Source of the DNA: Rhizobium terrae
Lineage (GTDB): Bacteria > Pseudomonadota > Alphaproteobacteria > Rhizobiales > Rhizobiaceae
Reading direction: 5' to 3'
DNA: 64,000 bases
NCBI RefSeq assembly: GCF_003425685.1
Contig: NZ_QJKM01000005.1
Span: 124,001-188,000 of the forward strand
Each line of letters begins with the position of its first letter. Positions within the stretch are counted from its first letter, which is position 1. Of this stretch, positions 1-64,000 are shown in pieces. A program made the translations under genes and the position numbers. The notes under the pieces were generated by a model, which saw only the letters and a program-made list of their open reading frames with translations, was not told where the DNA came from and did not search any database.

Positions 1-654
1 ATGGTGGAGACCGAGGATCGTTATGTGCCGGGGCAGGCGGACATCCGCCTGAACGGCATCGGCGAAGACAGGCCGCTCGACTTCTGCACGCCCTATGGCT
101 GCTCGAAAGGCGTCGCGGACCAGTATGTCCTCGACTATGCGAAATCCTACGACGTTCCGACCGCGGTGCTGCGCATGAGCTGCATCTATGGCCCGCGTCA
201 GTTCGGCACCGAGGATCAGGGATGGGTTGCGCATTTCCTGATTCGGGCGCTCGGCGGCGAGCCGATCTCGATCTACGGCGATGGCAAGCAGGTGCGCGAT
301 ATTCTGCACGTCGACGATGCGGTCACCGCCTATCGGACCGTTCTTGCCAATATAGGCAGGGTGAAGGGCAGCGTATTCAATCTCGGCGGCGGCCCCCGGA
401 ATGCCGTCAGCATTCGCGCAGTTCTTCGGGAAATAGAGGCCATCACCGAACGTGCCATCGAAACGCAGTTCGGCGAGTGGCGTGCGGGCGATCAGTATTA
501 CTTCGTTGCCGACACCCGCAAACTGGAACGGGAACTCGGTTGGCAGGCTCGCGTCCGGTGGGCGAGCGGCATCCGGCACCTTGCCGAGTGGCTGGCCGAA
601 CATCGTTTCGGCGGCAGGATGCGGCTTCAGCAAAAGCGGAAGGTTTCGGCATGA
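1..654 (+). CDS. CDP-paratose 2-epimerase-like SDR, 5' truncated by window edge
   Basis: This is the C-terminal part of an extended short-chain dehydrogenase that epimerises a nucleotide sugar for surface glycan synthesis. The visible part holds the catalytic YGCSK motif (Tyr-x-x-x-Lys), then SCIYGPRQFG and YGDGKQVRD-LHVDD, which closely resemble RfbE (CDP-paratose/tyvelose 2-epimerase). The N-terminal Rossmann GxxGxxG motif is absent, so about 110 residues should lie left of base 1 and the ATG at base 1 is probably internal. The stop overlaps the next start (ATGA, 651-654), indicating translational coupling. The exact sugar substrate is inferred only from resemblance. Confidence 0.8.
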   Translation: MVETEDRYVPGQADIRLNGIGEDRPLDFCTPYGCSKGVADQYVLDYAKSYDVPTAVLRMSCIYGPRQFGTEDQGWVAHFLIRALGGEPISIYGDGKQVRDILHVDDAVTAYRTVLANIGRVKGSVFNLGGGPRNAVSIRAVLREIEAITERAIETQFGEWRAGDQYYFVADTRKLERELGWQARVRWASGIRHLAEWLAEHRFGGRMRLQQKRKVSA

Positions 655-1766
655 CGGCCCGGTCACGAGAGGCTGATCGCCGGCGCATCCTGATGTCGGT
701 CGATGCAGTGGGCGGCGTCTGGCGCTATGCGTTGGATCTGGCAGCCGGACTGAGACCGATGGGCTTCGAGACCGTGTTCGCCGTTTTCGGTCCTCGGCCC
801 TCTTCCGGTCAAATGCGGGAAGCGGAAGCCATCGGCAAGCTTGTCTGGTGCGATCTGCCGCTCGACTGGATGGTCGAAGACGAGGCCGCTCTCAGAAGTG
901 TATCGAGGACGCTTTCCGATCTGGCTGCGAGGGAAAAGGCAGATATCGCGCATCTCAATCTGCCGTCACAGGCGGCGGGGCTCGATATCGGTCTTCCGGT
1001 TGTCGCCGTGTCGCATTCCTGCGTCGCCACATGGTTTCGGGCAGTTCGCGGCTGCGGGTTACCGGAAACCTGGCAATGGCAGGAACGCCTCAACCGAAAG
1101 GGTTTCGATGGTGCCGATGCGGTTCTCGCCCCGAGCCGCAGCCACGCTGCGCTCCTGGGTTCAGTTTATGGACCGATCGACGATCTGCTGGTCGTTCACA
1201 ACGGAAGCAAGGTTTCCCCGGCTGCCGGGGCGAAAGAGAATTTCGCCTTTGCAGCCGGCCGGTGGTGGGATGACGGCAAGAACGGTGCCGTGCTCGATGC
1301 GGCCAGCGAGGAAATTTCCTGCCCCGTGGTGATGGCCGGATCGAACCGGGGTCCGAACGGGCAGCGTGTGCCGCTCGAAAGAGTCCAGAACCGGGGCGAG
1401 CTCTCGCATGCGGAAACCATGGCCCTGATGGCGAGGGCGGCGATCGTGGTATCGCCGTCGCTTTACGAACCGTTCGGTCTGGCGGCGCTTGAAGCCGCGC
1501 GTTGCGGCAGCGCGCTGGTGCTCGCAGACATCCCGACCTACCGCGAATTATGGGATGGTGCGGCACTCTTTGCCGATCCTCATGACCCGCATGCCTTCGC
1601 GGCTGCGGTCAACCAGCTGGCCAGAGATTCCTCCCTGCGGACGGTGTTTGCAAACCGAGCGCGCATTCGATCGCTGGATTTCACGGCAGAAGCGCAGGCG
1701 GAGGCGGTGGCGCGCGTTTATGCCCGGCTTCTTTCGGCAAAGCAGGCTCTTACCGCGGCGGAGTAA
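651..1766 (+). CDS. GT-B glycosyltransferase (GT1/GT4 type)
   Basis: A 371-residue cytoplasmic glycosyltransferase. The N-terminal SVDAVGGVWRYALDLAAGL is the acceptor-side Rossmann start typical of GT4 enzymes, and the C-terminal half has SPSLYEPFGLAALEAARCG, the donor-binding E-x7-E type motif of GT-B retaining enzymes. The reading frame is open upstream to base 222, but the ATG at 651 overlaps the stop of the preceding epimerase gene (ATGA) and gives a normal N-terminus, so I chose it. It is followed 2 bases later by the next glycosyltransferase. Acceptor and donor are unknown. Confidence 0.82.
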   Translation: MTARSREADRRRILMSVDAVGGVWRYALDLAAGLRPMGFETVFAVFGPRPSSGQMREAEAIGKLVWCDLPLDWMVEDEAALRSVSRTLSDLAAREKADIAHLNLPSQAAGLDIGLPVVAVSHSCVATWFRAVRGCGLPETWQWQERLNRKGFDGADAVLAPSRSHAALLGSVYGPIDDLLVVHNGSKVSPAAGAKENFAFAAGRWWDDGKNGAVLDAASEEISCPVVMAGSNRGPNGQRVPLERVQNRGELSHAETMALMARAAIVVSPSLYEPFGLAALEAARCGSALVLADIPTYRELWDGAALFADPHDPHAFAAAVNQLARDSSLRTVFANRARIRSLDFTAEAQAEAVARVYARLLSAKQALTAAE

Positions 1767-1768
1767 GC

Positions 1769-2899
1769 ATGAAATTCATCTTCTATACCCATTCGCTGAT
1801 TTCGGACTGGAACCATGGCAATGCACACTTTCTGCGCGGCGTCATGCGCGATCTCATCCGCCGTGGTCACGAGGCGCTGGCCCTGGAACCGGAGGAGTCC
1901 TGGAGCCGGTCCAACCTGATTGCGGAGCAGGGCCTGGTCCCTATCGAAAAATTCCGAAAGATGTTTCCCGAGCTGACCTCTCAAATCCATGGCGCGGATT
2001 TCAACCATGAAGCGGCGATCGACGATGCGGATGTCGTAATCGTCCATGAGTGGAACGAACCCGCGCTGGTGGAGCGGATCGGGCGCGCGCGTCGCGACGG
2101 TGGCCGCTTCACGCTGCTCTTTCACGACACCCATCATCGGGCGGTTTCGGCCGAAAGCGATATCGCCGGGCTGAAGATCGACGACTACGATGGTGTCCTC
2201 GCCTTCGGTGAAACGCTGCGGCAGCGATATCTGAGGGCCGGATGGGGCAGGGCGGTCTACACCTGGCACGAGGCGGCAGATGATACATTGTTCCGGCCGC
2301 ATCCGGATATCGCCAAGACCGGTGATCTGATCTGGATCGGCAACTGGGGTGACGATGAGCGTTCTGCCGAGATCATGGAATTCCTTGTCCGCCCGGTGAG
2401 GACCCTCGGCTTCGATGCGACCGTCCGCGGCGTGCGCTATCCGCAGCACGCGCTGGAGGCGCTTTCTCAGGCCGGCATCGAATATGGCGGCTGGATCGCC
2501 AATGCCGAAGCGCCGCTTGCTTTCGCGCGCCATGGTGCCACGGTTCACATCCCGCGCCGACCCTATGTGCAAAATCTGCCCGGCATTCCGACCATCCGGG
2601 TTTTCGAGGCGCTCGCCTGCGGCATTCCGCTCGTTTCGGCGCCCTGGAACGATGCTGAAAACCTCTTCCGGGCGGGCCGCGACTATCTGATGGCGCGCAA
2701 TGGAGAGGAAATGACACGTCTGCTGGCCGAAGTTCTGACCGACGCCGACCTGTCGAATGCGCTCATCGCCTCAGGGCTCGAAACCATCCGCTCCCGCCAC
2801 ACCTGCCGCCACCGCGTGGATGAGCTGCTTTCCATTCTTGCCGAATGCGGCACGCGCCGCGTCACTGAAAAACTTGGAGCAAAAGAGGCCGCGGAATGA
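1769..2899 (+). CDS. CgeB-like glycosyltransferase 1 of 3
   Basis: A 376-residue protein starting with MKFIFYTHSLISDWNHGNAH, the N-terminal pattern of CgeB-type GT-B glycosyltransferases, in which a small-residue N-x-x-x loop follows the first beta strand. The C-terminal donor-binding segment TIRVFEALACGIPLVSAPW matches those of the two following genes. A GGAG at 1759-1762 serves as ribosome site. The stop overlaps the next start (ATGA at 2896-2899). It is probably one of several successive transferases that assemble a surface oligosaccharide. The sugar specificity cannot be read. Confidence 0.78.
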   Translation: MKFIFYTHSLISDWNHGNAHFLRGVMRDLIRRGHEALALEPEESWSRSNLIAEQGLVPIEKFRKMFPELTSQIHGADFNHEAAIDDADVVIVHEWNEPALVERIGRARRDGGRFTLLFHDTHHRAVSAESDIAGLKIDDYDGVLAFGETLRQRYLRAGWGRAVYTWHEAADDTLFRPHPDIAKTGDLIWIGNWGDDERSAEIMEFLVRPVRTLGFDATVRGVRYPQHALEALSQAGIEYGGWIANAEAPLAFARHGATVHIPRRPYVQNLPGIPTIRVFEALACGIPLVSAPWNDAENLFRAGRDYLMARNGEEMTRLLAEVLTDADLSNALIASGLETIRSRHTCRHRVDELLSILAECGTRRVTEKLGAKEAAE

Positions 2900-3987
2900 A
2901 GATTGCGTTTTACGGATCCAGCATCGTTTCGGCCTACTGGAACGGCGCCGCTACCTATTACCGGGGCCTTCTTCGTGCTTTGGCACAGAAAGGCTATGAC
3001 ATCACCTTCTACGAGCCGGACGTCTATGACCGTCAGAAGCACCGGGACATCGATCCGCCGGATTGGTGCAGGGTAGTGGTCTATGATGGGACAATCGAGG
3101 CGTTGAAGAGGGTGGGTACCGATTCCGCGCAGGCCGATATCGTCGTCAAAGCAAGCGGTGTCGGGTTCGAGGACGATCTCCTGCTGCAGGAAGTGCTCGG
3201 TAACGCGCGGCCGGGTGCCCTCAAGATATTCTGGGACGTCGATGCACCGGCGACCCTCGCAGAGTTTCGGGTGCATCCGGACCATCCCCTTCGCAAGGCA
3301 CTCGGCGAACTTGATCTGATCATGACCTATGGCGGCGGAGATCCGGTTGTTGATGCCTATCGGGCACTTGGCGCCGGAAGCTGTATTCCCGTCTACAACG
3401 CGCTTGATCCGACGACCCATCATCCGGTGCCGGAAGAAGCGCGGTTCACCTCCGATCTCGGTTTTTTGGGAAATCGTCTGCCGGACCGCGAGGCGCGGGT
3501 CGAGCGCTTCTTTCTGGAGCCCGCCATGCGCCTGCCACAGCAGACATTTCTGCTCGGCGGATCAGGATGGGGCGGCAAACCCATGTCTCGAAACGTCAAT
3601 TTCATCGGGCATGTCTCGACCCGCGATCACAACGCCTTCAATGTGACGCCCAAGGCAGTGCTCAACATTTCCCGCGCGAGCATGGCCGAAAACGGTTTTT
3701 CTCCTGCAACCCGTGTGTTCGAGGCCGCTGGTGCCGGTGCTTGTCTGATCACCGACCATTGGGAGGGCATCGAGCTATTTCTCAAGCCGGATGAGGAAGT
3801 GCTCGTTGCCCGGGACGGGAAGGATGTCGTCGATATTCTCGCCGGTCTTGATCGCGAGCGGGCAAAGGCAATCGGGGAGCGGGCGCTTACCCGCGTGCTG
3901 TCCGAACACACCTATGCGCACCGCGCCGAGCAGGTGGACGCCATCTTTCGTACCTGCTCGAACGCGGCACGGGAGGCGGCCGAATGA
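2896..3987 (+). CDS. CgeB-like glycosyltransferase 2 of 3
   Basis: A 363-residue paralogue of its two neighbours. It begins MKIAFYGSSIVSAYWNGAATYYRGLLRAL, with the same short-strand plus W-N-G loop, and carries the C-terminal donor motif TRVFEAAGAGACLITDHW followed by an EELLL/LVARD-like loop shared by all three. The first half is most conserved in the phrase VVVYDGTIEALKR, where the flanking genes have HEWNEP or YYSDIGS. Its start overlaps the previous stop by 4 bases and its stop overlaps the next start, so the three are translated as a unit. Confidence 0.78.
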   Translation: MKIAFYGSSIVSAYWNGAATYYRGLLRALAQKGYDITFYEPDVYDRQKHRDIDPPDWCRVVVYDGTIEALKRVGTDSAQADIVVKASGVGFEDDLLLQEVLGNARPGALKIFWDVDAPATLAEFRVHPDHPLRKALGELDLIMTYGGGDPVVDAYRALGAGSCIPVYNALDPTTHHPVPEEARFTSDLGFLGNRLPDREARVERFFLEPAMRLPQQTFLLGGSGWGGKPMSRNVNFIGHVSTRDHNAFNVTPKAVLNISRASMAENGFSPATRVFEAAGAGACLITDHWEGIELFLKPDEEVLVARDGKDVVDILAGLDRERAKAIGERALTRVLSEHTYAHRAEQVDAIFRTCSNAAREAAE

Positions 3988-5099
3988 CGAAGCCCCTCGA
4001 CATCGTCTTTTTGGGTCTCACACTGTCCTCCTCCTGGGGAAACGGGCATGCAACGACGTTCCGCGCCCTGATCCGTGGCTTGAAGGCGGAAGGCCATCGC
4101 ACCCTTTTCCTGGAGCGGGACGTGCCATGGTATGCCGGCCATCGCGACCTGCCGGAGCCGGATTTCTGCGAACTTATCTACTATTCCGACATAGGCTCGA
4201 TGCTCGATACACATCGGGGCCGTATCGTCGGTGCCGATGCGGTGGTGGTTGGCTCCTACGTGCCGGAAGGCGTGAGGCTGATCGATTGCCTGGACGCGCT
4301 CGGACCAAAGCGGCTCTGCTTTTATGACATCGACACGCCGGTAACGCTGGCGAAGCTCGACCGTGGCGACGAGGAATATCTGGCGCTGCGCCAGGTTCCG
4401 CTCTTCGACGCCTATCTCTCTTTTTCCGGCGGACAGATCTTGATCCGGCTGGAACAGCAATATGGCGCAAGGAAAGCCCTGCCGCTTTATTGCTCGGTCG
4501 ATGCCGAGCGCTACCGGAACACCAATGAAACTTTCCGCTGGGATCTCGGTTATCTCGGCACGTTCAGCCCCGACCGCCAACCTGCCGTCGACAGGCTGCT
4601 CATCGAACCCGCAAGGCGACTGCCGCATCTTCAGTTCGTGGTCGCGGGACCACAATATCCGGCCGATATAGACTGGCCGAAGAATGTCGAACGTATCGAG
4701 CATCTGCCGCCGGCCGATCATCCGAGCTTCTACAGCCGCCAGCGGTTCACGTTGAACGTTACCCGCACCGATATGATCGCCGCCGGCTGGTCGCCGAGCG
4801 TACGGCTGTTCGAGGCGGCTGCCTGCGGCACGCCGATCGTCAGTGACGACTGGCGCGGCCTCGATGAACTTCTGCCGGATCAGGACGCAATCATCATCGC
4901 CAGGCAGACGGAAGATGTGATCGAGGCTTTGACGGAGATCGGTGAGGTCGATCGCCGGTCATTGGCCCGGAAAGCCGAAGCTATCGTTCTCGAAGGCCAC
5001 ACCGGCCTTGCGCGGGCCCGAGAGCTTGCCGCCGATCTCGGACATCTGCCCGAGCGAAAGTCCCGAACGCAACACATGCTTCGGAAAGTCTCAGCCTAA
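3984..5099 (+). CDS. CgeB-like glycosyltransferase 3 of 3
   Basis: A 371-residue third tandem paralogue. It opens with LDIVFLGLTLSSSWGNGHATTF (N-terminal GT-B strand and glycine loop) and ends with the donor motif SVRLFEAAACGTPIVSDDW. The region SFSGGQILIRLEQQYGA corresponds to MTYGGGDPVVDAYRALGA of the second paralogue, showing that 2 and 3 are the closer pair. The start overlaps the previous stop (ATGA, 3984-3987). An 11-base gap with a strong AAGGAGAG site separates it from the next gene. Confidence 0.78.
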   Translation: MTKPLDIVFLGLTLSSSWGNGHATTFRALIRGLKAEGHRTLFLERDVPWYAGHRDLPEPDFCELIYYSDIGSMLDTHRGRIVGADAVVVGSYVPEGVRLIDCLDALGPKRLCFYDIDTPVTLAKLDRGDEEYLALRQVPLFDAYLSFSGGQILIRLEQQYGARKALPLYCSVDAERYRNTNETFRWDLGYLGTFSPDRQPAVDRLLIEPARRLPHLQFVVAGPQYPADIDWPKNVERIEHLPPADHPSFYSRQRFTLNVTRTDMIAAGWSPSVRLFEAAACGTPIVSDDWRGLDELLPDQDAIIIARQTEDVIEALTEIGEVDRRSLARKAEAIVLEGHTGLARARELAADLGHLPERKSRTQHMLRKVSA

Positions 5100-5110
5100 G
5101 GAGAGGTGTA

Positions 5111-6151
5111 ATGCTGCAAAAAACCCGAAACGGAAAGGGAAAGACCGTTCTTGTCGCTGGGGGTGCCGGCTTCGTCGGTTCGCATCTATGCGATGCGCTG
5201 CTTGCCCGCGGCGATCGGGTCATCTGTGTCGACAGCTATATCACCGGCTCGGAAGACAATGTCAGGCCGCTGGCGAACCATCCTCATTTCCGGCTGATCG
5301 AGATGGACATCTGCGTCCTGGAGAGCATCGATGAACCCGTAAACCAGATCTACAATCTGGCCTGCGCCGCCTCGCCACCGCAGTATCAGGCCGATCCGGT
5401 GCATACGATGATGACCTGCGTTGCCGGCACCGGCAATCTGCTGACGCTCGCCGAACGGAACGGCGCGTCGTTTCTTCAGGCTTCGACGAGCGAAGTCTAT
5501 GGCGACCCGGTCGAACACCCGCAGCGGGAAGACTATCGCGGCAACGTCAATTGCACCGGTCCGCGTGCGTGTTATGACGAGGGCAAGCGGGCAGCCGAAG
5601 CGCTTTGTTTCGACATGCTGCGCGCCGGCAAGGTCGACGCCCGCGTTGCACGCATCTTCAATACCTACGGGCCGAGGATGCAGCCGCATGATGGACGGAT
5701 CATCTCCAACCTCCTGGTACAGGCGATCTCCGGTGAGCCGCTGACGATATACGGCACCGGCGAGCAAACCCGCTCCTTCTGCTTCGTCAGTGACCTGGTA
5801 GCGGGTCTGATGGCGTTGATGGATGTCGATCCCAATCCTGAAGGCCCGGTCAATCTCGGTAACCCGGGAGAGTTCACCATCAACGAGCTGGCGGCCATGG
5901 TGCTGGACATGGTGCCGGCCGGCGGGCGGATCGTCCATCGGCCGCTGCCGCAGGACGACCCGCAGCGCCGGCGGCCGGATATCGCCAGAGCGCGCGAACT
6001 GCTCGGCTGGCAGCCGAAAATTCCGCTGTCTGAGGGGCTCAGGCATACCGCGGATTGGTTCGTCGCGACGCTTGGCGAGCACCCAGCCGCCCCGCATTCG
6101 TCTAAAGCACGGCGGCCGTCTCCAGTACCGGAAATTCATGCAGGAGCGTGA
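5111..6151 (+). CDS. UDP-glucuronate decarboxylase-like SDR (UDP-xylose synthase type)
   Basis: A 346-residue extended SDR with an intact NAD motif GGAGFVG at residues 17-23 and the catalytic tyrosine/lysine in ACYDEGKRAAE, preceded by TSEVYGDP. The GPRACYDEGKR block and the NTYGPRMQPHDGRIISN block are characteristic of UDP-xylose synthase (UXS), which oxidises and decarboxylates UDP-glucuronate to UDP-xylose. The RRPDI and LGWQPK segments near the C-terminus also fit. The ribosome site AAGGAGAG is at 5098-5105. It probably supplies a pentose donor to the linked glycosyltransferases. A related 4-keto sugar product is possible. Confidence 0.85.
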   Translation: MLQKTRNGKGKTVLVAGGAGFVGSHLCDALLARGDRVICVDSYITGSEDNVRPLANHPHFRLIEMDICVLESIDEPVNQIYNLACAASPPQYQADPVHTMMTCVAGTGNLLTLAERNGASFLQASTSEVYGDPVEHPQREDYRGNVNCTGPRACYDEGKRAAEALCFDMLRAGKVDARVARIFNTYGPRMQPHDGRIISNLLVQAISGEPLTIYGTGEQTRSFCFVSDLVAGLMALMDVDPNPEGPVNLGNPGEFTINELAAMVLDMVPAGGRIVHRPLPQDDPQRRRPDIARARELLGWQPKIPLSEGLRHTADWFVATLGEHPAAPHSSKARRPSPVPEIHAGA

Positions 6152-6153
6152 GC

Positions 6154-6906
6154 ATGGATGTAAGGCGAAGAAGCGAGGATGATTTACGAAGGAAGATCGC
6201 CGAGCTTGGCCCCTGGTTTCACAACCTCGAGATCGGCGGTGTGCAGACGGCTCCGGAGCATTTTCTCGGCGATTACCCCAGGTTCAAGTGGGAAGGGTTC
6301 AAACACGTCATCCCGGGCGACCTGCAGGGGTGCAGCGTGCTCGACGTCGGCTGCAATGCCGGCTTTTACGCACTGGAGATGAAACGACGGAATGCAGGCC
6401 GGGTGGTGGGCATCGATACTGACGCCCGCTATCTGCGGCAGGCGCAATTCGTTGCGGCGGAAACCGGGTTGAATATGGAATTCAAGCAGATGTCCGTCTA
6501 TGACGTCGGCAAGCTGAATGAAAAGTTCGATCTCGTCATCTTCATGGGGGTACTCTATCACCTGCGTCATCCGCTCTTGGCGCTTGATCTGCTTTACGAG
6601 CAGGTCGTCGGGGACCGCATGCTCTTCCAATGCCTGCAGCGGGGTGACGAGCGAATTCCCGATCTTCAGGAGGACTACGATTTTTCGGAATGGTCGGTCT
6701 TCGACCGGCCGGACTATCCGAAACTCTTCTTCGTCAAGGAACGATATGCCGGGGACCCGACGAACTGGTTCATCCCCAACAAGCCGGCCGTCGAGGCCAT
6801 GCTAAGCAGTTCGGGCTTCGTCATCGAAGCCAATCCGGAACGGGAGGTCTATCTCTGCCGGAGGGGCGAGCGGCACTATGCGGTAGAGCCGCCTCCAGGC
6901 TCCTGA
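6154..6906 (+). CDS. SAM-dependent methyltransferase, TIGR04290/CmoB-like
   Basis: A roughly 250-residue class I methyltransferase. SVLDVGCNAGFYALEMKRRNA is motif I (SAM-binding glycine loop), followed by VVGIDTD (acidic ribose-binding residue) and FDLVIFMGVLYHLRHPLLALD. The N-terminal GPWFHNLEIGGVQTAP and the LYHLRHP block are typical of the TIGR04290 family, related to DUF1698/CmoB. A GTG at 6148 is also open, but ATG 6154 has AGGAG (6142-6146) at proper spacing and is preferred. Placed at the end of the glycan operon, it more likely methylates a sugar than a tRNA. No terminator is obvious in the 112 bases that follow. Confidence 0.8.
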   Translation: MDVRRRSEDDLRRKIAELGPWFHNLEIGGVQTAPEHFLGDYPRFKWEGFKHVIPGDLQGCSVLDVGCNAGFYALEMKRRNAGRVVGIDTDARYLRQAQFVAAETGLNMEFKQMSVYDVGKLNEKFDLVIFMGVLYHLRHPLLALDLLYEQVVGDRMLFQCLQRGDERIPDLQEDYDFSEWSVFDRPDYPKLFFVKERYAGDPTNWFIPNKPAVEAMLSSSGFVIEANPEREVYLCRRGERHYAVEPPPGS

Positions 6907-7018
6907 GGTTTACATTGCCCCAGCTGATCGATCGCACGAGGTTAGCCCGGCCGATATGACGGATAGACGCGAGAAGGACGATCCTGTCGAATTCGAGCAC
7001 GGCAGCCGCATTATCAGG

Positions 7019-7933
7019 TCAACTGGCGGGCGGTCGAAGACCCATTAGCGAACAGGCGTTGAGCGAGGTCATTCGCCGCGTTTCTTCGCGCGTGAAACCG
7101 CTGTCGAGGCACAGTTTGATGACCGAGCGAAAGCCCTCCACCGGGCGCGGATTGATCGGCTGTCCGAGGTCGGAGCCGAGGATGGTGCGGTCCAAGCCGC
7201 CGGCTTCCACATAGTCGTGCAGTTCCTCGGCGGTGAACTGTCGGGAGGGACAGTCGATGAGCATACAGGCGCAATGTTCGAGATGGACATCCATCGACGC
7301 GAGTTCTCGCAGGTCGGCGAGATCGGCATCGATCCAGAAGGTCGGGTGCGACACCAGCATGCGCCTGACCCCGCGTTTTTTCGCCTCCGTGAACAGCGGG
7401 TACATTTCGCTGACATGCAGATGGCCGCCGCAGAGCACTGCGTCGTGTTCTGCGATCAGATCGATGATTTCCTTGACCTCGTCGCGGAGGATGCCGTTGA
7501 CTGTCAGCACGCTGAGACCTTCCGGCGGCAGCATTCCAAGCTTGCCGGCCAGATCGTAATAATGAGCGATCCGGAGGTGGTTGGAAGAGGAGAGCGTCGG
7601 CATCCAGACCAGCCGCGCACCCATTCCGAGGCCCACCTTGACGGCTCTCGGGTTGAGGCCGCCGAGCGCATTGTTGAGCGGTACGCCGGAGAGGATTTCC
7701 AGCTCGTTGCCCGCCGGCCGGTGACGCTTGATGAGTTCCAGCACTGGGGTCGCCGAATAGAAATGGTCCTTGATCAGGATTGCATGCATGCCGGCGGCCT
7801 CCGCCTCGGCGATCTCTTCGGCATGGTTGACCTTGCGGCCCATGACCGAGGGGCCACTATGGCAATGGAGGTCCACCGCGCCGCGCAGCAACGCATCGAC
7901 GGCTTGATCATCGTGGGCATGATGGAGCACCAT
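7019..7933 (-). CDS. DUF6282-type metallohydrolase-like protein (paralogue A)
   Basis: A 304-residue protein of the DUF6282 family, a TIM-barrel, amidohydrolase-like group with no assigned reaction. The metal-type motif DLHCHSGP (first strand) is intact, followed by IKDHFYS, LSGVPLNNALGGLNP, GGHLHVSEMYPLF, SHPTFWID and LGSDLGQPINPRPVEGF; histidines and aspartates sit at the strand ends where amidohydrolases bind metal. It is transcribed away from the TTT transporter operon, and the shared intergenic region holds a TTTCA-N5-TGAAA site 94 bases upstream of this start. It is very similar in motif order to paralogue C at 19242. The substrate is unknown. Confidence 0.8.
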   Translation of the reverse strand: MVLHHAHDDQAVDALLRGAVDLHCHSGPSVMGRKVNHAEEIAEAEAAGMHAILIKDHFYSATPVLELIKRHRPAGNELEILSGVPLNNALGGLNPRAVKVGLGMGARLVWMPTLSSSNHLRIAHYYDLAGKLGMLPPEGLSVLTVNGILRDEVKEIIDLIAEHDAVLCGGHLHVSEMYPLFTEAKKRGVRRMLVSHPTFWIDADLADLRELASMDVHLEHCACMLIDCPSRQFTAEELHDYVEAGGLDRTILGSDLGQPINPRPVEGFRSVIKLCLDSGFTREETRRMTSLNACSLMGLRPPAS

Positions 7934-8026
7934 CGGCCGAAACCCTTGCGCGACTGTTGAAGCGATGACTGGCAGCTTCCAAGCTGTGGGGGAGGCGCCT
8001 CGGCGTCCACGGGGTGCGGTATCCTA

Positions 8027-8041
8027 TTTCAATGGTTGAAA
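8027..8041. promoter_or_regulatory. Putative IclR operator, site 1
   Basis: The palindrome TTTCA-ATGGT-TGAAA lies almost midway between the divergent starts at 7933 and 8145. The same 15-bp pattern occurs at 13545, 14953 and 17408, always between genes of this cluster. The TTGAAA in the right half resembles a -35 hexamer. Binding by the IclR protein encoded at 15068 is inferred. Confidence 0.7.
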
Positions 8042-8144
8042 CAGATGCCCCGCCGCAATAGCCGAGGCCGTGCTTTTGTTTATGATCCGTTGCCACCGGG
8101 ACAAGAAGCTATAAGCGCCACCCCCGGATCGAGGGAGGAGAAAA

Positions 8145-9125
8145 ATGTGCAAGTTACTGACATCCATCGGTATTGCTCTGCTGGCGTTCACGGGGGTGAG
8201 CGCGACGAGCAGTACTGGCCTTGCGGGAGAATGGCCGAAGGACAAGCCGATCACTCTGGTTCACGCATTCGCGGCAGGCAGCGATTATCTGGCGCGCCTG
8301 GTTGCCGCCGCCCTGGAAAAGGGCGTCGGCCAGACCGTCATCGTCGAAAACAAGCCGGGTGCGGGCGGCGCGATCGGCACGGGTTACGTGGCACGCCAGA
8401 AACCGGATGGTTATACGCTGGTGACGGCATATCCAGGGCCGGCGGCCAATTTTACCAATACGATGCCCGGTTTGCCCTACAAGCCTCTCGAGGATTTCGA
8501 GCATATCATCCAGTTTTCGGTCGGCGACATGGTGCTGGTGGCCCGCAAGGACTTCCCCGCGAACAATCTCAGCGAGCTGATCGCCTACGCCAAGGAAAAT
8601 CCTTCGCAGGTGAGTGCGGGCAACAACGGCATCGGTTCCTATGGCCACATGATCGAGACCGCGATCATGGACATGGCCGATATCGACATCAAGCTCGTCA
8701 GCTACAAGGGTAGCCCGCCGATCGTGACCGACATGCTGTCGGCGAGCCTGGATCTCTCGGTGGACTATCTCGGCGACGCCTATATCAAGCATATCGAGAC
8801 GGGCAGCCTCAAGCCGCTCGCCGTGATCTCTGCCCAGCGTGCGAAAATCCTGCCGAACGTACCAACTTTGAAGGAGGCAGGGCTAGACCTTGTCGCCGTG
8901 CCGTGGGGCGGCGTCATGGCGCCCAAGGGCACGCCTCCGGCGATCGTCAAGAAAATCAACCAGGTGCTCACCGAGTATCTGAGGTCGGAAGAGGCGATCA
9001 AGAAGTTCGCCGTGGCAGGGCAGGTCGCCGCGCCGACCACGCCGGAGGAGTTCCACAAGATCGTGGTGGACGAGGAAGCACTCTGGCGGGGCATTATCGC
9101 CAAATACAAGATCCGGAGCGAATAG
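8145..9125 (+). CDS. tctC: TTT transporter periplasmic binding protein (TctC/Bug family)
   Basis: A 326-residue extracytoplasmic solute receptor. Residues 1-27 form a Sec signal peptide ending near GLAGEW. The Bug family signature VIVENKPGAGGAIGTGYVAR, followed by QKPDGYTL, is clear, and the C-terminal PTTPEEFHKIVVDE is also typical. A strong GGGAGGAG site precedes the ATG at 8145. It should capture a carboxylate anion in the periplasm and deliver it to TctB/TctA encoded at 11482 and 11975. The binding-protein gene is separated from its permease genes by three enzyme genes, which links the transported compound to those enzymes. The ligand cannot be deduced. Confidence 0.9.
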   Translation: MCKLLTSIGIALLAFTGVSATSSTGLAGEWPKDKPITLVHAFAAGSDYLARLVAAALEKGVGQTVIVENKPGAGGAIGTGYVARQKPDGYTLVTAYPGPAANFTNTMPGLPYKPLEDFEHIIQFSVGDMVLVARKDFPANNLSELIAYAKENPSQVSAGNNGIGSYGHMIETAIMDMADIDIKLVSYKGSPPIVTDMLSASLDLSVDYLGDAYIKHIETGSLKPLAVISAQRAKILPNVPTLKEAGLDLVAVPWGGVMAPKGTPPAIVKKINQVLTEYLRSEEAIKKFAVAGQVAAPTTPEEFHKIVVDEEALWRGIIAKYKIRSE

Positions 9126-9194
9126 GCCGGCGGCTGCTCCGCGAACGGGCAGCCGCCATGTCGGCAAATTCCAGATAATCCGGGAGCATATCCG

Positions 9195-10121
9195 ATGTCG
9201 ATTGACGTCCTTGCCCGATCGCATGGGCCTGCCGATCCGCTCGTCGGCTGGCTTTCCGGATCGGTCGACATGGCCTGTGATCTTGAGGGGTTGTCGCACC
9301 GGGCAACCGGTCTCGACGCGATCGAGATCGCGGGCCAGGCCCAGGAACTGGGGATGAGGGCCATCGTGCTGCAGGCCCATGATTATTGCACTGCGCCGAT
9401 GGCAGCCTATCTGGCCGATGCGGATTTCAAGAGTGCATCCATGATCTTGCATGGCAGCGTCACGCTGAATACGACAGTCGGCGGCCTCAACGTCTACGCA
9501 GCCGAGCATACGCTCATGCTTTCGGGCAAGGTCGTTCACATGCCGACGCTTTCGGCAGAGAACTTCCTCAGGAGGAAGCGCTGGCCGGCGCGTCCGCGGG
9601 CCGGTCTCGATGCAGGAGGGCCTGCTCTCAGCGTGGTGGATGCCCGCGGCAAGGTCCTGCCCCAGCTAAAGGAACTGCTGGAGATCGTGGCGGCGAGGGA
9701 CGGCGTGCTGGGGGCGGGTTTTCTGCATGCCAGCGAAGTGCTGGCACTCTTCGAACAGGCGGCTGCCTGCGGCGTGATGAGGCTGCTGGCGGTGGACCCC
9801 ATGCACAACAACGGGGCTCGGCCGGGGGATGTGGATGTCATGCTGGGGCAGGGGGCCTATGTCATGATCTCGGCAGCCAGCCAGGGACGCGACCGCAATC
9901 TGGCTGCCACCCTGGCGGCGACGCATCCCGACCGGCTCATCCTCGGACTGCATTCGGATGGCGAGGCCAACTCCCTTCGCCAACACTACACGGCGGCTCT
10001 GCGAAGCTGGCAGGATTTCGGGCTCGGGGAACTGGAAATCCGGCGGGCGATCGGAGAAAATCCGCGCCGTCTGCTCGATCTGGACAAGCGCGTGAAACAC
10101 GGAGCGCTTCCGCATGGCTGA
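9195..10121 (+). CDS. DUF6282-like protein with degenerate metal motif (paralogue B)
   Basis: A 308-residue homologue of the proteins at 7019 and 19242, recognisable from MILHGSVTLNTTVGGLNVYA, VVHMPTLSAENF and GAGFLHASEVLALF in matching order. The first-strand motif DLHCHSGP of the paralogues is replaced by DMACDLEG, and KDHFY by QAHDYC, so the usual HxH metal ligands are missing. GSDLG becomes LGLHSDGEAN. It may be a catalytically different or regulatory partner of an intact paralogue. GGGAG at 9181-9185 supports the start. The last 8 bases overlap the following amidohydrolase gene. Confidence 0.72.
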   Translation: MSIDVLARSHGPADPLVGWLSGSVDMACDLEGLSHRATGLDAIEIAGQAQELGMRAIVLQAHDYCTAPMAAYLADADFKSASMILHGSVTLNTTVGGLNVYAAEHTLMLSGKVVHMPTLSAENFLRRKRWPARPRAGLDAGGPALSVVDARGKVLPQLKELLEIVAARDGVLGAGFLHASEVLALFEQAAACGVMRLLAVDPMHNNGARPGDVDVMLGQGAYVMISAASQGRDRNLAATLAATHPDRLILGLHSDGEANSLRQHYTAALRSWQDFGLGELEIRRAIGENPRRLLDLDKRVKHGALPHG

Positions 10122-10926
10122 GCCCGGTAACGAACCACCGCTGGTGGACGCGCATTTTCACATCTACACCACCGATCTGCCGCTCTCTGCGAGCGCCTGG
10201 CACAAGCCGCCGGAAGACGCGGGCGTCGAGAAATTGATCGGGCTGCTCGACGCTCACGGTATCGCATTAGGTGTTGTCGCTGCCGCCAGCTTACATGGCG
10301 AATACAATGACCATGTGCGTGGTGCCTTACGCAGACATCGCCGGCTCAGGGCAACCGCAATCGTGTCGCCGTCGATCGGCATATACGAACTGGAGCGAAT
10401 GCGGGACGACGGCTTCGTCGGGATCAGGCTGATGTGGCGGACGCTTGCGGAGGCGCCGGACATCACGTCGCTGGACTATCGTCGGCTGCTGCGGCGGGTC
10501 GCCGATCTCGGCTGGCATGTCCATCTGATCGAACGGGCGGACCGCCTGCCGGTGATGATGCGGGAGATCGAGGCGGCTGGGGCACGCATGGTGATCGATC
10601 ACATGGGCATGCCCGAAGCCGGCAAAGGCGTGGACGATCCGGGTTTTCGCCTGGTCCTCGATGCCATCGACCGGGGCAATACCTGGGTCAAGCTCTCGGC
10701 GGGCTATCGGTTCAAGCCGCTTTCGGCTGCCGTGGACTGCGCACGGGAGCTTATAGAACGGACGAGTGGAGAGCGCCTGGTCTGGGCGAGCGACTGGCCG
10801 TTTGCAGCTTACGAAAATCGCGTCACCTACGGCCAGACCGTGGCGGCGCTTTCCGAATGGGTGCCGGATCCTGCCATGCGGCGACGCATCGGCGGGCGCA
10901 ACGCGCTCGAACTCTATTTCATGTAG
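10114..10926 (+). CDS. Amidohydrolase_2 family TIM-barrel hydrolase / lactonase-like
   Basis: A 270-residue protein of the PF04909 family, which includes 2-pyrone-4,6-dicarboxylate lactonase and decarboxylases acting on ring-cleavage products. Visible motifs are DAHFHIY (D12, H14, H16) on strand 1, IRLMWR, WHVHLIE, VIDHMG (H163) and WASDWPF (D227), all at the expected strand ends for metal binding and catalysis. It overlaps the previous gene by 8 bases, so the two are probably co-translated. It likely hydrolyses a lactone or amide intermediate of the compound brought in by the TTT system. The precise reaction is unknown. Confidence 0.82.
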   Translation: MAEPGNEPPLVDAHFHIYTTDLPLSASAWHKPPEDAGVEKLIGLLDAHGIALGVVAAASLHGEYNDHVRGALRRHRRLRATAIVSPSIGIYELERMRDDGFVGIRLMWRTLAEAPDITSLDYRRLLRRVADLGWHVHLIERADRLPVMMREIEAAGARMVIDHMGMPEAGKGVDDPGFRLVLDAIDRGNTWVKLSAGYRFKPLSAAVDCARELIERTSGERLVWASDWPFAAYENRVTYGQTVAALSEWVPDPAMRRRIGGRNALELYFM

Positions 10927-10939
10927 CGCGGTATCGAAA

Positions 10940-11437
10940 ATGAATGCACTTGCGGAACTGACGGCCAAGGCGGAGATCCTGTCTCTCGTCACCGAATATT
11001 GGAACGAAGTCGATACCAACTGGGGTACGCATGCCCACATGATGTTCACAGAAGACGGCGTATTCGGGTCCGGCCCTTCGGCCTTCGTCGGCCGCGAGCA
11101 GATCAAGGCATTCTACGACTGGCGCCGCGGCCGCGGCGATCGCGTCGCGCGCCATCTCGTCAACAATCCGATGATATTAATCGAGGGCGCGGATCGGGCG
11201 ACGATCAAATATATCATGACCATCTATGCGATCGACGGTCTGCCCGTCCTGCCGGTGAGTGCGCCGAACAGTATTTCGGAGGTCGTCGAAGTGCTGGCGC
11301 GCGATGGGACGGGTGGCTGGAAGATCAGGTCGAAGACTTTCACCCACCTGTTCAAGGGCGAGGAGCCGACGACGACGATGCCGGAGCATCTGCGGAATAC
11401 CCTATTATCAAAAGTAACCCGACCGGACCAAAGTTAG
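10940..11437 (+). CDS. SnoaL/NTF2-like small protein
   Basis: A 165-residue protein with the cone-shaped NTF2-like fold: an N-terminal helix (ELTAKAEILSLVTEYWNEVDT), an HMMFTEDGVFGSGP segment, FVGREQIKAFYDWR and a beta-rich C-terminal half. Members include dehydratases, isomerases, ring-hydroxylating dioxygenase beta subunits and orphan binding proteins. The frame is open upstream to 10766 within the previous gene, but ATG 10940 gives a normal start. It sits inside the TTT operon between the amidohydrolase and tctB, so it probably acts on the same compound. Confidence 0.75.
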   Translation: MNALAELTAKAEILSLVTEYWNEVDTNWGTHAHMMFTEDGVFGSGPSAFVGREQIKAFYDWRRGRGDRVARHLVNNPMILIEGADRATIKYIMTIYAIDGLPVLPVSAPNSISEVVEVLARDGTGGWKIRSKTFTHLFKGEEPTTTMPEHLRNTLLSKVTRPDQS

Positions 11438-11481
11438 TTTCTGCACCAGACAGATCGGATGCCGTTGAGGAGGAAAACAGC

Positions 11482-11967
11482 ATGAGCATCGAGACGAGAC
11501 AGCCCGACCGGCACTCGTTCAGTCGCCGAAACGTCACTTTTGCGGCCATCTTCGTATGTTTCAGCGCTGTGACCGGCATCTATGCCTACAGCACGCTCAG
11601 CATCGGCACTGCGGCCGAGATGGGGGCCGGCTTCTTCCCCGTCATGCTGTCGATCGTGCTGGCCCTGCTGGCTCTGGCGATCGCCTTCACCCCGATTTCG
11701 CCCGGCACCCCGCCGCTTCGCTTTGCCTCCGTCAAGTCGTCCGTTCTGATCATGGGTTCTCCCCTTGTCTTCGCGGCGACGATCCAGTCGCTGGGCCTGG
11801 TGATCGCCGTCGCGCTGACGATCTTCTTCTCCAGCTTTGCCAGCCGCTTCGCCAATCTGCGCCAATCCCTTCTGCTATCTACCGGCTTCACCGTCTTTTG
11901 CGTCGCGGTGTTCCACTTCCTCCTGAACCTGCCAATCCCCCTCTGGGGCGACCTGATCACGGGCTAG
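11482..11967 (+). CDS. tctB: TTT transporter small membrane subunit (TctB)
   Basis: A 161-residue membrane protein with four to five predicted transmembrane stretches (about residues 18-38, 50-68, 83-118 and 128-152). The first hydrophobic helix followed by GAGFFPVMLSIVLALLALAI is the TctB pattern (GPGFFP in many members). A strong GAGGAGG site lies just upstream of the ATG at 11482. The frame continues upstream to 10999 without a suitable start. It is followed 7 bases later by tctA, as in nearly all TTT systems, and serves as the 4-TM accessory subunit in the inner membrane. Confidence 0.88.
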   Translation: MSIETRQPDRHSFSRRNVTFAAIFVCFSAVTGIYAYSTLSIGTAAEMGAGFFPVMLSIVLALLALAIAFTPISPGTPPLRFASVKSSVLIMGSPLVFAATIQSLGLVIAVALTIFFSSFASRFANLRQSLLLSTGFTVFCVAVFHFLLNLPIPLWGDLITG

Positions 11968-11974
11968 AAACGCC

Positions 11975-13486
11975 ATGGACATCTTCGCCAATCTTGCGCT
12001 CGGTTTCGGAGCGGTTCTCGAACCTTCCAATCTGATGTTCTGCTTCATCGGCTGCCTGCTCGGTACTGCCGTCGGCGTTCTGCCGGGCATCGGGCCGCTG
12101 GGCACGATCGCCATCCTGCTGCCGGTGACGTTCGGTTTTGCACCCGAGGCCTCGATGATCATGCTGGCCGGCATCTATTATGGTGCCCAATACGGCGGTT
12201 CGACTACGGCGATCCTGATCAACCTGCCCGGCGAGGCGACTTCCGCGGTGACCGCGATCGACGGTTACCAGATGGCGCGCCAGGGCAGGGCAGGCGCCGC
12301 ACTCGCCATTGCCGCGCTCGGCTCCTTCTTCGCCGGCTGCGTCGCCACGCTCGTCATCGCACTCTTCGCCAAGCCGCTGACATCGCTCGCCCTCAGCTTT
12401 GGGCCTTCCGACTATTTCGCGCTGATGGTGCTCGGCGTCGTAGCGTCGATCGCGCTGGCGCACGGTTCGGTTCTGAAGGGCCTGGTGATGATCGTGCTGG
12501 GCCTGTTGCTCGGCTGCGTGGGAACCGATGTCTATACCGGCAGCATGCGTCTGACGCTCGGCACGCTCGATCTTGCCGACGGCATTCCGATCATCGCCTT
12601 CGGTTCGGGCGTCTACGCGATCGCCGAGATCCTGCGCGGTCTGGAGGACGAGAAGGAACAGGAGCGGGATGTGCTGACGACGCGCGTGACCGGTCTGATG
12701 CCCACCTGGGCCGACATCAAGGACTCGGCCGGACCGATCCTGCGCGGCACGGGCCTGGGTTCCATCCTTGGAATCCTGCCGGGCGGTGGGGCGATGCTCT
12801 CGTCCTTCACCTCCTATGCGCTGGAGAAGAAGATCTCCCTCCATCCGGAACGCTTCGGGCACGGCGCGATTGCAGGTGTCGCCGGTCCGGAATCGGCCAA
12901 CAATGCCGGTGCCCAGAGCTCCTTCATTCCGATGCTGACGCTCGGCATTCCCTCGAACGCGATCATGGCACTGATGATCGGCGCCTTGATGCTGCAGGGC
13001 GTGGCGCCAGGCCCCAACCTCGTCAACGAGAAGCCGGTTCTGTTCTGGGGCGTGATCGTCTCGATGTGGATCGGCAACCTGATGCTGGTTATCCTCAACC
13101 TGCCGCTTGTCGGGCTCTGGGTGAAGCTGCTCTCGGTTCGCAATCATCTCTTGTTCCCGGCCATCATCGGTTTCTCGGCGATCGGCGTCTACAGCGTCGG
13201 CAACAATCCGTTCGACCTTGTGGTGATGGCGGTGTTCGGCGTGGTCGGCTACGGGCTCACCAAGCTCGATTGCGAACCTGCGCCATTGCTGCTCGGGTTC
13301 GTCCTAGGGCCAATGCTCGAAGAGTACCTGCGCCGCGCCATGCTGCTGGCGGATGGCAATCCGCTGGCCTTCTTTCATCGGCCGATCACCGCGGGCTTGC
13401 TGACAGTCGCGGCGATAACGCTGTTCGCCGTGCTGTTTCCGGCAATCCGAAATCGTCGCAAGGTGGTGTTTGCCGAGGACGACTGA
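11975..13486 (+). CDS. tctA: TTT transporter large membrane subunit (TctA)
   Basis: A 503-residue inner-membrane transporter with about 11-12 transmembrane segments. Diagnostic TctA blocks are PGIGPLGTIAILLP in the first third, GGSTTAILINLPGEATSA, and GPESANNAGAQSSFIPMLTLGIP in the second half, the two pseudo-repeats that form the substrate site. Length is normal for the family (about 500). It drives ion-coupled uptake of the ligand handed over by the TctC protein. It ends the first transcription unit; the next intergenic region (13487-13718) carries another TTTCA-N5-TGAAA site. Confidence 0.93.
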   Translation: MDIFANLALGFGAVLEPSNLMFCFIGCLLGTAVGVLPGIGPLGTIAILLPVTFGFAPEASMIMLAGIYYGAQYGGSTTAILINLPGEATSAVTAIDGYQMARQGRAGAALAIAALGSFFAGCVATLVIALFAKPLTSLALSFGPSDYFALMVLGVVASIALAHGSVLKGLVMIVLGLLLGCVGTDVYTGSMRLTLGTLDLADGIPIIAFGSGVYAIAEILRGLEDEKEQERDVLTTRVTGLMPTWADIKDSAGPILRGTGLGSILGILPGGGAMLSSFTSYALEKKISLHPERFGHGAIAGVAGPESANNAGAQSSFIPMLTLGIPSNAIMALMIGALMLQGVAPGPNLVNEKPVLFWGVIVSMWIGNLMLVILNLPLVGLWVKLLSVRNHLLFPAIIGFSAIGVYSVGNNPFDLVVMAVFGVVGYGLTKLDCEPAPLLLGFVLGPMLEEYLRRAMLLADGNPLAFFHRPITAGLLTVAAITLFAVLFPAIRNRRKVVFAEDD

Positions 13487-13544
13487 AGCTCGCGGGAGCG
13501 ATCGCGGATAGGCGGTCCGCCTGCGGTCGGCGGCATTGCCTTTG

Positions 13545-13559
13545 TTTCATGCATTGAAA
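13545..13559. promoter_or_regulatory. Putative IclR operator, site 2
   Basis: TTTCA-TGCAT-TGAAA, flanked by T on the right, lies in the 232-base gap between tctA and the MFS gene, about 160 bases before the MFS start at 13719. It implies that the carrier has its own promoter under the same control as the TTT operon. Confidence 0.68.
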
Positions 13560-13718
13560 TCGTCGGGCGCCGAAGGTGGACCGTCTATCATCCGGCGCTC
13601 TAACTGGTTGGGGATCGGAGAGGCGTTCCGCGGGCGCCTGTCGGTTCATCATCCATCCCGATGTTCACAGGTGAAGCTTGCGACGCGTGTTCAGTCTCCA
13701 TCTCCGCCGGCCGTGCCC

Positions 13719-14939
13719 ATGAGCATGGCCAAGGTTCGGCGCTACAATCCGCTGCTTGCCCTGAAGGACCTGCACTATCGCCGCTTCGCCATCGGCAGTA
13801 TCGTCTCGGTGCTCGGCATGTGGATGCAGAAGATCGGCGTTGCGTGGCTTGCCTGGGAACTCAGCAGGTCGCCTTTCTGGCTCGGATTGATCGCTGCCGC
13901 CGACATGCTGCCGTCGATCTTCCTCAGCAGCTTCGCCGGCTCGCTTGCCGACGCGCATGACAAGATCAAGGTGCTGCGGTCGGCTCAGTTTGTCGCCATC
14001 CTGCAGTCCGTCGTGCTCGCGCTCCTGTCGTGGTTGGGACTGACCTCCGTCGAAGTGCTGTTCGGCTTGACGCTGATTCTGGGGGTCTCCAGCAGCCTGG
14101 AGCAGCCGGCGCGGTTGTCGCTGATCCGGGAGATCGTGCCGCCAGACTATCTGCATGCCGCAGTCGCGCTCAATGCGCTGAGCTTCAACCTGGCCCGATT
14201 CGTCGGACCGATCATTGCGGGCGTCCTGATCAGCGAGGTCAACGTCGGCGTCACCTTTGCGGCGAGCGCCGTGGCGATCGCCTTCTTCTCCTATGCGCTT
14301 GCGGTGATCCGGGTGCAGAAGGGCACAGATCGGTCGGTTGACGCCGTTCATGGGTCAGGGACCGCCGACGGTTTCCGTTATGTGCTGGGTCACCGAAGCC
14401 TGCTCGCCACGCTGGGGTTGATGGGGGCGACCGGCATCAGCGTCAACGGGATCCTGCAGATGTTGCCGGCCGTCTCCGATGCCCTGTTCGCGAAAGGCAT
14501 AGACGGGTTTGTCGGATTGATGGCGGCCTCCGCGCTTGGCTCGGTCGTATCCGGCACCATAACTCTCTGGCGGCCGCCGAGCACGCGCGGTGCGCTCAGC
14601 ATCGCGCTTGCCGCGCTTTGCTCCACGGTCTCCCTCGCGGTGCTCGCGCTGACACCCAGCTTCCACTTGGCGCTCATCGCGATCTTCTGCATGTCGTTTG
14701 CCAACATGTATGCGGGGATCGCCGGACAGGCCCTGCTGCAGCTCGAAAGCGAACCCGGCAAGCTGGGGCGGGTGATGGGCATCTACAGCATGATCATTCG
14801 CGGCGGACCGGCGGTTGGCAGCTTCCTGATCGGAACGGCGGCCACATTCGTGGGCATGGTTGCGCCCGTGATCGCTGTCTCTGCGCTCGCCGCCTGTTAT
14901 GCCGGCGTCATTGCTCTCGCCTTTCTCCGGGCTCATTGA
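13719..14939 (+). CDS. MFS transporter (MFS_3 / enterobactin exporter-like)
   Basis: A 406-residue inner-membrane carrier with about 11-12 hydrophobic helices. The segment LADAHDKIKVLR after helix 2 is the MFS loop 2-3 motif in a variant form, and SSLEQPARLSLIREIVPPDYLHAAVALN is typical of the MFS_3 subgroup (PF05977), many of which are exporters. The frame is open back to 13536, but ATG 13719 (or 13725) leads directly into YNPLLALKDLHYRRF, the usual N-terminus. The upstream palindrome suggests it belongs to the IclR-controlled regulon, perhaps for efflux of an intermediate. Confidence 0.8.
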   Translation: MSMAKVRRYNPLLALKDLHYRRFAIGSIVSVLGMWMQKIGVAWLAWELSRSPFWLGLIAAADMLPSIFLSSFAGSLADAHDKIKVLRSAQFVAILQSVVLALLSWLGLTSVEVLFGLTLILGVSSSLEQPARLSLIREIVPPDYLHAAVALNALSFNLARFVGPIIAGVLISEVNVGVTFAASAVAIAFFSYALAVIRVQKGTDRSVDAVHGSGTADGFRYVLGHRSLLATLGLMGATGISVNGILQMLPAVSDALFAKGIDGFVGLMAASALGSVVSGTITLWRPPSTRGALSIALAALCSTVSLAVLALTPSFHLALIAIFCMSFANMYAGIAGQALLQLESEPGKLGRVMGIYSMIIRGGPAVGSFLIGTAATFVGMVAPVIAVSALAACYAGVIALAFLRAH

Positions 14940-14952
14940 AGCCGGACCGGCA

Positions 14953-14967
14953 TTTCATTCCTTGAAA
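14953..14967. promoter_or_regulatory. Putative IclR operator, site 3 (autoregulatory)
   Basis: TTTCA-TTCCT-TGAAA, within a perfect outer ATTTCA...TGAAAT, lies 101 bases upstream of the IclR gene start at 15068, the usual position for autoregulation. The TTGAAA half followed by GCATAG at 14986-14991 could be a weak promoter. Confidence 0.72.
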
Positions 14968-15067
14968 TGAAAAAAGAAGCCGCTGGCATAGCTGCCCCTC
15001 CCGGACTACCTTTCGTTCGGGCATCGGTTGGGAGACCGATGCAGAGGAATTCTGGGAGGAGTTCTGA

Positions 15068-15952
15068 ATGTTGGAAAGCGAGTTGAAGGAGAGACCGGCC
15101 AAATCTCCCCAGCTACCGAAATATAACGATCTTCATTGTAGGGCGAATTCATTGCGTGGCAGCGTCGACGAACACAAGGCCTCCTATGCCCCCGTCGAGT
15201 CCGCGCGCCGGGTTCTGCTGTTGTTGCAGGCGCTCAATGCGCAACGTATCGCCACCATCGGTTCGCTGCATCAGGTGACGGGGCTTTCCAAGCCGACCAT
15301 CGTGCGGATGCTCGAAACGCTGATCAGCGAAGGATATGTGGTGCGCGACAATTTCGTCGGCGGTTACAGCGTTACCTCCAAGGTCGTTTCGCTGGCCTCC
15401 GGCTTCACCGGTGCGCCGCTCTTGATCGAGGCGGCGCGATCGCGGGCCGTTGCCCTGACCAACGATATCAAATGGCCGGTAAGCCTTGGAACGCTGAGGG
15501 ACGGCCATATTCTGGTCAGCTTCACGACGGCGCCGATCAGCCCCTGGGCCTATCCGTTCCCCGTGTTGCACCGTTTCCTCGACCTGGAGCTGACGGCGAT
15601 GGGGCAGTGTTATCTGACTTTCTGCGACGATGAGGAGCGTGCCCTGCTTCTCAACGCGCTGACCCAGCAGCGCCGCGAACAGGGCAGGCCTTTCGATGCC
15701 GCGCGCGTGCTGCGGGACCTGCGGACGACCCGCAAACGCGGCTATGCAAGGGTGGGAGGACCGCGGAGGGTTTTTGACTTCGTGGCTGTTCCGATCCTTG
15801 ACGGGCAGCGCTGCTCGGCCTGCATGGGGGTCGGCTTCTACCGCACGGCTGTTCCGCCGGATCGCATTCTGGAAACCGTGGTTCAGCCCATGATCGAGGC
15901 GGCGTCCGCCATCCAGGTGGATATGCGCAGCCTGAACAGCACCGGCTACTAA
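15068..15952 (+). CDS. IclR family transcriptional regulator
   Basis: A 294-residue regulator. Residues about 44-95 form the IclR winged helix-turn-helix (SARRVLLLLQALN, then TGLSKPTIVRMLETLISEGYV), and residues about 100-285 the effector-binding GAF-like domain, with LELTAMGQCYLTF and the C-terminal FVAVPILDG. The N-terminus is about 35 residues longer than usual, but a strong GGGAGGAG site 7 bases before ATG 15068 supports this start. It lies in the middle of the catabolic cluster and is preceded by a TTTCA-N5-TGAAA palindrome found three more times in the cluster. It probably senses the substrate or an intermediate. Confidence 0.9.
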   Translation: MLESELKERPAKSPQLPKYNDLHCRANSLRGSVDEHKASYAPVESARRVLLLLQALNAQRIATIGSLHQVTGLSKPTIVRMLETLISEGYVVRDNFVGGYSVTSKVVSLASGFTGAPLLIEAARSRAVALTNDIKWPVSLGTLRDGHILVSFTTAPISPWAYPFPVLHRFLDLELTAMGQCYLTFCDDEERALLLNALTQQRREQGRPFDAARVLRDLRTTRKRGYARVGGPRRVFDFVAVPILDGQRCSACMGVGFYRTAVPPDRILETVVQPMIEAASAIQVDMRSLNSTGY

Positions 15953-16042
15953 GCGACATTCAACCGATATCCGTCGAACATTGCTCGATCAGGGGCAGGT
16001 CCGGCCATGGCCACCGCGCCGCCAACCCAAGGAGAGATCCCA

Positions 16043-16924
16043 ATGAAACGCAGGGTGATACTGACATGTGCCGTCACCGGCGGCAGCGCGCTGTCCAAGA
16101 ACAGCCAATACGTGCCCATCACACCGGAACAGATCGCCAACGAGGCGATAGCGGCTGCGAAAGCCGGTGCCGCATCGGTGCATATCCATGTCCGCGACCC
16201 GCAGACCGGCGCTCCCTCGATGCAGTTCGAACTTTATGAAGACGTGATGCGGCGCATCCGCGCGTCCGGGGTGGATTTCATCGTCAACCTGACCGCCGGC
16301 CCGGGCGCGGGTTACGCGCCGACCCTGGACGAGACGGCGGTGCCGCCGGTCCGCTCGCCGAGCGTTCGCACCGACCATGTGTCGCGCCTGCGTCCCGATA
16401 TCTGCACGTTGGACGTAGCAACCATGAATTTCGGCGATCGGGCCATCGTCAACACGCCGCCGCATCTGATCGCCATGGCGAAGACCATCCAGGCGGCCGG
16501 CGTGAAGCCGGAACTCGAGGTGTTCGACATCGGCCATGTCGGTGTCGCGATGCGGCTTCTGGAGGCAGGGCATCTGCCGAAACCGCCGTTCTTCCAATTC
16601 TGCCTCGGCATTCCGGGCGGGGCTCCGGCCACGACCGAAGCGATGCTGCTGATGCGCTCGCTCATTCCGCCGGGCACACCATGGTCGGCCTTCGGCATTT
16701 CCCGGTTCCAGATGCCGATGGTCGCCCAGTCGGTCATCCTCGGCGGGCATTGCCGCGTCGGACTGGAGGACAATCTCTATCTGGAGTACGGTGTCTTGTC
16801 CGAGGGCAACGTGCCGCTGGTCCGGCGCGCGGTGGAAATCATCAGGGCACTCGGTGCGGAGCCCGCGACACCGGCCGAAGCCCGCGAGATCCTGTCGCTG
16901 GAAGCGACAAGGGCGGCTGCCTGA
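16043..16924 (+). CDS. BKACE / DUF849 beta-keto acid cleavage enzyme
   Basis: A 293-residue enzyme of the family that includes 3-keto-5-aminohexanoate cleavage enzyme (Kce). Such enzymes condense a beta-keto acid with acetyl-CoA, releasing acetoacetate and a new acyl-CoA. The zinc ligands lie in VHIHVRDP (H47, H49), followed by FIVNLTAGPG and VEIIRALGAEPATPAEAREIL at the C-terminus. The start at 16043 has AAGGAGAG at 16029-16036; a start at 16007 would add 12 residues with no support. Its stop overlaps the thioesterase start (TGATG), so the acyl-CoA product may be passed to that enzyme. Confidence 0.9.
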   Translation: MKRRVILTCAVTGGSALSKNSQYVPITPEQIANEAIAAAKAGAASVHIHVRDPQTGAPSMQFELYEDVMRRIRASGVDFIVNLTAGPGAGYAPTLDETAVPPVRSPSVRTDHVSRLRPDICTLDVATMNFGDRAIVNTPPHLIAMAKTIQAAGVKPELEVFDIGHVGVAMRLLEAGHLPKPPFFQFCLGIPGGAPATTEAMLLMRSLIPPGTPWSAFGISRFQMPMVAQSVILGGHCRVGLEDNLYLEYGVLSEGNVPLVRRAVEIIRALGAEPATPAEAREILSLEATRAAA

Positions 16925-17388
16925 TGAACGATCTCAATCCGGTTTCCGAAGCGGTGTTCGATCCGGCCGCTGCGGGTTGGACCAAACGCCGCTCCAATCC
17001 CTTTTCCGAGCTGATCGGCCCGTTCTGGCAAAAACATGAGGGCAATCAGTTCCTTCTGGGGCTGCTGTGCACGCCGAACACGCTCAACAATGCGGGTGTG
17101 ATGCACGGAGGCTGCCTTGCCACCTTCTGCGACCAGGCGCTCGGAGGCACGCTATTCGAGACGCTGTCGCGCGCCCAGGGGCCGGATGCGCCGCCCGTCC
17201 AGTCGGTCACGGTGCAACTCAACGTCCAGTTCCTAGCGGCGGTGCGGCCGTTGGATTTTCTGATCGGCCGGTGCCGCATCACCCGGCGGACGCGCATGCT
17301 GGTGTTTCTGGATGGGCTTGCGGAAGTGGGTGGCGAGGCGGTTGCATCGCTGCAGGCCGTGTTCAAGCTGGTCAAGCCGCTGGGCTAA
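16924..17388 (+). CDS. Hotdog-fold acyl-CoA thioesterase (PaaI type)
   Basis: A 154-residue hotdog thioesterase. The central-helix motif NAGVMHGGCLATFCDQALGG carries HGG (H61-G63) and the catalytic-type aspartate D70 seen in PaaI-like enzymes, followed by the strands SVTVQLNVQFL and DFLIGRCRITRRTRMLVFLDG. It overlaps the preceding BKACE gene by one base. It probably releases a free acid from the CoA ester made by that enzyme. It ends 20 bases before the fourth palindromic site. Confidence 0.85.
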   Translation: MNDLNPVSEAVFDPAAAGWTKRRSNPFSELIGPFWQKHEGNQFLLGLLCTPNTLNNAGVMHGGCLATFCDQALGGTLFETLSRAQGPDAPPVQSVTVQLNVQFLAAVRPLDFLIGRCRITRRTRMLVFLDGLAEVGGEAVASLQAVFKLVKPLG

Positions 17389-17407
17389 GTAGGCCTTTGG
17401 ACTTGTA

Positions 17408-17422
17408 TTTCAGTCATTGAAA
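17408..17422. promoter_or_regulatory. Putative IclR operator, site 4
   Basis: TTTCA-GTCAT-TGAAA with A and T flanks lies 80 bases before the aldolase start at 17502, in the gap after the thioesterase gene. It would start a third forward transcription unit (aldolase, cupin, DUF6282 paralogue C). Confidence 0.7.
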
Positions 17423-17501
17423 TGTCGCCACGCCGACCCTCGCCCAATGCCGCCAAACGCCGCAGAGTGGCAGAAACCAAGCGGCATCGGGGAGGAAAAG
17501 A

Positions 17502-18269
17502 ATGCCACGGACAGAGTTTACGGCGCGCTTCAAGGCGCGTCAGCAACTGCTCGGCACATTCGTCAAGACACCCACCAGCTATGCCTCGGAAATCCTCGGC
17601 GGCGCAGGGTTCGATTTCGTCGTCATCGATGAAGAGCACGCGCCGATCGATCGTTTCGCGACCGACCAGATCCTGCTGGGATGCCGGGCGAACGACATTG
17701 CCGGTCTCGTCCGGGTGCCCTCGTCGGCTCCGAGCGCCATCCAATCGGTGCTGGATTGCGGCGCGAGCGGAGTGCTGGTTCCGCATCTCGCCTCCGTCGA
17801 GATCGCCCGCGCCGTGGTAGCCGCGAGCCGGTATCGCGGCGGTGCCCGCGGCTTTTCCAATTCGCCGCGCGCCGGCGGTTATGGCGCCACCGGCATGTGG
17901 GCCCATATCGAGGCCCAGGATCGCGATGTCGCGGTACTCGCGATGATCGAGGATAAAGAAGCGATCGACGTCATCGAAGACATCGTGACCGTCGAGGGGC
18001 TCGACGGGATTTTCATCGGCCGCGGGGACCTGACGGTTTCACTCGGCGCCAAGTCCGCCGGCGAACCGGTGGTCAAGGATGCGGTCTCCCGCATCATGGC
18101 AGCTGCCCGCAAAGTCGGCAAACCCATCTGCATCATGGTCGGTTCGGTCGATGAAATAGGGCCGTTCCGCGCGGATGGTGCAAGCGCCTTCATCGTCTCG
18201 TCCGATCAGGCTCTTCTGCGTGCCAGCGCCAATCGCACCCGCGCCGAATTCAGTGCCGCGGTAAACTGA
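17502..18269 (+). CDS. HpcH/HpaI-type class II aldolase
   Basis: A 255-residue aldolase of the HpcH/HpaI/YfaU family, which cleaves 4-hydroxy-2-oxo acids into pyruvate and an aldehyde with a divalent metal. The early block FDFVVIDEEHAPID (D43-H46) carries the catalytic/acid region, RVPSSAPSAIQSVLDCGASGVLVPH the phosphate-like loop and metal-binding area, and FIGRGDLTVSLG the C-terminal glycine-aspartate motif. GGGGAGG sits just before the ATG. It would perform a carbon-carbon cleavage step in the cluster's pathway. Confidence 0.9.
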   Translation: MPRTEFTARFKARQQLLGTFVKTPTSYASEILGGAGFDFVVIDEEHAPIDRFATDQILLGCRANDIAGLVRVPSSAPSAIQSVLDCGASGVLVPHLASVEIARAVVAASRYRGGARGFSNSPRAGGYGATGMWAHIEAQDRDVAVLAMIEDKEAIDVIEDIVTVEGLDGIFIGRGDLTVSLGAKSAGEPVVKDAVSRIMAAARKVGKPICIMVGSVDEIGPFRADGASAFIVSSDQALLRASANRTRAEFSAAVN

Positions 18270-18292
18270 AACGATCACCTCAGGATACGAAC

Positions 18293-19207
18293 ATGTACGC
18301 AGCAAACGACCCACGGGCGGTGCTCAATACTGCGACGGCCCGCAACAATCCTGCTCCCACGGCCTACAAGGGCGCGGAATATGCCCGCTTCTACGACGCC
18401 CCGCCTCAGGAAGTGGTTGACGGCAGCGAGACCTATTATGCGCGAGGCCAGAACCTTGTTGTGGCGCATACCAGGGGTAAAGCCGGCCTCGTGCTTTCCC
18501 GGGTGAACCAACTCGACGAATATATGGTTCTGCTTCCCAATAGGGACACATCGGTGGACGTGCGCTGGAATGGTCAGAGCATCACGGCCGACGGCTATTG
18601 CATCGTCGTCGTGCCGCCAGGCGACAGCGAGGTGCATCTGAAAGGCGACGGCGAGGTGATCCGGCTAATCACCACCCGCGCCGAAGACCTCGTTGCCAAG
18701 TGCTCGAATGCGGGCTCCTATCTCAGCTCCGATCCGAACGTGCCGCCGTTTCAGGCCTGGCCCGATCCGGTCGGCGGCCATAAGCTGCGGCATTACAGCC
18801 TGGACGTTCCGCCGGAGCCCGGCCGATTCGGGATCATTTTCCGCTGCTCGACGATCATGGTGAACTTCCTGCCCGGCAGCGGTCCGCGTGATATCACCAA
18901 GATGTCGCCGCACTTCCATGACGATTTCGAACAATATTCGCTCTGTGTCGCGGGCTCCTACATCCACTACTTGCGCTGGCCGTGGATCAGCGATCTCAAT
19001 GCGTGGCGACCTGACGATGCCGAACTCTGTGCGGCTCCTTCCGTTGCGGTCATTCCACCGCCGGCCATCCATACCTCCCGGTCCATGGACCCGGTGAAGA
19101 ACGTGCTTGTCGACATATTCAGCCCGCCGCGGGCTGATTTTTCGGCAAAGCCCGGCTGGGTACTGAATGCAGACGAATATCCCGCGCCAGACAATATCGC
19201 GCGATGA
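18293..19207 (+). CDS. Cupin-domain protein of unknown function
   Basis: A 304-residue protein that appears to have two beta-sandwich halves. The second half contains the cupin metal motif PHFHDDFEQYSLCV (H207, H209, E213 as likely ligands) and a distal histidine in PPPAIHTSRS (H260). The first half (RGQNLVVAHTRG to RLITTRAED) is cupin-like but lacks the histidines, a bicupin arrangement. Such proteins include dioxygenases and sugar or keto-acid isomerases. It follows the aldolase by 23 bases and precedes DUF6282 paralogue C, so it is probably an enzyme of the same pathway. I do not recognise a named family. Confidence 0.7.
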   Translation: MYAANDPRAVLNTATARNNPAPTAYKGAEYARFYDAPPQEVVDGSETYYARGQNLVVAHTRGKAGLVLSRVNQLDEYMVLLPNRDTSVDVRWNGQSITADGYCIVVVPPGDSEVHLKGDGEVIRLITTRAEDLVAKCSNAGSYLSSDPNVPPFQAWPDPVGGHKLRHYSLDVPPEPGRFGIIFRCSTIMVNFLPGSGPRDITKMSPHFHDDFEQYSLCVAGSYIHYLRWPWISDLNAWRPDDAELCAAPSVAVIPPPAIHTSRSMDPVKNVLVDIFSPPRADFSAKPGWVLNADEYPAPDNIAR

Positions 19208-19241
19208 ACCAGACAAATCAGCCCTGATGGGAGTGACACAC

Positions 19242-20156
19242 ATGACCGAAGCTTCATCCGCCACCGCCGATCGCAAAGCCGAAATCGCGGATCTCCTCGT
19301 TGGTGCCGTTGACCTGCATTGCCATAGCGGGCCGGCCGTCTTCCCGCGCCTGCTCGATCATTATGAGGCGATGAAGGAGGCGTCCGACGCCGGCTTCTCC
19401 GCACTCGTCTACAAGGATCATTTCTATCCCGGTATGGCGCATGCCAAGCTGCTCGAGACGCTTTATCCGGATACCGGCGTGCGCCTCTATTCGGGCGTGG
19501 CACTCAACAACGCCAGCGGCGGCATCAACCCGCATGCGGTCGACCATGCCGTCAAGCTCGGCGGCAAGATCGTCTGGATGCCGACATTCGCGGCTGCGAA
19601 CCACATCGACAAGAGCGCCAACGAGACGAAGAACTATCCCAAAAGCGTTAATCCGATGCTGCCGCCCATTCCGCTCACCGTGCTCGACGATAACGGTAAG
19701 CTGACCAAGGAGACCAACGAGGTGATCGACGTCGTCGCAGCCGGCGACATAATCCTCGCCAGCGGGCACCTTTCGGTGGATGAGCTGAAAGTGCTGTATC
19801 CCGAAGCCAAACGGCGCGGAGTGAAGAAGATGATGATCAATCATCCCACTTATGTCATCGGCTGCTCGGACGACGATATCCGGGAATTGAGCCGGCTCGG
19901 CGTCTACATGGAACATTCGATCTGCATGTTCATCCCGAACGAGCGCGGCCCCTCCAAATGGGATGCCGCGGAATTACGCCGCCTCGTGGACCTTGCCGGG
20001 GTCGAGATGACGATATTTGGCTCCGATCTCGGCCTCGTAAAGATGCCGCGCCCGGTCGAGGGGTATCGTGCCATCGTCAACGACCTGCTCGACCTGCAAA
20101 TGCCCAAATCCGATATCCGTAAGCTGGTGGGTACCAATGCGGCGGGCCTACTTTAA
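19242..20156 (+). CDS. DUF6282-type metallohydrolase-like protein (paralogue C)
   Basis: A 304-residue protein, equal in length to paralogue A at 7019 and with the same intact motifs: DLHCHSGP, YKDHFYPG, YSGVALNNASGGINP, ASGHLSVDELKVLY, NHPTYVIG and FGSDLGLVKMPRPVEGY. The frame is open from 19167, inside the preceding gene, but ATG 19242 has GGGAG at 19229-19233 and is preferred. It differs from paralogue A in a 20-residue insertion-like stretch around HIDKSANETKNYPKS. It is the last gene of the third IclR-site unit. The reaction is unknown; hydrolysis or decarboxylation is the likeliest guess from the fold. Confidence 0.8.
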   Translation: MTEASSATADRKAEIADLLVGAVDLHCHSGPAVFPRLLDHYEAMKEASDAGFSALVYKDHFYPGMAHAKLLETLYPDTGVRLYSGVALNNASGGINPHAVDHAVKLGGKIVWMPTFAAANHIDKSANETKNYPKSVNPMLPPIPLTVLDDNGKLTKETNEVIDVVAAGDIILASGHLSVDELKVLYPEAKRRGVKKMMINHPTYVIGCSDDDIRELSRLGVYMEHSICMFIPNERGPSKWDAAELRRLVDLAGVEMTIFGSDLGLVKMPRPVEGYRAIVNDLLDLQMPKSDIRKLVGTNAAGLL

Positions 20157-20292
20157 CGAAGGCCATTGATTAGGTCACGATTCCTGCATTCGCATGCACA
20201 AGCCTTGAACACGTTTTCCGTCGTTCTTACCTGTCTGCTGAGCCGGGGCTTCATGAGACCGGCGCGTCACAAGACTTTTGTAGGTGGCAGAG

Positions 20293-20583
20293 ATGCAACA
20301 GATGGGAATGACGATCCGTGACCTCAGCGTCGATGAACGTGAGGAGATTTTTGTAAACCTTGCGGAGGAGCTCGAGGGCACCGCGCGCGAAGCCCTCGCG
20401 GAGGGCAACCAGCACTTTGCCGCCCTGTCGAGCAATATGGCGGAGGCAATCCGCATTAATGCCGGCGTGCTCGTGCATGAAGACCTCGACGCGGCCGAAC
20501 AGGTGCTTCAGCAGGCGAATGCGATGATTTCGCAGTTCAATGCCGCCCATCCTTACCGAATGATCAGCACCGCCATTCATTGA
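20293..20583 (+). CDS. Small hypothetical protein
   Basis: A 96-residue acidic, mostly helical protein (from MQQMGMTIRDLSVDEREEIF) with an AEELEGTAREALAEG segment and no membrane helix or cysteine. A GTG at 20284 would add three residues. It stands alone, between the catabolic cluster and the converging aminotransferase genes. I do not recognise a family. The consistent codon choice and soluble amphipathic helices suggest that it is real. Confidence 0.5.
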   Translation: MQQMGMTIRDLSVDEREEIFVNLAEELEGTAREALAEGNQHFAALSSNMAEAIRINAGVLVHEDLDAAEQVLQQANAMISQFNAAHPYRMISTAIH

Positions 20584-20666
20584 TCCCAGGAAAACAAAAG
20601 GTTCCCGCGGCAGGCGCCCCGAGAGCCTCGTTTGACGGCGGGCAAGAAATGGCCGCCGGATGATCG

Positions 20667-21944
20667 CTATTTCGCCGCCTTGATGATCTCTCCGAGGATG
20701 ACGTCGAAGCGGTCGATTTCCTCGATCTTGTTGTAGTGAACCATGGAAACGCGCATGCAGCCGGTTTCCATGGCGAGCCCGAGGCGTTTCATCAGACGCG
20801 GCGCGAACATGTGGCCGTCGCGGCTGCCGACATTGCGTTTGCCGAGTTCGGCCGCGAGGTACTGCGGCGTCAGGCCGGGAATGTTGAAGCAGATGGTCGG
20901 CACGCGTTTTTCCACCTGCGCTTCGTCGGACACGCCATAGACCGTCGCGCCGTGCTTCTTCAAAACCGACAGCATCTTCTTCGAGAGTGTCTGCTCATAA
21001 GCCCGGATCGCCGTCATTGCCGAGACAATAGCCTCGCGGCGCGAGTGCTCGCCGGCGGGCAGGAAGCGGTGACCGAGCTCTTCGAGATATCGCACGGCGG
21101 CATCCATGCCGGCGACGTTTTCGTAGGTGAAGGTGCCAACCTCGATCTTATAGGGCGGCACGTCGGGGATGAAGTCCTCCTTGAAAGTCGGCAGCCTGAC
21201 GAGCGCATCGTAACGGCCCCAGAGGAAGCCCATGTGCGGGGAGAAATTCTTATAGCCGGAGCAGACGAGATAGTCGCAATCCCAGGCCTGCACGTCCATC
21301 ACGCCATGCGGTCCGAAATGCACGCAGTCGAGGAAGACCTCCGCGCCGGCGGCATGCGCCAGCTTGCCGACTGTCGCCACGTCGACGATCGTGCCGATCG
21401 AATGAGCGGTAACCGTGCAGGCGACGAGCCGGGTCCTGTCGTTCAGGAGCGGCTTCAGGTCTTCGGTGTGCAGCGTTCCGTCGTTGCGCATCCTCCACCA
21501 GACGATCTTGGCGCCATCGGCTTCCAGCGCCGTCCAAGTGGCGATGTCGGCATCATGGTCCATGTCGGTGACGATGATTTCGTTCCGCTCCTTCAGCATC
21601 TTGGCGATGCCCAGGCTGACGAGGCGGATGAAGGAGGTGGCGTTAAGGCCGAAGGAGATTTCCTCCGGACGATAGGCATTGACCAGCAGGCCGACGGAGA
21701 CGCGGCCTTCGGCGACAGTGCGGTCTACGCCCCGGCTGTGCAGGTAGGGAGCCATGCGCTGCACGTTGCAATCGACGAGGTGGGCTGCGACCGCATCGAC
21801 GACCGTCTGGGGAACCTGGGCGCCGCCGGCATTTTCGAAGAAGATGAAGTCCTTGTATTTCTGTAGCGCCGGAAACTTGGCGCGGATCTCATCCACCGGA
21901 AAGGCCTTGGCTATGTTGTCGCCCGCCGCCACATGCGTGTTCAT
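20667..21944 (-). CDS. Class V PLP aminotransferase (cysteine desulfurase-like fold)
   Basis: A 425-residue fold-type I PLP enzyme. [12 protein letters not shown] near residue 36 is the substrate-binding start, [13 protein letters not shown] holds the stacking histidine region, [11 protein letters not shown] (D206, H209) the PLP ring contact, and [15 protein letters not shown] the Schiff-base lysine K232. The active-site cysteine loop of true cysteine desulfurases is not evident, so an aminotransferase, lyase or kynureninase-like role is more likely. It lies 21 bases downstream of the class I aminotransferase gene, in one minus-strand unit. Confidence 0.85.
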
Positions 21945-21965
21945 GCTCTTCTCCCTAAATGACCG

Positions 21966-23135
21966 TCAGAGTTCGTTGAAGAATGTGGTGAGGCGGTCCA
22001 TCGCCTCGCCTATGCGCTCGATGCTTTCGGACCCGAAGCAGATGCGCAGATGGCCTTCGCCCATCTCGCCGTAAAAGCTGCCAGCTTCGACGACCACCCC
22101 GGTCCTTTCGAGGATCAGGTCGGCGGCATCCTGCGATTTCAGGCCGGTGCCGCGGATATCCGGAAAGGCGTAGATGGTGCCTTCCGGACGGGCGCAGATG
22201 ACGCCCGGCATCTGGTTCAGGCGAGCAACCACAAGATCACGCTTCTTCTGATCGTCCGCGACCATCGCATCCAAAGCCGATGCCGGCCCGGTGACAGCCG
22301 CCAGCGCGCCGTACTGGATGAAGGTGTTCACATGGGTGACCTCGGTCGAGGTGATCTTCATCAGGCCCGGGATGAGGCTTTTGTCTGCCGCGATATAGCC
22401 GAGTCGCCAGCCGTCCATCGCATAGGCCTTGGTGAAGGCATACATGCTGACGGTGCGTTCCTTCATGCCGGGCAGCGAGGCGATGCTGACGTGTTCGGCG
22501 CCGTCGAACAGGATTTGTTCGTAAACTTCGTCCGACAACACCACGAGATCGTGCTCGATGGCGAGATCGACGACGATCTGGAGTTCGGCGCGGGAATACA
22601 CCCGGCCCGTCGGATTGACCGGGTTGACGAGCACGATCATCCGGGTCGCCTTGGTGATCTTCGCTTCGATCAGATCGCGGCGGATGCGGAAGCCGGTATC
22701 CCTGTCGAGCGGAGCGATGACCGTCTTGCCGCCCGCCATCTCGATCTTGCCGAGATGCTGCGGATAATAGGGCTCCAGCAGGATCGCCTCGTCGCCCTGA
22801 TCGATGAGCGTCATGAAGGCCGCGAACGAGGCCTGAGTCAGGCCGTTGGTGACGATGATCTCATTTGCCGAAATGTCCATGCGGTTGTAGCCGCGCAGCT
22901 TGGCCGCCAGCGCTTCGCGCAACTGCGGAAGGCCCTGCAGGTCGCTGTAATGCACTTCGCCGCGCTTCAGCGCCGCGATCGTCGCATCCTTGATATGCTG
23001 GGGGGTATCGTGGAAGGGCCGGCCGAGTTCCAGGTGGATGAGGTCGCGGCCGCTGCCTGCGAGGCCGGCTGCCTTGGCATACATGCCGAAGCTTTTGGGA
23101 GATGTTTGGGTGATGCGGCGGGCTAGGCGGACCAT
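21966..23135 (-). CDS. Class I/II PLP aminotransferase (aspartate aminotransferase-like)
   Basis: A 389-residue aminotransferase. HYSDLQGLPQLREALA is the typical entry block, NPVNPTG (171-177) and DEVYE (202-206) contact the cofactor, and AFTKAYAMDGWRLGY carries the Schiff-base lysine K236 and the conserved R244; an arginine near the end (LRICFGSE) should bind the substrate carboxylate. It diverges from the hydrolase gene at 23234 across a 98-base region holding a TTTGATCAAA palindrome. With the Liv transporter and FAD oxidoreductase nearby, it probably removes the amino group of an imported compound. Confidence 0.9.
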   Translation of the reverse strand: MVRLARRITQTSPKSFGMYAKAAGLAGSGRDLIHLELGRPFHDTPQHIKDATIAALKRGEVHYSDLQGLPQLREALAAKLRGYNRMDISANEIIVTNGLTQASFAAFMTLIDQGDEAILLEPYYPQHLGKIEMAGGKTVIAPLDRDTGFRIRRDLIEAKITKATRMIVLVNPVNPTGRVYSRAELQIVVDLAIEHDLVVLSDEVYEQILFDGAEHVSIASLPGMKERTVSMYAFTKAYAMDGWRLGYIAADKSLIPGLMKITSTEVTHVNTFIQYGALAAVTGPASALDAMVADDQKKRDLVVARLNQMPGVICARPEGTIYAFPDIRGTGLKSQDAADLILERTGVVVEAGSFYGEMGEGHLRICFGSESIERIGEAMDRLTTFFNEL

Positions 23136-23174
23136 ACGTTCCTCGATATGCTTTCAAATAACTCGAGTTGAGCA

Positions 23175-23184
23175 TTTGATCAAA
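23175..23184. promoter_or_regulatory. TTTGATCAAA palindrome, candidate operator
   Basis: A perfect 10-bp palindrome in the divergent region between the aminotransferase and the hydrolase, followed by C. A close copy, TGTGATCAAAC, occurs in the divergent region between livG and the Rid gene (30151-30161), suggesting shared control. No regulator gene is present nearby. Confidence 0.45.
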
Positions 23185-23233
23185 CTTGCGGATGTTTCTA
23201 TGGTGAAGTGGGTGTCGGATCAAGAGGGTTTCA

Positions 23234-24082
23234 ATGCAGCGCGACATGAATGCACAGTTCAGCCTCGACCATGTGCCCGGCCTTTCAGATATTTTCACGC
23301 GTCGCCGATTGCTGGCGGATGCGGCTTTAGTACGGCATCAGGTATTTCGAAAGGTGCCCTACGGAGGCCACGCAGATCACACGTTGAACATCTTTCCTGC
23401 CGAAGCCGCGTCCGGCCCTGGGCCAGTGCAGCTTTTCATCCATGGCGGCTTCTGGCGATCGCTGGATGCGGACCTGTTCAGCTTCCTTGCCACGGGGTTC
23501 GTGCCATTCGGCGCCATGCTGGTGGTGATCGACTATCCGCTCATGCCTGAAACGCGTATGGGCGGCGTGGTCGAGGCCTGCCGCGAGGCGCTTTCCTGGA
23601 CCTACCGGAATTGCGCGCGATATGGCGGCGATCCGGACCGGCTGTTCATCTCCGGCAATTCCGCCGGAGGGCATCTGGTTGCGGAACTCGCCGATCGCCC
23701 GTCCCTTGCAAAGGCGCGGTTGCCGGAGAATGCCATCAGGGGGGTGACGGCGATCAGCGGCATTTATGACCTCGAGCCGGTAACGCGATCCTTCCAGAAC
23801 GATTCCCTCAATCTCACGCCAGCGGAAGTGGCAGCTTTCAGCCCGCTCAATCGCACCTACGACCTTGCCGCGCCGCTGATCGTCACCCTCGGCAATGACG
23901 AAACGGAGGAATTCCATCGTCAGTCCGAATCGTTCGTCCAGCATTGCCATCAGGACAGATTCCCGGTTTCGCTTCTCAAAGTGCCGAATACCAACCACAT
24001 TACCGTGCTCAGCGAAGCGCTTGCCGAACCGGAAAACGTTCTCAATCAGGCCGTCCGCCGCCAGATGGGGCTCCTGGTTTGA
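23234..24082 (+). CDS. Alpha/beta hydrolase, kynurenine formamidase-like
   Basis: A 282-residue hydrolase. The oxyanion motif HGGFW (70-74) and the nucleophile elbow GNSAGG with S143 identify the HSL/arylformamidase group; the aspartate of LGNDETEE and the histidine of NTNHITV near the C-terminus complete the triad. ATG 23246 is an alternative start four residues in. It is transcribed away from the two aminotransferase genes and converges on the binding-protein gene of the Liv transporter, so it probably hydrolyses an amide or ester in the same pathway. A carboxylesterase role is equally compatible. Confidence 0.85.
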   Translation: MQRDMNAQFSLDHVPGLSDIFTRRRLLADAALVRHQVFRKVPYGGHADHTLNIFPAEAASGPGPVQLFIHGGFWRSLDADLFSFLATGFVPFGAMLVVIDYPLMPETRMGGVVEACREALSWTYRNCARYGGDPDRLFISGNSAGGHLVAELADRPSLAKARLPENAIRGVTAISGIYDLEPVTRSFQNDSLNLTPAEVAAFSPLNRTYDLAAPLIVTLGNDETEEFHRQSESFVQHCHQDRFPVSLLKVPNTNHITVLSEALAEPENVLNQAVRRQMGLLV

Positions 24083-24086
24083 TAGG

Positions 24087-24112
24087 GCGTGGCGGTCGTG
24101 CCACCGCCACGC
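24087..24112. terminator. Bidirectional terminator hairpin between convergent genes
   Basis: GCGTGGCGGT and ACCGCCACGC form a perfect 10-bp stem with a 6-base loop, within the 41 bases separating the stops of the hydrolase (+) and the Liv binding protein (-). The following bases are moderately T-rich on the + strand. Confidence 0.7.
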
Positions 24113-24123
24113 GCCGTTTGTGT

Positions 24124-25389
24124 TCACTTGTCAATCTGGGTAATGGCGTCGGCGACGCGCTTCTTGTCCCATTTGTCGACGACGGTCAGCTTGCCGTCGC
24201 CGACGCCCCAGATGAGGTAGGGACCGGTGACGTCTCCCTGAGGATCGAAGGAGATCGGCCCGGTGGCGCCCTCGTAACGGATCGCCTTGCCGGCCTTGAT
24301 CAGTTCCTTTGCCTTCCTGAAGCCTTCAGGGCCGGGATAGATGACCTCGCCGTCGCCGGTCGTGATGGCGCGGATGTTGTCGCGTATGGCAGTGCCGTCC
24401 GGCTTGCCGGCCTTTTCCATGGCGAGCAGGGCGACGGCGGCTGCGTCATACATGGTGTGCAGGCCGGGACCGTTCGGCGCCTTGCCGAATTTCGCGGTCC
24501 AAGCCTTGTTGAAGGCATCGACGGACAGGCCTTCCGTCTGAGCATTGTCGATGCCTTGCGCCTTGGTGAGGTATTGGGCGCCTACCGACTTCACGAATTC
24601 GTCGGCGCGCAGCGAGTTGCTGAGTAAGAGGTTCTGCGAACCGCCGAAGGAAATCCATTCACGAAGAGCGGTTGCACCATCCGCCGGGAAGGCGATCAGG
24701 AAGAGCGAATCCGGATCGCCCTGGAGGGCGGCATTGACTTCGGCGCGGTAGGAGGCCTGTTCCTGGTTATAAGGGGTGACGCCGGTGACTGCGCCGCCGA
24801 GCTTTTCAAAGGATGCCTTGAACGAGCGGGCGAGCGAGACGCCGTAATCCGAATTCACATGGATGATGGCGATCTTCTTGTAGCCCTTGGTCTTGGCGAT
24901 GTTCGCCATGACGACGCCCTGCGGCCGGTCGGTCGGCAGGGTGCGGAACCAGTAGCCGCCGGTGCCGCCGTCGCGGGCAAGCTGGGTAAAGGTCGGAGCG
25001 GATGAGCAGCAGGAGATTTGCACGACCTTGGCAGGCACGGTGACCGAAGTCAGGATCGGCATGGTGACGCCGGACTGGATGGCGCCGAGCACGACCGGCG
25101 CTTTCTCGATCTCGACGAGGGTTTTGGCGGCATCGACGCCGACGTTCGGAGAGCCCTGATCGTCGCGCAGAATGTATTTCACCTTACAGCCGGCAACGCC
25201 GCCCGCTTCGTTGAACTGATCGACGGCAAGCTGGCCGGCATCGCCGATCGCCTTGCCGATCGCGGCCATCGAGCCGGTGATCGACAGCACGGACCCGACC
25301 GGAATTTCGCAGGATTGCGCGGCGGCGGGTAGCGCGCCCGCCATGAGGCCGAGACCGAAGGTGCCCGACAGAAGAAGGTGCTTTTTCAT
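24124..25389 (-). CDS. ABC transporter amino-acid/amide binding protein (LivK-like)
   Basis: A 421-residue periplasmic binding protein of the type 1, Leu/Ile/Val-binding fold. The N-terminal MKKHLLLSGTFGLGLMAGAL to PAAAQSC is a Sec signal peptide. Typical blocks are SVLSITGSMAAIGKAIGDAG, KYILRDDQGSPNVGVDAAKTLVE, ISCCSSAPTF and KIAIIHVNSDYGVSLARSF. I chose the ATG at 25389 (preceded by a GGGAA site) over 25410 because it starts a normal signal peptide. It is the last gene of a six-gene minus-strand operon with the FAD oxidoreductase and LivMHFG. The ligand is probably an amino acid or amide. Confidence 0.9.
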   Translation of the reverse strand: MKKHLLLSGTFGLGLMAGALPAAAQSCEIPVGSVLSITGSMAAIGKAIGDAGQLAVDQFNEAGGVAGCKVKYILRDDQGSPNVGVDAAKTLVEIEKAPVVLGAIQSGVTMPILTSVTVPAKVVQISCCSSAPTFTQLARDGGTGGYWFRTLPTDRPQGVVMANIAKTKGYKKIAIIHVNSDYGVSLARSFKASFEKLGGAVTGVTPYNQEQASYRAEVNAALQGDPDSLFLIAFPADGATALREWISFGGSQNLLLSNSLRADEFVKSVGAQYLTKAQGIDNAQTEGLSVDAFNKAWTAKFGKAPNGPGLHTMYDAAAVALLAMEKAGKPDGTAIRDNIRAITTGDGEVIYPGPEGFRKAKELIKAGKAIRYEGATGPISFDPQGDVTGPYLIWGVGDGKLTVVDKWDKKRVADAITQIDK

Positions 25390-25406
25390 TTCCGTTCCCT
25401 TTTTTA

Positions 25407-26723
25407 TCATGCGGCGGTTGACGATGGTTTATGCGCTGCTCTTGTAATTGCCCGGCGGTCGGACATCAGTCCCCGGATCAGGAAGAAGGATGGAGCGGCC
25501 CGCGCGATCTTTCGGAAAGGCACGGTTTCCGCCGGCATGAGCGGGACGGCGAGCTGGTCGAGCGGTATCGAACCGAGGACCGCATCGGCCAACACGTCGC
25601 CGAACATGGTCGTCATGGCGATGCCGCGGCCATTGCAGCCGGTAGCCCCGATGAAGTTTTGCCCGAACTTATAGAGATGCGGCAGGAAATCCGTCGTGAC
25701 GGCCGCCGTTCCGCGCCAGATATAGTCTGCGCGGGGTACCGAAGGCAGCCTGAGTTCGCAGGCGAGCCGGTCGGCGATGGTGCGGGCCATGCGCCGTTCC
25801 GCGCCCAAGGGCAGGATCGCCATGCCGCCGGAAATCAGCCGGTTGTCGCGGGTCAGCCGGTAGCTGAAAATGTTGGCGCGCGTATCGGACATCGGTTCGC
25901 GACGCGGCGAGAAGCGCGCGATGACCGCGGCGTCCAGCGGTTCGGTGGCGATCTGGTAGACTTGGAGAGGAATGGTAGTCCGGCCGAGACGTTCCGCAGG
26001 GCCTTCCCCGAAGGCATTGGTGCAGAGCAGCACGTGCCCGGCCCGAACCGAGCCGGCCGGCGTGACTACACGCCAACCGTTGGCTTCCGCCTCCACGGCC
26101 GTGACCGATGACTGTTCGTAGATCCGAGCGCCGAGGGCTGCGGCGCCCCTGGCGAGGCCATGTGCATAGGCGACCGGATTGATTGTCCCGCCGGAGCGGT
26201 CGAACAGTGCACCTTGATAGAGACGAATGCCGGTTCGTTTGCGGGCCTCTTCGGCATCCAGCCATTCCACCGGACGTCCGAAGAGCTGCCAGGCTTCGAC
26301 ACGCTTCCTGACGACCTCCGCCATTTCCAGAGAATGGGCCGGCTGCAGCCAGCCACTGCGCTGGGCGTCCTCGATCCCGTATTGCCGGGCGATCTCGAAA
26401 ACCCGGTCGCCGCCTTGGGCGACGAGGCGCAAGAGTTTCTGCCCCTTTTCCTCGCCGAGTTTCGAAGCGACATAGGTGGGATCGGCCTTGGAGAAGTTCG
26501 GCACCACGAAGCCGGCATTGCGGCCGCTGGCGCCGAAGGCGATGGAATGGGCTTCAAGGAGGACAACCGAAGCGCCTCGCTCCGCGAGCCTGAGGGCGGC
26601 GCTCAAACCCGTAAAACCGCCGCCGATGACCGCGACATCGGCGCAGGCATCCCCTTCGAACTGCGGATAGGCGGTGAGTTCCGTCGTCGCATGCCAAAAG
26701 GTAGGTGGATTGGGTTCGGGCAT
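25407..26723 (-). CDS. FAD-dependent amine/amino-acid oxidoreductase (DAO family)
   Basis: A 438-residue flavoenzyme. DVAVIGGGFTGLSAALRLAERGA holds the ADP-binding GxGxxG (34-39), and SIAFGASGRNAGFV is the block found in PuuB-like gamma-glutamylputrescine oxidase. GCNGRGIAMTTMFGDVLAD near the C-terminus is the second FAD contact. It sits in the Liv operon, two bases after livM and 17 before the binding-protein gene, so its substrate is probably the imported amino compound, which it would oxidise to an imine with hydrogen peroxide or a quinone as acceptor. Confidence 0.88.
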   Translation of the reverse strand: MPEPNPPTFWHATTELTAYPQFEGDACADVAVIGGGFTGLSAALRLAERGASVVLLEAHSIAFGASGRNAGFVVPNFSKADPTYVASKLGEEKGQKLLRLVAQGGDRVFEIARQYGIEDAQRSGWLQPAHSLEMAEVVRKRVEAWQLFGRPVEWLDAEEARKRTGIRLYQGALFDRSGGTINPVAYAHGLARGAAALGARIYEQSSVTAVEAEANGWRVVTPAGSVRAGHVLLCTNAFGEGPAERLGRTTIPLQVYQIATEPLDAAVIARFSPRREPMSDTRANIFSYRLTRDNRLISGGMAILPLGAERRMARTIADRLACELRLPSVPRADYIWRGTAAVTTDFLPHLYKFGQNFIGATGCNGRGIAMTTMFGDVLADAVLGSIPLDQLAVPLMPAETVPFRKIARAAPSFFLIRGLMSDRRAITRAAHKPSSTAA

Positions 26724-26725
26724 GG

Positions 26726-27670
26726 CTACCTCACATGCCGTGATACGGCTTGCGCTTCGCCAATCAGCCCGCGAGGGCGAAAAAGCAGCGTCAGCACGAT
26801 GAGGAGGCCGATAATGATGACCTGGATCGCACCGCCCTGGCTCTGGTAATGCACCGGCAGCAGCCGGCTGATGGCAAAACCGCTCATGGTCCAGAGCGCC
26901 CAGACGCCGACCGCTCCGACGATTGCGCCGCGATTGTTGCCGCTGCCGCCGACGATCAGCATGGCCCAGATCTGGAAGGTGAGGAGCGGCAGAAAATCGA
27001 GCGGACTGACATAACCGATGAAGCCGACATAGAGCCCGCCGGCCAGCCCCATCAGCGTAGAGCCGAGGACGAAGGCCTGGAGCCGCACCAGCGCCGGATT
27101 CTTGCCGAGCGAGGCGGCGGCCGTTTCATCCTCGCGGATCGCCTTCAGCAGGCGACCCCAGGGAGAGTGGAGAGCCACCTGCAGGGCGAAATAAACGATC
27201 ACCGTCACCGTGCCGACGAGGACGAGGTAGAAGAGATTATAGGCACCGGGCGTGCCGAAAACCGCGAAGAGCGGGCGCGGAATGCCGGTCAGCCCTTGCG
27301 CGCCGCCGGTCAGCGCATCGAAGTTCAGACCGACGAGCTGGATGCTGATGGCAATGCCAAAGGTGGAAATCGCCAGATATTCCTCGCGCAGCCTCAGCGT
27401 CGCAAGCCCGACGAGCAGGGCCGCCAGCGCTGCGAGGACCATTCCGCCGATGACGCCGACGGGGAAGGGAAGGGCGAAGCCGCCGATGAGTTCCGGCCGG
27501 TCGGGGCCGGTGAGGATTGCGGTGCCATAGGCGCCGATTGCGAAGAACCCGACCACGCCGGCATTGAACAGGCCCGTGTAACCCCATTGCAGGTTCAGGC
27601 CCATGACGACGATGGAATAGGTCAGCGCGACGATGAGGAAAAAGACGAGATAAGCGATATAGCCGCTCAT
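26726..27670 (-). CDS. Branched-chain amino-acid-type ABC permease (LivM-like)
   Basis: A 314-residue inner-membrane permease with about 8-10 hydrophobic helices. The family blocks are NLQWGYTGLFNAGVVGFFAIGAYG, LREEYLAISTFGIAI and GRLLKAIREDETAAASLGKNP (the coupling loop toward the ATPases), then IVGGSGNNRGAIVGA. The start overlaps the livH stop by 4 bases. It pairs with the LivH-type protein to form the transmembrane channel. Confidence 0.92.
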   Translation of the reverse strand: MSGYIAYLVFFLIVALTYSIVVMGLNLQWGYTGLFNAGVVGFFAIGAYGTAILTGPDRPELIGGFALPFPVGVIGGMVLAALAALLVGLATLRLREEYLAISTFGIAISIQLVGLNFDALTGGAQGLTGIPRPLFAVFGTPGAYNLFYLVLVGTVTVIVYFALQVALHSPWGRLLKAIREDETAAASLGKNPALVRLQAFVLGSTLMGLAGGLYVGFIGYVSPLDFLPLLTFQIWAMLIVGGSGNNRGAIVGAVGVWALWTMSGFAISRLLPVHYQSQGGAIQVIIIGLLIVLTLLFRPRGLIGEAQAVSRHVR

Positions 27671-28572
27671 TTCGCACCTCCGCGCAAACCGCCGAAAATG
27701 CCGCTCGGGCGGACATAGAGAACGGCGAGCAGAATGAAGAAAGGCACCGCCATCTTGTAACCGGCCGGAACGAAGAGGACGGAGAGGGATTCCGCCAACC
27801 CCACGATCAAACCGCCGACGACCGCACCGAAGACATTGCCGACCCCGCCGAGAATGGCGGCGGCAAAAAGCGGCAGAAGAAGCTGGAAGCCGATCTCGGG
27901 CCTAAGCTGGACGGTCAGCCCGTAGAGAACGCCGGAGACGGTGGCCAAGGCTGCGCCGATCACCCAGGTCCAGCGCACGACGATGCGGGTATCGATGCCG
28001 TTGATGCGGACGAGGTCCGGGTTTTCGGCGAGGGCCCGCATCGAAAGGCCGAGCCGGGTCTTCTGCAGGAACAGATGCAGCACTACGACGATGACGATGC
28101 TGAGGCCGAGCGTGAAGACATGGTCCGGCATGACCCTCAGGCCCGGCATGACCCGGATCGCGATCTGCAGCTCGTTCGAGTAGTATTCGGCGCTGCCGCC
28201 GAAGATCAGCAGGATGGCCATGCGCACCAGAAGCGATACGCCGAAGGAGGCAAAGACCACAGTCATGTGGTTGGTATGGCTCCGGAGGGGGCGGAATACG
28301 AGGTAATCGATCAGCAGCGCGAGCGCCGCCGTCAGCACCGCGGCGATCAGCGTTGCGAAGATCAGCGGCACGCCAAAGGAAAAGGGGGCGATCGGGCCGG
28401 CAAAGGCACCGGTTATCGCGAGCGTTCCGAGCGCCATGTAGGCGCCCCAGGTGATCAGTTCCGCATGCGCGAAATTAGCGAAACGCAGGATGCCCATCGT
28501 CAGCGTCAGGCCGATTGCCCCGAGCGCGATGATGGATCCGGTGAGTATGCCGTCTGCGAGAGCCTGAAGCAT
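27667..28572 (-). CDS. Branched-chain amino-acid-type ABC permease (LivH-like)
   Basis: A 301-residue inner-membrane permease. GAIGLTLTMGILRFANFAHAEL is the LivH N-terminal signature, RALAENPDLVRINGIDT the cytoplasmic coupling helix, and FAAAILGGVGNVFGAVVGGLIVGLAESL the C-terminal block. It starts at the base where livF ends, so the genes are translationally coupled. It forms the channel with the LivM-type subunit. Confidence 0.92.
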   Translation of the reverse strand: MLQALADGILTGSIIALGAIGLTLTMGILRFANFAHAELITWGAYMALGTLAITGAFAGPIAPFSFGVPLIFATLIAAVLTAALALLIDYLVFRPLRSHTNHMTVVFASFGVSLLVRMAILLIFGGSAEYYSNELQIAIRVMPGLRVMPDHVFTLGLSIVIVVVLHLFLQKTRLGLSMRALAENPDLVRINGIDTRIVVRWTWVIGAALATVSGVLYGLTVQLRPEIGFQLLLPLFAAAILGGVGNVFGAVVGGLIVGLAESLSVLFVPAGYKMAVPFFILLAVLYVRPSGIFGGLRGGAK

Positions 28573-29303
28573 CAGCGTTTACGACCTCCGGCGCCGAGAT
28601 AGATGGCGGCGACTTCCGTGTCGCCGGCGAGTTCCGACGATATTCCATCGATGCGGTTGCGGCCTTCGGCGAGCACATAAGTGCGGTCGGATATGGCGAG
28701 CGCCGCCTTGACGTTCTGTTCGACCATGAGAATGGCGACGCCGGTCGAAACGAGCGTCTTCAGCCGGGAAAAGACCTCGCTGACCATCAGAGGCGAGAGA
28801 CCGGCGCTCGGTTCGTCGAGCACCAGCAGGCGCGGTTCGCTGAGGAGCGCGCGGGCGACGGCGAGCATCTGCCGCTGGCCGCCCGACAGGACTTTCGCCT
28901 TGTTGCCGCGATATCGAAGAAGAACGGGGAAGTCGTCGTAGGCTTTGGCGATGCGCCGCGCGGCATCGGCCTTGCAAAGGGTCGCGGCGCCAAGCCTCAG
29001 GTTTTCATCGATCGTCAGGCTGGTGAAGACGTTTGCCGTCTGCGGCACATAGGAGATCGAGGCGGTCGCGAGTTTGTGGGTGAGGAGGTTCGTGACGTCG
29101 GTGCCTTTAATGGCGACCGAGCCTGCCGAAATCGGCACGATGCCGGCGATCGCCTTGACCAATGTCGATTTGCCCGCGCCGTTCGGGCCGATCACGGTCA
29201 CCATTTCCGCCGCGCCGACATGAATCGATACGCCGTGGAGGATCGGCAGGTCGGGCCGATAGCCGGCGGTGACGTTACGGACTTCGAGAAGGGGAGCCTT
29301 CAT
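28572..29303 (-). CDS. ABC transporter ATPase (LivF-like)
   Basis: A 243-residue ATPase. Walker A GPNGAGKST at 39-47, signature LSGGQRQM, and Walker B LLVLDEPSAGLSP are complete. The small size and the ending VAAIYLGAG are typical of LivF. It overlaps livG by 4 bases and livH by 1. It couples ATP hydrolysis to uptake in the cytoplasm, paired with LivG. Confidence 0.92.
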   Translation of the reverse strand: MKAPLLEVRNVTAGYRPDLPILHGVSIHVGAAEMVTVIGPNGAGKSTLVKAIAGIVPISAGSVAIKGTDVTNLLTHKLATASISYVPQTANVFTSLTIDENLRLGAATLCKADAARRIAKAYDDFPVLLRYRGNKAKVLSGGQRQMLAVARALLSEPRLLVLDEPSAGLSPLMVSEVFSRLKTLVSTGVAILMVEQNVKAALAISDRTYVLAEGRNRIDGISSELAGDTEVAAIYLGAGGRKR

Positions 29304-30103
29304 GCCGCAGCTCCTCCGAGATAGGCGTCGACGACCATCTGGTCGGCGCGGACATGTTCCGGCAGGCCTTCGGCAATGACCTTGCCGGCAGCCATGACGA
29401 CTACCTTGTCGCAGAGCGACATGATGAAATCCATGTTGTGCTCGATGATCAGGAAGGTCATGCCGCGCTTGTTCAGTTCGACGATGCGGTCGACGATCGT
29501 GTCGAGCAGGGCCGGATTGACGCCGGCACCGGGTTCATCGAGTAGGATGATCCTCGGATCGGCCATCAGCGCACGGGCAAGCTCGACAAGCTTCTGCTGC
29601 CCGCCGGAAATAGCGCCCGCAAGCTGCTTTTCCACCGGCGAAAGGCCGCAGAATTCGATGATGGCGCGAGCCTTTCCGAGATTGGCCTTTTCCTCGCGGG
29701 CGACGAGACCGGGCCGGAACCACGTGTTCCAGAAGCGTTCGCCATGTTGCGAAGCGGGGACGAGCATAACATTTTCCAGCACCGTCATGCCGCCAAAAGG
29801 ACGCGGGATCTGAAACGTCCGGGCGAGACCCTTAGAGAAGACCCGATAGGGCGAAAGTCCGTCGATACGTTCACCATCGAGGGCGATCTCGCCGCTGTCG
29901 ACGCCAAGTTCCCCGGCGATCGCGTTGAAGAGGGTCGTCTTGCCTGCACCGTTCGGACCGATCAGGCCGGTGATCCGGCCAGGCTCCGCCGTAAAGGACA
30001 CGCCGTCCACCGCCCGCACCGCATTGAAGCTGCGCGCGGCATTCCTGATATCCAGACGGCCCGATATCCTCCTGCCGCCAAGCGGCAAGGGTTCTTTGCT
30101 CAT
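29300..30103 (-). CDS. ABC transporter ATPase (LivG-like)
   Basis: A 267-residue ATPase with Walker A GPNGAGKTT at 49-57, the LivG-typical ISGGQQKLVELARALM signature, Walker B IILLDEPGAGVNP and switch histidine in FLIIEHNMDFIM. It carries an extended N-terminus (MSKEPLPLGGRRISG). It is the first gene of the minus-strand operon; the 80-base divergent region before the Rid gene contains two TGATCA palindromes. Confidence 0.92.
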   Translation of the reverse strand: MSKEPLPLGGRRISGRLDIRNAARSFNAVRAVDGVSFTAEPGRITGLIGPNGAGKTTLFNAIAGELGVDSGEIALDGERIDGLSPYRVFSKGLARTFQIPRPFGGMTVLENVMLVPASQHGERFWNTWFRPGLVAREEKANLGKARAIIEFCGLSPVEKQLAGAISGGQQKLVELARALMADPRIILLDEPGAGVNPALLDTIVDRIVELNKRGMTFLIIEHNMDFIMSLCDKVVVMAAGKVIAEGLPEHVRADQMVVDAYLGGAAA

Positions 30104-30142
30104 CCGCGTTCCCCGTTATGTTTATTGACTGAGGAGCTTATG

Positions 30143-30161
30143 CATGATCATGTGATCAAAC
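30143..30161. promoter_or_regulatory. Paired TGATCA elements between livG and the Rid gene
   Basis: CATGATCATG (30143-30152) abuts TGTGATCAAAC (30151-30161). The second closely matches the TTTGATCAAAC at 23175-23185 in the other divergent region of this gene set. It is a candidate operator for a regulator encoded elsewhere. Confidence 0.45.
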
Positions 30162-30183
30162 AAGATGGATGGGCGAAAAATTC

Positions 30184-30576
30184 ATGACGGATGCACGTTG
30201 GACGATCAGCTCGGGTTCGCGCTTCGAGGAAATGGCCGGTTATTCCCGCGCCGTGGTCCAGGACCCCTGGATCTTCGTGTCCGGCACCGCCGGTTATGAC
30301 TTTGCGAACGGCGGCATGATTTCGAGCGATGCGGCCGAGCAGGCGCGCCAATCTCTGAAGACGATCTCGGAGACGCTGGAGAAGGCGGGGTCTTCGCTGA
30401 GGGACATCGTGCGCGTCAGGGTCTATCTTGCCAGCCGCGACGACGTCATGGCTGTCTCCAAAGTGCTCGGCGAAACATTCTCCGATCCGCGTCCCACGAA
30501 CACGACGATCATCTGCGGCTTCGCCATGGAAGAGATGAAGGTGGAGCTGGAAGTCACTGCGCTGAAGCGCGGCTGA
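30184..30576 (+). CDS. Rid family protein (RidA-like) lacking the catalytic arginine
   Basis: A 130-residue YjgF/YER057c/UK114 family protein. FVSGTAGYD and the spaced DAAEQARQSLKTISETLEKAG and DIVRVRVYLASRDD blocks fit the family. In the C-terminal block, RPTNTTIICG has asparagine where deaminase-active RidA proteins have arginine (PARSC in E. coli RidA), as in the Rid4-Rid7 subfamilies. It might bind or process an imine from the adjacent flavoenzyme and aminotransferases, but the RidA deaminase reaction cannot be assumed. Start 30169 is also possible; neither has a strong ribosome site. Confidence 0.85.
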   Translation: MTDARWTISSGSRFEEMAGYSRAVVQDPWIFVSGTAGYDFANGGMISSDAAEQARQSLKTISETLEKAGSSLRDIVRVRVYLASRDDVMAVSKVLGETFSDPRPTNTTIICGFAMEEMKVELEVTALKRG

Positions 30577-30982
30577 TTATGCCGGCAAACGGTTCATGGA
30601 CAGCGAGGCTTGGCAAGTGTAGCCGGCTGTTTGGCTTACCGTGGGCCAACCGGTTTAACGCTCCGAAAAATAACCCAGGACGGCCTGTCGCCAGTCTTTG
30701 AGGTCCAGTTCGCGCCAATGGTGGCAGGTAACGGTCCCTCCGGCGATAAGCCACCGCAGCCTTGAAAATCCGCGATATCCTCGGCTGGGAAAATGACATC
30801 GGGTGTCCCGTTGTCAAAAATCGCAGGTCATTTATCAGCGATATCTCAAAAATCGTTCACCACGTTTATTAGTCTTTTTAATATCCGTCGATGCTAATAA
30901 AAATGCGCAGCGCAAATGCGGACATGAAGTCGATCTGCAGCCCCATCCCTGGGCAATTCCATTTCTGTTCCACGGTGGCAAC
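30577..30982. other. Intergenic region with AT-rich promoter stretch
   Basis: No convincing gene. The right half (30808-30900) is AT-rich, unlike the surroundings, and contains two copies of TCAAAAATCG at 30814-30823 and 30846-30855, 32 bases apart (about three helical turns). It probably contains the promoter of the GGDEF-EAL gene. Confidence 0.5.
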
Positions 30983-33109
30983 ATGCATTCACGCGCTCCG
31001 GCCGGACGTCAGATACGTTCCGTTATCATCACTACCGCCCTGTTCGTCTTTGTTGCAGTTCTCCTGGGTTGGCTGGGAGCGAGCGTGATCAGCCATATGC
31101 GCGATGCTGCGAACGTGATCGATGACGGGCGCGCCGTACGTGCCGCGGAAGCGGCGGTCAAGGCCGTCGAGAAGCGGCTGGCATCGACGGTGCAGGACAA
31201 TGCGGTGTGGACGGAAGCCTACGAGGCGATAACCCAGGGCGATGCGAAAACATGGGCCTATGAGAATTGGGGCGAGACGAGCCAGGATTATCCGCTCTAT
31301 GACGGCGTCATCCTCACCGCCGCCGACGCCGAAAAGAGCATCATCTCAGCCTATCTCAAAGGGCAGGAATTCGAGCCGCTGTCCTATCTGGGGCAGGGTC
31401 TCCTGCAACAGATCGAGCGGGCTTCGATCGTAAGATCCGTTGCCGCCACAAGCTTCTTCAGAGCCGATGGAGAGACAGTCCTGGTGGCGTCCCAGGCCGT
31501 ACAGCCTTTTTCCGAGAACGTGACCGACAGCGCCTACGCCACCTTGAGCTTTCTCAAGATCGTCACGCCCGAGGTGATCGATACGATGGCGGCGGATCAT
31601 CAGCTTGAGGGGCTCCGACTTGAGACGGGCTCTCCGGAAAAGCTCCTCAGCATACCTCTGAACGACCTGCAAGGTGCCGAAGTCGCGCGGCTGAGCTGGC
31701 CGAGCCAACAACCCGGAGCCAAGATCTTTTCGGAGGTCTACCCGACCATCGCCGCTTCGGCGGTCGTGCTCGTGCTGTATCTCGTGAGCGTGCTGGCAGC
31801 CGGTGGTGCGGAAACGAGGCGGCTGCGGAAAATGGCGGAACTTGCTCATCAGAAGGCGACTCATGACAGCCTGAGCGGTCTGCACAACAGGTTCGGCCTG
31901 CTCGAGGCTCTCAATCACCTCCTTGTGTCCGGCAATAGGCCGCCGCTTGTATTGCATCTGCTGGATCTCGACGGCTTCAAGGCCGTCAACGACGCCTGGG
32001 GACATGCTGTCGGTGACCAGTTGCTGACCCTTGTCGCGGATCGTCTGCGCACGGTGCATGGCGAGGTTACCCATGTGGCACGTCTCGGCGGCGACGAGTT
32101 TGCGCTGGTTCAGGTGGGCCAAACCGATCCCGCGAAGATCGGTGCCCTGGTGCTCGATATCTTCAGAAGCCCGTTCCTGATCGGCGGGCGAACGATCGAG
32201 GTCGGCGCCAGCGTCGGCATCGCCGTTGAGGGTGCCGGCAATGGAGCGCAGGATCTGCTGCATCGCGCCGATCTCGCTCTCTACGAGGCGAAAGGAGCCG
32301 GGCGGGGACAGGCCGTGCACTATGACCAGCAGCTCGATCGCCAGCGGGAGGAAGTCGCAGCCCTCGAACAGGATCTGCGGCAGGCGCTGGAAAGGGACGA
32401 GATCCAGCCCTTCTTTCAGCCGTTGGCGCGGGCTGCGACGGGTGAAGTGCTCGGAGTGGAGGCCCTGGCGAGGTGGCTCACCCCTCATCGCCGCATCGGG
32501 CCCGACGAATTCATCGCGCTTGCCGAGAGATGCGGCCTGATCGATATGCTTGGAAAGCAGATGCTGCGGAAATCCATCCGTGAAGCCAAGCTATGGCCTC
32601 ATCTCAATCTGTCCGTCAATGTTTCGCCGCTGCAGCTTTGCAACCCGAACTTCTCCTCCGAGGTCAAAGCGCTGCTTGGCGACGAGGATTTCGACCCTCG
32701 GCGGCTCACTTTGGAGATCACCGAAGGCGTGCTCATGTCCAATCCCGACCACGCCAGACGCTCGATCGACGCGCTTCGAGCGATTGGCGTACGCTTTGCG
32801 CTCGACGACTTCGGATGCGGCTATGCCAGCATCGGGACGCTGCGGGAATTCGGTTTCGACCGGATGAAGATCGACCGTTCGCTCGTGACGGCTGCGCATC
32901 GGGATCGCAAGGGGCTGGAAATCCTGCGTGCGACCATCTCGCTGGCCGAAGCGCTGGAGATCCCAGTGACCGCCGAGGGTATCGAGACGGCCGACCAGGC
33001 GAACGTCGTGCGGGCGGCGGGCTGTGACCAGTTGCAGGGCTATATGATCGGCAGGCCGATGCCGGCGAACGAGTTGAACGCTTTTCTTGCCGAGCAGGCC
33101 GCCGCCTGA
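30983..33109 (+). CDS. CHASE4-GGDEF-EAL cyclic-di-GMP signalling protein
   Basis: A 708-residue inner-membrane protein. A first helix at 14-36 and a second at 255-275 flank a periplasmic CHASE4-type sensor of about 210 residues. The GGDEF domain has DLDGFKAVND (328-337) and RLGGDEF (367-373), with no RxxD inhibitory site just before it. The EAL domain keeps E493-A-L, N546, E578, the DDFG loop (608-611), K629, E665 and Q685, so both synthesis and hydrolysis of c-di-GMP are possible. The frame continues upstream to 30803, but ATG 30983 starts a normal membrane N-terminus. Confidence 0.88.
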   Translation: MHSRAPAGRQIRSVIITTALFVFVAVLLGWLGASVISHMRDAANVIDDGRAVRAAEAAVKAVEKRLASTVQDNAVWTEAYEAITQGDAKTWAYENWGETSQDYPLYDGVILTAADAEKSIISAYLKGQEFEPLSYLGQGLLQQIERASIVRSVAATSFFRADGETVLVASQAVQPFSENVTDSAYATLSFLKIVTPEVIDTMAADHQLEGLRLETGSPEKLLSIPLNDLQGAEVARLSWPSQQPGAKIFSEVYPTIAASAVVLVLYLVSVLAAGGAETRRLRKMAELAHQKATHDSLSGLHNRFGLLEALNHLLVSGNRPPLVLHLLDLDGFKAVNDAWGHAVGDQLLTLVADRLRTVHGEVTHVARLGGDEFALVQVGQTDPAKIGALVLDIFRSPFLIGGRTIEVGASVGIAVEGAGNGAQDLLHRADLALYEAKGAGRGQAVHYDQQLDRQREEVAALEQDLRQALERDEIQPFFQPLARAATGEVLGVEALARWLTPHRRIGPDEFIALAERCGLIDMLGKQMLRKSIREAKLWPHLNLSVNVSPLQLCNPNFSSEVKALLGDEDFDPRRLTLEITEGVLMSNPDHARRSIDALRAIGVRFALDDFGCGYASIGTLREFGFDRMKIDRSLVTAAHRDRKGLEILRATISLAEALEIPVTAEGIETADQANVVRAAGCDQLQGYMIGRPMPANELNAFLAEQAAA

Positions 33110-33136
33110 GATATCGTGGAAGGCGATCCTGCTGCC

Positions 33137-34522
33137 TTATATTGGTGAAGCAGTGATCCGGCGGTGCCAATCGGCTCGATAGTTCGCGATACCCTCGATA
33201 GTTCCCCAAGGCTGTCTGACGCTTTCATGCGCGATCAAGGGGGCGCCTGCGGCCAGGGCCGCTCCATGGCTGGTCCCCGTCGTGCCGCCGATTGCAAGGA
33301 CATTGCGGCCAAGGAGCGACTGCAGGGCCTTTAGGTAGGCAGGATTGGAGGAGAACGGCCCTTCCACCAGTACCGGTCCCTTTGCCCCTATTAGACCGAG
33401 GCAGGTTTCGGTCATCAATGCCAGGTATAGGCAGGCGGCGGCCCAGCGTTCGGCCGTCGCGGCACCACCGTCGTTGATCCATTGTCGCTGCCGGCCGGGA
33501 AAGGGGCCGGAGCCTGCGGCGAGGTTGGGCAGGAGCATGATGCGCTTTTCGATCGCCTGCGGTATCGCGGCCAATGCGGCCTCCGGGTCCAGGTCGCCCA
33601 ACTCGGCCGCCAGCAGCTCGAATTCCCGCCCGCCCATGAACCGGGACGACGGCACGGCGCGGCCATAGGCATCCACGTTGGCAAGGGCGTCACGTTTCGG
33701 ATCAAGATGGTCGAGATCGCCGCCGACCGCGAAGTTGACGACCCAGGTGCCGGTCGAGATGACCGTGAACGGCGGCTCCCGGCCGATCAGGTGCGGCAGC
33801 AACGACGCGTTGGAATCGTGGATGCCACAATAGACCGGAGTCGATCTCGTCAGGCCGATCTTTTGGGCAACGCCCGGCAGAACAGGACCGAGCGCATCGA
33901 AAGCCGAACGCAGCGGCGGCATGAGTGTGCGGATGCCGAGTGTATCGACCAGCGAGGAATATGTTCCCTCCCGCGGTCGCCAGAGATCGGTGTGGCAGCC
34001 GAGCGAGGTGACTTCGTTCGCTGCAATCCCCGTTAACCGGAAGGCCCAGTACTGGGGATAGGTCATGATCGTGCGGACGTGGGCAAACTGCTTCGGAAAC
34101 CTGCTCTTCTGGTAGTGAAGCTGCGCACCAACGTTCAATCCGCCCGGCAGGGCAGGCGAAAAGGTTTCGGAAAAAGCCGGACGAAGGGAGGCGTAGGCCT
34201 CTTGAATGTCGTCCGGGTATTGGTGCTCGTAGTCGACGGCCGGCAATGCCAGGTTTCCAGCCGCATCGAGAACCACGGCGGAGGCGCCATGCGTGGTGAT
34301 GGAAATCGCGTCGAAACCAGGGTTTTCGGCAAAGGTCGCCAGAGCCCCCAGTGCAAAGGTCCAGAGCGCCTCGATATCGTAACGAGGATAGGGCGGGCCG
34401 GAGAGGACGAGGTTCGGCGTTCGCCTTTCCGCAACCTCGGCACCTGTCATGCAATCGACGACGACGACCTTGGCATTGGTCTTGCCGATATCGAGGACGG
34501 CGACTTTCCGCGGTGTGCTCAT
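33137..34522 (-). CDS. rhaK: Rhamnulokinase-type FGGY kinase
   Basis: A 461-residue FGGY carbohydrate kinase. [17 protein letters not shown] is the N-terminal phosphate motif, [12 protein letters not shown] and [14 protein letters not shown] are sugar-binding segments, [14 protein letters not shown] is the phosphate 2 motif, and [14 protein letters not shown] / [15 protein letters not shown] form the C-terminal adenosine region. It phosphorylates L-rhamnulose or rhamnose. In R. leguminosarum RhaK is also required for rhamnose transport. ATG 34522 is chosen over 34609 because it starts the conserved strand and overlaps the rhaU stop. It is the last gene of the operon. Confidence 0.88.
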
Positions 34523-34845
34523 GGCAGGTGGAAGACCGTCACGAGATCGGTCGCGACCGGCGAATTGTCCGCATTGGTCTCCATGATATCGGCCATATGC
34601 GCCCACCATTTTTTCATCACCGGATGATCCGGCAGGCTTGTCATCGTGTGGTTCTGCGGGCGGTTCAGCACGCCGAACAGGATATTTGTCTCGCGGTCGA
34701 GATGGATGGAATAGTCACTGACGCCCGCCTCGTGCAGCAAGGAGGCCAGTTCCGGCCAAATTTCGTCATGGCGCTTCCTGTATTCGCCCTCCATGCCCGG
34801 ATTGAGCTTCATCTTGAAGGCGTATTTCTCCAAATCCGGTTTCAT
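34519..34845 (-). CDS. rhaU: L-rhamnose mutarotase
   Basis: A 108-residue ferredoxin-like fold protein of the RhaM/RhaU family that interconverts alpha and beta L-rhamnopyranose. [27 protein letters not shown] contains the catalytic tyrosine Y22 and histidine H26, and [12 protein letters not shown] holds the tryptophan pair. The gene overlaps both neighbours by 4 bases, between the permease rhaQ and the kinase rhaK, as in rhizobial rha operons. Confidence 0.92.
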
Positions 34846-35849
34846 TTTCCGAGGCTCATTTCCTTGAAGCGTTGCGCCACGATCGGAATGGCGATGGTGA
34901 TGATCAGCAGCAGGCCAACGAAGATCGACATGACGATGCCGGGTACGTTCAGGAGCCCAAGCCCGAACGTGACAAGACCCATGACGAAGGCGGCGATGAC
35001 GACGCCGGCGATTGTGCCGGCCCCGCCGAGGATCGAGACGCCGCCGAGCACGACCATGGTGACCACTTCCAGCTCCCAGCCCTGGGCGATCGACGGCCGT
35101 GTCGAGCCGAGCCGCGAGGTGAGGCAGACCGCGGCGACGCCCGCCATCAGGCCGGTCAGCAGAAAGAGAATGAACTTTACCCGTTCGACCGGAATGCCCG
35201 AGAAGCGTGCAGCGAACTCGTTATTGCCGATCACATAAACGTGGCGGCCGAAATTCGTCGCGTGCAGGAGGATGGCGAAGGCGATTGCAAGGGTGATGAA
35301 CAGCACCAATTCGAAGGAAAAGACCCATACGACATAGCCCTGTCCGAAAAAGGCAAAATCGGCTGGATATTTTCCGTAGGCCTGGTCGCCGAGGACGATA
35401 TAGGAAATGCCGCGGAAGAGGCTCATCGTGCCGATCGTCACGACGATCGAAGGGAGCCTAAGTCCGGAAACGAGCAGGCCGTTGAAGGCACCGCAGGCGA
35501 GCCCCACGGCGATGCCGATTGCCACGAGACCCGGCGTGCCAATACCAGCCTGCGCCGCCGCGCCCATGGTGGTCGAGGCAAGCGCGATGATCGCAGCCAC
35601 GGACAGGTCGATCTCGCCGGCGATGACAAGCAGCGCCATGGCGAAGGCGATCATCGCCTTTTCGGTGAAGTTGAAGGTGGCGTCGGAGAGGTTCCAGGCG
35701 TTCAGGAAATAGGGCGAGGCGAACGCGTTGAAGACGAAGATCAGCACCGCGACGCCGAAGAGCAGGACTTCCCAGCTCGCAAGGATGCGCGAAGTCCGGG
35801 TGCCGAGCCGGTCAGGGATCGCACGTTTTGTCGTTGCGGTGTCGCTCAT
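34842..35849 (-). CDS. rhaQ: Rhamnose ABC transporter permease RhaQ
   Basis: A 335-residue inner-membrane permease of the RbsC/BPD_transp_2 family with about 10 helices. Signature segments are [22 protein letters not shown] and [25 protein letters not shown], then [16 protein letters not shown]. It overlaps rhaU at its 3' end and rhaP at its 5' end (4 bases each). It forms the rhamnose channel with RhaP. Confidence 0.9.
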
Positions 35850-36853
35850 GCGGAGCCCTCCGGAACTGCGCGGTCACGCAGGATGATGCGGCCGGCCTTC
35901 TTTTCGGCACGGGCATTGAAGACGACGGCGAGCACGATGACGATGCCGGAGATCGCCATCTGCGCGAAGGGGGAGATGCCGATGACGGGGAGCGCATTCT
36001 TGATCACGCCGAGGAAAAGCGCGCCGAGGACCGCGCCGGCGACCGAGCCGATGCCGCCGGCGATCGAAATGCCGCCGATGACGCAGGCCGCGACCGTGTC
36101 GAGTTCGAAACCGGCGGCGATATCCACATAGGCGACGGCATAACGCGATACCCAGAGGTAACCGGAAAGGCCGGCAAGCGCGCCGGACAGAACGAAGGCG
36201 AGGAATTTCGTCCAGCCGATATCGATGCCGGCATAGACAGCTGCCGTCGGGTTGCCGCCGGAGGCATAGGCGGCGCGACCGAAGGGCAGGCGGGTCAGCA
36301 CGAACCAGGCGCCGATGACGATGAATATGGCGATCCAAGAGAGGACCGGCAATCCAAGCACAGGCAGACGCGGGACGTTGAGGAAGGAGGGCGTCATCTG
36401 GTGAGCGTTCACCCAGCCGCCGCCCGACAGCACGAAGGCCATGCCGCGATAGATCGTCAGCGTGCCCAGCGTCACGACGATGGGCGGGATCTGCAGCGCC
36501 CAGACGAGATAACCGTTGATCGCACCGAGAAACGCCCCGATGCCTATCGCCAGAACGATGAGGAGGGCCAGCGGCAGGTCGGGATAGGCAGCGTTGGTCA
36601 TCGCCACCGCCATACCGGTGAAGGCAAGATTGGCGGCGACCGAAAGGTCGATCGACTTCGTCAGGATCACCGCCATCTGGCCAAGCGCCAGGATGATCAG
36701 GATGGACGTGTCGTTGAAGATGTTGGCGAGATTGGCCGGGCTCGCGAAGCCTTCAGCGCGGGTGGCAAAGCCTGCGATCATGACGACGATGATGGCGACC
36801 AGCAGGATTTCGCGGTTCTTGAGAAGGCGGTTCATTGTCGTGACCTCACGCAT
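35846..36853 (-). CDS. rhaP: Rhamnose ABC transporter permease RhaP
   Basis: A 335-residue paralogue of RhaQ. MAVILTKSIDLSVAANLAFTGMA and INGYLVWALQIPPIVVTLGTLTIYRGMAFVL are the family blocks, followed by GGISIAGGIGSVAGAVLGALFLGV. Its start overlaps the end of rhaT by 8 bases. Equal length and conserved block order with RhaQ point to an old duplication that gives a heterodimeric channel. Confidence 0.9.
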   Translation of the reverse strand: MREVTTMNRLLKNREILLVAIIVVMIAGFATRAEGFASPANLANIFNDTSILIILALGQMAVILTKSIDLSVAANLAFTGMAVAMTNAAYPDLPLALLIVLAIGIGAFLGAINGYLVWALQIPPIVVTLGTLTIYRGMAFVLSGGGWVNAHQMTPSFLNVPRLPVLGLPVLSWIAIFIVIGAWFVLTRLPFGRAAYASGGNPTAAVYAGIDIGWTKFLAFVLSGALAGLSGYLWVSRYAVAYVDIAAGFELDTVAACVIGGISIAGGIGSVAGAVLGALFLGVIKNALPVIGISPFAQMAISGIVIVLAVVFNARAEKKAGRIILRDRAVPEGSA

Positions 36854-38393
36854 TGCCAGTCGCGGCGCGGACCAGAGTTTCGGCGCTCAGCCGGTCGCGC
36901 TCGAACATGCCGGCCATCAGGCCCTCGCGCATCACCATCACCCGGTCGGACATGCCAAGGATTTCCGGAAGTTCGGACGAGACCATGATGATCGACAGGC
37001 CCTCGGCCGCGAGCTCACTGATGAAGCCGTGCACGGCGGCTTTGGAACCGATGTCGATGCCTTTGGTGGGTTCATCGAGAATGATCACCTTCGGCCGGGT
37101 CGCAAGCCATTTGCCGATCACCACCTTCTGCTGGTTGCCGCCCGACAGCGTGCCGACCGGCACGGAAAGGGCGGCGGCGCGCAGATCCAGCCGCTCGGCA
37201 TATTTGCGGGCGAGCGCCAGTTCGTTCGCCGCCTTCAGGAAACCGGAGCGTGAGGTCTGGCCGAGCGACGGCAGCGACATGTTCTGGAAGATCGGCATGG
37301 GCAACGCGAGACCGTGCCGGCCGCGCTCTTCGGGCACATAGACGATGCCGGCGCGGATCGCGTCGCTTGACGAGCGAATGTCGATCGGGCGGTCTTCCAG
37401 GAAGAGCTGGCCTGTGGAGGGCCGCGTGATTCCAAACAGCGATTGGCAGAGTTCGGAACGGCCCGCACCGATCAGGCCGTAGATGCCGAGGATCTCGCCG
37501 CGGCGGAGTTCGAAAGAAATATCGCGGAATTCGGTCGGATGGCTGTAGCGCTCGACGGACAGAACCGGCGCGCCGATCTCGACCCTCGTTTTGGGGAAGA
37601 CGTCTTTGACGTCGCGGCCGACCATCAGCCGGACGATCTCGTCCTGTGGCGTGTCCTTCAACCTGCCCTGGCCGACGGCGCGGCCATCGCGGAAAACCAC
37701 GAAGTTTTCGGCGATCTCGTAAACCTCGTCGAACTTGTGGCTGATGAAGAGGATCGCCTTGCCCTGCCGCTTGAGGTTCTCGACGATGCGGAAAAGGTCG
37801 TCGATCTCCTTGCGGGAAAGGGCGGCGGTCGGTTCGTCCATGATGACGATGCGCGCCTCGACCGAGAGCGCCCGGGCGATCGCCACAAGGTGGCGTTGAG
37901 CGATGGAGAGGTCACGAAGGCGGATCGTCGGATCGATCTCGCTTTCGAGCTGGCTCATGAGCGCTTTTGAGCGGTTGTTGATCTCCCGCCAGTCGATCGT
38001 GCCGAAACGTGTCCGCGGAGCGTGGCCGAGAAAGATGTTCTCACCGACCGTCAGTTCGTCGAAAAGCACGGTCTCCTGGTGGATGGCGGTGACGCCTGCA
38101 TCGATTGCCGCCTGTGCGCTGTGGAATGCCGCCGGCTGGCCGTCGATGAGCATTTCGCCTTCATTGGGGCGGTAGATGCCGGTCAAAATCTTGACGAGCG
38201 TCGACTTGCCGGCGCCGTTTTCACCGATCAGAGCCGTCACCTGGCCCGGGAAAAGGCTTATGCTGACACTATCGAGCGCTTTCACGCCCGGAAAGACCTG
38301 GCTGATGCCTCGCATTTCCAGGAGGGGCCCAGTTTCGGTCGCCGACGCCTGCGCGACGGGTCTTTGGTCGGTCATGGATGCGACAGCGCTCAT
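36846..38393 (-). CDS. rhaT: Rhamnose ABC transporter ATPase RhaT
   Basis: A 515-residue duplicated ATPase of the RbsA/XylG type. The first domain has Walker A GENGAGKST (57-65), IAQRHLVAIARAL and VIMDEPTAAL; the second has the degenerate P-loop GLIGAGRSEL typical of the family but a good LSGGNQQKV signature and ILDEPTKGID. ATG 38393 is chosen; an extension to 38522 would run through a repeat element. It energises rhamnose uptake by RhaP/RhaQ/RhaS. The element at 38412-38548 separates it from rhaS. Confidence 0.9.
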   Translation of the reverse strand: MSAVASMTDQRPVAQASATETGPLLEMRGISQVFPGVKALDSVSISLFPGQVTALIGENGAGKSTLVKILTGIYRPNEGEMLIDGQPAAFHSAQAAIDAGVTAIHQETVLFDELTVGENIFLGHAPRTRFGTIDWREINNRSKALMSQLESEIDPTIRLRDLSIAQRHLVAIARALSVEARIVIMDEPTAALSRKEIDDLFRIVENLKRQGKAILFISHKFDEVYEIAENFVVFRDGRAVGQGRLKDTPQDEIVRLMVGRDVKDVFPKTRVEIGAPVLSVERYSHPTEFRDISFELRRGEILGIYGLIGAGRSELCQSLFGITRPSTGQLFLEDRPIDIRSSSDAIRAGIVYVPEERGRHGLALPMPIFQNMSLPSLGQTSRSGFLKAANELALARKYAERLDLRAAALSVPVGTLSGGNQQKVVIGKWLATRPKVIILDEPTKGIDIGSKAAVHGFISELAAEGLSIIMVSSELPEILGMSDRVMVMREGLMAGMFERDRLSAETLVRAATGNA

Positions 38394-38411
38394 TGTTGTT
38401 TCATTTGTAAA

Positions 38412-38548
38412 GCCCTCATCCGCCTGCCGGCACCTTCTCCCCGCGTGTAGGGAGAAGGAAATATGCCGCACCGTTTCCTTCGATCGCTGACCGCGGGTGG
38501 GGCATGCTCCCTCTCCCCGCATGCGGGGAGAGGGTTAGGGTGAGGGGC
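38412..38548. repeat. RIME-like intergenic palindromic repeat
   Basis: The element is bounded by inverted GCCCTCA (38412-38418) and TGAGGGGC (38541-38548). It contains two hairpins: CCTTCTCCC/GGGAGAAGG (38433-38458, 9-bp stem) and a perfect 26-bp palindrome of CTCTCCCCGC type (38509-38534). Such elements are dispersed in Rhizobiaceae genomes. Here it lies between rhaT and rhaS and may alter mRNA stability or differential expression. Confidence 0.75.
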
Positions 38549-38563
38549 AATTTACTTCCAGGA

Positions 38564-39559
38564 TCAGAAGATCTTCGAAAACTCGTCGATGTTCTTGGCA
38601 TTGTAGACGAAGGGATCTGCCATCGCGGCTTCGCCGTTGTCGCCGATCTTGATCGAGCCCATGCGGCCGGCCTTGATTGCCGAGCCCGGCTTGGCGTCGG
38701 TATCGCCCTTGACGATGTGGTAGGCGATCTGGGTGGCCGAATAACCGAGGTCGATCGGGTTCCAGATGGCGAATTCCTTCGTGGCGCCCGACTTGATGGC
38801 GCCGGCCATTTCGGACGGCAGGCCGAGCCCGGTCACGTAGACCTTGCCGATCATGCCGGCATCCTTGACGGCCTGCGAGGCGGCCAGCACGCCGACCGTG
38901 GTCGGAGCGACGATCACCTTGACGTTCGGCTGCGACTTCAGCAGGCCCTGGGCTTCGCGATAGGACTTGTCGGCAAGGTCATCGCCATAGACGGTCGTTG
39001 CGAGGTTCAGGCCCGGAAAGTCTTTGATCTGCTTCTTCATTTCAGCGATCCAGGTGTTCTGGTTCGTAGAGGTGGTGGTGGCCGAAAGAATGGCGAAATC
39101 GCCCTTGCCACCTTCCAGATGGTTCTTGGCGAGCGTCAGGCACATCTTGCCGATCAGTTCGTTGGAGGATGGGTTGAGGTGCATGATGCGGCCTTCCTTG
39201 GCGACGGCGGAATCCCAGGAAATGACCTTGATGCCGCGCTGGGCGGCTTTCTTGAGTGCCGGAATGACGGCGTCCGGATCGTTGGCGGAGATGGCGATGG
39301 CATCGACGCCCTGAGCGATCAGCGAGTTGATCACCTCGATCTGACCTTCGGCGGTGGTGCTCGTCGGGCCGGTATAGATGACCTGTACGCCGCCGAGTTC
39401 CTTGGCCGCTTCCTGCGCGCCCTTGTTGGCCGCTTCGAAGAAGCCGTTGCCGAGCGATTTGACGACGAGCGCGATCTTCATATCGGCGGCACTGGCTGCC
39501 GTGGTCATTGCGGCGAAGGCGATCGCCACGCCGATAGCTAATTTGTTGGCAAGTTTCAT
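38564..39559 (-). CDS. rhaS: Rhamnose ABC transporter binding protein RhaS
   Basis: A 331-residue periplasmic sugar-binding protein of the ribose-binding/Peripla_BP_4 fold. The signal peptide is MKLANKLAIGVAIAFAAMTT to ASAAD. KIALVVKSLGNGFFEAANKGAQEAA and IDAIAISANDP-type segments are present (GVDAIAISANDPDAV). GGGAGGA precedes the ATG. It is the first transport gene after rhaR and delivers rhamnose to the RhaPQT channel. Confidence 0.9.
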   Translation of the reverse strand: MKLANKLAIGVAIAFAAMTTAASAADMKIALVVKSLGNGFFEAANKGAQEAAKELGGVQVIYTGPTSTTAEGQIEVINSLIAQGVDAIAISANDPDAVIPALKKAAQRGIKVISWDSAVAKEGRIMHLNPSSNELIGKMCLTLAKNHLEGGKGDFAILSATTTSTNQNTWIAEMKKQIKDFPGLNLATTVYGDDLADKSYREAQGLLKSQPNVKVIVAPTTVGVLAASQAVKDAGMIGKVYVTGLGLPSEMAGAIKSGATKEFAIWNPIDLGYSATQIAYHIVKGDTDAKPGSAIKAGRMGSIKIGDNGEAAMADPFVYNAKNIDEFSKIF

Positions 39560-39609
39560 GGTTCAGTCCTCCCAGTTAAATCGTGAACTTTTTTCCCGCC
39601 CGCCGCTCC

Positions 39610-40425
39610 TCACGCGGCCGACGAGGAATCCTCCCTGGCTGCATCCGCCTGGACGGCGCCGGCGATCACGAGTGTCACGCCCGCTTCCTCGATCATCCGC
39701 GCGGCTTCTTCTGAAACGCCGTCATCGGTAATGATCGTCGTCACCCGCTGCAGCGGGCAGAGAATGAGGCTGGAACGGCGGTGGAACTTCGATGAATCCA
39801 CCATGACGATCAGCTCTTCTGCCTGATGCATCAGCTTCTGCTCGCTCTGGATCACCAGCGCATCACCTTCCATGACGCCGAGTGGCCCGACGCCCTGCGC
39901 ACCGATGAACATGCGGCGGGCGTAAAAATTGCGGATAGCATCGTTTTCGAATGGCGACAGGATCAGGCTCTGCTCGCGATAGATCGCGCCGCCCGGCACC
40001 GTCACCGTGCTTTTCGAATGCTTGACCAGATGTTCGGCGATTGCGAAGGAGTTGGTCATCACCTGCAGGCGGCGGGCCGAAAGGAAATGCACCATCTGGA
40101 ACGTCGTCGTGCCGCCGTTGATGATGACCGAGTCGCCTTCGTCGCAAAGCTCGACGGCGCGGCGGGCAATAGCGCGCTTCTTGTCGATATTGACCGCCTC
40201 CGATACCTTGAAGGAGCGGGCGGCAAGCTGGCCGATCTGCGGCGGATGCACGGCTTCCGCGCCGCCGCGCACGCGCCGGAGCTTGCCCTGAACATGCAGC
40301 GAGGCGATGTCGCGCCGGATCGTCGCTTCCGAGGCCTCCGTCAATTCGGCGATATCCTGCACCGTGATGACGGGCTTTTCCTGGATGGCGCTCAAAATGA
40401 TGCGATGGCGTTCACGTTCGTGCAT
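39610..40425 (-). CDS. rhaR: DeoR family repressor of rhamnose catabolism
   Basis: A 271-residue DeoR regulator. HERERHRIILSAIQEKPVIT and ASEATIRRDIASLHVQGKL followed by RRVRGGA form the winged helix-turn-helix; DEGDSVIINGGTTTFQM and the rest form the DeoR sugar-phosphate sensor domain. ATG 40425 has an AGGAGG site. The gene heads rhaRSTPQUK and diverges from rhaD; a 19-bp inverted repeat between them is its likely operator. In R. leguminosarum RhaR represses both directions until rhamnose is metabolised. Confidence 0.92.
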   Translation of the reverse strand: MHERERHRIILSAIQEKPVITVQDIAELTEASEATIRRDIASLHVQGKLRRVRGGAEAVHPPQIGQLAARSFKVSEAVNIDKKRAIARRAVELCDEGDSVIINGGTTTFQMVHFLSARRLQVMTNSFAIAEHLVKHSKSTVTVPGGAIYREQSLILSPFENDAIRNFYARRMFIGAQGVGPLGVMEGDALVIQSEQKLMHQAEELIVMVDSSKFHRRSSLILCPLQRVTTIITDDGVSEEAARMIEEAGVTLVIAGAVQADAAREDSSSAA

Positions 40426-40466
40426 GGGGTCCTCCTGAGCATCAACTATTACTTGAAAACTCACGT

Positions 40467-40539
40467 TGTCAATCAGAAACGATCAAATTCGATTTTATTG
40501 CGCTGCACAATGAAAGCTTATGATCGTTTTTGATTGACA
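40467..40539. promoter_or_regulatory. RhaR operator overlapping divergent promoters
   Basis: TGATCGTTTTTGATTGACA at 40521-40539 (+) is matched, with one mismatch, by the inverted copy at 40467-40485 (read on the - strand). The two copies are 35 bases apart. Each ends in TTGACA, a consensus -35 hexamer, at 40534-40539 toward rhaD and at 40467-40472 toward rhaR, so repressor binding would block both promoters. Confidence 0.8.
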
Positions 40540-40626
40540 TTCGGCAAGGCGATGCGCGATACCGGCTGTCGGGAGATGGCAGCCGACCGGCAGCCATGAG
40601 CCGAAAAACACGTTGGGAGGAAAGCG

Positions 40627-42723
40627 ATGTCGGGCCAAACCCGTCTTCTCGAAAACCGCTGGGACGATTCCTACGCCGCCAAGCTGGATGAGCCGGGCAA
40701 GCTGCTCTACCGCTCTAACCTCCTCGGCGCCGACAAGCGGATCACCAATTACGGCGGCGGCAATACCTCGGCCAAGGTGATGGAAACCGATCCGCTGACC
40801 GGGAGCAGGGTCAAGGTCATGTGGGTAAAGGGGTCGGGCGGCGACGTCGGCACGATCAAGCTCGACGGTTTTGCGACCCTCTACATGGAAAAGCTCGAAG
40901 CGCTGAAGGGCATCTACAAGGGCGTCGAGGACGAGGACCGCATGGTCGGCTTCCTGCCGCACTGCACCTTCAATCTCAATCCCCGTGCCGCCTCGATCGA
41001 TACGCCGCTGCATGGCTTCGTGCCCTTCACGCATGTCGATCATATGCATCCGGACGCGATCATCGCGATCGCCGCTTCCAAGAATTCGAAGGAACTGACG
41101 AAGCAGATCTTCGGTGACGAGATCGGCTGGCTGCCCTGGCGGCGCCCAGGTTTCCAGCTCGGCCTTGACCTTGAGGCTTTCGTCAGAGCCCATCCGGATG
41201 CCAAGGGCGTCGTTTTGGAAAGCCACGGCCTGTTCACCTGGGCGAACGACGCCAAGGCTTGTTACGAACTGACGCTCGAAATCATCAACAAGGCGATCGA
41301 GTGGTTTGCGCGGCAGACCGAAGGCAAGACGATCTTCGGCGGTGCGGTTGCAAAGAGCCTGCCGGCACCGGAGCGCCGCGCGATCGCCGCGAAACTCATG
41401 CCGGAAATCCGCGGCCGCATCGGGAAAAGCGAACGCAAGCTCGGCCATTTCGACGATCAGGACGCAGTGCTGGAATTCGTCAATTCCAAGCACCTGAAGC
41501 CGCTTGGCGCTCTGGGAACAAGCTGCCCGGACCATTTCCTGCGCACCAAGATCCGGCCGCTGATCCTCGATTTCGATCCCGCCAAGCCGGATGTCGATGC
41601 GGTGATCGCCGCGCTCGACAAAGCGCTCAAGGATTACCGCGCCGACTACACCCGATATTACGAGAGCTGCAAGCACGACAATTCGCCGAAGATGCGCGAT
41701 CCGAATCCCGTCGTGTTCCTCGTGCCGGGAATCGGCATGCTGTCGTTTGCGCGCGACAAGGCGACCGCGCGCATTGCCGGTGAATTCTACGTCAACGCGA
41801 TCAACGTGATGCGCGGCGCTTCCACGGTTTCCGAATATCAAGGGCTGCCGGAGCAGGAAGCCTTCGACATTGAATACTGGCTGCTCGAGGAGGCGAAGCT
41901 GCAGCGCATGCCGAAGCCGAAGAGCCTGGCCGGGCAGGTTGCCTTCGTCACCGGTGGCGCCGGCGGCATCGGCCGGGCGACGGCTGCACGGCTGATGGGT
42001 GAGGGCGCCTGCGTGGTGCTTGCCGATATCGACGGCGGGGCGCTCGACCAGACCAAGGCGGATTTCGAAAAGTCCTTCGGCAAGGATGCGGTGCGGGGCG
42101 TGCTGCTCGACGTGACCAACGAGGACGGGGTTCTCTCCGCATTCAGCGAAGCCTGCGCGGAATTCGGCGGTGTCGATATCCTCGTCTCGAATGCCGGCAT
42201 TGCCTCTTCCGCGCCGGTGGAAGAGACCACGCTTGCCATGTGGAGCAAGAACATCGACATCCTGGCAACCGGTTATTTCCTCGTCTCGCGTGAAGCTTTC
42301 CGGCTGTTCCGCCGCCAGAAGCTCGGCGGCAATGTCGTGTTCGTCGCATCGAAGAACGGGCTTGCCTCATCGCCAAACGCTTCCGCCTATTGCACGGCGA
42401 AGGCTGCGGAAATTCATCTCGCCCGATGCCTGGCGCTGGAGGGCGCCGACGCCGGCATCCGCGTCAACACGGTCAATCCGGATGCGGTGCTGCGCGGCTC
42501 GAAGATCTGGAACGGCGAATGGCGCGAGCAGCGGGCGGCATCCTCGAAGATCGAGGTTTCGGAGCTGGAGGAGCACTACCGCAAGCGCTCGATGCTGAAG
42601 CTCAATGTCTTCCCGGAGGATATTGCGGAAGCGATCTACTTCCTCGCATCGGACGCGTCGTCGAAGTCGACGGGCAATATCATCAATGTCGATGCGGGAA
42701 ATGCGCAGAGCTTTACGCGGTGA
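40627..42723 (+). CDS. rhaD: Bifunctional rhamnulose-1-phosphate aldolase / short-chain dehydrogenase
   Basis: A 698-residue two-domain enzyme of rhamnose catabolism. Residues about 1-420 form a class II aldolase (fuculose-phosphate aldolase-like) with TNYGGGNTS and the zinc histidines in THVDHMHPD (H136, H139, H141 region). Residues about 437-698 form an SDR with TGGAGGIG near 442 and the catalytic YCTAK (Y588, K592). It cleaves rhamnulose-1-phosphate to dihydroxyacetone phosphate and L-lactaldehyde and oxidises the aldehyde. The start has GGGAGGAAAG. It is divergent from rhaR. Confidence 0.93.
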   Translation: MSGQTRLLENRWDDSYAAKLDEPGKLLYRSNLLGADKRITNYGGGNTSAKVMETDPLTGSRVKVMWVKGSGGDVGTIKLDGFATLYMEKLEALKGIYKGVEDEDRMVGFLPHCTFNLNPRAASIDTPLHGFVPFTHVDHMHPDAIIAIAASKNSKELTKQIFGDEIGWLPWRRPGFQLGLDLEAFVRAHPDAKGVVLESHGLFTWANDAKACYELTLEIINKAIEWFARQTEGKTIFGGAVAKSLPAPERRAIAAKLMPEIRGRIGKSERKLGHFDDQDAVLEFVNSKHLKPLGALGTSCPDHFLRTKIRPLILDFDPAKPDVDAVIAALDKALKDYRADYTRYYESCKHDNSPKMRDPNPVVFLVPGIGMLSFARDKATARIAGEFYVNAINVMRGASTVSEYQGLPEQEAFDIEYWLLEEAKLQRMPKPKSLAGQVAFVTGGAGGIGRATAARLMGEGACVVLADIDGGALDQTKADFEKSFGKDAVRGVLLDVTNEDGVLSAFSEACAEFGGVDILVSNAGIASSAPVEETTLAMWSKNIDILATGYFLVSREAFRLFRRQKLGGNVVFVASKNGLASSPNASAYCTAKAAEIHLARCLALEGADAGIRVNTVNPDAVLRGSKIWNGEWREQRAASSKIEVSELEEHYRKRSMLKLNVFPEDIAEAIYFLASDASSKSTGNIINVDAGNAQSFTR

Positions 42724-42728
42724 ACTCC

Positions 42729-42747
42729 CTTCTCCTTCGGGGAGAAG
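42729..42747. terminator. Hairpin downstream of rhaD
   Basis: CTTCTCC-TTCGG-GGAGAAG forms a 7-bp stem just after the rhaD stop. No T-run follows, so it is more likely an mRNA-processing or stability structure within the rhaD-rhaI transcript than a strong terminator. Confidence 0.5.
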
Positions 42748-42797
42748 TGACCCGAAGGACCGATGGGGGCAATAGGGCGTTCATCTCTTTCGTCGCC

Positions 42798-42899
42798 CCT
42801 GTGCTTGTCACAGGGAACCAGCGGCGTTGCGTCCGCAACGGAAAAGAGCCCTCCTAGCCGAAAGGCCCGGGCTGGCGGGATTCGTGTGACAAACACAGG
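42798..42899. repeat. Rhizobial intergenic inverted repeat element
   Basis: CCTGTGCTTGTCACA (42798-42812) and TGTGACAAACACAGG (42885-42899) are inverted copies with one mismatch; a further 7-bp hairpin CGTTGCG/CGCAACG lies inside at 42825-42840. Elements of this type (CCTGTGCTTGTCACAGG termini) are dispersed in Rhizobium and Agrobacterium genomes. It lies between rhaD and rhaI. Confidence 0.65.
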
Positions 42900-42948
42900 A
42901 ATGACGGGGTGAAATAACGGGCGAAGAGAACTCAATGGGAGGGAACAT

Positions 42949-44241
42949 ATGACGGAACTGAAAATCGCCGCGGATGTTATCGCCGCCGAAAACGACAAGC
43001 GCGCATCGGCGCTGAAATCCGATTATGCCGCGCTCGGCGAAAGCCTGTCGCGCCGTGGCATCGATATCGAAGCGGTTACCAGCAAGGTCGCGGAATTCTT
43101 CGTTGCTGTTCCCTCCTGGGGCGTCGGCACCGGCGGCACACGCTTTGCCCGCTTCCCCGGCAAGGGCGAGCCGCGCGGTATTTTCGACAAGCTGGAAGAC
43201 TGCTCCGTCATCCATCAGTTGACCCGGGCGACGCCGACCGTTTCCCTGCATATCCCGTGGGACAAGACCGATCCGAAGGAGCTGCGCGCCAAGGGCGATG
43301 CTCTCGGCCTTGGCTTCGATGCGATGAATTCCAACACGTTTTCCGACGCGCCGGGTCAGGCGCATTCCTACAAATACGGTTCGCTCAGCCACACGGATGC
43401 AGCGACGCGGAGCCAGGCGATCGATCACAATCTCGAATGTATCGAGATCGGCAAGGCGATCGGCTCCAAGGCGCTGACGGTGTGGATCGGCGACGGTTCG
43501 AATTTTCCGGGCCAGAGCCATTTCACCCGTGCCTTCGAACGGTACCTCGCCTCGATGGCGGAGATTTACAAGGCACTGCCGGACGACTGGCGGCTCTTTT
43601 CCGAGCACAAGATGTATGAGCCGGCCTTCTATTCGACGGTCGTGCAGGACTGGGGCACGAATTACCTGATCGCCAATACGCTTGGTCCGAAAGCCTTCTG
43701 CCTCGTCGATCTCGGCCACCACGCGCCGAACACCAATATCGAGATGATCGTCGCGCGGCTGATCCAGTTCGGCAAGCTCGGCGGCTTCCATTTCAACGAT
43801 TCGAAATACGGCGACGACGATCTCGATGCCGGGGCGATCGAGCCCTATCGGCTGTTCCTGGTCTTCAACGAACTCGTGGATGCCGAGCATCGCGGCGTCC
43901 AAGGGTTTCATCCGGCGCATATGATCGACCAGTCGCACAACGTGACCGATCCGATCGAGAGTTTGATTTCCAGTGCCAACGAGATCCGCCGCGCTTATGC
44001 CCAGGCCCTGCTGGTCAACCGGAAAGCGCTCGACGCCTATCAGCAGGACAACGATGCTCTGATGGCGTCCGAAAGCCTGAAGCGCGCCTATCGCGCTGAT
44101 GTCGAGCCGATCCTCGCCGAAGCCCGCCGTCGCGCCGGCGGAGCTATCGACCCCATCGCGACCTATCGCGCCAGCGGATATCGCGGGCAAGTGGCAGCCC
44201 AGCGTCCGGCATCGAGTGCCGCAGGCGGCGGGATCGTCTGA
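42949..44241 (+). CDS. rhaI: L-rhamnose isomerase (xylose isomerase-like fold)
   Basis: A 430-residue sugar isomerase that converts L-rhamnose to L-rhamnulose. SWGVGTGGTRFARFPGKGEPR and LEDCSVIHQLTRATPTVSLHIPWD start the TIM barrel; metal-binding acids and histidines are in VWIGDGSNFPGQSHF, SEHKMYEP, CLVDLGHHAPNTNIE and FHFNDSKYGDDD. GGGAGG precedes the ATG. The protein is of the Pseudomonas stutzeri-type/rhizobial class rather than the E. coli RhaA length. Confidence 0.9.
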   Translation: MTELKIAADVIAAENDKRASALKSDYAALGESLSRRGIDIEAVTSKVAEFFVAVPSWGVGTGGTRFARFPGKGEPRGIFDKLEDCSVIHQLTRATPTVSLHIPWDKTDPKELRAKGDALGLGFDAMNSNTFSDAPGQAHSYKYGSLSHTDAATRSQAIDHNLECIEIGKAIGSKALTVWIGDGSNFPGQSHFTRAFERYLASMAEIYKALPDDWRLFSEHKMYEPAFYSTVVQDWGTNYLIANTLGPKAFCLVDLGHHAPNTNIEMIVARLIQFGKLGGFHFNDSKYGDDDLDAGAIEPYRLFLVFNELVDAEHRGVQGFHPAHMIDQSHNVTDPIESLISSANEIRRAYAQALLVNRKALDAYQQDNDALMASESLKRAYRADVEPILAEARRRAGGAIDPIATYRASGYRGQVAAQRPASSAAGGGIV

Positions 44242-44332
44242 CCGTTTCTTTCGAAGAAGCCGCGTCCGCGATGAGTGAAATCGGAACTCCCGGCGCCCTT
44301 GCTTGTTAGCCTCCTGAAAAGGAGAACCTAAC

Positions 44333-44533
44333 ATGGGTATCACTACGCCTAAAACCGGAGCACCCGGCACAACCGCTCAGTCCCCCCGCTGGGAAGGACC
44401 GCAGGAAAACACGCCACGGGGATATTTGCCGGCGAAGGATGATCCCGACCGTGACCGGGACGCCCTCGACGAAAACAATCAGGATCCTTCCCGGGAAAAA
44501 CTGTCTCATGCGGGCAAGACCAAGGGAGACTGA
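44333..44533 (+). CDS. Small disordered hydrophilic protein 1
   Basis: A 66-residue very polar protein rich in P, D, K, N and Q, with no hydrophobic core (TTAQSPRWEGP, KDDPDRDRDALDENNQDPS). AAAAGGAGA precedes the start. It is followed one base later by a second such gene. I know no function; this composition is typical of stress-induced intrinsically disordered proteins common in rhizobia. Confidence 0.6.
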   Translation: MGITTPKTGAPGTTAQSPRWEGPQENTPRGYLPAKDDPDRDRDALDENNQDPSREKLSHAGKTKGD

Positions 44534-44534
44534 G

Positions 44535-44762
44535 ATGCAGAACCGTCATGTGAAGCCCGGCCCGGAGGCCGATGCCGAAGGCCAGTTCGCCAAATCCCAG
44601 GGCGACAGGAAAAGCAGTGGCGTCCTTAGCGCCAAGCCCACCGTCATCACCGGATCTGAGGACGCGACGGCGCATCGCAATCCCCCAGGCAAGAAACCCG
44701 AGAAGGATTGGGATCCGAACTACGATCCAGCGGAGATGAATGAAGGCAGATATCGGGGATAG
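44535..44762 (+). CDS. Small disordered hydrophilic protein 2
   Basis: A 75-residue polar protein (MQNRHVKPGPEADAEGQFAK to WDPNYDPAEMNEGRYRG) with sparse hydrophobic residues. It starts one base after the stop of the preceding small gene, with GGGAG a few bases upstream, so the two are probably one transcript. A longer frame from 44439 overlaps the first gene and is not needed. Function unknown. Confidence 0.6.
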   Translation: MQNRHVKPGPEADAEGQFAKSQGDRKSSGVLSAKPTVITGSEDATAHRNPPGKKPEKDWDPNYDPAEMNEGRYRG

Positions 44763-44781
44763 CCGCTTCAGCGGATGACGG

Positions 44782-45630
44782 CTACCGCAGGACCTTCATG
44801 TCGATCATGTCCATGTCGGTGAAGGACTGGTTGTCGCCCGCCATGCTCCAGATGAAAGCGTAGGCGCCCGTGCCGGCGCCGCAGTGGATCGACCAGGGAG
44901 GCGAGAGAACCGCCTGTTCGTTGCGGACGATCAGATGGTTCGTCGCCTCCGGGCGGCCCATGAGATGCACGACGAAAGCGTTTTCCGGGATCTCGAAATA
45001 GAGATAGGCTTCCATCCGCCGGTCGTGCAGGTGGGCCGGCATTGTATTCCAGACGCTGCCCGTTTCCAGCCGGGTCAGGCCCATCAGGAGCTGGCAGGTT
45101 GGCAGGACTTTCGGATGGAGATACTGATAAAGCTTGCGCTTGTTGGAGGTCGCTCCGTCGCCGAGATTGTTTTCAATTGCATCGGTACGGCTGACGATCC
45201 GCGAAGGAAGGCTTGCATGAGCCGGCGCGCTGTTGACGTAGAATTTTGCCGGCGTCGACGGGTCGTCGCTCTCGAAGACGATCTCCTTCGTTCCCATACC
45301 GAGATAGAGCCCGTCCATTGGCTGGAGTTCGTAGGCCTTGCCGTCGGCGATGACGCGGCCCGGGCCGCCGACATTGATCAGGCCGAGTTCGCGGCGTTCC
45401 AGCAGGTATTCGGCGCCGACAATCTTCGCCAGTTCGTTGCCGACGCCAAGGCTTGCCTGCGTCGGCGCGGCACCGACCACCAGCATGCGGTCGTAATGGG
45501 TATAGACGGCCTGCAGCGTTCCCGCCGCAAAGAGGTCCTCGATGAGGAAATTTTCGCGCAACTCCGCGCTCGTCATGCGCTCCGACTGGCTGTAGTGAAC
45601 GGCATGGCGCGTCCGGACGTCGATCGTCAT
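44782..45630 (-). CDS. kduI: 4-deoxy-L-threo-5-hexosulose-uronate isomerase
   Basis: A 282-residue cupin-type KduI. It isomerises 5-keto-4-deoxyuronate from pectin breakdown to 3-deoxy-D-glycero-2,5-hexodiulosonate. Diagnostic segments are GAEYLLERRELGLINVGG, LYLGMGTKEIVFE and the metal-binding MPAHLHDRRMEAYLYF, with H-x-H and E plus the distal HCGAGTGAYAFIWSMAGDNQ. Length matches the family (about 278). It is near the GH105 and GH28 genes, separated from them by a methyltransferase gene, and likely processes the unsaturated uronate released by GH105. Confidence 0.95.
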   Translation of the reverse strand: MTIDVRTRHAVHYSQSERMTSAELRENFLIEDLFAAGTLQAVYTHYDRMLVVGAAPTQASLGVGNELAKIVGAEYLLERRELGLINVGGPGRVIADGKAYELQPMDGLYLGMGTKEIVFESDDPSTPAKFYVNSAPAHASLPSRIVSRTDAIENNLGDGATSNKRKLYQYLHPKVLPTCQLLMGLTRLETGSVWNTMPAHLHDRRMEAYLYFEIPENAFVVHLMGRPEATNHLIVRNEQAVLSPPWSIHCGAGTGAYAFIWSMAGDNQSFTDMDMIDMKVLR

Positions 45631-45760
45631 GGTCTGTTTTCTCCGCGTTTCTCGGCACGAGCGCCGGGTAGTGTCTCAGTTTAAACTTCGGCTTCAATCC
45701 GAACCGGAAGTTCGGTCTGCCCGGCCTGGTTTCCGATACGGGCCTGGAACTCTGTGTGCG

Positions 45761-46387
45761 TCATGCCCGGCTCGCCCGAACACTCAGCCACCGATCATCT
45801 GGGCTTCCGATGTATCGATGTACCTGGCTGACAATCCAGCCGGCCTTTGTGAGTGCGGATTGCAGGGCAGGCTCGCGCCAATACGTTTCGACGTAGCGCC
45901 GAGGCGCTGCAGCACTGCCGTGTATGGATACATCCTCGCCATCACCTTCTCTAACCGAGGCGTGCAGCCGGCCGCCGGTCCGGGTCGCCTCCGCAAGCCG
46001 TCCAAGCACCACGCTCAAATCTTCACGCGCGACGTGAATCAGGCAGGCACAGGCCCAGATTCCATCGTACGGCGTGCCGGGGCGCTGCGGGTCGGCCAGG
46101 TCTTCGGTCAGCGGGTCCAACAGGTCGGCCTCGAAGCCAGTCTCGCGAAGCAGTTCAACGAAGCCCTTCGAAATGTCGGTGCGCCGGACGCTAATCCCCC
46201 GCTTCTCAAGCTCAAGTGCATCCCGCCCGCCGCCGCTTCCGATCTCCAGCACTCTCCCCGAGCCACCCAGTTCGGTCACGAACGCATCGATCTCTGTCGC
46301 GACCCATCCGGGCATCGCCGCGGCTTCAGCCGCGTATTCCGCCGCGACCATATCATAGGACCGTACAGTGTCCCTGTCGGTGCTCAT
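45761..46387 (-). CDS. Class I SAM-dependent methyltransferase
   Basis: A 208-residue methyltransferase with motif I VLEIGSGGGRDALELEKRG, acidic RTDIS, and ACACLIHVAREDL at motif IV. The overall look resembles small-molecule methyltransferases common in actinobacteria. It interrupts the pectin gene set between kduI and GH105 with gaps of 130 and 147 bases, which suggests insertion of an unrelated gene. Substrate unknown. Confidence 0.8.
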   Translation of the reverse strand: MSTDRDTVRSYDMVAAEYAAEAAAMPGWVATEIDAFVTELGGSGRVLEIGSGGGRDALELEKRGISVRRTDISKGFVELLRETGFEADLLDPLTEDLADPQRPGTPYDGIWACACLIHVAREDLSVVLGRLAEATRTGGRLHASVREGDGEDVSIHGSAAAPRRYVETYWREPALQSALTKAGWIVSQVHRYIGSPDDRWLSVRASRA

Positions 46388-46534
46388 CTAGCGCTCCTCC
46401 CTCAAGATGAAGACCCCGATGAGCGAGAGGCTCATGAGCCTGTTGCGCGCTTTACACTTTCGGCATTTAGTGACAACACGAGCGTTTTGCTTTCCACTCA
46501 TAGCAGAAGTTCGATCTGATACCACCGAGCCCTG

Positions 46535-47680
46535 CTATCGGTTGACGGCGGCGCTGAACTCCGCCTGGTCTCCCGGCCGCCCAGACTGGGACATCATCGC
46601 TGGCGTGTCCAGCAGCGTTTCCGCATAGGCCATCATCAGCGGTCCGACACCCTTGATGTCGTCGGGGCGGATTTCCTCGGAGAGATAATAGCCGACCGTG
46701 CCGTCGCGATAACGGCCGTTGAAGCCTCCGAGACCTGCGACGCAACAGATGTTGTGAAGCCTCAACCGCCCATCCGCATCCCGCCGCAGCTCCTGTCCGG
46801 TCAGCGATTGCAGGCTCGCTCGGCCGGCCTCGGAAAAGGCGGCTGGACCGCCGAGCCGTGCGAGCTTCTGGAGGAAATAGGAGAACATCGCCGTGGCCGA
46901 GCTTTCGGGATAGTTCTGCACCTCTTCCGGCCGGTCGATCACCTGCAGCCAGCGGTGATCCGCGGTGCGAAGAGCAATGATCCGGAATGCCAGCGCCGCG
47001 GCGCGGTCGGTCAACTCCCGCCGCGCTACGCCGGCGGGCAGGTTTTCGGTGATGTCGACGAAAGCCATCGCCAGCCAGCCGATCGATCTTGCCCAATGGG
47101 CCGACGAAAGGCCGCTTTCCGCATCCGCCCAAGCCTGTTGCCGGGCCTCGTCGTAACCGTGGCGATAAAGATCCGCCTGCCGATCATAGGTGAGGTCGAG
47201 CGCCGTCGTGAACTGGCGGAGCGCGTCCTCGACAGCCTGTGGCTTTGAGACCGCTTGGGCGTATTCCACCTTGAACGGCAGCGCCATGTAAAGCCCGTCC
47301 AGCCAGATCTGATGCGGGTAACGCAGCTTGTGCCAATAGACGTCGCTGCCGGTGCGCGGATGCGTTTCGAGCTGCCGCGCCAGCGGGGCGGCGGCATCAA
47401 GCCAGCGGCTCTCGCCCGTCAGCCGATGGAGAAAGACGAGCGCCCGGCCAGGCAGGATGTTGTCAATGTTGAATTCGTCGATCGCGTAGCCGACAAGCCG
47501 GCCCTGCGCGTCGACCTGGCCGCTCACCAGACGGACGAGATGATCCAGCCAGAGGCGCTCGCCGGTCGCTTCGTAAAGCGCGATCAGGCCGCGATAGAGG
47601 CAACCGTCCTCGTAGCACCAGGCACCGCCTTTATAATATTCGTAATTGCGGGCGTAATTCTCGAAGTAGTCCTGAAGCAT
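46535..47680 (-). CDS. GH105 unsaturated rhamnogalacturonyl hydrolase
   Basis: A 381-residue (alpha/alpha)6-barrel enzyme of the YteR/RhiN family. The catalytic aspartate is D128 in HQIWLDGLYMALPF; WCYEDGCLYRGLIALYEATG and RSIGWLAMAFVDITENLP are other family blocks. It has no signal peptide, so it acts in the cytoplasm, removing the unsaturated galacturonate from rhamnose in disaccharides made by rhamnogalacturonan lyases. It lies 7 bases downstream of the GH28 gene in the operon of the oligosaccharide transporter. Confidence 0.9.
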   Translation of the reverse strand: MLQDYFENYARNYEYYKGGAWCYEDGCLYRGLIALYEATGERLWLDHLVRLVSGQVDAQGRLVGYAIDEFNIDNILPGRALVFLHRLTGESRWLDAAAPLARQLETHPRTGSDVYWHKLRYPHQIWLDGLYMALPFKVEYAQAVSKPQAVEDALRQFTTALDLTYDRQADLYRHGYDEARQQAWADAESGLSSAHWARSIGWLAMAFVDITENLPAGVARRELTDRAAALAFRIIALRTADHRWLQVIDRPEEVQNYPESSATAMFSYFLQKLARLGGPAAFSEAGRASLQSLTGQELRRDADGRLRLHNICCVAGLGGFNGRYRDGTVGYYLSEEIRPDDIKGVGPLMMAYAETLLDTPAMMSQSGRPGDQAEFSAAVNR

Positions 47681-47687
47681 TGGAATT

Positions 47688-49202
47688 TCAGTCTTGAGCT
47701 GGATGAATGGAAACCGGAGAAAGTCGCGTCAGGCGGCTAAAAACGGTATTTTCCGAAACGATGCCGGCATGCCGGAGCGGTGCCAGAAGCGAGGCCATTT
47801 CGGGTACTTCGGCTTCTGCATCGGGCGCGAAGCTGACCGAGTAGTTCTCGAAGGCGATATCGTGGATCGCCGCTTCCGGCAGACCGTAGAAGACGGCAGC
47901 TGCGGTGCGCGCACCGGAGACCACTACGTTTTCGACCGATATAGACCCTATGCTCGGCGTTTCGGCGGAAACCGGCAGGGGCGCACGGGACTGAACATAG
48001 TCGGAGCGACCGTCCGCATCGCAGAAATAGAAGGAGTTGACGGCAACAGGGGTCGCGACATCCTCCATGAAACTGTCGGCAAGCCGGATGCCGGAAACGG
48101 ATCCGCCTCGGCCCCTACGGGTCTTGATGCGCAGGCCGCGGTCAGTGCCTTTGAAGTGGCAGCGGCTGATCTCGATATCGCGGACGCCGCCGCTCATTTC
48201 GCTGCCGATGACGACGGCGCCATGGCCGCGCTCCATCAGGCAGTTGGAGATCGTTGCCCGCTCGGTCGGACGGTCCGGCACGCCCTCGGAGCTGCGCTTG
48301 CCGGCCTTCAGCGCGATGCAATCGTCGCCCACGGAGATGCAAAGGCCGATCAGGCGAATATCGGAACAGCTTTCCGGGTTGAAACCATCCGTATTGGGCG
48401 AATCCGGATCGGCGCTGATGTCGAGATCGGCCGCAAGCAGATTGCTGCAGAATGCGGGATGGACCGTCCAGGAGGGGGAATTGCGGATGGTGAGGCCGGT
48501 CAGCGTGACATTCTCGCAGCCGGAAAGAAAGAGCGTGCGTGCCCGCCGTGCACCGTTGCGGGTCTCCTTGGGCCATGTCCACCAATCGCCCCGGTTGCCG
48601 CCGCCATCGACGATGCCTCGGCCGGTGATCACAAGATTGCGGCAATCGATGGCGGTGATGAGGCTGGCGTAACAGGTCTCCGCCACGCCTTCCCAGGTGC
48701 CGAGTATCCGCCCGTCAGTATGACGGGCCGGCAAGATGGGAAATTTATCCCGGTCGGAAACGGCGGCAAGTTCCGCGCCGTCCTCGATGAGCAAGGTCAT
48801 ATCGCTTTTCAGGAAGATGGGCCCGCTCGACCAATGCCCTGCCGGTATCCTCACAGTGCCGCCGGCTGGAAGCGTGTCGATGGCATTCTGGATCGCCTGC
48901 GCATTGTTCGCGGCCTTTGGGGAGGCTGCGAAATCCCGGATGTCCAGAAGGGCGGTTTCCTTACGGGTGGCGAACTCGAGCCGGGCATCGCCTATCTCCA
49001 GGCAATGGAGGATATCCGGATCGAGACCCGTGACCGTGAAGACGACCTTCGCCGTCGTCCCCTCGGTCACGGCGCCGCCATCGATCTTCCTGACCTGCCA
49101 GGCAAGCGCCTTGTCACGCGCGTGGAGATGCCTTTCGGCATCGACACTGAAGGTCGCGCTGCGGGGGCCGGCGGTCAGGAGTTCGATGGCGGGTTTGCTC
49201 AC
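47688..49202 (-). CDS. GH28 polygalacturonase-like glycosidase
   Basis: A 504-residue protein with a short N-terminal beta domain and a right-handed beta-helix. All four GH28 motifs are present: NTD (270-272), GDD (292-294), GHG (326-328) and RIK (358-360), with the catalytic aspartates in the first two. There is no signal peptide, so it likely trims imported oligogalacturonides or rhamnogalacturonan oligomers in the cytoplasm. It is 5 bases downstream of the binding-protein gene of the ABC transporter. Exo-action is probable but not certain. Confidence 0.9.
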   Translation of the reverse strand: MSKPAIELLTAGPRSATFSVDAERHLHARDKALAWQVRKIDGGAVTEGTTAKVVFTVTGLDPDILHCLEIGDARLEFATRKETALLDIRDFAASPKAANNAQAIQNAIDTLPAGGTVRIPAGHWSSGPIFLKSDMTLLIEDGAELAAVSDRDKFPILPARHTDGRILGTWEGVAETCYASLITAIDCRNLVITGRGIVDGGGNRGDWWTWPKETRNGARRARTLFLSGCENVTLTGLTIRNSPSWTVHPAFCSNLLAADLDISADPDSPNTDGFNPESCSDIRLIGLCISVGDDCIALKAGKRSSEGVPDRPTERATISNCLMERGHGAVVIGSEMSGGVRDIEISRCHFKGTDRGLRIKTRRGRGGSVSGIRLADSFMEDVATPVAVNSFYFCDADGRSDYVQSRAPLPVSAETPSIGSISVENVVVSGARTAAAVFYGLPEAAIHDIAFENYSVSFAPDAEAEVPEMASLLAPLRHAGIVSENTVFSRLTRLSPVSIHPAQD

Positions 49203-49207
49203 GGCGT

Positions 49208-50464
49208 TCAGATCCCCGTCAGTGCTTCGTTGATGCCGGCGATGATCTCGGCGGCGGCGTCCTTGGCGGATTGCTGGCCGTAGGCGAAGGCTTCGAAATT
49301 GGTGTCGAAGACTTCCGTGACGCGCGGATGCTCGTTGAGCGGCGAGACGCCAGGGCTGGTCGGCTCCATCACCCGCTTATAGGCTTCCACCTGCACCGGT
49401 TTGATCTTGCCTTCCTTGTTGAGTGTATCTAGCGCCACCTTGCTGGACGGGATACCGCGCGTCGCGCCCATGATCTTGACCGCCTCCGGATCGTTCAGCA
49501 GGCAGTTCAGCACCTGGGCGGCCGCCTTCGGGTCCTTGCTGTTTTTCGAGATCGAGAAGAGCATGGAGGGCTTTCGGTAGACGCCGTCTGTCTTGGCGCC
49601 CTCGATGGTCAGGAGCTTGACCGGGACCAGTTCCTGGCCCTTTTCCATCGGCGTGGCGATCTTGCCGTAGGTGCTGTCCCATTGATATGTGCCGGCGATC
49701 TGGCCCTTCGCCCATTTCTGGTTTTCATGCAGCGGCTTGTTGCCGCCAGCGGCGACCGTCTTCCAGCTCTCTATGACGCCCTTGTCGACGAGGGTTTGGT
49801 AGAATTGGAGACCCTCGGTGAGCTCGGCTTCGGTCCAGGCGACCTTGTTGGTGGCCGGGTCGATCAGGTCCTTGCCGGTCTTCTGGGTGGTGCGCAGGAT
49901 CACCATCAGGCGGGCGTCGAGTGCTGCCCCTTCGAACGGGAAATAGTCCTTGCCGAGCTTTTCCTTCATCTTCGGAGCGGCGGCGATCAGTTCTTCCCAG
50001 ACCTTCGGGATCGGGATGCCGGCCTTGTCGAAGGTCGTCTTGTTGAACATGAAGACGCGGCCGGTCGTCGAGACGGAAATGCCGTTCAGTTTGCCCTTGA
50101 CGGTGCCGCTGTCGAGATCCGACTTCGACCACTGGCTGAGGTCGATGATGTCCTTATATTGATAAAGATCGGCAAAGCCGTCGCCGTTCTTGGTGAAGAG
50201 CGGCAGCCAGGGCCAGTTCACCTGCATGATATCGGCCTCGGTGCGGCCGGCGAGCTGCGTGGCGATCTTTTCCTGGTGGCCCTGGAAGCCGGTGAACTCG
50301 GGCGAGATCGTGTGGCCGAACTTGGCGCCGCAGAGTTTCAGTGCCTCCTGCGTTGCGATGTGGCGGTCGTCGCTGCCCCACCAGGACATGCGAAGGTCGG
50401 CGGCGAATGCGGTCGAAAGGCTGGTGGCGGCAAACAAAGCCGCCGTCATGATCAAGGTTCTCAT
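49208..50464 (-). CDS. Oligosaccharide ABC transporter binding protein
   Basis: A 418-residue extracytoplasmic binding protein of the SBP_bac_1 (MalE-like) family. MRTLIMTAALFAATSLSTAF to AADLRM is the signal peptide. Typical segments are WWGSDDRHIATQEALKL, PEFTGFQGHQEKIATQLAGR and AQVLNCLLNDPEAVKIMGATRGIP. It is probably the receptor for pectin-derived oligosaccharides that feed the GH28 and GH105 enzymes downstream. The permeases and ATPase are encoded just upstream on the same strand. Confidence 0.88.
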   Translation of the reverse strand: MRTLIMTAALFAATSLSTAFAADLRMSWWGSDDRHIATQEALKLCGAKFGHTISPEFTGFQGHQEKIATQLAGRTEADIMQVNWPWLPLFTKNGDGFADLYQYKDIIDLSQWSKSDLDSGTVKGKLNGISVSTTGRVFMFNKTTFDKAGIPIPKVWEELIAAAPKMKEKLGKDYFPFEGAALDARLMVILRTTQKTGKDLIDPATNKVAWTEAELTEGLQFYQTLVDKGVIESWKTVAAGGNKPLHENQKWAKGQIAGTYQWDSTYGKIATPMEKGQELVPVKLLTIEGAKTDGVYRKPSMLFSISKNSKDPKAAAQVLNCLLNDPEAVKIMGATRGIPSSKVALDTLNKEGKIKPVQVEAYKRVMEPTSPGVSPLNEHPRVTEVFDTNFEAFAYGQQSAKDAAAEIIAGINEALTGI

Positions 50465-50512
50465 TTTGGCTCCTCCCCAAGTTGGAACGATGAAAGTTGG
50501 AACGATGAATGG

Positions 50513-51625
50513 TCACGCCGCCAGGCTGATGTTTTCCCCGGTCTGGCGGTCGAACAGGTGAACTCCCTTCGGGTCGGTCGAGAGCCAGACCCAGTCGTCA
50601 CGCAAAGCGCTGCGGTCGTAGGTGCTGGACGGCACCACGGCGATCAGCCGCTTGGGGCCGATGTCGACATAGAGGTAGACTTCGTGGCCCATGAACTCGA
50701 TGTGATTGAGCCTGCCCTTCAGTGTGCCTGGCGCTTCCGCCGCGGCGATGCGCAGGTGCTGCGGGCGGATGCCGAGGGTGACGTCGCCGAGGCCGCCGGC
50801 GGAGAGGCGCCGCGAAAAACCGTCGCCGAGAACGATCGTCTGGCCGGCGGCCTCGACACTGTTTTCGCCTTTCATTGCGGCATCCAGGAAGTTCATTTCC
50901 GGGCTGCCGATGAAGCCGGCGACAAAGGTGTTGGCGGGGCGGCTGTAGAGCGTCACCGGATCGGCGACCTGCATGATGTGGCCGTCCTTCATGACGCAGA
51001 TGCGGTCGCCCATGGTCATGGCTTCCGTCTGGTCGTGAGTGACGTAGATGACCGTTGCCTGCTGGCCGGTGGCTTTCAATTGCTTGTGCAGGTCGGTGAT
51101 GCGCACACGCATAGAGGCACGCAGCTTGGCGTCGAGGTTCGACAGCGGTTCGTCGAACAGGAAGACCTGAGGTTTCTTGATCAGCGCCCGGCCGACGGCG
51201 ACGCGTTGAGCCTGTCCGCCGGACAGCTGTTTCGGCAACCGGTCGAGCAGCGGGTCGATTTCCAGCAGGCCGGAGACGTGCTGGGTGGCGGTCTCGATTT
51301 CGTTGCTGGGCCGGCGCTTCAGCCGCATGCTGAAGGAGAGGTTCTTGCGCACCTTCATATGCGGGTAGAGCGCATAGTTCTGGAAAACCATGGAAATGCC
51401 GCGGTCGCCCGGCGTCTTGTCGTTCACCAGCTCGCCGCCGATGCGGATTTCGCCGCCGGTCACTCGTTCGAGTCCGGCGATCATGCGCAGTGTCGTCGAC
51501 TTGGCACAGCCGGAAGGGCCGACCAGAACCATGAACTCGCCATCCTCCACATCGAGGTTGATGCCATGCACGGCGCGGAACGAGCCGTAATCCTTTTCGA
51601 GGTTTCTCAGTTGCAGACGGGCCAT
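50513..51625 (-). CDS. Sugar ABC transporter ATPase (UgpC/MsmX type)
   Basis: A 370-residue MalK/UgpC-like ATPase. The P-loop reads GPSGCAKST, with alanine where glycine is usual; LSGGQAQRVAVGRALIKKP, FDEPLSNLDAKLR and THDQTEAMTMGD are intact. The C-terminal TOBE-like domain (VTLGIRPQHLRI onward) is present. The frame runs upstream to 51853, but ATG 51625 gives the normal MARLQLRNLEKDYG start. It powers the two permeases encoded 5 bases upstream. Confidence 0.9.
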   Translation of the reverse strand: MARLQLRNLEKDYGSFRAVHGINLDVEDGEFMVLVGPSGCAKSTTLRMIAGLERVTGGEIRIGGELVNDKTPGDRGISMVFQNYALYPHMKVRKNLSFSMRLKRRPSNEIETATQHVSGLLEIDPLLDRLPKQLSGGQAQRVAVGRALIKKPQVFLFDEPLSNLDAKLRASMRVRITDLHKQLKATGQQATVIYVTHDQTEAMTMGDRICVMKDGHIMQVADPVTLYSRPANTFVAGFIGSPEMNFLDAAMKGENSVEAAGQTIVLGDGFSRRLSAGGLGDVTLGIRPQHLRIAAAEAPGTLKGRLNHIEFMGHEVYLYVDIGPKRLIAVVPSSTYDRSALRDDWVWLSTDPKGVHLFDRQTGENISLAA

Positions 51626-51630
51626 GACGA

Positions 51631-52539
51631 TTATCCCTTGATGCCGCCGGCCGAGATGCCGTCGATGAAATATTTCTGGGCGAGGAAGAAGACTGCGAGC
51701 GCAGGCGCCAGCGTCAGCACCGACATGGCGAGAACGCGGTTCCATTCGAAGGCCTCGGTGGTGTCTATCGAGAGTTTCAGCGCCAGCGAGACCGGGTATT
51801 TGTCGACGGATGAGATGTAGATCAGCGGGCCGAGAAAATCGTTCATCGTCCACATGAATTGGAAGAGGCAGACGGAGATCAGTGCCGGCATGATGAGCGG
51901 CACGACGATGAAGATCAACGTCTGGATCGTGTTGGCGCCGTCGACGCGGGCGGCTTCCTCCATGTCGCGCGGGATGGCGCGCAGGAACTGCACCAGCATG
52001 AATACGAAGAAGGCATCGCCCGCGAGCGCCGAAGGCACCCAGAGCGGCAGATAGCTGTCGAGCCAGCCGAGATCACGGAAGATCAGGTATTGCGGAATGC
52101 GGGTAACGACGTTCGGCAGAAGCAGCGTCGCGATCAGCGAAGCGAAGAGGATCTTTTTCCCCGGAAACTCGAAGCGGGCGAAGCCATAGGCGACCGCCGT
52201 GCAGGAGATCGCCGTGCCGATCACCTTCGGGACGACGATCCACAGCGTATTCAGGAAGAACGTCCCGAAGGAATAGGGCGTCGAGGTCTTCCAGCCCTTG
52301 ATGTAGCCGTCGAGCGTCGGATTTTCGGGCCAGAAACCGGGGTTGGCGAAAATCTCCGAATTGGTCTTGAATGAAGCACCGATCAGCCAGATCAGCGGAT
52401 AGAGCATCAGGAGACCAACGCCGCCGAGCAACGCGTAACGCAGCACGACGTTGATGTGGTGGCGGCGAAGCTCGCTGGCGCGGATGGTCTCGACATCGCG
52501 GACGGTGGCCGAGTTCTGGGTGAGGATGTGATCGGCCAT
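51631..52539 (-). CDS. Sugar ABC transporter permease (MalG/LacG-like)
   Basis: A 302-residue membrane protein with six transmembrane helices. RDMEEAARVDGANTIQTLIFIVVPLIMPAL is the EAA loop that contacts the ATPase. YPLIWLIGASFKTNSEIFA at the first helix and GISAGGIKG at the end are typical of the MalG type. ATG 52539 is chosen over the longer frame from 52686. The gene lies between the partner permease (5 bases upstream) and the ATPase. Confidence 0.92.
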   Translation of the reverse strand: MADHILTQNSATVRDVETIRASELRRHHINVVLRYALLGGVGLLMLYPLIWLIGASFKTNSEIFANPGFWPENPTLDGYIKGWKTSTPYSFGTFFLNTLWIVVPKVIGTAISCTAVAYGFARFEFPGKKILFASLIATLLLPNVVTRIPQYLIFRDLGWLDSYLPLWVPSALAGDAFFVFMLVQFLRAIPRDMEEAARVDGANTIQTLIFIVVPLIMPALISVCLFQFMWTMNDFLGPLIYISSVDKYPVSLALKLSIDTTEAFEWNRVLAMSVLTLAPALAVFFLAQKYFIDGISAGGIKG

Positions 52540-52543
52540 GGTC

Positions 52544-53428
52544 TCAGCCCCTCTTGTCGCCGGCGTAATAGACCCAATGGCGCGAGGACCAGAAGGCGAT
52601 GAGAGTGAGCGCCATGATGATGACGAAGAGAACCCAGGCGATCGCCGAAGCATAACCCATGTCGAAACGCTTGAAGGCCTCGTCATAGATGTAGATCGGC
52701 AGGAGATAGGTGGATTTCAGTGGGCCGCCTTGCGTGATGATGTAGGGGCCGTTGAACTCCTGGAAGGCCTGGACCATCTGCATGATCAGGTTGAAGAAGA
52801 TAACCGGCGTGATCAGCGGCAGGGTGATGTAGACGAAGCTCGTCCATTTGCCGGCGCCGTCGATCGAGGCGGCTTCGTAAAGCGTTCTGTCGATGCTTTG
52901 GAGCGCGGCGAGGAAGATGACCATGGCCGAGCCGAACTGCCAGAGGCGGAGCAGCGTGATTGTAAAGAGCGCGTTGGTCGGGTCGCCGAACCAATTGACG
53001 GGTTCGAGACCGACGAGTTGCAGGCCCATGTTGACGAGGCCGACATCGGCGAAGATGTAGCGCCACAGGACTGCGATGGCGATCGAGCCGCCGAGGATGG
53101 AAGGCACGTAATAGGCCGTCCGGAAGACGTTGATGAACTTCAGCTTGTAGTTCAAGATCACCGCCATGAAGAGCGCGAAGGCGAGCTTCAGCGGCACGGT
53201 GGTGAACACGTAGATCAGCGTCACCCAAAGCGACTTGCGGAAAGTGCGATCGGCGGTGAAGAGTTTTATGTAATTGGCAAGCCCGGTGAAGACCGGCTCG
53301 TTCATCAGGTTGTAGTTCGTGAAGCTCAAATAGAGCGACGCCAGGAAGGGCAGGGTCGTGAAGACCAGGAGCCCGATTATATAGGGCGATAGATAGATGA
53401 GCCCGAGGAATTTGTTGTCGCCGCTCAT
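52544..53428 (-). CDS. Sugar ABC transporter permease (MalF/LacF-like)
   Basis: A 294-residue membrane protein with six helices. YLSPYIIGLLVFTTLPFLASLYLSFTNY is the N-terminal block, and DRTLYEAASIDGAGKWTSFVYITLPLI the EAA loop. It is the first gene of the minus-strand pectin-oligosaccharide operon (permeases, ATPase, receptor, GH28, GH105). The 307-base divergent region upstream holds a 23-bp inverted repeat. Confidence 0.92.
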   Translation of the reverse strand: MSGDNKFLGLIYLSPYIIGLLVFTTLPFLASLYLSFTNYNLMNEPVFTGLANYIKLFTADRTFRKSLWVTLIYVFTTVPLKLAFALFMAVILNYKLKFINVFRTAYYVPSILGGSIAIAVLWRYIFADVGLVNMGLQLVGLEPVNWFGDPTNALFTITLLRLWQFGSAMVIFLAALQSIDRTLYEAASIDGAGKWTSFVYITLPLITPVIFFNLIMQMVQAFQEFNGPYIITQGGPLKSTYLLPIYIYDEAFKRFDMGYASAIAWVLFVIIMALTLIAFWSSRHWVYYAGDKRG

Positions 53429-53735
53429 GCCGCGTGCTCCGATTCGGCCGGCATTCCGGACCTGGCAAAGCCCTGTTGCGGCCTGGTCCGCCGGTTCGTC
53501 GCGCAGTTGAACGAACCGCTGCGGATATCGTCCATATGGAACGAAGAAACACTTCCCTTATTGTGCATCGCAATCTCTGGCGCTTCGATATGCTGATAGG
53601 TCAAAGCCCTATCAGGTCCCCGTAAAAGAAGCGCCATTTCCTCCCATTTATGTCCTGGACGTGTTGAGATCTCGGCTCCCACGCTGATATTCTCACTTTG
53701 CTTCAGAGATCAAATCGACAAATTCGGGGAAAAGG
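53429..53735. promoter_or_regulatory. Divergent control region of transporter operon and araC-type gene
   Basis: No gene is evident. CTGATAGG (53593-53600) and CCTATCAG (53608-53615) are perfect inverted 8-bp arms with a 7-base spacer, 178 bases from the permease start and 121 from the regulator start. The arms contain no obvious terminator T-run, so an operator is more likely than a terminator. Confidence 0.6.
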
Positions 53736-54647
53736 ATGGAGAAAATCGAAGGTAGCGTTCTGGCCGCGATTCCCATGGGAGCACTGGCTTTGACGCTCAC
53801 CCGTTCAACCATAAGAATGCAGCATTCCCACACTTGGAGCGTCGATAAATCCAATAGCGTGCATGACCTGATCATCTGCCTGACGGGGTCGGCTCGCTAC
53901 GAGGTCGAAGGCGAGACGATCGATATGGCGCCCGGCCGGGCGATGCTTCTGCCGGCCAATACCTGGTTCACAGGCTATTCCACCTCGCGGGAGAACTATA
54001 CCGGTATCGCCCAGCACTTCACGCTTGATCTCTTCGGCCGGCTCGACATGATTTCCCAGATGAACCTCAAGCGCGCCGTGACGCTTGCCCGCTGGGAGAT
54101 GATGGAACCGCTGACGCGCCATTATTACGACAACTCGCCACCCTATTCGACGACGCTTCTCCAGCATCACCTCTTCATGTTCCTGCTGATCGAATTCATC
54201 GAGCAGGCGCATCTCGGCTGGAAGGAGCAGTCGGTTGGAAACGTCAACAACCCCGACGCGCTATCCTTTTCGGTCATGGTCGCGGCGAGCCAGATCGCTG
54301 CCGATCCCTTGAACCAGGAGATCGTCGAGCAGACGATTGCCGCCGCTCCCTACAACCCCGACTATTTCAAGCGCGAGTTTCGCAAACGAGTGGGCTGGAC
54401 GCCGGACAAGTTTCAGGAATTCAAGCGGATGGAGCGGGCCATGGGACTGATGGCCGGCGGTTGCACGGTGAAACGCGCGGCGGAGCTTTCCGGCTATTCG
54501 GACGCCTATTACTTTTCGCGCATGTTCAAGCGTTACATCGGCATCAGCCCGCAGGGTTACCAGCTGTCGGAAAAGCGCAGCCGGGAAGGGGCTTTTCCGC
54601 GAGGCGAAGAAGATGGCCAGCTTATCTATCCGCTGACGCGGCAATAG
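53736..54647 (+). CDS. AraC family transcriptional regulator
   Basis: A 303-residue regulator. The N-terminal half is a cupin-like sensor (SVHDLIICLTGSARYEVEGE, APGRAMLLPANTWFTG), and the C-terminal 100 residues form the AraC double HTH (NPDYFKREFRKRVGWTPDKFQEFKRMERA, then GYSDAYYFSRMFKRYIGISPQGY). GGGGAAAAGG precedes the ATG. It diverges from the pectin oligosaccharide operon and probably activates it in response to a pectin fragment. Confidence 0.92.
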   Translation: MEKIEGSVLAAIPMGALALTLTRSTIRMQHSHTWSVDKSNSVHDLIICLTGSARYEVEGETIDMAPGRAMLLPANTWFTGYSTSRENYTGIAQHFTLDLFGRLDMISQMNLKRAVTLARWEMMEPLTRHYYDNSPPYSTTLLQHHLFMFLLIEFIEQAHLGWKEQSVGNVNNPDALSFSVMVAASQIAADPLNQEIVEQTIAAAPYNPDYFKREFRKRVGWTPDKFQEFKRMERAMGLMAGGCTVKRAAELSGYSDAYYFSRMFKRYIGISPQGYQLSEKRSREGAFPRGEEDGQLIYPLTRQ

Positions 54648-54751
54648 CGAGGCCGCGGGCGGGACGCTGCAGAATAACACCCAGTCAAGGAAACATTTAC
54701 GTCCTCTCGCGGTTTGCGGTTCATCAGCCAAATCATAGCGAGGATCATCCG

Positions 54752-55441
54752 ATGGAACTGACACGACGCAACGTTCTTGCCGTCAGCGCCATGACGGCTG
54801 CGGCAGCCGTCTTCCCGAAACCCAATATCGCCAAGGCGGCATTACCCATCAGCCAGCCCGCATTGCCGTTCGAGGAAAACGCACTTGCGCCCTCGATCTC
54901 GGCAAAGACCGTGTCGCTGCATTACGGAAAGCACCACAAGGCCTATTTCGACAAGCTCAACCAGCTGGCGGTAGGCACCCGTTATGCGGACATGGATCTT
55001 GCCGGCATCGTCAAGGCTTCCGCAAACTCGGAGGCGGACAGGAAGATCTTCAATCAGGCCGCCCAGGCCTGGAACCATGTCGCCTATTGGGATCAGTTCA
55101 AGCCTGGCGGGCTGAACCGGCCGGAGGGTGAGCTCGGCGGCATGATCGCTGATACGTTCAAAGGGTATGAGGGCTTCATCGAGCGGGCGATCGCGGCATC
55201 GGACCAGGTGTTCGGCACCGGCTGGGTGTGGCTGACGCGTGACGACGGCAACAAGCTGGCGCTGGTCGGTTACGAGGACGGCAACAATCCCATGGCCCTT
55301 GGGCGTCCGGCCTATCTCGGCATCGATATCTGGGAACATGCCTATTATCTCGACTACGAGAACCGCAAGCCGGAGCACATCAAGGCCGTGCTCGACAAAC
55401 TGGTGAACTGGAGCGTGGTCGCCGAACGTATGAAGGTTTAA
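54752..55441 (+). CDS. sodB: Tat-exported Fe/Mn superoxide dismutase
   Basis: A 229-residue superoxide dismutase. MELTRRNVLAVSAMTAAAAV begins a twin-arginine signal peptide, so it should act in the periplasm. Metal ligands are H57 in SLHYGKHHKAYF, H109 in AQAWNHVAYW, and D192 and H196 in DIWEHAYYLDYEN; GTGWVWL is also conserved. The frame is open from 54461, but ATG 54752 starts the signal peptide. It stands alone between the AraC gene and the exo region. Fe- or Mn-specificity is not clear. Confidence 0.92.
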   Translation: MELTRRNVLAVSAMTAAAAVFPKPNIAKAALPISQPALPFEENALAPSISAKTVSLHYGKHHKAYFDKLNQLAVGTRYADMDLAGIVKASANSEADRKIFNQAAQAWNHVAYWDQFKPGGLNRPEGELGGMIADTFKGYEGFIERAIAASDQVFGTGWVWLTRDDGNKLALVGYEDGNNPMALGRPAYLGIDIWEHAYYLDYENRKPEHIKAVLDKLVNWSVVAERMKV

Positions 55442-55519
55442 TCCTTTGGAAGAGTCATGACTTTTCTCGCCGCATAACCGCCCTATCTGCCGTGATCAGT
55501 GGGTTCACGAAAGGCGGCC

Positions 55520-57145
55520 ATGAGATTAGAGGAACAGGACGCGGGTGCGGCGGATGTCTGTATTGTAGGAGCCGGCCCCGTGGGGCTCGCGCTTGCCTTC
55601 AAGCTGGAAGAACTGGGGCTGACGGTCACACTTCTGGAAATGGGGGGTAAGGGGGGCGTAGGGGTCGGTGGTGCCAGCGGCATCGAATTCGCGAACCGCC
55701 ATCATGCCTCTCTTCCGGCCTTCTCCCGCTCCGGCATCGGCGGTGCATCGGCGCTGTGGGGCGGCCGGTGCGTTGCCTTCGACGATCTCGACTTCGAGAC
55801 CCGCAGCCACGTTCCCTTCTCCGGTTGGCCAATCTCTCATGAGGCGGTACGCCGCTATTATCCGGAAGCTCTCGCCTTCCTGAACTGCAGCAAAGCCTCC
55901 GACGTACAACCCGGCGAGCTTTGCGAAGCCGATGGAGCGGTCACCACCCGGGCACTCGAATACTGGAGCAAGCATCCGGATCTCGGGCCGCTGTCTGCCG
56001 AACGCCTGCAAGCCTCACGGCATATTTTCCAATTGAACGGGCGGGCAACGGACATCGCACTTGATTCTTCGGGCGCGCGTGTCGACCATCTCGTTCTGCT
56101 GCGCGAGGGCGTGGAGGTCCGGGTGAGGGCGAAGGCCTACGTGCTGGCCGGCGGCGGATTGGAGAATGCCCGGCTGCTGCTCTCCCTGCAGGGGAAGAAG
56201 CCAGAGATCTGCGGAGGTCGCGAAGGGCCGCTTGGGCGTTTCTATCAAGGGCATCTCACCGGTTACATCGCCGTGGTGGAATTCGAGAAGCCCGAAACCG
56301 CAGACTTTTTCGCCTTCCGGCGGGACCGCGAGGGATACGTCTCACGCCGGAGGTTTCAGATCGCCCCGGCGATGCAGGCGGAAGAACGACTGCTCAATTG
56401 CGTCTTCTGGATAGATGCGATCTCGATCGCCGATCCGGTTCACGGATCGGGCGCGCTTTCGCTTATCTATCTGTTTTTAAGGGTGCTCGGGCTTTATCGC
56501 CACCTTTCGAATGGGCTTGCGCCGACGGCAAAGGGCGTGCGGAACATCGATCACCGGCAGCATGGCGGCAATATCCGCGGGGACCGCCGCGTCGTCAGGG
56601 ATATCGTTTCGTCGGTCCGCAACCTCATGAGGCGGCGCGTCGATCGGCGGTACACGCTCATCAATCCGAAAGGCCGCTATCTGCTGCGTTACCATGCCGA
56701 ACAGGAGCCCAATCGGGAGAGCCGCGTCATCCTTCAGCCGCCAGGTTCGGCGGACGGCCAAGGCATTCTGGCCGTGGATTACCGGGTCACCGAGCAGGAC
56801 CTGAGGTCCGTCCTGAAGTCGCATCACATCCTCGACGGCTGGTTGCGCCGGACCGGCCTCGGGCGGCTGGAATATCTGCACGATGAAAGTGCCAGGCGGC
56901 AGGCGGTCTTCGATCAAGCCTTCGACGGCTATCACCAGATTGGCCTCAGCAGGATGTCGTCACATCCTGCCGAAGGAGTGGCGGACGCCGAGTGCCGTGT
57001 GCACGGCGTCGCCAATCTTTATCTTGCCGGCAGCTGCCTGTTTCCGACCGGTGGGCAGGCCAACCCGACCATGCCGGCGGTGGCGCTGGCTTTGCGGCTG
57101 GCGGATCACCTCAAGGATGTCGTCAGAGGCAAAAGTCGGAGCTAG
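55520..57145 (+). CDS. GMC-type FAD oxidoreductase
   Basis: A 541-residue glucose-methanol-choline-like flavoprotein. VCIVGAGPVGLALAFKLEELG holds the FAD GxGxxG at 17-22; GIGGASALWGGRC is the FAD/substrate region; LAGSCLFPTGGQANPTMPAVALALRLADHL is the C-terminal GMC block. An AAAGGCGG site supports ATG 55520 rather than GTG 55499. It converges on exoZ with a gap of 11 bases. In this position the S. meliloti exo locus has exoB, so this gene marks a lineage-specific boundary. It may oxidise a sugar alcohol or polysaccharide precursor; the substrate is unknown. Confidence 0.82.
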   Translation: MRLEEQDAGAADVCIVGAGPVGLALAFKLEELGLTVTLLEMGGKGGVGVGGASGIEFANRHHASLPAFSRSGIGGASALWGGRCVAFDDLDFETRSHVPFSGWPISHEAVRRYYPEALAFLNCSKASDVQPGELCEADGAVTTRALEYWSKHPDLGPLSAERLQASRHIFQLNGRATDIALDSSGARVDHLVLLREGVEVRVRAKAYVLAGGGLENARLLLSLQGKKPEICGGREGPLGRFYQGHLTGYIAVVEFEKPETADFFAFRRDREGYVSRRRFQIAPAMQAEERLLNCVFWIDAISIADPVHGSGALSLIYLFLRVLGLYRHLSNGLAPTAKGVRNIDHRQHGGNIRGDRRVVRDIVSSVRNLMRRRVDRRYTLINPKGRYLLRYHAEQEPNRESRVILQPPGSADGQGILAVDYRVTEQDLRSVLKSHHILDGWLRRTGLGRLEYLHDESARRQAVFDQAFDGYHQIGLSRMSSHPAEGVADAECRVHGVANLYLAGSCLFPTGGQANPTMPAVALALRLADHLKDVVRGKSRS

Positions 57146-57156
57146 GGCGGGTCGCG

Positions 57157-58170
57157 TTATCGGGCTGGCCGCCGCACGGGCAAGCGTGGGAAAGAAGGGC
57201 GTTTGCCCTTCAAAAGCATCTGTACGGGCCTTTCGAAACATTCGTAGCCGGCAATGCCTGCTATGGTGCCGAGCAGGACAGCCGCCAGCAGGATTGACGG
57301 CGCGGCAAGCGCCATCGCGGTTCCCGCCTGCACCGCGATGGAAATCGCGAAAGTATGCCACAGGTAGATCGAATAGGAACTGTCGCCGAGATAGGTGAGT
57401 GTGTGGAGCCTCGGCAGCCGATTGCCGGCTTCGACGGAAAGGGCGCCGAGGACAAGCGTCACCGCCAGCGGCCCGCATGTCCAAGCATCGAATTCCAGCT
57501 TCAGCAGATGAATGGCGGCAAAGCCGGCGATCGATAGCGAGACGAGCAGCAGACCGATCCAGGCGGAGGGCAATCCTCCGCGTCGCCATAACTTTGCAAG
57601 CGCCGCTCCGAGCACGAATTCGACGATGACCGGCGCCGTATAGAAAGCGAGGAGGGGAGCGGCGGGCTCCAGCAATAAACCGGTCAGGACAAGCGAGCCG
57701 AATACGAAAGCGAGGGCTGCGAGCCGCCAGCCCCGTTTCAGGAACAGGATCAGCGCGAAGACGGCATAGAAGAAAATCTCGTAGTTCAGCGTCCACCCCT
57801 GTACCAGGAGCGGCCAGAGGTTGCCATTGCTCGGAGAGGTGACGGGGATGAACAGGTAGGATCCGAGCGTGTGGGCAAATGCGAGCTTCAGATTTGGAAA
57901 GAGGCCGATCGTCGCTCCGACAATCATGAGCGTTGTTGCTGCCCAATAGGATGGCGCGATGCGCAGCAGGCGGTTTCGAAAGAAGCGGGCGGGGCTGACC
58001 GGCCTGTCGTCGCTGATCGCCATCATGATGAAGCCGCTCACCACGAAGAAGATGTCGACCCCGGCTGCCCCGATCGTGAATGGCATGCCCGCGCGTTCGC
58101 CGGCGTGAAAGATCACCACTGCAATGGCCGCGAACGCCCTCAGATACTGGATGGAATACAGGGTCTGCAT
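57157..58170 (-). CDS. exoZ: Exopolysaccharide acyltransferase (acyltransferase 3), ExoZ-like
   Basis: A 337-residue inner-membrane O-acyltransferase with about 10 hydrophobic helices. YLRAFAAIAVVIFHAGERAG has the conserved histidine and arginine, followed by GVDIFFVVSGFIM, the acyltransferase 3 signature. The gene follows exoYFQ in the order seen in the S. meliloti exo locus, where ExoZ acetylates succinoglycan. The frame continues to 58269, but ATG 58170 gives the usual start. Confidence 0.85.
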   Translation of the reverse strand: MQTLYSIQYLRAFAAIAVVIFHAGERAGMPFTIGAAGVDIFFVVSGFIMMAISDDRPVSPARFFRNRLLRIAPSYWAATTLMIVGATIGLFPNLKLAFAHTLGSYLFIPVTSPSNGNLWPLLVQGWTLNYEIFFYAVFALILFLKRGWRLAALAFVFGSLVLTGLLLEPAAPLLAFYTAPVIVEFVLGAALAKLWRRGGLPSAWIGLLLVSLSIAGFAAIHLLKLEFDAWTCGPLAVTLVLGALSVEAGNRLPRLHTLTYLGDSSYSIYLWHTFAISIAVQAGTAMALAAPSILLAAVLLGTIAGIAGYECFERPVQMLLKGKRPSFPRLPVRRPAR

Positions 58171-58207
58171 CGCGGTGTCCTCCGGCGAATACCTGGCTTG
58201 TCGGTGC

Positions 58208-59482
58208 TCAGCTCGTCTGCGGGGTGTTCGGATCGGGAACAAAGGGGTCGTAATAGGGCGACCGGACACTCCGGGACTGCCCGAGAGCCAGTTTGCCCGC
58301 AGCGAAATAAAGAAGGAAAGAACCGACGTGATACGGATTGATGACGTCGATTTCCACGAAGGAGCGGATCACAAGCAGGCTCACAATGCCGAAGGCGAGG
58401 ATCGATTCGGGCGTCCTGCCGATGGTGAGCAGGCGTTTCAGGTGGCCGCCGAGGGTCGTCAGCAGGATGGACACGAGGAGGAGCGTGCCGAACAGGCCGG
58501 TTTCCACCATCGTCTCGATATAGGTGTTGTGGAAATGAAAGCCGCTCCGCCCGGTGATGAAGAATTCCTGCCAGAGGCGTTCCGCCTCGGAGAAGCCCGG
58601 AACCCAGTAACTCTGGTAGCCGATGCCGAAATAGGGGTTCGCGGCGGCTGCCGCGATGCCCTGCTGCCAGAGATAGGTGCGGCCCGTGAGCGTCGTGTCC
58701 TTTCCGAAGACGCCGAGGATGGCATCCAGTGCTCCGGCCTGCAATGCGCCGACCCCGGCGGCGATCGCAAGCACGACGGCGGCGGAGAAGAATATCCGCC
58801 GGTGCCGCGGCGTGAAGATCATGAAGCCCTGCATGCCGAAGCATGCGGCGATCACCGCCACCGTGGTAATGACCGACGTCGCCGACTGCGATGCCAGCAG
58901 GGAATAGGCCGAGATCAGGCCGACGACGCCTGAGATCATGAACCAGAGGCCTTGCATCCGGAAGATCATCACTGCGGCATAACAGAAAAACAGGCCGAGC
59001 GAGGCATAGAAGCCGAGCTGGTTCTTGGAGGAAAACGCACCGACGAAACTGTAGCTGCCGTCGATCACGTCATAGAGGTAGGTGCCGAACAGGAGGGAGT
59101 AGATGAGCACCACCGCCACGCCGGCGATCACGCCTCGGGTCAGCGTCGTGGCGCTCACGGTGCGCATGGCGATGAGGGCGCAGACGATGTGGGTCAGATA
59201 CTGGATCGCGGTGCGCAGTGACAGGCCGAAAGCCGGCGACCAGAAGGCGGAAATGAAACAGAATAGCGCAAAGCCGAATATCCAGACATGGTTCAGATAG
59301 TTGCCGAGCGCCCGCCGATAGTCGACGAGCACCAGCAACCCCCAGACGCCATAATAGGCGAGGATCGAAATCTGCCCGAACCGGCTCGAATAGGCGAAGA
59401 CGAACAAGGAGAGCGCCACCGCCGCGATGCCGTAGACTTCGTTCCTTGCCGGATCGATAAGCGTGGATTTGGCGATCCGCAT
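58208..59482 (-). CDS. exoQ: Exopolysaccharide polymerase, O-antigen ligase family (ExoQ-like)
   Basis: A 424-residue inner-membrane protein with about 10-12 helices of the Wzy_C/O-antigen ligase type. The large periplasmic loop with GFHFHNTYIETMVETGLFG has the conserved histidine motif of polymerases. Order exoY-exoF-exoQ-exoZ matches succinoglycan loci; ExoQ is needed for high-molecular-weight polymer. It lies 37 bases upstream of exoZ. Confidence 0.87.
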   Translation of the reverse strand: MRIAKSTLIDPARNEVYGIAAVALSLFVFAYSSRFGQISILAYYGVWGLLVLVDYRRALGNYLNHVWIFGFALFCFISAFWSPAFGLSLRTAIQYLTHIVCALIAMRTVSATTLTRGVIAGVAVVLIYSLLFGTYLYDVIDGSYSFVGAFSSKNQLGFYASLGLFFCYAAVMIFRMQGLWFMISGVVGLISAYSLLASQSATSVITTVAVIAACFGMQGFMIFTPRHRRIFFSAAVVLAIAAGVGALQAGALDAILGVFGKDTTLTGRTYLWQQGIAAAAANPYFGIGYQSYWVPGFSEAERLWQEFFITGRSGFHFHNTYIETMVETGLFGTLLLVSILLTTLGGHLKRLLTIGRTPESILAFGIVSLLVIRSFVEIDVINPYHVGSFLLYFAAGKLALGQSRSVRSPYYDPFVPDPNTPQTS

Positions 59483-59489
59483 GCGGCCC

Positions 59490-60743
59490 TCACTGCATCA
59501 GGAGTTCGGAACTCACTTTGACCACGTCGCCGGGAAGCAGCCGATCATTTTCCCCGACCACGATCTCCTTCGGCCCCTTGCCGTCGTCGCGTACGACGAC
59601 GTATTTGATCGTCGCGTCCTTGGCGGACGGATCGAATTTCAATGCTTCCGCCGATTGCGCCAGTGCTTCCGACATCAGCTCGCGGCTGGTGCCGAGCTGC
59701 AGGCCGAGCTTTTCGAGTTCGGCTTCCGTATCCTGCAGCTCCTTCGCGCGCTGTGCTTCCCAGTCGTTGCGAAGGTTGATCTCGTCCTGGTTCGCCTTGT
59801 TGATATCCTGCTTGGCACGAAGGGCCGCAGTGTCGGTGTCGAGCATGTTCGATTCCAGATCCGCCGCCCTTTCCTCGGCCGTCAGGCGACGGCTCGACGT
59901 CGCCAGCCCCTGTTCCGTCAGCTTGGCCATCTTTTCACGATCCGCGCTGACGAGTTCCAGCTGGCGCTTCTGGGTCTCGGATTTCTGGGCGAGTGACTGG
60001 ACTTCGGTATTCAGCAGCGTCTTCAGGTCGGCCAGAGCCTGCAACTGCAATTCGTAACGCTGGCGGCGGGATTTCATCAGAGCGGTTTCGCTGGAAATCA
60101 GTTGCTCGGCATTCGAAATGTCCTTGAGCTCGGGCGGCACCTTGAGCTCGGAGTCTCCGGCGACTTCCGCCAGCAGCCGGGCGCGGCGGGCGAGAAGCCG
60201 CCCACGTTCCGAACCATAGACCTGGGCATCGCCGCGGGCATTGATGAAGTCGCGCGCGAAGCGCTGGCCGGCGTCGGAACGGCGAAGCCCGCCCGCAAGG
60301 CTGACGGCTTTCAAGACGGTGAGATTGGGCGCGTAGGGATATTCGCCCGGCGTGTGGACGTCGCCGGCCAGGAAGACCGGGCGGAATACCGCGATTTCGA
60401 CGGAGGCGGACGGCAGGTTACGAAGGGCGAACTTGCTGCGCAGTTCTTCGCCGATGATCTTGGAAAGCTCGGTGGTCGTCTTGCCGGCTGCCGGCAAGTC
60501 GCCGACGAAGGGGAGAGACAAGGCGCCGGCCGGTCCGACCGTGTAATCGCCGCTGACGGCATCCCAGCTGCGCACCGTTCCCTCGGCCGGCTGCCATTCG
60601 GCCACCCGGATGCGCAGCTTGTCCATCACGCCAAGGCGATAGCCGTTGTCATCGGCGATGGCACTGCCGAATGTCGCCAGGATCATTCCGGCCAGAATGC
60701 ATAAAACACGCAGGCTCCTTGCGGAGGCGGTTCGTAACTGCAT
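59490..60743 (-). CDS. exoF: Polysaccharide export protein ExoF-like (OPX family)
   Basis: A 417-residue secreted protein. MQLRTASARSLRVLCILAGM to GSAIADD is the signal peptide. YRLGVMDKLRIRVAEW and YTVGPAGALSLPFVGDLPAAGKT form the Poly_export domain, FLAGDVHTPGEYPYAPNLTVLKAVSLAGGL the SLBB domain, and residues about 230-370 a predicted coiled coil. It is involved in chain transport across the periplasm. It lies downstream of exoY with a hairpin between them. Confidence 0.9.
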   Translation of the reverse strand: MQLRTASARSLRVLCILAGMILATFGSAIADDNGYRLGVMDKLRIRVAEWQPAEGTVRSWDAVSGDYTVGPAGALSLPFVGDLPAAGKTTTELSKIIGEELRSKFALRNLPSASVEIAVFRPVFLAGDVHTPGEYPYAPNLTVLKAVSLAGGLRRSDAGQRFARDFINARGDAQVYGSERGRLLARRARLLAEVAGDSELKVPPELKDISNAEQLISSETALMKSRRQRYELQLQALADLKTLLNTEVQSLAQKSETQKRQLELVSADREKMAKLTEQGLATSSRRLTAEERAADLESNMLDTDTAALRAKQDINKANQDEINLRNDWEAQRAKELQDTEAELEKLGLQLGTSRELMSEALAQSAEALKFDPSAKDATIKYVVVRDDGKGPKEIVVGENDRLLPGDVVKVSSELLMQ

Positions 60744-60761
60744 GGATTCTTCCCTTAAAAG

Positions 60762-60779
60762 GCGCGGTCGGGGCCGCGC
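60762..60779 (-). terminator. Hairpin with T-run between exoY and exoF
   Basis: Read on the minus strand, GCGCGG-CCCCGA-CCGCGC forms a 6-bp GC stem, followed by CTTTT at about 60761-60757. It looks like a weak intrinsic terminator or attenuator downstream of exoY and upstream of exoF. Confidence 0.6.
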
Positions 60780-60850
60780 TCAGGACTTGTCCACGTTGCC
60801 GACCACGCTGGGAGGGGCGGGTTTAGGCTTGGTGGTGAGAAGTTGCTTGA

Positions 60851-61531
60851 TCAATAACTGCCGCGCGCCAGGCATACGGCCGGAATGGTCCTCACGATGA
60901 TCATCACATCGCCGACCAGCGACCAGTTCTGGACATAATGCGTGTCGAATGCAATGCGGCTCTCGTAGGAGACGTCGTTGCGGCCGCTGATCTGCCAGAG
61001 ACCGGTGAGGCCCGGCCGGGTACTGAGATAGTAGGCGGCAAAGCTGTCGTAGAGGTTCAGTTCCTCATCGACGACCGGCCGCGGTCCCACGACGCTCATC
61101 TCGCCCCGAAGGATGTTGATGAGCTGCGGCAATTCATCGAGGCTCAACTTGCGAAGCACCGTGCCGATGGCCGTCACGCGGGGATCCACGCGAAGCTTTC
61201 GGGTCGCCTTCCATTCCTCGGCCGCATGGGGATTATCCCGCAGGTAGTTGCGCAGGATCTCGTCGCCATTGACTGCCATCGTGCGGAACTTGAGGCACTT
61301 GAAGATACGGCCGTTGTGGCCGATCCGGCGATGACCGTAGAAGACCGGGCCATTGTCGGAAAATTTCACCAAAGCCGCGATCATCAGGAAGATGGGACTG
61401 AAGAGGATGAGAGCAAGAGCGGCAGAGGTGATGTCGAAGCTGCGTTTTGCCAAGCCGCCAGTGGGTAGCAAGAATTCGGCTTGGGTCGTGGACGGAAACG
61501 GCGAGTCTGCCGAACGTGTCGCTGACTTCAT
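60851..61531 (-). CDS. exoY: Undecaprenyl-phosphate galactose phosphotransferase ExoY-like
   Basis: A 226-residue bacterial sugar transferase that starts repeat-unit synthesis by adding galactose-1-phosphate to undecaprenyl phosphate in the inner membrane. A hydrophobic helix (ITSAALALILFSPIFLMIAALV) is followed by KCLKFRTM, LDELPQLINIL and RPGLTGLWQISGR, the catalytic blocks. It diverges from exoX, whose product is the known antagonist of ExoY. The upstream 731-base region has a FixK/FNR-like box. Confidence 0.92.
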   Translation of the reverse strand: MKSATRSADSPFPSTTQAEFLLPTGGLAKRSFDITSAALALILFSPIFLMIAALVKFSDNGPVFYGHRRIGHNGRIFKCLKFRTMAVNGDEILRNYLRDNPHAAEEWKATRKLRVDPRVTAIGTVLRKLSLDELPQLINILRGEMSVVGPRPVVDEELNLYDSFAAYYLSTRPGLTGLWQISGRNDVSYESRIAFDTHYVQNWSLVGDVMIIVRTIPAVCLARGSY

Positions 61532-61622
61532 AGAGTGAACTCCATTTAGGTTTTGCGATTAGGTCGGTGCCATTGCGGCGTGTCTTTCGATGCTCATCGG
61601 ATAATAAGTCTGTGTTCCTAAT

Positions 61623-61636
61623 TTGATGTAGGTCAA
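61623..61636. promoter_or_regulatory. FixK/FNR-like box upstream of exoY
   Basis: TTGATGTAGGTCAA fits the alphaproteobacterial FixK/FNR consensus TTGAY-N4-RTCAA exactly in both half-sites and is set 92 bases upstream of the exoY start codon. A TATTAT at 61606-61601 on the minus strand is a possible -10 downstream of it. Function is inferred. Confidence 0.5.
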
Positions 61637-61898
61637 AATTTCCCGCAGATCCCCTCCGCCGAGCGTCCCTGGTCAGCCATGCCGACCAGCCAGGGGCGCG
61701 CGCTATACTTTGCGATATTCGCTACTGGCAAAAAAATACTGGTTTTTCCTCGTAGACTTTGAGATGGTTTCAATATTTCTGGAAGCGATCCATCTAAACT
61801 CCGCCTCCTGTTCTGGTCTTCCCCCAGCTATACTCCGGGCAGGTTCTTTTAAGGTGGGACCAAAGTAGCTTGGGGTTAGGACCAAAGCCCCATCCTTT

Positions 61899-61927
61899 TT
61901 GCGCCGCAATACAATGTTGCGCCGCAA
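61899..61927. repeat. Tandem TTGCGCCGCAA repeat
   Basis: TTGCGCCGCAA, itself a palindrome about its central base (TTGCG-C-CGCAA), occurs at 61899-61909 and 61917-61927, 18 bases start to start, with A/T runs on both outer sides. It probably binds a regulator of exoY or exoX. Confidence 0.5.
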
Positions 61928-62262
61928 AAAAACCCGGCGCGTTCCGGTGATCTTTGTAACAAAAGTTGATCGCGTTCGATCCGGGTCAAGCTCCCCGCAG
62001 CGTATGCTGGGATAAAATTGCAGGAAAACAGGCGGAAATGTGGCGAAAACATGGCAAGGGGCCTGTGGTATCGGGATAGAGAAGAGTTTTACCCGGAAGG
62101 TATGTTTGGGAACCTCTGCAACATTACGAAAGTTTCACCACTGGTCTGGCATACTTGAGGCTCTGGAACTTGCATCCTCTCCTGCTGCCTCATATGGTTG
62201 TTTCTTGGGAGAGGAGCCCCAAAATTGACGAGCCGAATAGTTTTGGTTCGGGAGGAAGGATC

Positions 62263-62550
62263 ATGTACGCACCGCGTGTCTTTGTCAGTATGACAGGGGT
62301 CCTGATCGCGTTTGCGGTGTCCGCATATTTTATGACGGGTTCGTTCTATACGGCGTTTATACAGACGTTGATCTGTGCTGTGCTTCTTCAAGCCGGCTAT
62401 TTCATTGGCGTTCTTTACCTGGTGCGGCGCGAAAAGATGCGCCGCGGCGAGACCGCTCCTGCGGAAGCGGCCAAGACTTCCAAAGATGGCAGCCGGCGCG
62501 ACGGGCTGCGCGCCGATGCGGCGCCGAACCTTCCGGCCGGCGATACCTGA
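62263..62550 (+). CDS. exoX: Exopolysaccharide production repressor ExoX
   Basis: A 95-residue membrane protein starting MYAPRVFVSMTGVLIAFAVS, the N-terminal pattern of ExoX/PsiA-type repressors. It has two hydrophobic helices (about 8-24 and 28-53) and a charged C-terminal tail. GGGAGGAAGG precedes the ATG; the frame is open upstream to 62155 without support. ExoX lowers exopolysaccharide output by acting on ExoY after transcription, and it is encoded divergently from exoY here as in S. meliloti. Confidence 0.9.
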   Translation: MYAPRVFVSMTGVLIAFAVSAYFMTGSFYTAFIQTLICAVLLQAGYFIGVLYLVRREKMRRGETAPAEAAKTSKDGSRRDGLRADAAPNLPAGDT

Positions 62551-62630
62551 CGCGCCTTTTTTTGCCTCTTCCACATCAGGGCCATTTTCGTGAGTCCATT
62601 GTTGCCTATCGATGCAACATGGAGTTGGCC

Positions 62631-63635
62631 ATGGCTGAAGCTGCCGCCCAGACGATCTGTGTCATCATCGCGGCCAAGAATGCCGCGGATACGATCGGAA
62701 TCGCAATCCAATCCGCCTTGAACGAGGTCTATGTCAGCGAGGTCGTCGTGGTCGACGACGGCTCGACGGACGGGACCGCCGCCGTGGCACGCGAGGCCGA
62801 CGACGGATCGGGACGCCTGAGCGTCGTCTCGTTTGCGGAAAACCGCGGACCGTCTGCCGCCCGCAACCACGCGTTTTCCATATCGAGTGCGCCTTTGATC
62901 GCCATTCTCGATGCGGACGATTTCTTCTTCCCCGGCCGGTTTGCTCCGATGATGGGGGAGGAAGGCTGGGATATGATCGCCGACAATATCGCCTTCATCT
63001 ACGAGCCGACCGAATTCCTGCATCCCGAGCGCTTCGAGGCGCGGGCGCGCACCATGTCGCTCGTCGAATTCGTCGAGGGCAATATCTCGAAACGCGGCGT
63101 GCAGCGCGGGGAAACGGGTTTCCTGAAACCGGTGATGAGCCGGGCTTTCCTTGATGCGCATGGCTTGCGCTACCGCGAGGAGATGCGGCTCGGGGAGGAT
63201 TACGATTTCTATGTCCGGGCGCTTGCGAAAGGTGCCCGCTACAAGGTGATCGAGCATTGCGGCTACGGCGCGATCGTTCGCAACGACTCGCTCAGCAGCC
63301 GGCACCGTACAGCCGATCTTCAGAAGTTCTACGAGGCGGACGAGGCGATCATGGCCGACCCGGCGCTGCCGGAAGAAGCTCGCGCAGCCGTACGGGGCCA
63401 CCGAGACCATATCCGCGACAAATACGAGTTGCGGGCTTTCCTGGATGTGAAAAGGGAGGCCGGGAAGATGGCGGCGGTCCGCCATGTGATGGCTCGGCCG
63501 AGGGCGCTGCCGGCAATCGCCGGCGGCATTTTCCGCGACAAACTCGATCTGATACGGGCGAGAACGGCGAAGACGCCGCTCAAGCCCCTCGGGGCGCGTT
63601 ATCTGCTGCCCGGCATTCCTGCCGCTCAGAAATAA
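62631..63635 (+). CDS. exoU: GT2 glycosyltransferase, ExoU-like
   Basis: A 334-residue GT-A glycosyltransferase. CVIIAAKNAADTIGIAIQSAL and VVVDDGSTDGTAA form the nucleotide-binding start; AILDADDFFFPGR holds the DxD-type metal motif. GEDYDFYVRALAKG is the ED-type catalytic region. ATG 62631 has GGAG at proper spacing; 62619 is possible. Its position after exoX matches exoU of S. meliloti, which adds a glucose to the succinoglycan repeat unit. Confidence 0.87.
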   Translation: MAEAAAQTICVIIAAKNAADTIGIAIQSALNEVYVSEVVVVDDGSTDGTAAVAREADDGSGRLSVVSFAENRGPSAARNHAFSISSAPLIAILDADDFFFPGRFAPMMGEEGWDMIADNIAFIYEPTEFLHPERFEARARTMSLVEFVEGNISKRGVQRGETGFLKPVMSRAFLDAHGLRYREEMRLGEDYDFYVRALAKGARYKVIEHCGYGAIVRNDSLSSRHRTADLQKFYEADEAIMADPALPEEARAAVRGHRDHIRDKYELRAFLDVKREAGKMAAVRHVMARPRALPAIAGGIFRDKLDLIRARTAKTPLKPLGARYLLPGIPAAQK

Positions 63636-64000
63636 TCGCGGCGAATTTCCTTCAGAACGGAGCGGAAGCGATGCTTTCGCTCTTCCAGCTTACCCTCGGG
63701 ACTGAGCCGGGGTTCAGTCCGGCTCGCCTGCCACAGGGCCAGCACGGAAGGGGCTGCCAGCAACTGCTTGGCCACGCCCCGCAGGCCCGTCTGGGACGGT
63801 TGGGAGCGGGTCAGGAGGTCACCGTGGTCATCCTGCGCATTCGCGGGAGCCGGATGCTGGCTGTCGAAGCTGACGCCCCAGAAGCGCTCTTTCTTGGCAA
63901 CCGCCTCCGCCCGGGTGGAGACTGGCACGTAACGCGGCTCATAGGTCGTTCCGACCGAGTTTGCCCAGTCGTTCCATTTGAAATTATTGATGGATCTTGA
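63626..64000 (-). CDS. exoV: Polysaccharide pyruvyltransferase-like C-terminus (ExoV-like), partial
   Basis: The reading frame is open on the minus strand from the window edge to a stop at 63626, so only about 124 C-terminal residues are seen. FKWNDWANSVGTTYEPRYVP resembles the C-terminal block of ExoV-type pyruvyltransferases, in which a K-W-x-D-W motif follows the last strand. The tail (LLTRSQPSQTGLRGVAKQLL onward) is basic and helical. The last 10 bases overlap exoU tail to tail. exoV is the neighbour of exoU in S. meliloti, which supports the call. Confidence 0.6.
   Translation of the reverse strand, partial: SRSINNFKWNDWANSVGTTYEPRYVPVSTRAEAVAKKERFWGVSFDSQHPAPANAQDDHGDLLTRSQPSQTGLRGVAKQLLAAPSVLALWQASRTEPRLSPEGKLEERKHRFRSVLKEIRRDYF

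Follow-up and report, generated by a model that had tools for sequence, protein, structure and literature searches.

The window, as the term is used here, is the whole stretch of 64,000 nucleotides that was analysed. Between positions 7019 and 20156 the Pfam scan and the frame analysis delimit fourteen intact genes, A to N. All fourteen reading frames are free of internal stops and have a GC3 above GC2. The preliminary description had counted thirteen genes; the protein types named there are all present, but an MFS_3 transporter (13719-14939) had been missed.

7019..7933, minus strand: A, DUF6282 protein with the HxH/H/H/D residues intact, accessory (Pfam DUF6282, 224 bits)
8145..9125, plus strand: B, TctC solute-binding receptor (Pfam TctC, 184.5 bits)
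9195..10121, plus strand: C, degenerate DUF6282 protein (Pfam DUF6282, 138.4 bits)
10114..10926, plus strand: D, Amidohydro_2 protein, LigI-like, from the 2-pyrone-4,6-dicarboxylate hydrolase neighbourhood (Pfam; phmmer to 2ffi and 4d8l)
10940..11437, plus strand: E, SnoaL_4/NTF2-like protein (Pfam SnoaL_4, 51.5 bits)
11482..11967, plus strand: F, TctB small permease (Pfam TctB, 60.2 bits)
11975..13486, plus strand: G, TctA large permease (Pfam TctA, 510.9 bits)
13719..14939, plus strand: H, MFS transporter (Pfam MFS_3, 147 bits)
15068..15952, plus strand: I, IclR regulator (best NCBIfam matches are PRK09834 models, below cut-off)
16043..16924, plus strand: J, BKACE/DUF849 protein (Pfam BKACE, 316.6 bits against a gathering score of 24.8)
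16924..17388, plus strand: K, 4HBT hotdog thioesterase (Pfam 4HBT, 39.8 bits)
17502..18269, plus strand: L, HpcH/HpaI-type aldolase, core partner of M (Pfam, 102.1 bits)
18293..19207, plus strand: M, orphan two-domain cupin of 304 aa, core gene (structure model; no Pfam match)
19242..20156, plus strand: N, DUF6282 protein with intact residues, adjoining L and M (Pfam, 243.3 bits)

The families named earlier for this region, three DUF6282 proteins, TctC, TctB and TctA, Amidohydro_2, SnoaL_4, IclR, BKACE, 4HBT and HpcH_HpaI, are thus recovered by Pfam. TctA, TctB and TctC of the tripartite tricarboxylate transporter each exceed the Pfam gathering score. The view that the locus looks catabolic and includes an importer for carboxylates is supported. 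Gene A is divergent from B at a distance of 211 bp and therefore lies outside the transcript of the remaining genes. J and K overlap by 1 bp and C and D by 8 bp, and gaps of 232 and 128 bp are found on either side of H. The six flanking genes, three per side, belong to families other than those of the cluster. The aminotransferase/esterase genes O, P and Q were considered as possible cluster members; used as queries together with the flanking methyltransferase gene, none of them turned up in the 32.9 kb surrounding the orthologous block of two N. galegae plasmids. A search of CC-licensed literature retrieved no experiments on these genes.

The neighbours of the cupin gene M were scored within 10 kb around 32 copies from 28 genomes, including three copies from the window's own genome and eight from one family that was selected for the M gene of its member G822. 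Near 27 of the 32 copies there is a gene for an HpcH-type aldolase resembling L, near 20 a DUF6282 gene and near 17 TctC. Five copies have no aldolase and twelve no DUF6282 gene nearby, although absences mean little at four of the loci, which are short (G064 and G1009 below 3 kb, G961 and G935 about 9-10 kb). The recurrence in other genomes that had been set as a check holds for the cupin, the aldolase and DUF6282, which TctC often and a BKACE sometimes accompanies, but the association is centred on M and L. DUF6282 was rejected as the defining gene because the aldolase accompanies M more often. DUF6282 was found in 10 of 10 M genomes versus 25 of 150 overall in the order sample (Fisher p = 2.8e-9); for the class sample the counts are 5 of 6 versus 18 of 385 (p = 7e-7). 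These p-values are indicative only, since the genomes are related and two of them are common to both samples. L, M and DUF6282 also occur together in 5 of 25 Bacillota loci (tblastn recount), where the aldolase is only 26-33% identical. At least seven Bacillota loci (the gene picker under-counts) lack M but have a single-domain cupin together with DUF6282 and aldolase, and this cupin is homologous to the C-terminal domain of M (hhalign 92.2%, E 5.8e-7). Residue 148 of the aldolase (Met versus Gln/His) was tried as a marker for M and discarded, as 29 of the 91 aldolase rows from the surroundings of M have Gln.

The term DUF6282 is absent from the text of 5.39 million CC-licensed papers. The model of N (pLDDT 94.2) has an amidohydrolase-like fold. 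In Foldseek it is matched best by 2i5g, an amidohydrolase, and by M19 dipeptidases (E 7.5e-9, TM 0.64), followed by lactonases and cog3618 proteins. Residues H25, H27, H175, H200 and D261 are found in 42 of 43 DUF6282 rows (in this and the corresponding counts for J, L and M the rows include overlapping loci, and some genes are counted twice); judged by sequence pattern and strand order, they fit what we take to be the amidohydrolase metal-ligand pattern HxH, H, H, D. At the same positions (N numbering) C carries A25, D27, F175, D200 and H261, where H, H, H, H and D would be expected. The residues are intact in A and N, whereas C is without all five expected metal ligands, and the idea of three equivalent DUF6282 hydrolases was rejected.

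DUF6282 genes have other partners as well. In at least 10 of 69 DUF6282-anchored loci (the gene picker under-counts) they lie directly before genes of a PIG-L cluster and an RraA cluster. One PIG-L protein was run against solved structures and proved to be GalB-like (5cgz, E 7e-44; next best 3e-8); the aldolase beside it passes NF006731. The order DUF6282, PIG-L, RraA is also found in Thermus, and DUF6282 genes are present on haloarchaeal plasmids. Encoded directly ahead of a hydratase of GalB type and of a CHA aldolase, DUF6282 would by analogy occupy the position of LigI, the pyrone lactonase.

M yields no Pfam match even at E = 10, but its AlphaFold model (mean pLDDT 89.7) matches two-domain cupins in Foldseek with E-values down to 4e-10, which bears out its earlier identification as a cupin. 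Residues H207, H209, Q214 and H260 are invariant in 114 of 114 rows. Like the KdgF chain used for comparison, the C-terminal domain has an HxH(x)4Q motif with a His further on, and a D[IL]FSP stretch towards the C-terminus. Matches of M to cupins of known structure are marginal (4e2g, E 0.013; KdgF, E 0.95 and for the aligned domain alone E 26), and none to KdgF is significant by sequence. The shared stretches hint faintly at a likeness of this domain to KdgF-type ring-opening cupins, and for an oxygenase, one of the roles that had been suggested for the cupin, we found no support. At least two M clusters contain a fumarase-type hydratase of their own, so that M need not be the hydratase. In L, E150 and D176 are found in 71 of 71 rows and H46 and R71 in 70 of 71; we take these to be the metal-binding Glu and Asp, the His base and the Arg of a class II pyruvate aldolase. 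Because L retains all four, the pyruvate-type aldolase step that had been proposed is well grounded.

Taken as a whole, the fourteen-gene block looks like an import and breakdown route for an organic acid, probably a ring-shaped one, though it is a candidate and not a proven pathway. The genes, their conservation, association and residues are results of computation; the substrate, the chemistry of M and of the DUF6282 proteins, the order of the steps and the direction of J are inferred. The reading which we prefer, at slightly less than even confidence, is a catabolic locus under IclR control that serves an organic acid imported by TctABC and is built around a recurrent module that leads from a hydrolase (DUF6282 or the LigI-like amidohydrolase) to M and on to L. 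TctC would bring in a cyclic carboxylate, for example a pyrone or lactone acid, the ring of which would be hydrolysed by N (or A, or D). M, as a metal cupin whose site resembles that of KdgF, might then linearise, tautomerise or hydrate the ring-opened enol acid to a 4-hydroxy-2-oxo acid, which L would split into pyruvate and an oxo acid. The resulting beta-keto acid would be handled by J together with acetyl-CoA, and the acyl-CoA hydrolysed by K. The node at the beta-keto acid differs by locus: a BKACE in the window, a CoA-transferase in Microvirga, and a CoA-transferase plus a thiolase in G935. In favour of this reading are the association of M with the aldolase and DUF6282, the single-domain cupins homologous to its C-terminal domain, the DUF6282 genes ahead of GalB-like ones, the LigI-like sequence of D, and the extradiol dioxygenase genes that accompany M and an aldolase in other genomes. 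Against it, Pfam shows no ring-cleaving oxygenase in the cluster of the window, M matches solved cupins only marginally and sits among enolase-superfamily genes on an Agrobacterium plasmid, some M copies have no aldolase or DUF6282 nearby, J lacks the catalytic Tyr, and D, E, BKACE and K seldom occur around M.

A bolder proposal, which we put forward only tentatively and hold to be more probably wrong than right, is that DUF6282 represents a new family of hydrolases opening pyrone- or lactone-type acids, and M the founder of a new family of two-domain cupin enzymes which ring-opens, tautomerises or hydrates the product for the HpcH aldolase. Together they would form an undescribed module from ring opening to pyruvate, present in at least Pseudomonadota and Bacillota and fed by DUF6282 or by extradiol dioxygenases. 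C, as a conserved metal-less DUF6282 partner, may form a heteromer with A. If this is true, DUF6282 and M, which recur beside catabolic genes in several phyla, gain a testable function, and rhizobia a missing lower pathway for ring-opened acids, possibly derived from plants or lignin. The GalB/LigK-like and extradiol neighbours point to the first candidate substrates.

An unlikely alternative is a sugar-acid pathway, in which D would act as a lactonase on sugar acids, M would open the ring of uronates or isomerise them in the manner of KdgF/KduI, and L would be an aldolase of GarL/KDG type, while J would cleave a 3-keto sugar acid, as in the catabolism of deoxyribonate, and K free the acid. 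The KdgF-like stretches in M are consistent with this, and the NCBIfam matches of L are led by two models of 2-dehydro-3-deoxyglucarate aldolase, both below cut-off (144.8 bits, and 142.9 bits for GarL with its cut-off of 406.75); however, the HpaI score is nearly equal (140.2 of 368.8 bits). On an A. tumefaciens plasmid M lies beside two MR/MLE-family (enolase-superfamily) genes and an aldehyde dehydrogenase gene, which suggests sugar acids, and PMC6365646 proposes, with mutant phenotypes, that a BKACE cleaves ketodeoxyribonate in P. simiae. Against this, extradiol dioxygenases or Rieske oxygenases recur with M, and Pfam assigns none of the fourteen genes to a family of sugar kinases or sugar dehydrogenases.

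These oxygenases lead to another explanation, which we regard as improbable: the cluster could be the lower half of an aromatic meta-cleavage route, with the ring-cleavage genes elsewhere in the genome and with D and DUF6282 hydrolysing side chains or lactones of by-products. Extradiol dioxygenase genes accompany M and the aldolase in two R. opacus, in Pseudosulfitobacter, Sphingopyxis, G822 and G961, in a stretch without DUF6282. The Pseudosulfitobacter stretch comprises an HPA 3-hydroxylase (NF045920, over cut-off), a VOC dioxygenase, an NTF2 protein, an alpha/beta hydrolase, a BKACE, the aldolase and M, and in R. opacus BphC passes its cut-off. The models that fit regulator I best, although below cut-off, are those of PRK09834, presumably an MhpR-type regulator. 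However, five dioxygenase queries found no dioxygenase within 10 kb of 30 of the 32 M copies, one of the two matches being the query's own locus, and DUF6282 is the neighbour instead at the 20 copies mentioned above. The extradiol VOC gene, a possible bridge to the fde and ifc systems, had no match at E 1e-60 in 200 genomes of the family of G822, in a search run without a positive control; on plasmids the same query matches 32 records, among which, besides its source, only R. opacus G13 is close (60%).

It is also quite improbable that the cluster is a patchwork, with L-M-N as one unit to which the separate units A/C, D/E/TctABC and J/K were joined by chance or plasmid exchange. In favour of this, few copies of M have D, E, BKACE or K in the vicinity (4, 3, 6 and 1 of 32 copies, the window included), and A and C are absent from the block on the two N. 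galegae plasmids (L138/L139). Of the three DUF6282 genes, A and C are accessory. In the tree A falls into a clade with the copies from L012 and G767 (100/99). On the other hand, B and D to N are kept in the same order on both N. galegae plasmids, and the block is likewise retained in order from a cut B onward in L008-L010. Moreover, Pseudooceanicola (L012) has twelve of the genes (A, B, C, D, E, H, I, J, K, L, M and N) within 21 kb, and TctC, DUF6282, L, D, M, E and a BKACE are found together in Roseomonas.

The direction of J has to be considered separately. The Zn ligands of BKACEs and the role of the catalytic Tyr (Tyr145 in CCaKce, Tyr173 in PdKce) have been described (PMC12871164). H47, H49 and E242 of J, the His, His and Glu ligands, are found in 35 of 35 BKACE rows, while the position of the Tyr is occupied by Phe, as in 14 of 34 homologue rows against 20 with Tyr (L002 and L006 being one gene). 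J also carries a long loop, and both features are shared with the acyl-transferring BsfD. J was therefore rejected as a proven canonical acetoacetate-forming BKACE, and acetoacetate, which the preliminary description had given as its product, is not to be assumed. That J is biosynthetic like BsfD, acylating a beta-keto acid with loss of CO2, so that the locus makes a 1,3-diketone intermediate, is nevertheless very improbable, since J has Gly at Arg91 of BsfD (alignment read by eye), comparable M clusters hold Tyr-type BKACEs, the Phe is also present in 3C6C, a "Kce" entry, and the setting looks catabolic.

Several known systems can be compared with the preferred reading, the catabolic locus for an imported cyclic acid. 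In the isoflavone ifc system two redundant cupins, IfcD1 and IfcD2, consume a pyranone after an extradiol-type step (PMC11069340). The gene kit of ifc and of the A-ring cleavage of naringenin by fde (Variovorax, Herbaspirillum) is like that of the extradiol-linked M clusters; the cluster in the window differs in being without an FAD monooxygenase and a glyoxalase-type dioxygenase. KdgF, according to PMC11381880, opens unsaturated uronates. Its PHxHxxxxQ and D[IL]FSP stretches are common to the C-terminal domain of M, which differs as a two-domain protein of 304 aa with a marginal profile match. BKACEs have precedents in the catabolism of deoxyribonate (PMC6365646), in a phloroglucinol TAL route (PMC10470551) and in malonate semialdehyde cleavage (PMC11961710). 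J likewise belongs to PF05853 and has the Zn ligands, but differs by its Phe and by falling below the cut-offs of all four NCBIfam BKACE models that it matches.

In the lower pathway of protocatechuate 4,5-cleavage the lactonase LigI is followed by the hydratase LigJ/GalB and the pyruvate aldolase LigK. D lies in the sequence neighbourhood of LigI (4d8l, E 1.8e-25; the SlmHylase model reaches 96 against 500 bits), and in other genomes DUF6282 genes precede GalB-like and LigK-like genes. The Pfam/NCBIfam scan found no dioxygenase, GalB-like or RraA-type gene among the fourteen genes of the cluster, and M and L belong to other families than LigJ/GalB and LigK. The order of lactonase, hydratase or isomerase and pyruvate aldolase would copy, by analogy, the logic of LigI-LigJ-LigK with different proteins.

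The fourteen intact genes at 7019-20156 of the window (G000:C45:124001-188000; source genome 6.97 Mb, 78 contigs) are arranged in the following order:

A, minus strand, DUF6282 protein
B, TctC
C, DUF6282 protein
D, Amidohydro_2 protein
E, SnoaL_4 protein
F, TctB
G, TctA
H, MFS transporter
I, IclR regulator
J, BKACE
K, 4HBT thioesterase
L, HpcH-type aldolase
M, orphan protein
N, DUF6282 protein

C overlaps D and J overlaps K, and distances of 23 bp and 34 bp separate L from M and M from N. H is flanked by gaps of 232 and 128 bp, and A is divergent. Upstream (3984-6906) lie glycan-related genes (a glycosyltransferase, an epimerase and a TIGR04290 methyltransferase); downstream (20667-24082) a cysteine desulfurase-like protein (TIGR01976, above cut-off), a class I/II aminotransferase and an alpha/beta hydrolase; and far downstream (47688-60743) glycan-related GH28, O-antigen ligase and polysaccharide export proteins.

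The preliminary description had taken this gene set for a catabolic cluster. By DUF6282- and M-anchored searches the set is a genuine, recurrent and catabolic-looking assembly. A genome scan with N as query gave 69 loci, to which two further loci of the own genome were added. A tblastn recount of these 71 loci detected an L-like aldolase in 44 of them and M in 37; 28 have a J-like BKACE and 17 have TctC. Two N. galegae plasmids (L138 and L139) retain all of B to N except C, as do L008-L010 over the part that these loci cover, and much of the block is also present in Pseudooceanicola (L012) and Martelella (L033). On both plasmids of N. galegae D directly follows B, and N is the sole DUF6282 gene in 32.9 kb around the block; other DUF6282 copies lie elsewhere on these plasmids. 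The transporter type differs among the loci (TTT, TRAP with DctP and DctM, ABC with a Peripla_BP_6 receptor, MFS). Five of 25 Bacillota loci (L050, L051, L053, L060, L067) combine L, M and DUF6282. On a haloarchaeal plasmid (L085, 6086-16662) DUF6282 has a BenE-type transporter on one side and a PaaI thioesterase on the other; the stretch also has AMP-binding genes and genes of xanthine dehydrogenase type.

To avoid anchoring on DUF6282, genomes were also searched with an alignment of M homologues (A1). M was found in 6 and DUF6282 in 18 of 385 genomes of the class sample (both in 5), and in 10 and 25 of 150 genomes of the order sample (both in 10). The phylum sample had M in 10 of 349 genomes, and one family outside the class in 8 of 200; a DUF6282 control search of 14 well-known genomes gave no positive. 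Fisher tests of this co-occurrence yield 2.8e-9 for the order and 7e-7 for the class; these values are indicative, with the genomes being related and the own genome and G189 part of both samples. Of all 32 M copies found (28 genomes, window included), 27 have an aldolase within 10 kb, 20 have DUF6282, 17 TctC, 15 an I-like IclR and six a BKACE; D lies this near to M in four cases, E in three, an extradiol dioxygenase in two, and a CoA-transferase and K in one each. DUF6282 accompanies 20 of the 24 copies from the class, order and phylum samples and none of the eight added by the family sample. M lacks L within 10 kb in G244, G388 and G716, and in one copy each of G930 and the own genome. The own genome has M-DUF6282 loci on three contigs (window, L006, L007) with different transporters: TctABC, another TctA/TctC set and a Peripla_BP_6-type ABC transporter. 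In Mameliella alba (L161, 9001-9899) the annotation splits M into two adjacent open reading frames, and the gene is apparently broken. Some M clusters (L153, 7405-9309; L160, 8862-11859) additionally carry a fumarase-type hydratase together with an NAD(P) oxidoreductase, ketopantoate-reductase-like or of another kind; L160 has a flavin reductase as well.

Several M-L loci have no DUF6282 gene in the stretch. Examples are R. opacus 9, with BphC (above cut-off), alpha/beta hydrolase, NTF2, M and aldolase, and R. opacus G13, with a similar kit whose VOC protein is 60% like that of Pseudosulfitobacter. The latter stretch comprises HPA 3-hydroxylase (above cut-off), flavin reductase, VOC, NTF2, hydrolase, BKACE and M, with the aldolase ~7 kb from M. 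Gene orders are LigB-M-L in Sphingopyxis, M-L-LigB in G961 and Rieske-TctC-M-BphC-like-L in G822. A purely aromatic reading of the M loci is opposed by the M copies without L and by an Agrobacterium plasmid, where M is accompanied by MR/MLE genes and one gene of RraA type, again without L.

The model of N (pLDDT 94.2) resembles the amidohydrolase superfamily (2i5g, M19 dipeptidases, phosphotriesterase-like lactonases, cog3618). H25, H27, H175, H200 and D261 are conserved in 42 of 43 aligned DUF6282 proteins, the sole exception being C. In ten Bacillota loci a PIG-L-cluster and then an RraA-cluster gene directly follow DUF6282 (family names taken from the L062 members). Among solved structures, GalB, 4-oxalomesaconate hydratase, is the one most similar to the Paenibacillus L062 PIG-L protein, and the L062 and Thermus aldolases are both above the CHA-aldolase cut-off (NF006731); C23O, Rieske and DUF1932-type genes also neighbour the Thermus DUF6282. 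Because GalB-like and CHA-aldolase genes lie directly downstream, we infer from position that DUF6282 would occupy the place of LigI in the protocatechuate 4,5 route. The Bacillota and Thermus clusters L062 (5768-15576), L055 and L086 (6324-10990) combine a C23O-type dioxygenase, DUF6282, a GalB-like or PIG-L hydratase, CHA aldolase and a DUF1932-type dehydrogenase, some with Rieske genes, and possibly represent a meta-cleavage route with DUF6282 as lactonase.

A forms one clade with copies from L012 and G767 (support 100/99). C groups with other copies from L012 and G767 in another clade (98/93), in which all five ligands are lost, as judged by eye from alignments for the latter two, and whose long branches make the grouping less sure. 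The degenerate copies are:

window 9195-10121, gene C
L012 1509-2474, degenerate DUF6282 copy
L132 17826-18740, degenerate DUF6282 copy

All three ligand-less proteins still match DUF6282, and an intact A-type gene is co-present in each of the three clusters; the N. galegae block has neither type. AibH1H2, a two-subunit protein, is among the Foldseek matches of the N model, and a natural guess would be that the A-type protein and its degenerate partner form a similar heteromer.

J (16043-16924) possesses the zinc ligands and has Phe at the position of the catalytic Tyr, as have 14 of 34 BKACE homologues from M or DUF6282 loci (Tyr in 20). J and 11 of the 14 Phe rows have a loop of 35-40 residues after strand 3. 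In the remaining three Phe rows this loop has 20-21 residues, and in the Tyr rows 22; the Phe-type proteins, mostly long-looped as in acyl-transferring BsfD, occur in catabolic-looking clusters. BsfD is the solved structure nearest to J (E 4.7e-81) and is described as having Phe166 at this position and as transferring acetyl to carbon without cleavage (PMC12871164). 3C6C has Phe there, too. The two Tyr-type proteins tested (L018, L140) exceed the NF053538 (3,5-dioxohexanoate family) cut-off, and J does not. In Microvirga L-M-N is followed by a CoA-transferase, and in G935 M by both CoA-transferase subunits and a thiolase, which likewise suggests a beta-keto acid intermediate. Since a BKACE is described to convert malonate semialdehyde in vitro to formyl-CoA and acetoacetate (PMC11961710), J and K could, speculatively, dispose of this aldehyde.

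M has no Pfam match at E 10; its predicted model is a confident two-domain cupin. Invariant in all 114 rows are H207, H209, Q214, H260, N191, R228, W231, T261, D274, R280 and E76, and E213 is conserved in 105. Matches of the M profile to solved structures are marginal (cupin 4e2g, E 0.013; 3lwc, E 0.34; a tyrosine phosphatase, E 0.71; KdgF 5fq0, E 0.95, or 26 for the aligned domain alone). M and KdgF share the stretch PHxHxxxxQ, and both share D[IL]FSP with 4e2g. Seven Bacillota loci that have DUF6282 and aldolase carry a cupin of 112-133 aa in place of M; its profile (six of these proteins and one from Agrobacterium) matches the C-terminal domain of M (92.2% probability, E 5.8e-7).

Among known systems, KdgF is described to open unsaturated uronate rings (PMC11381880), and the Variovorax cupins IfcD1/D2 to consume a hydroxyphenyl-pyranone, with products matching C10H10O3 and C10H10O4 (PMC11069340). 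From the compound name we derive C11H8O4 for this substrate, so that C10H10O3 equals, by our arithmetic, the substrate plus water minus CO2. In the literature searched we found no description of the core of the assembly, and two of the families at its heart are without assigned function. Its proposed logic is familiar: import, hydrolysis, pyruvate aldolase and beta-keto acid disposal.
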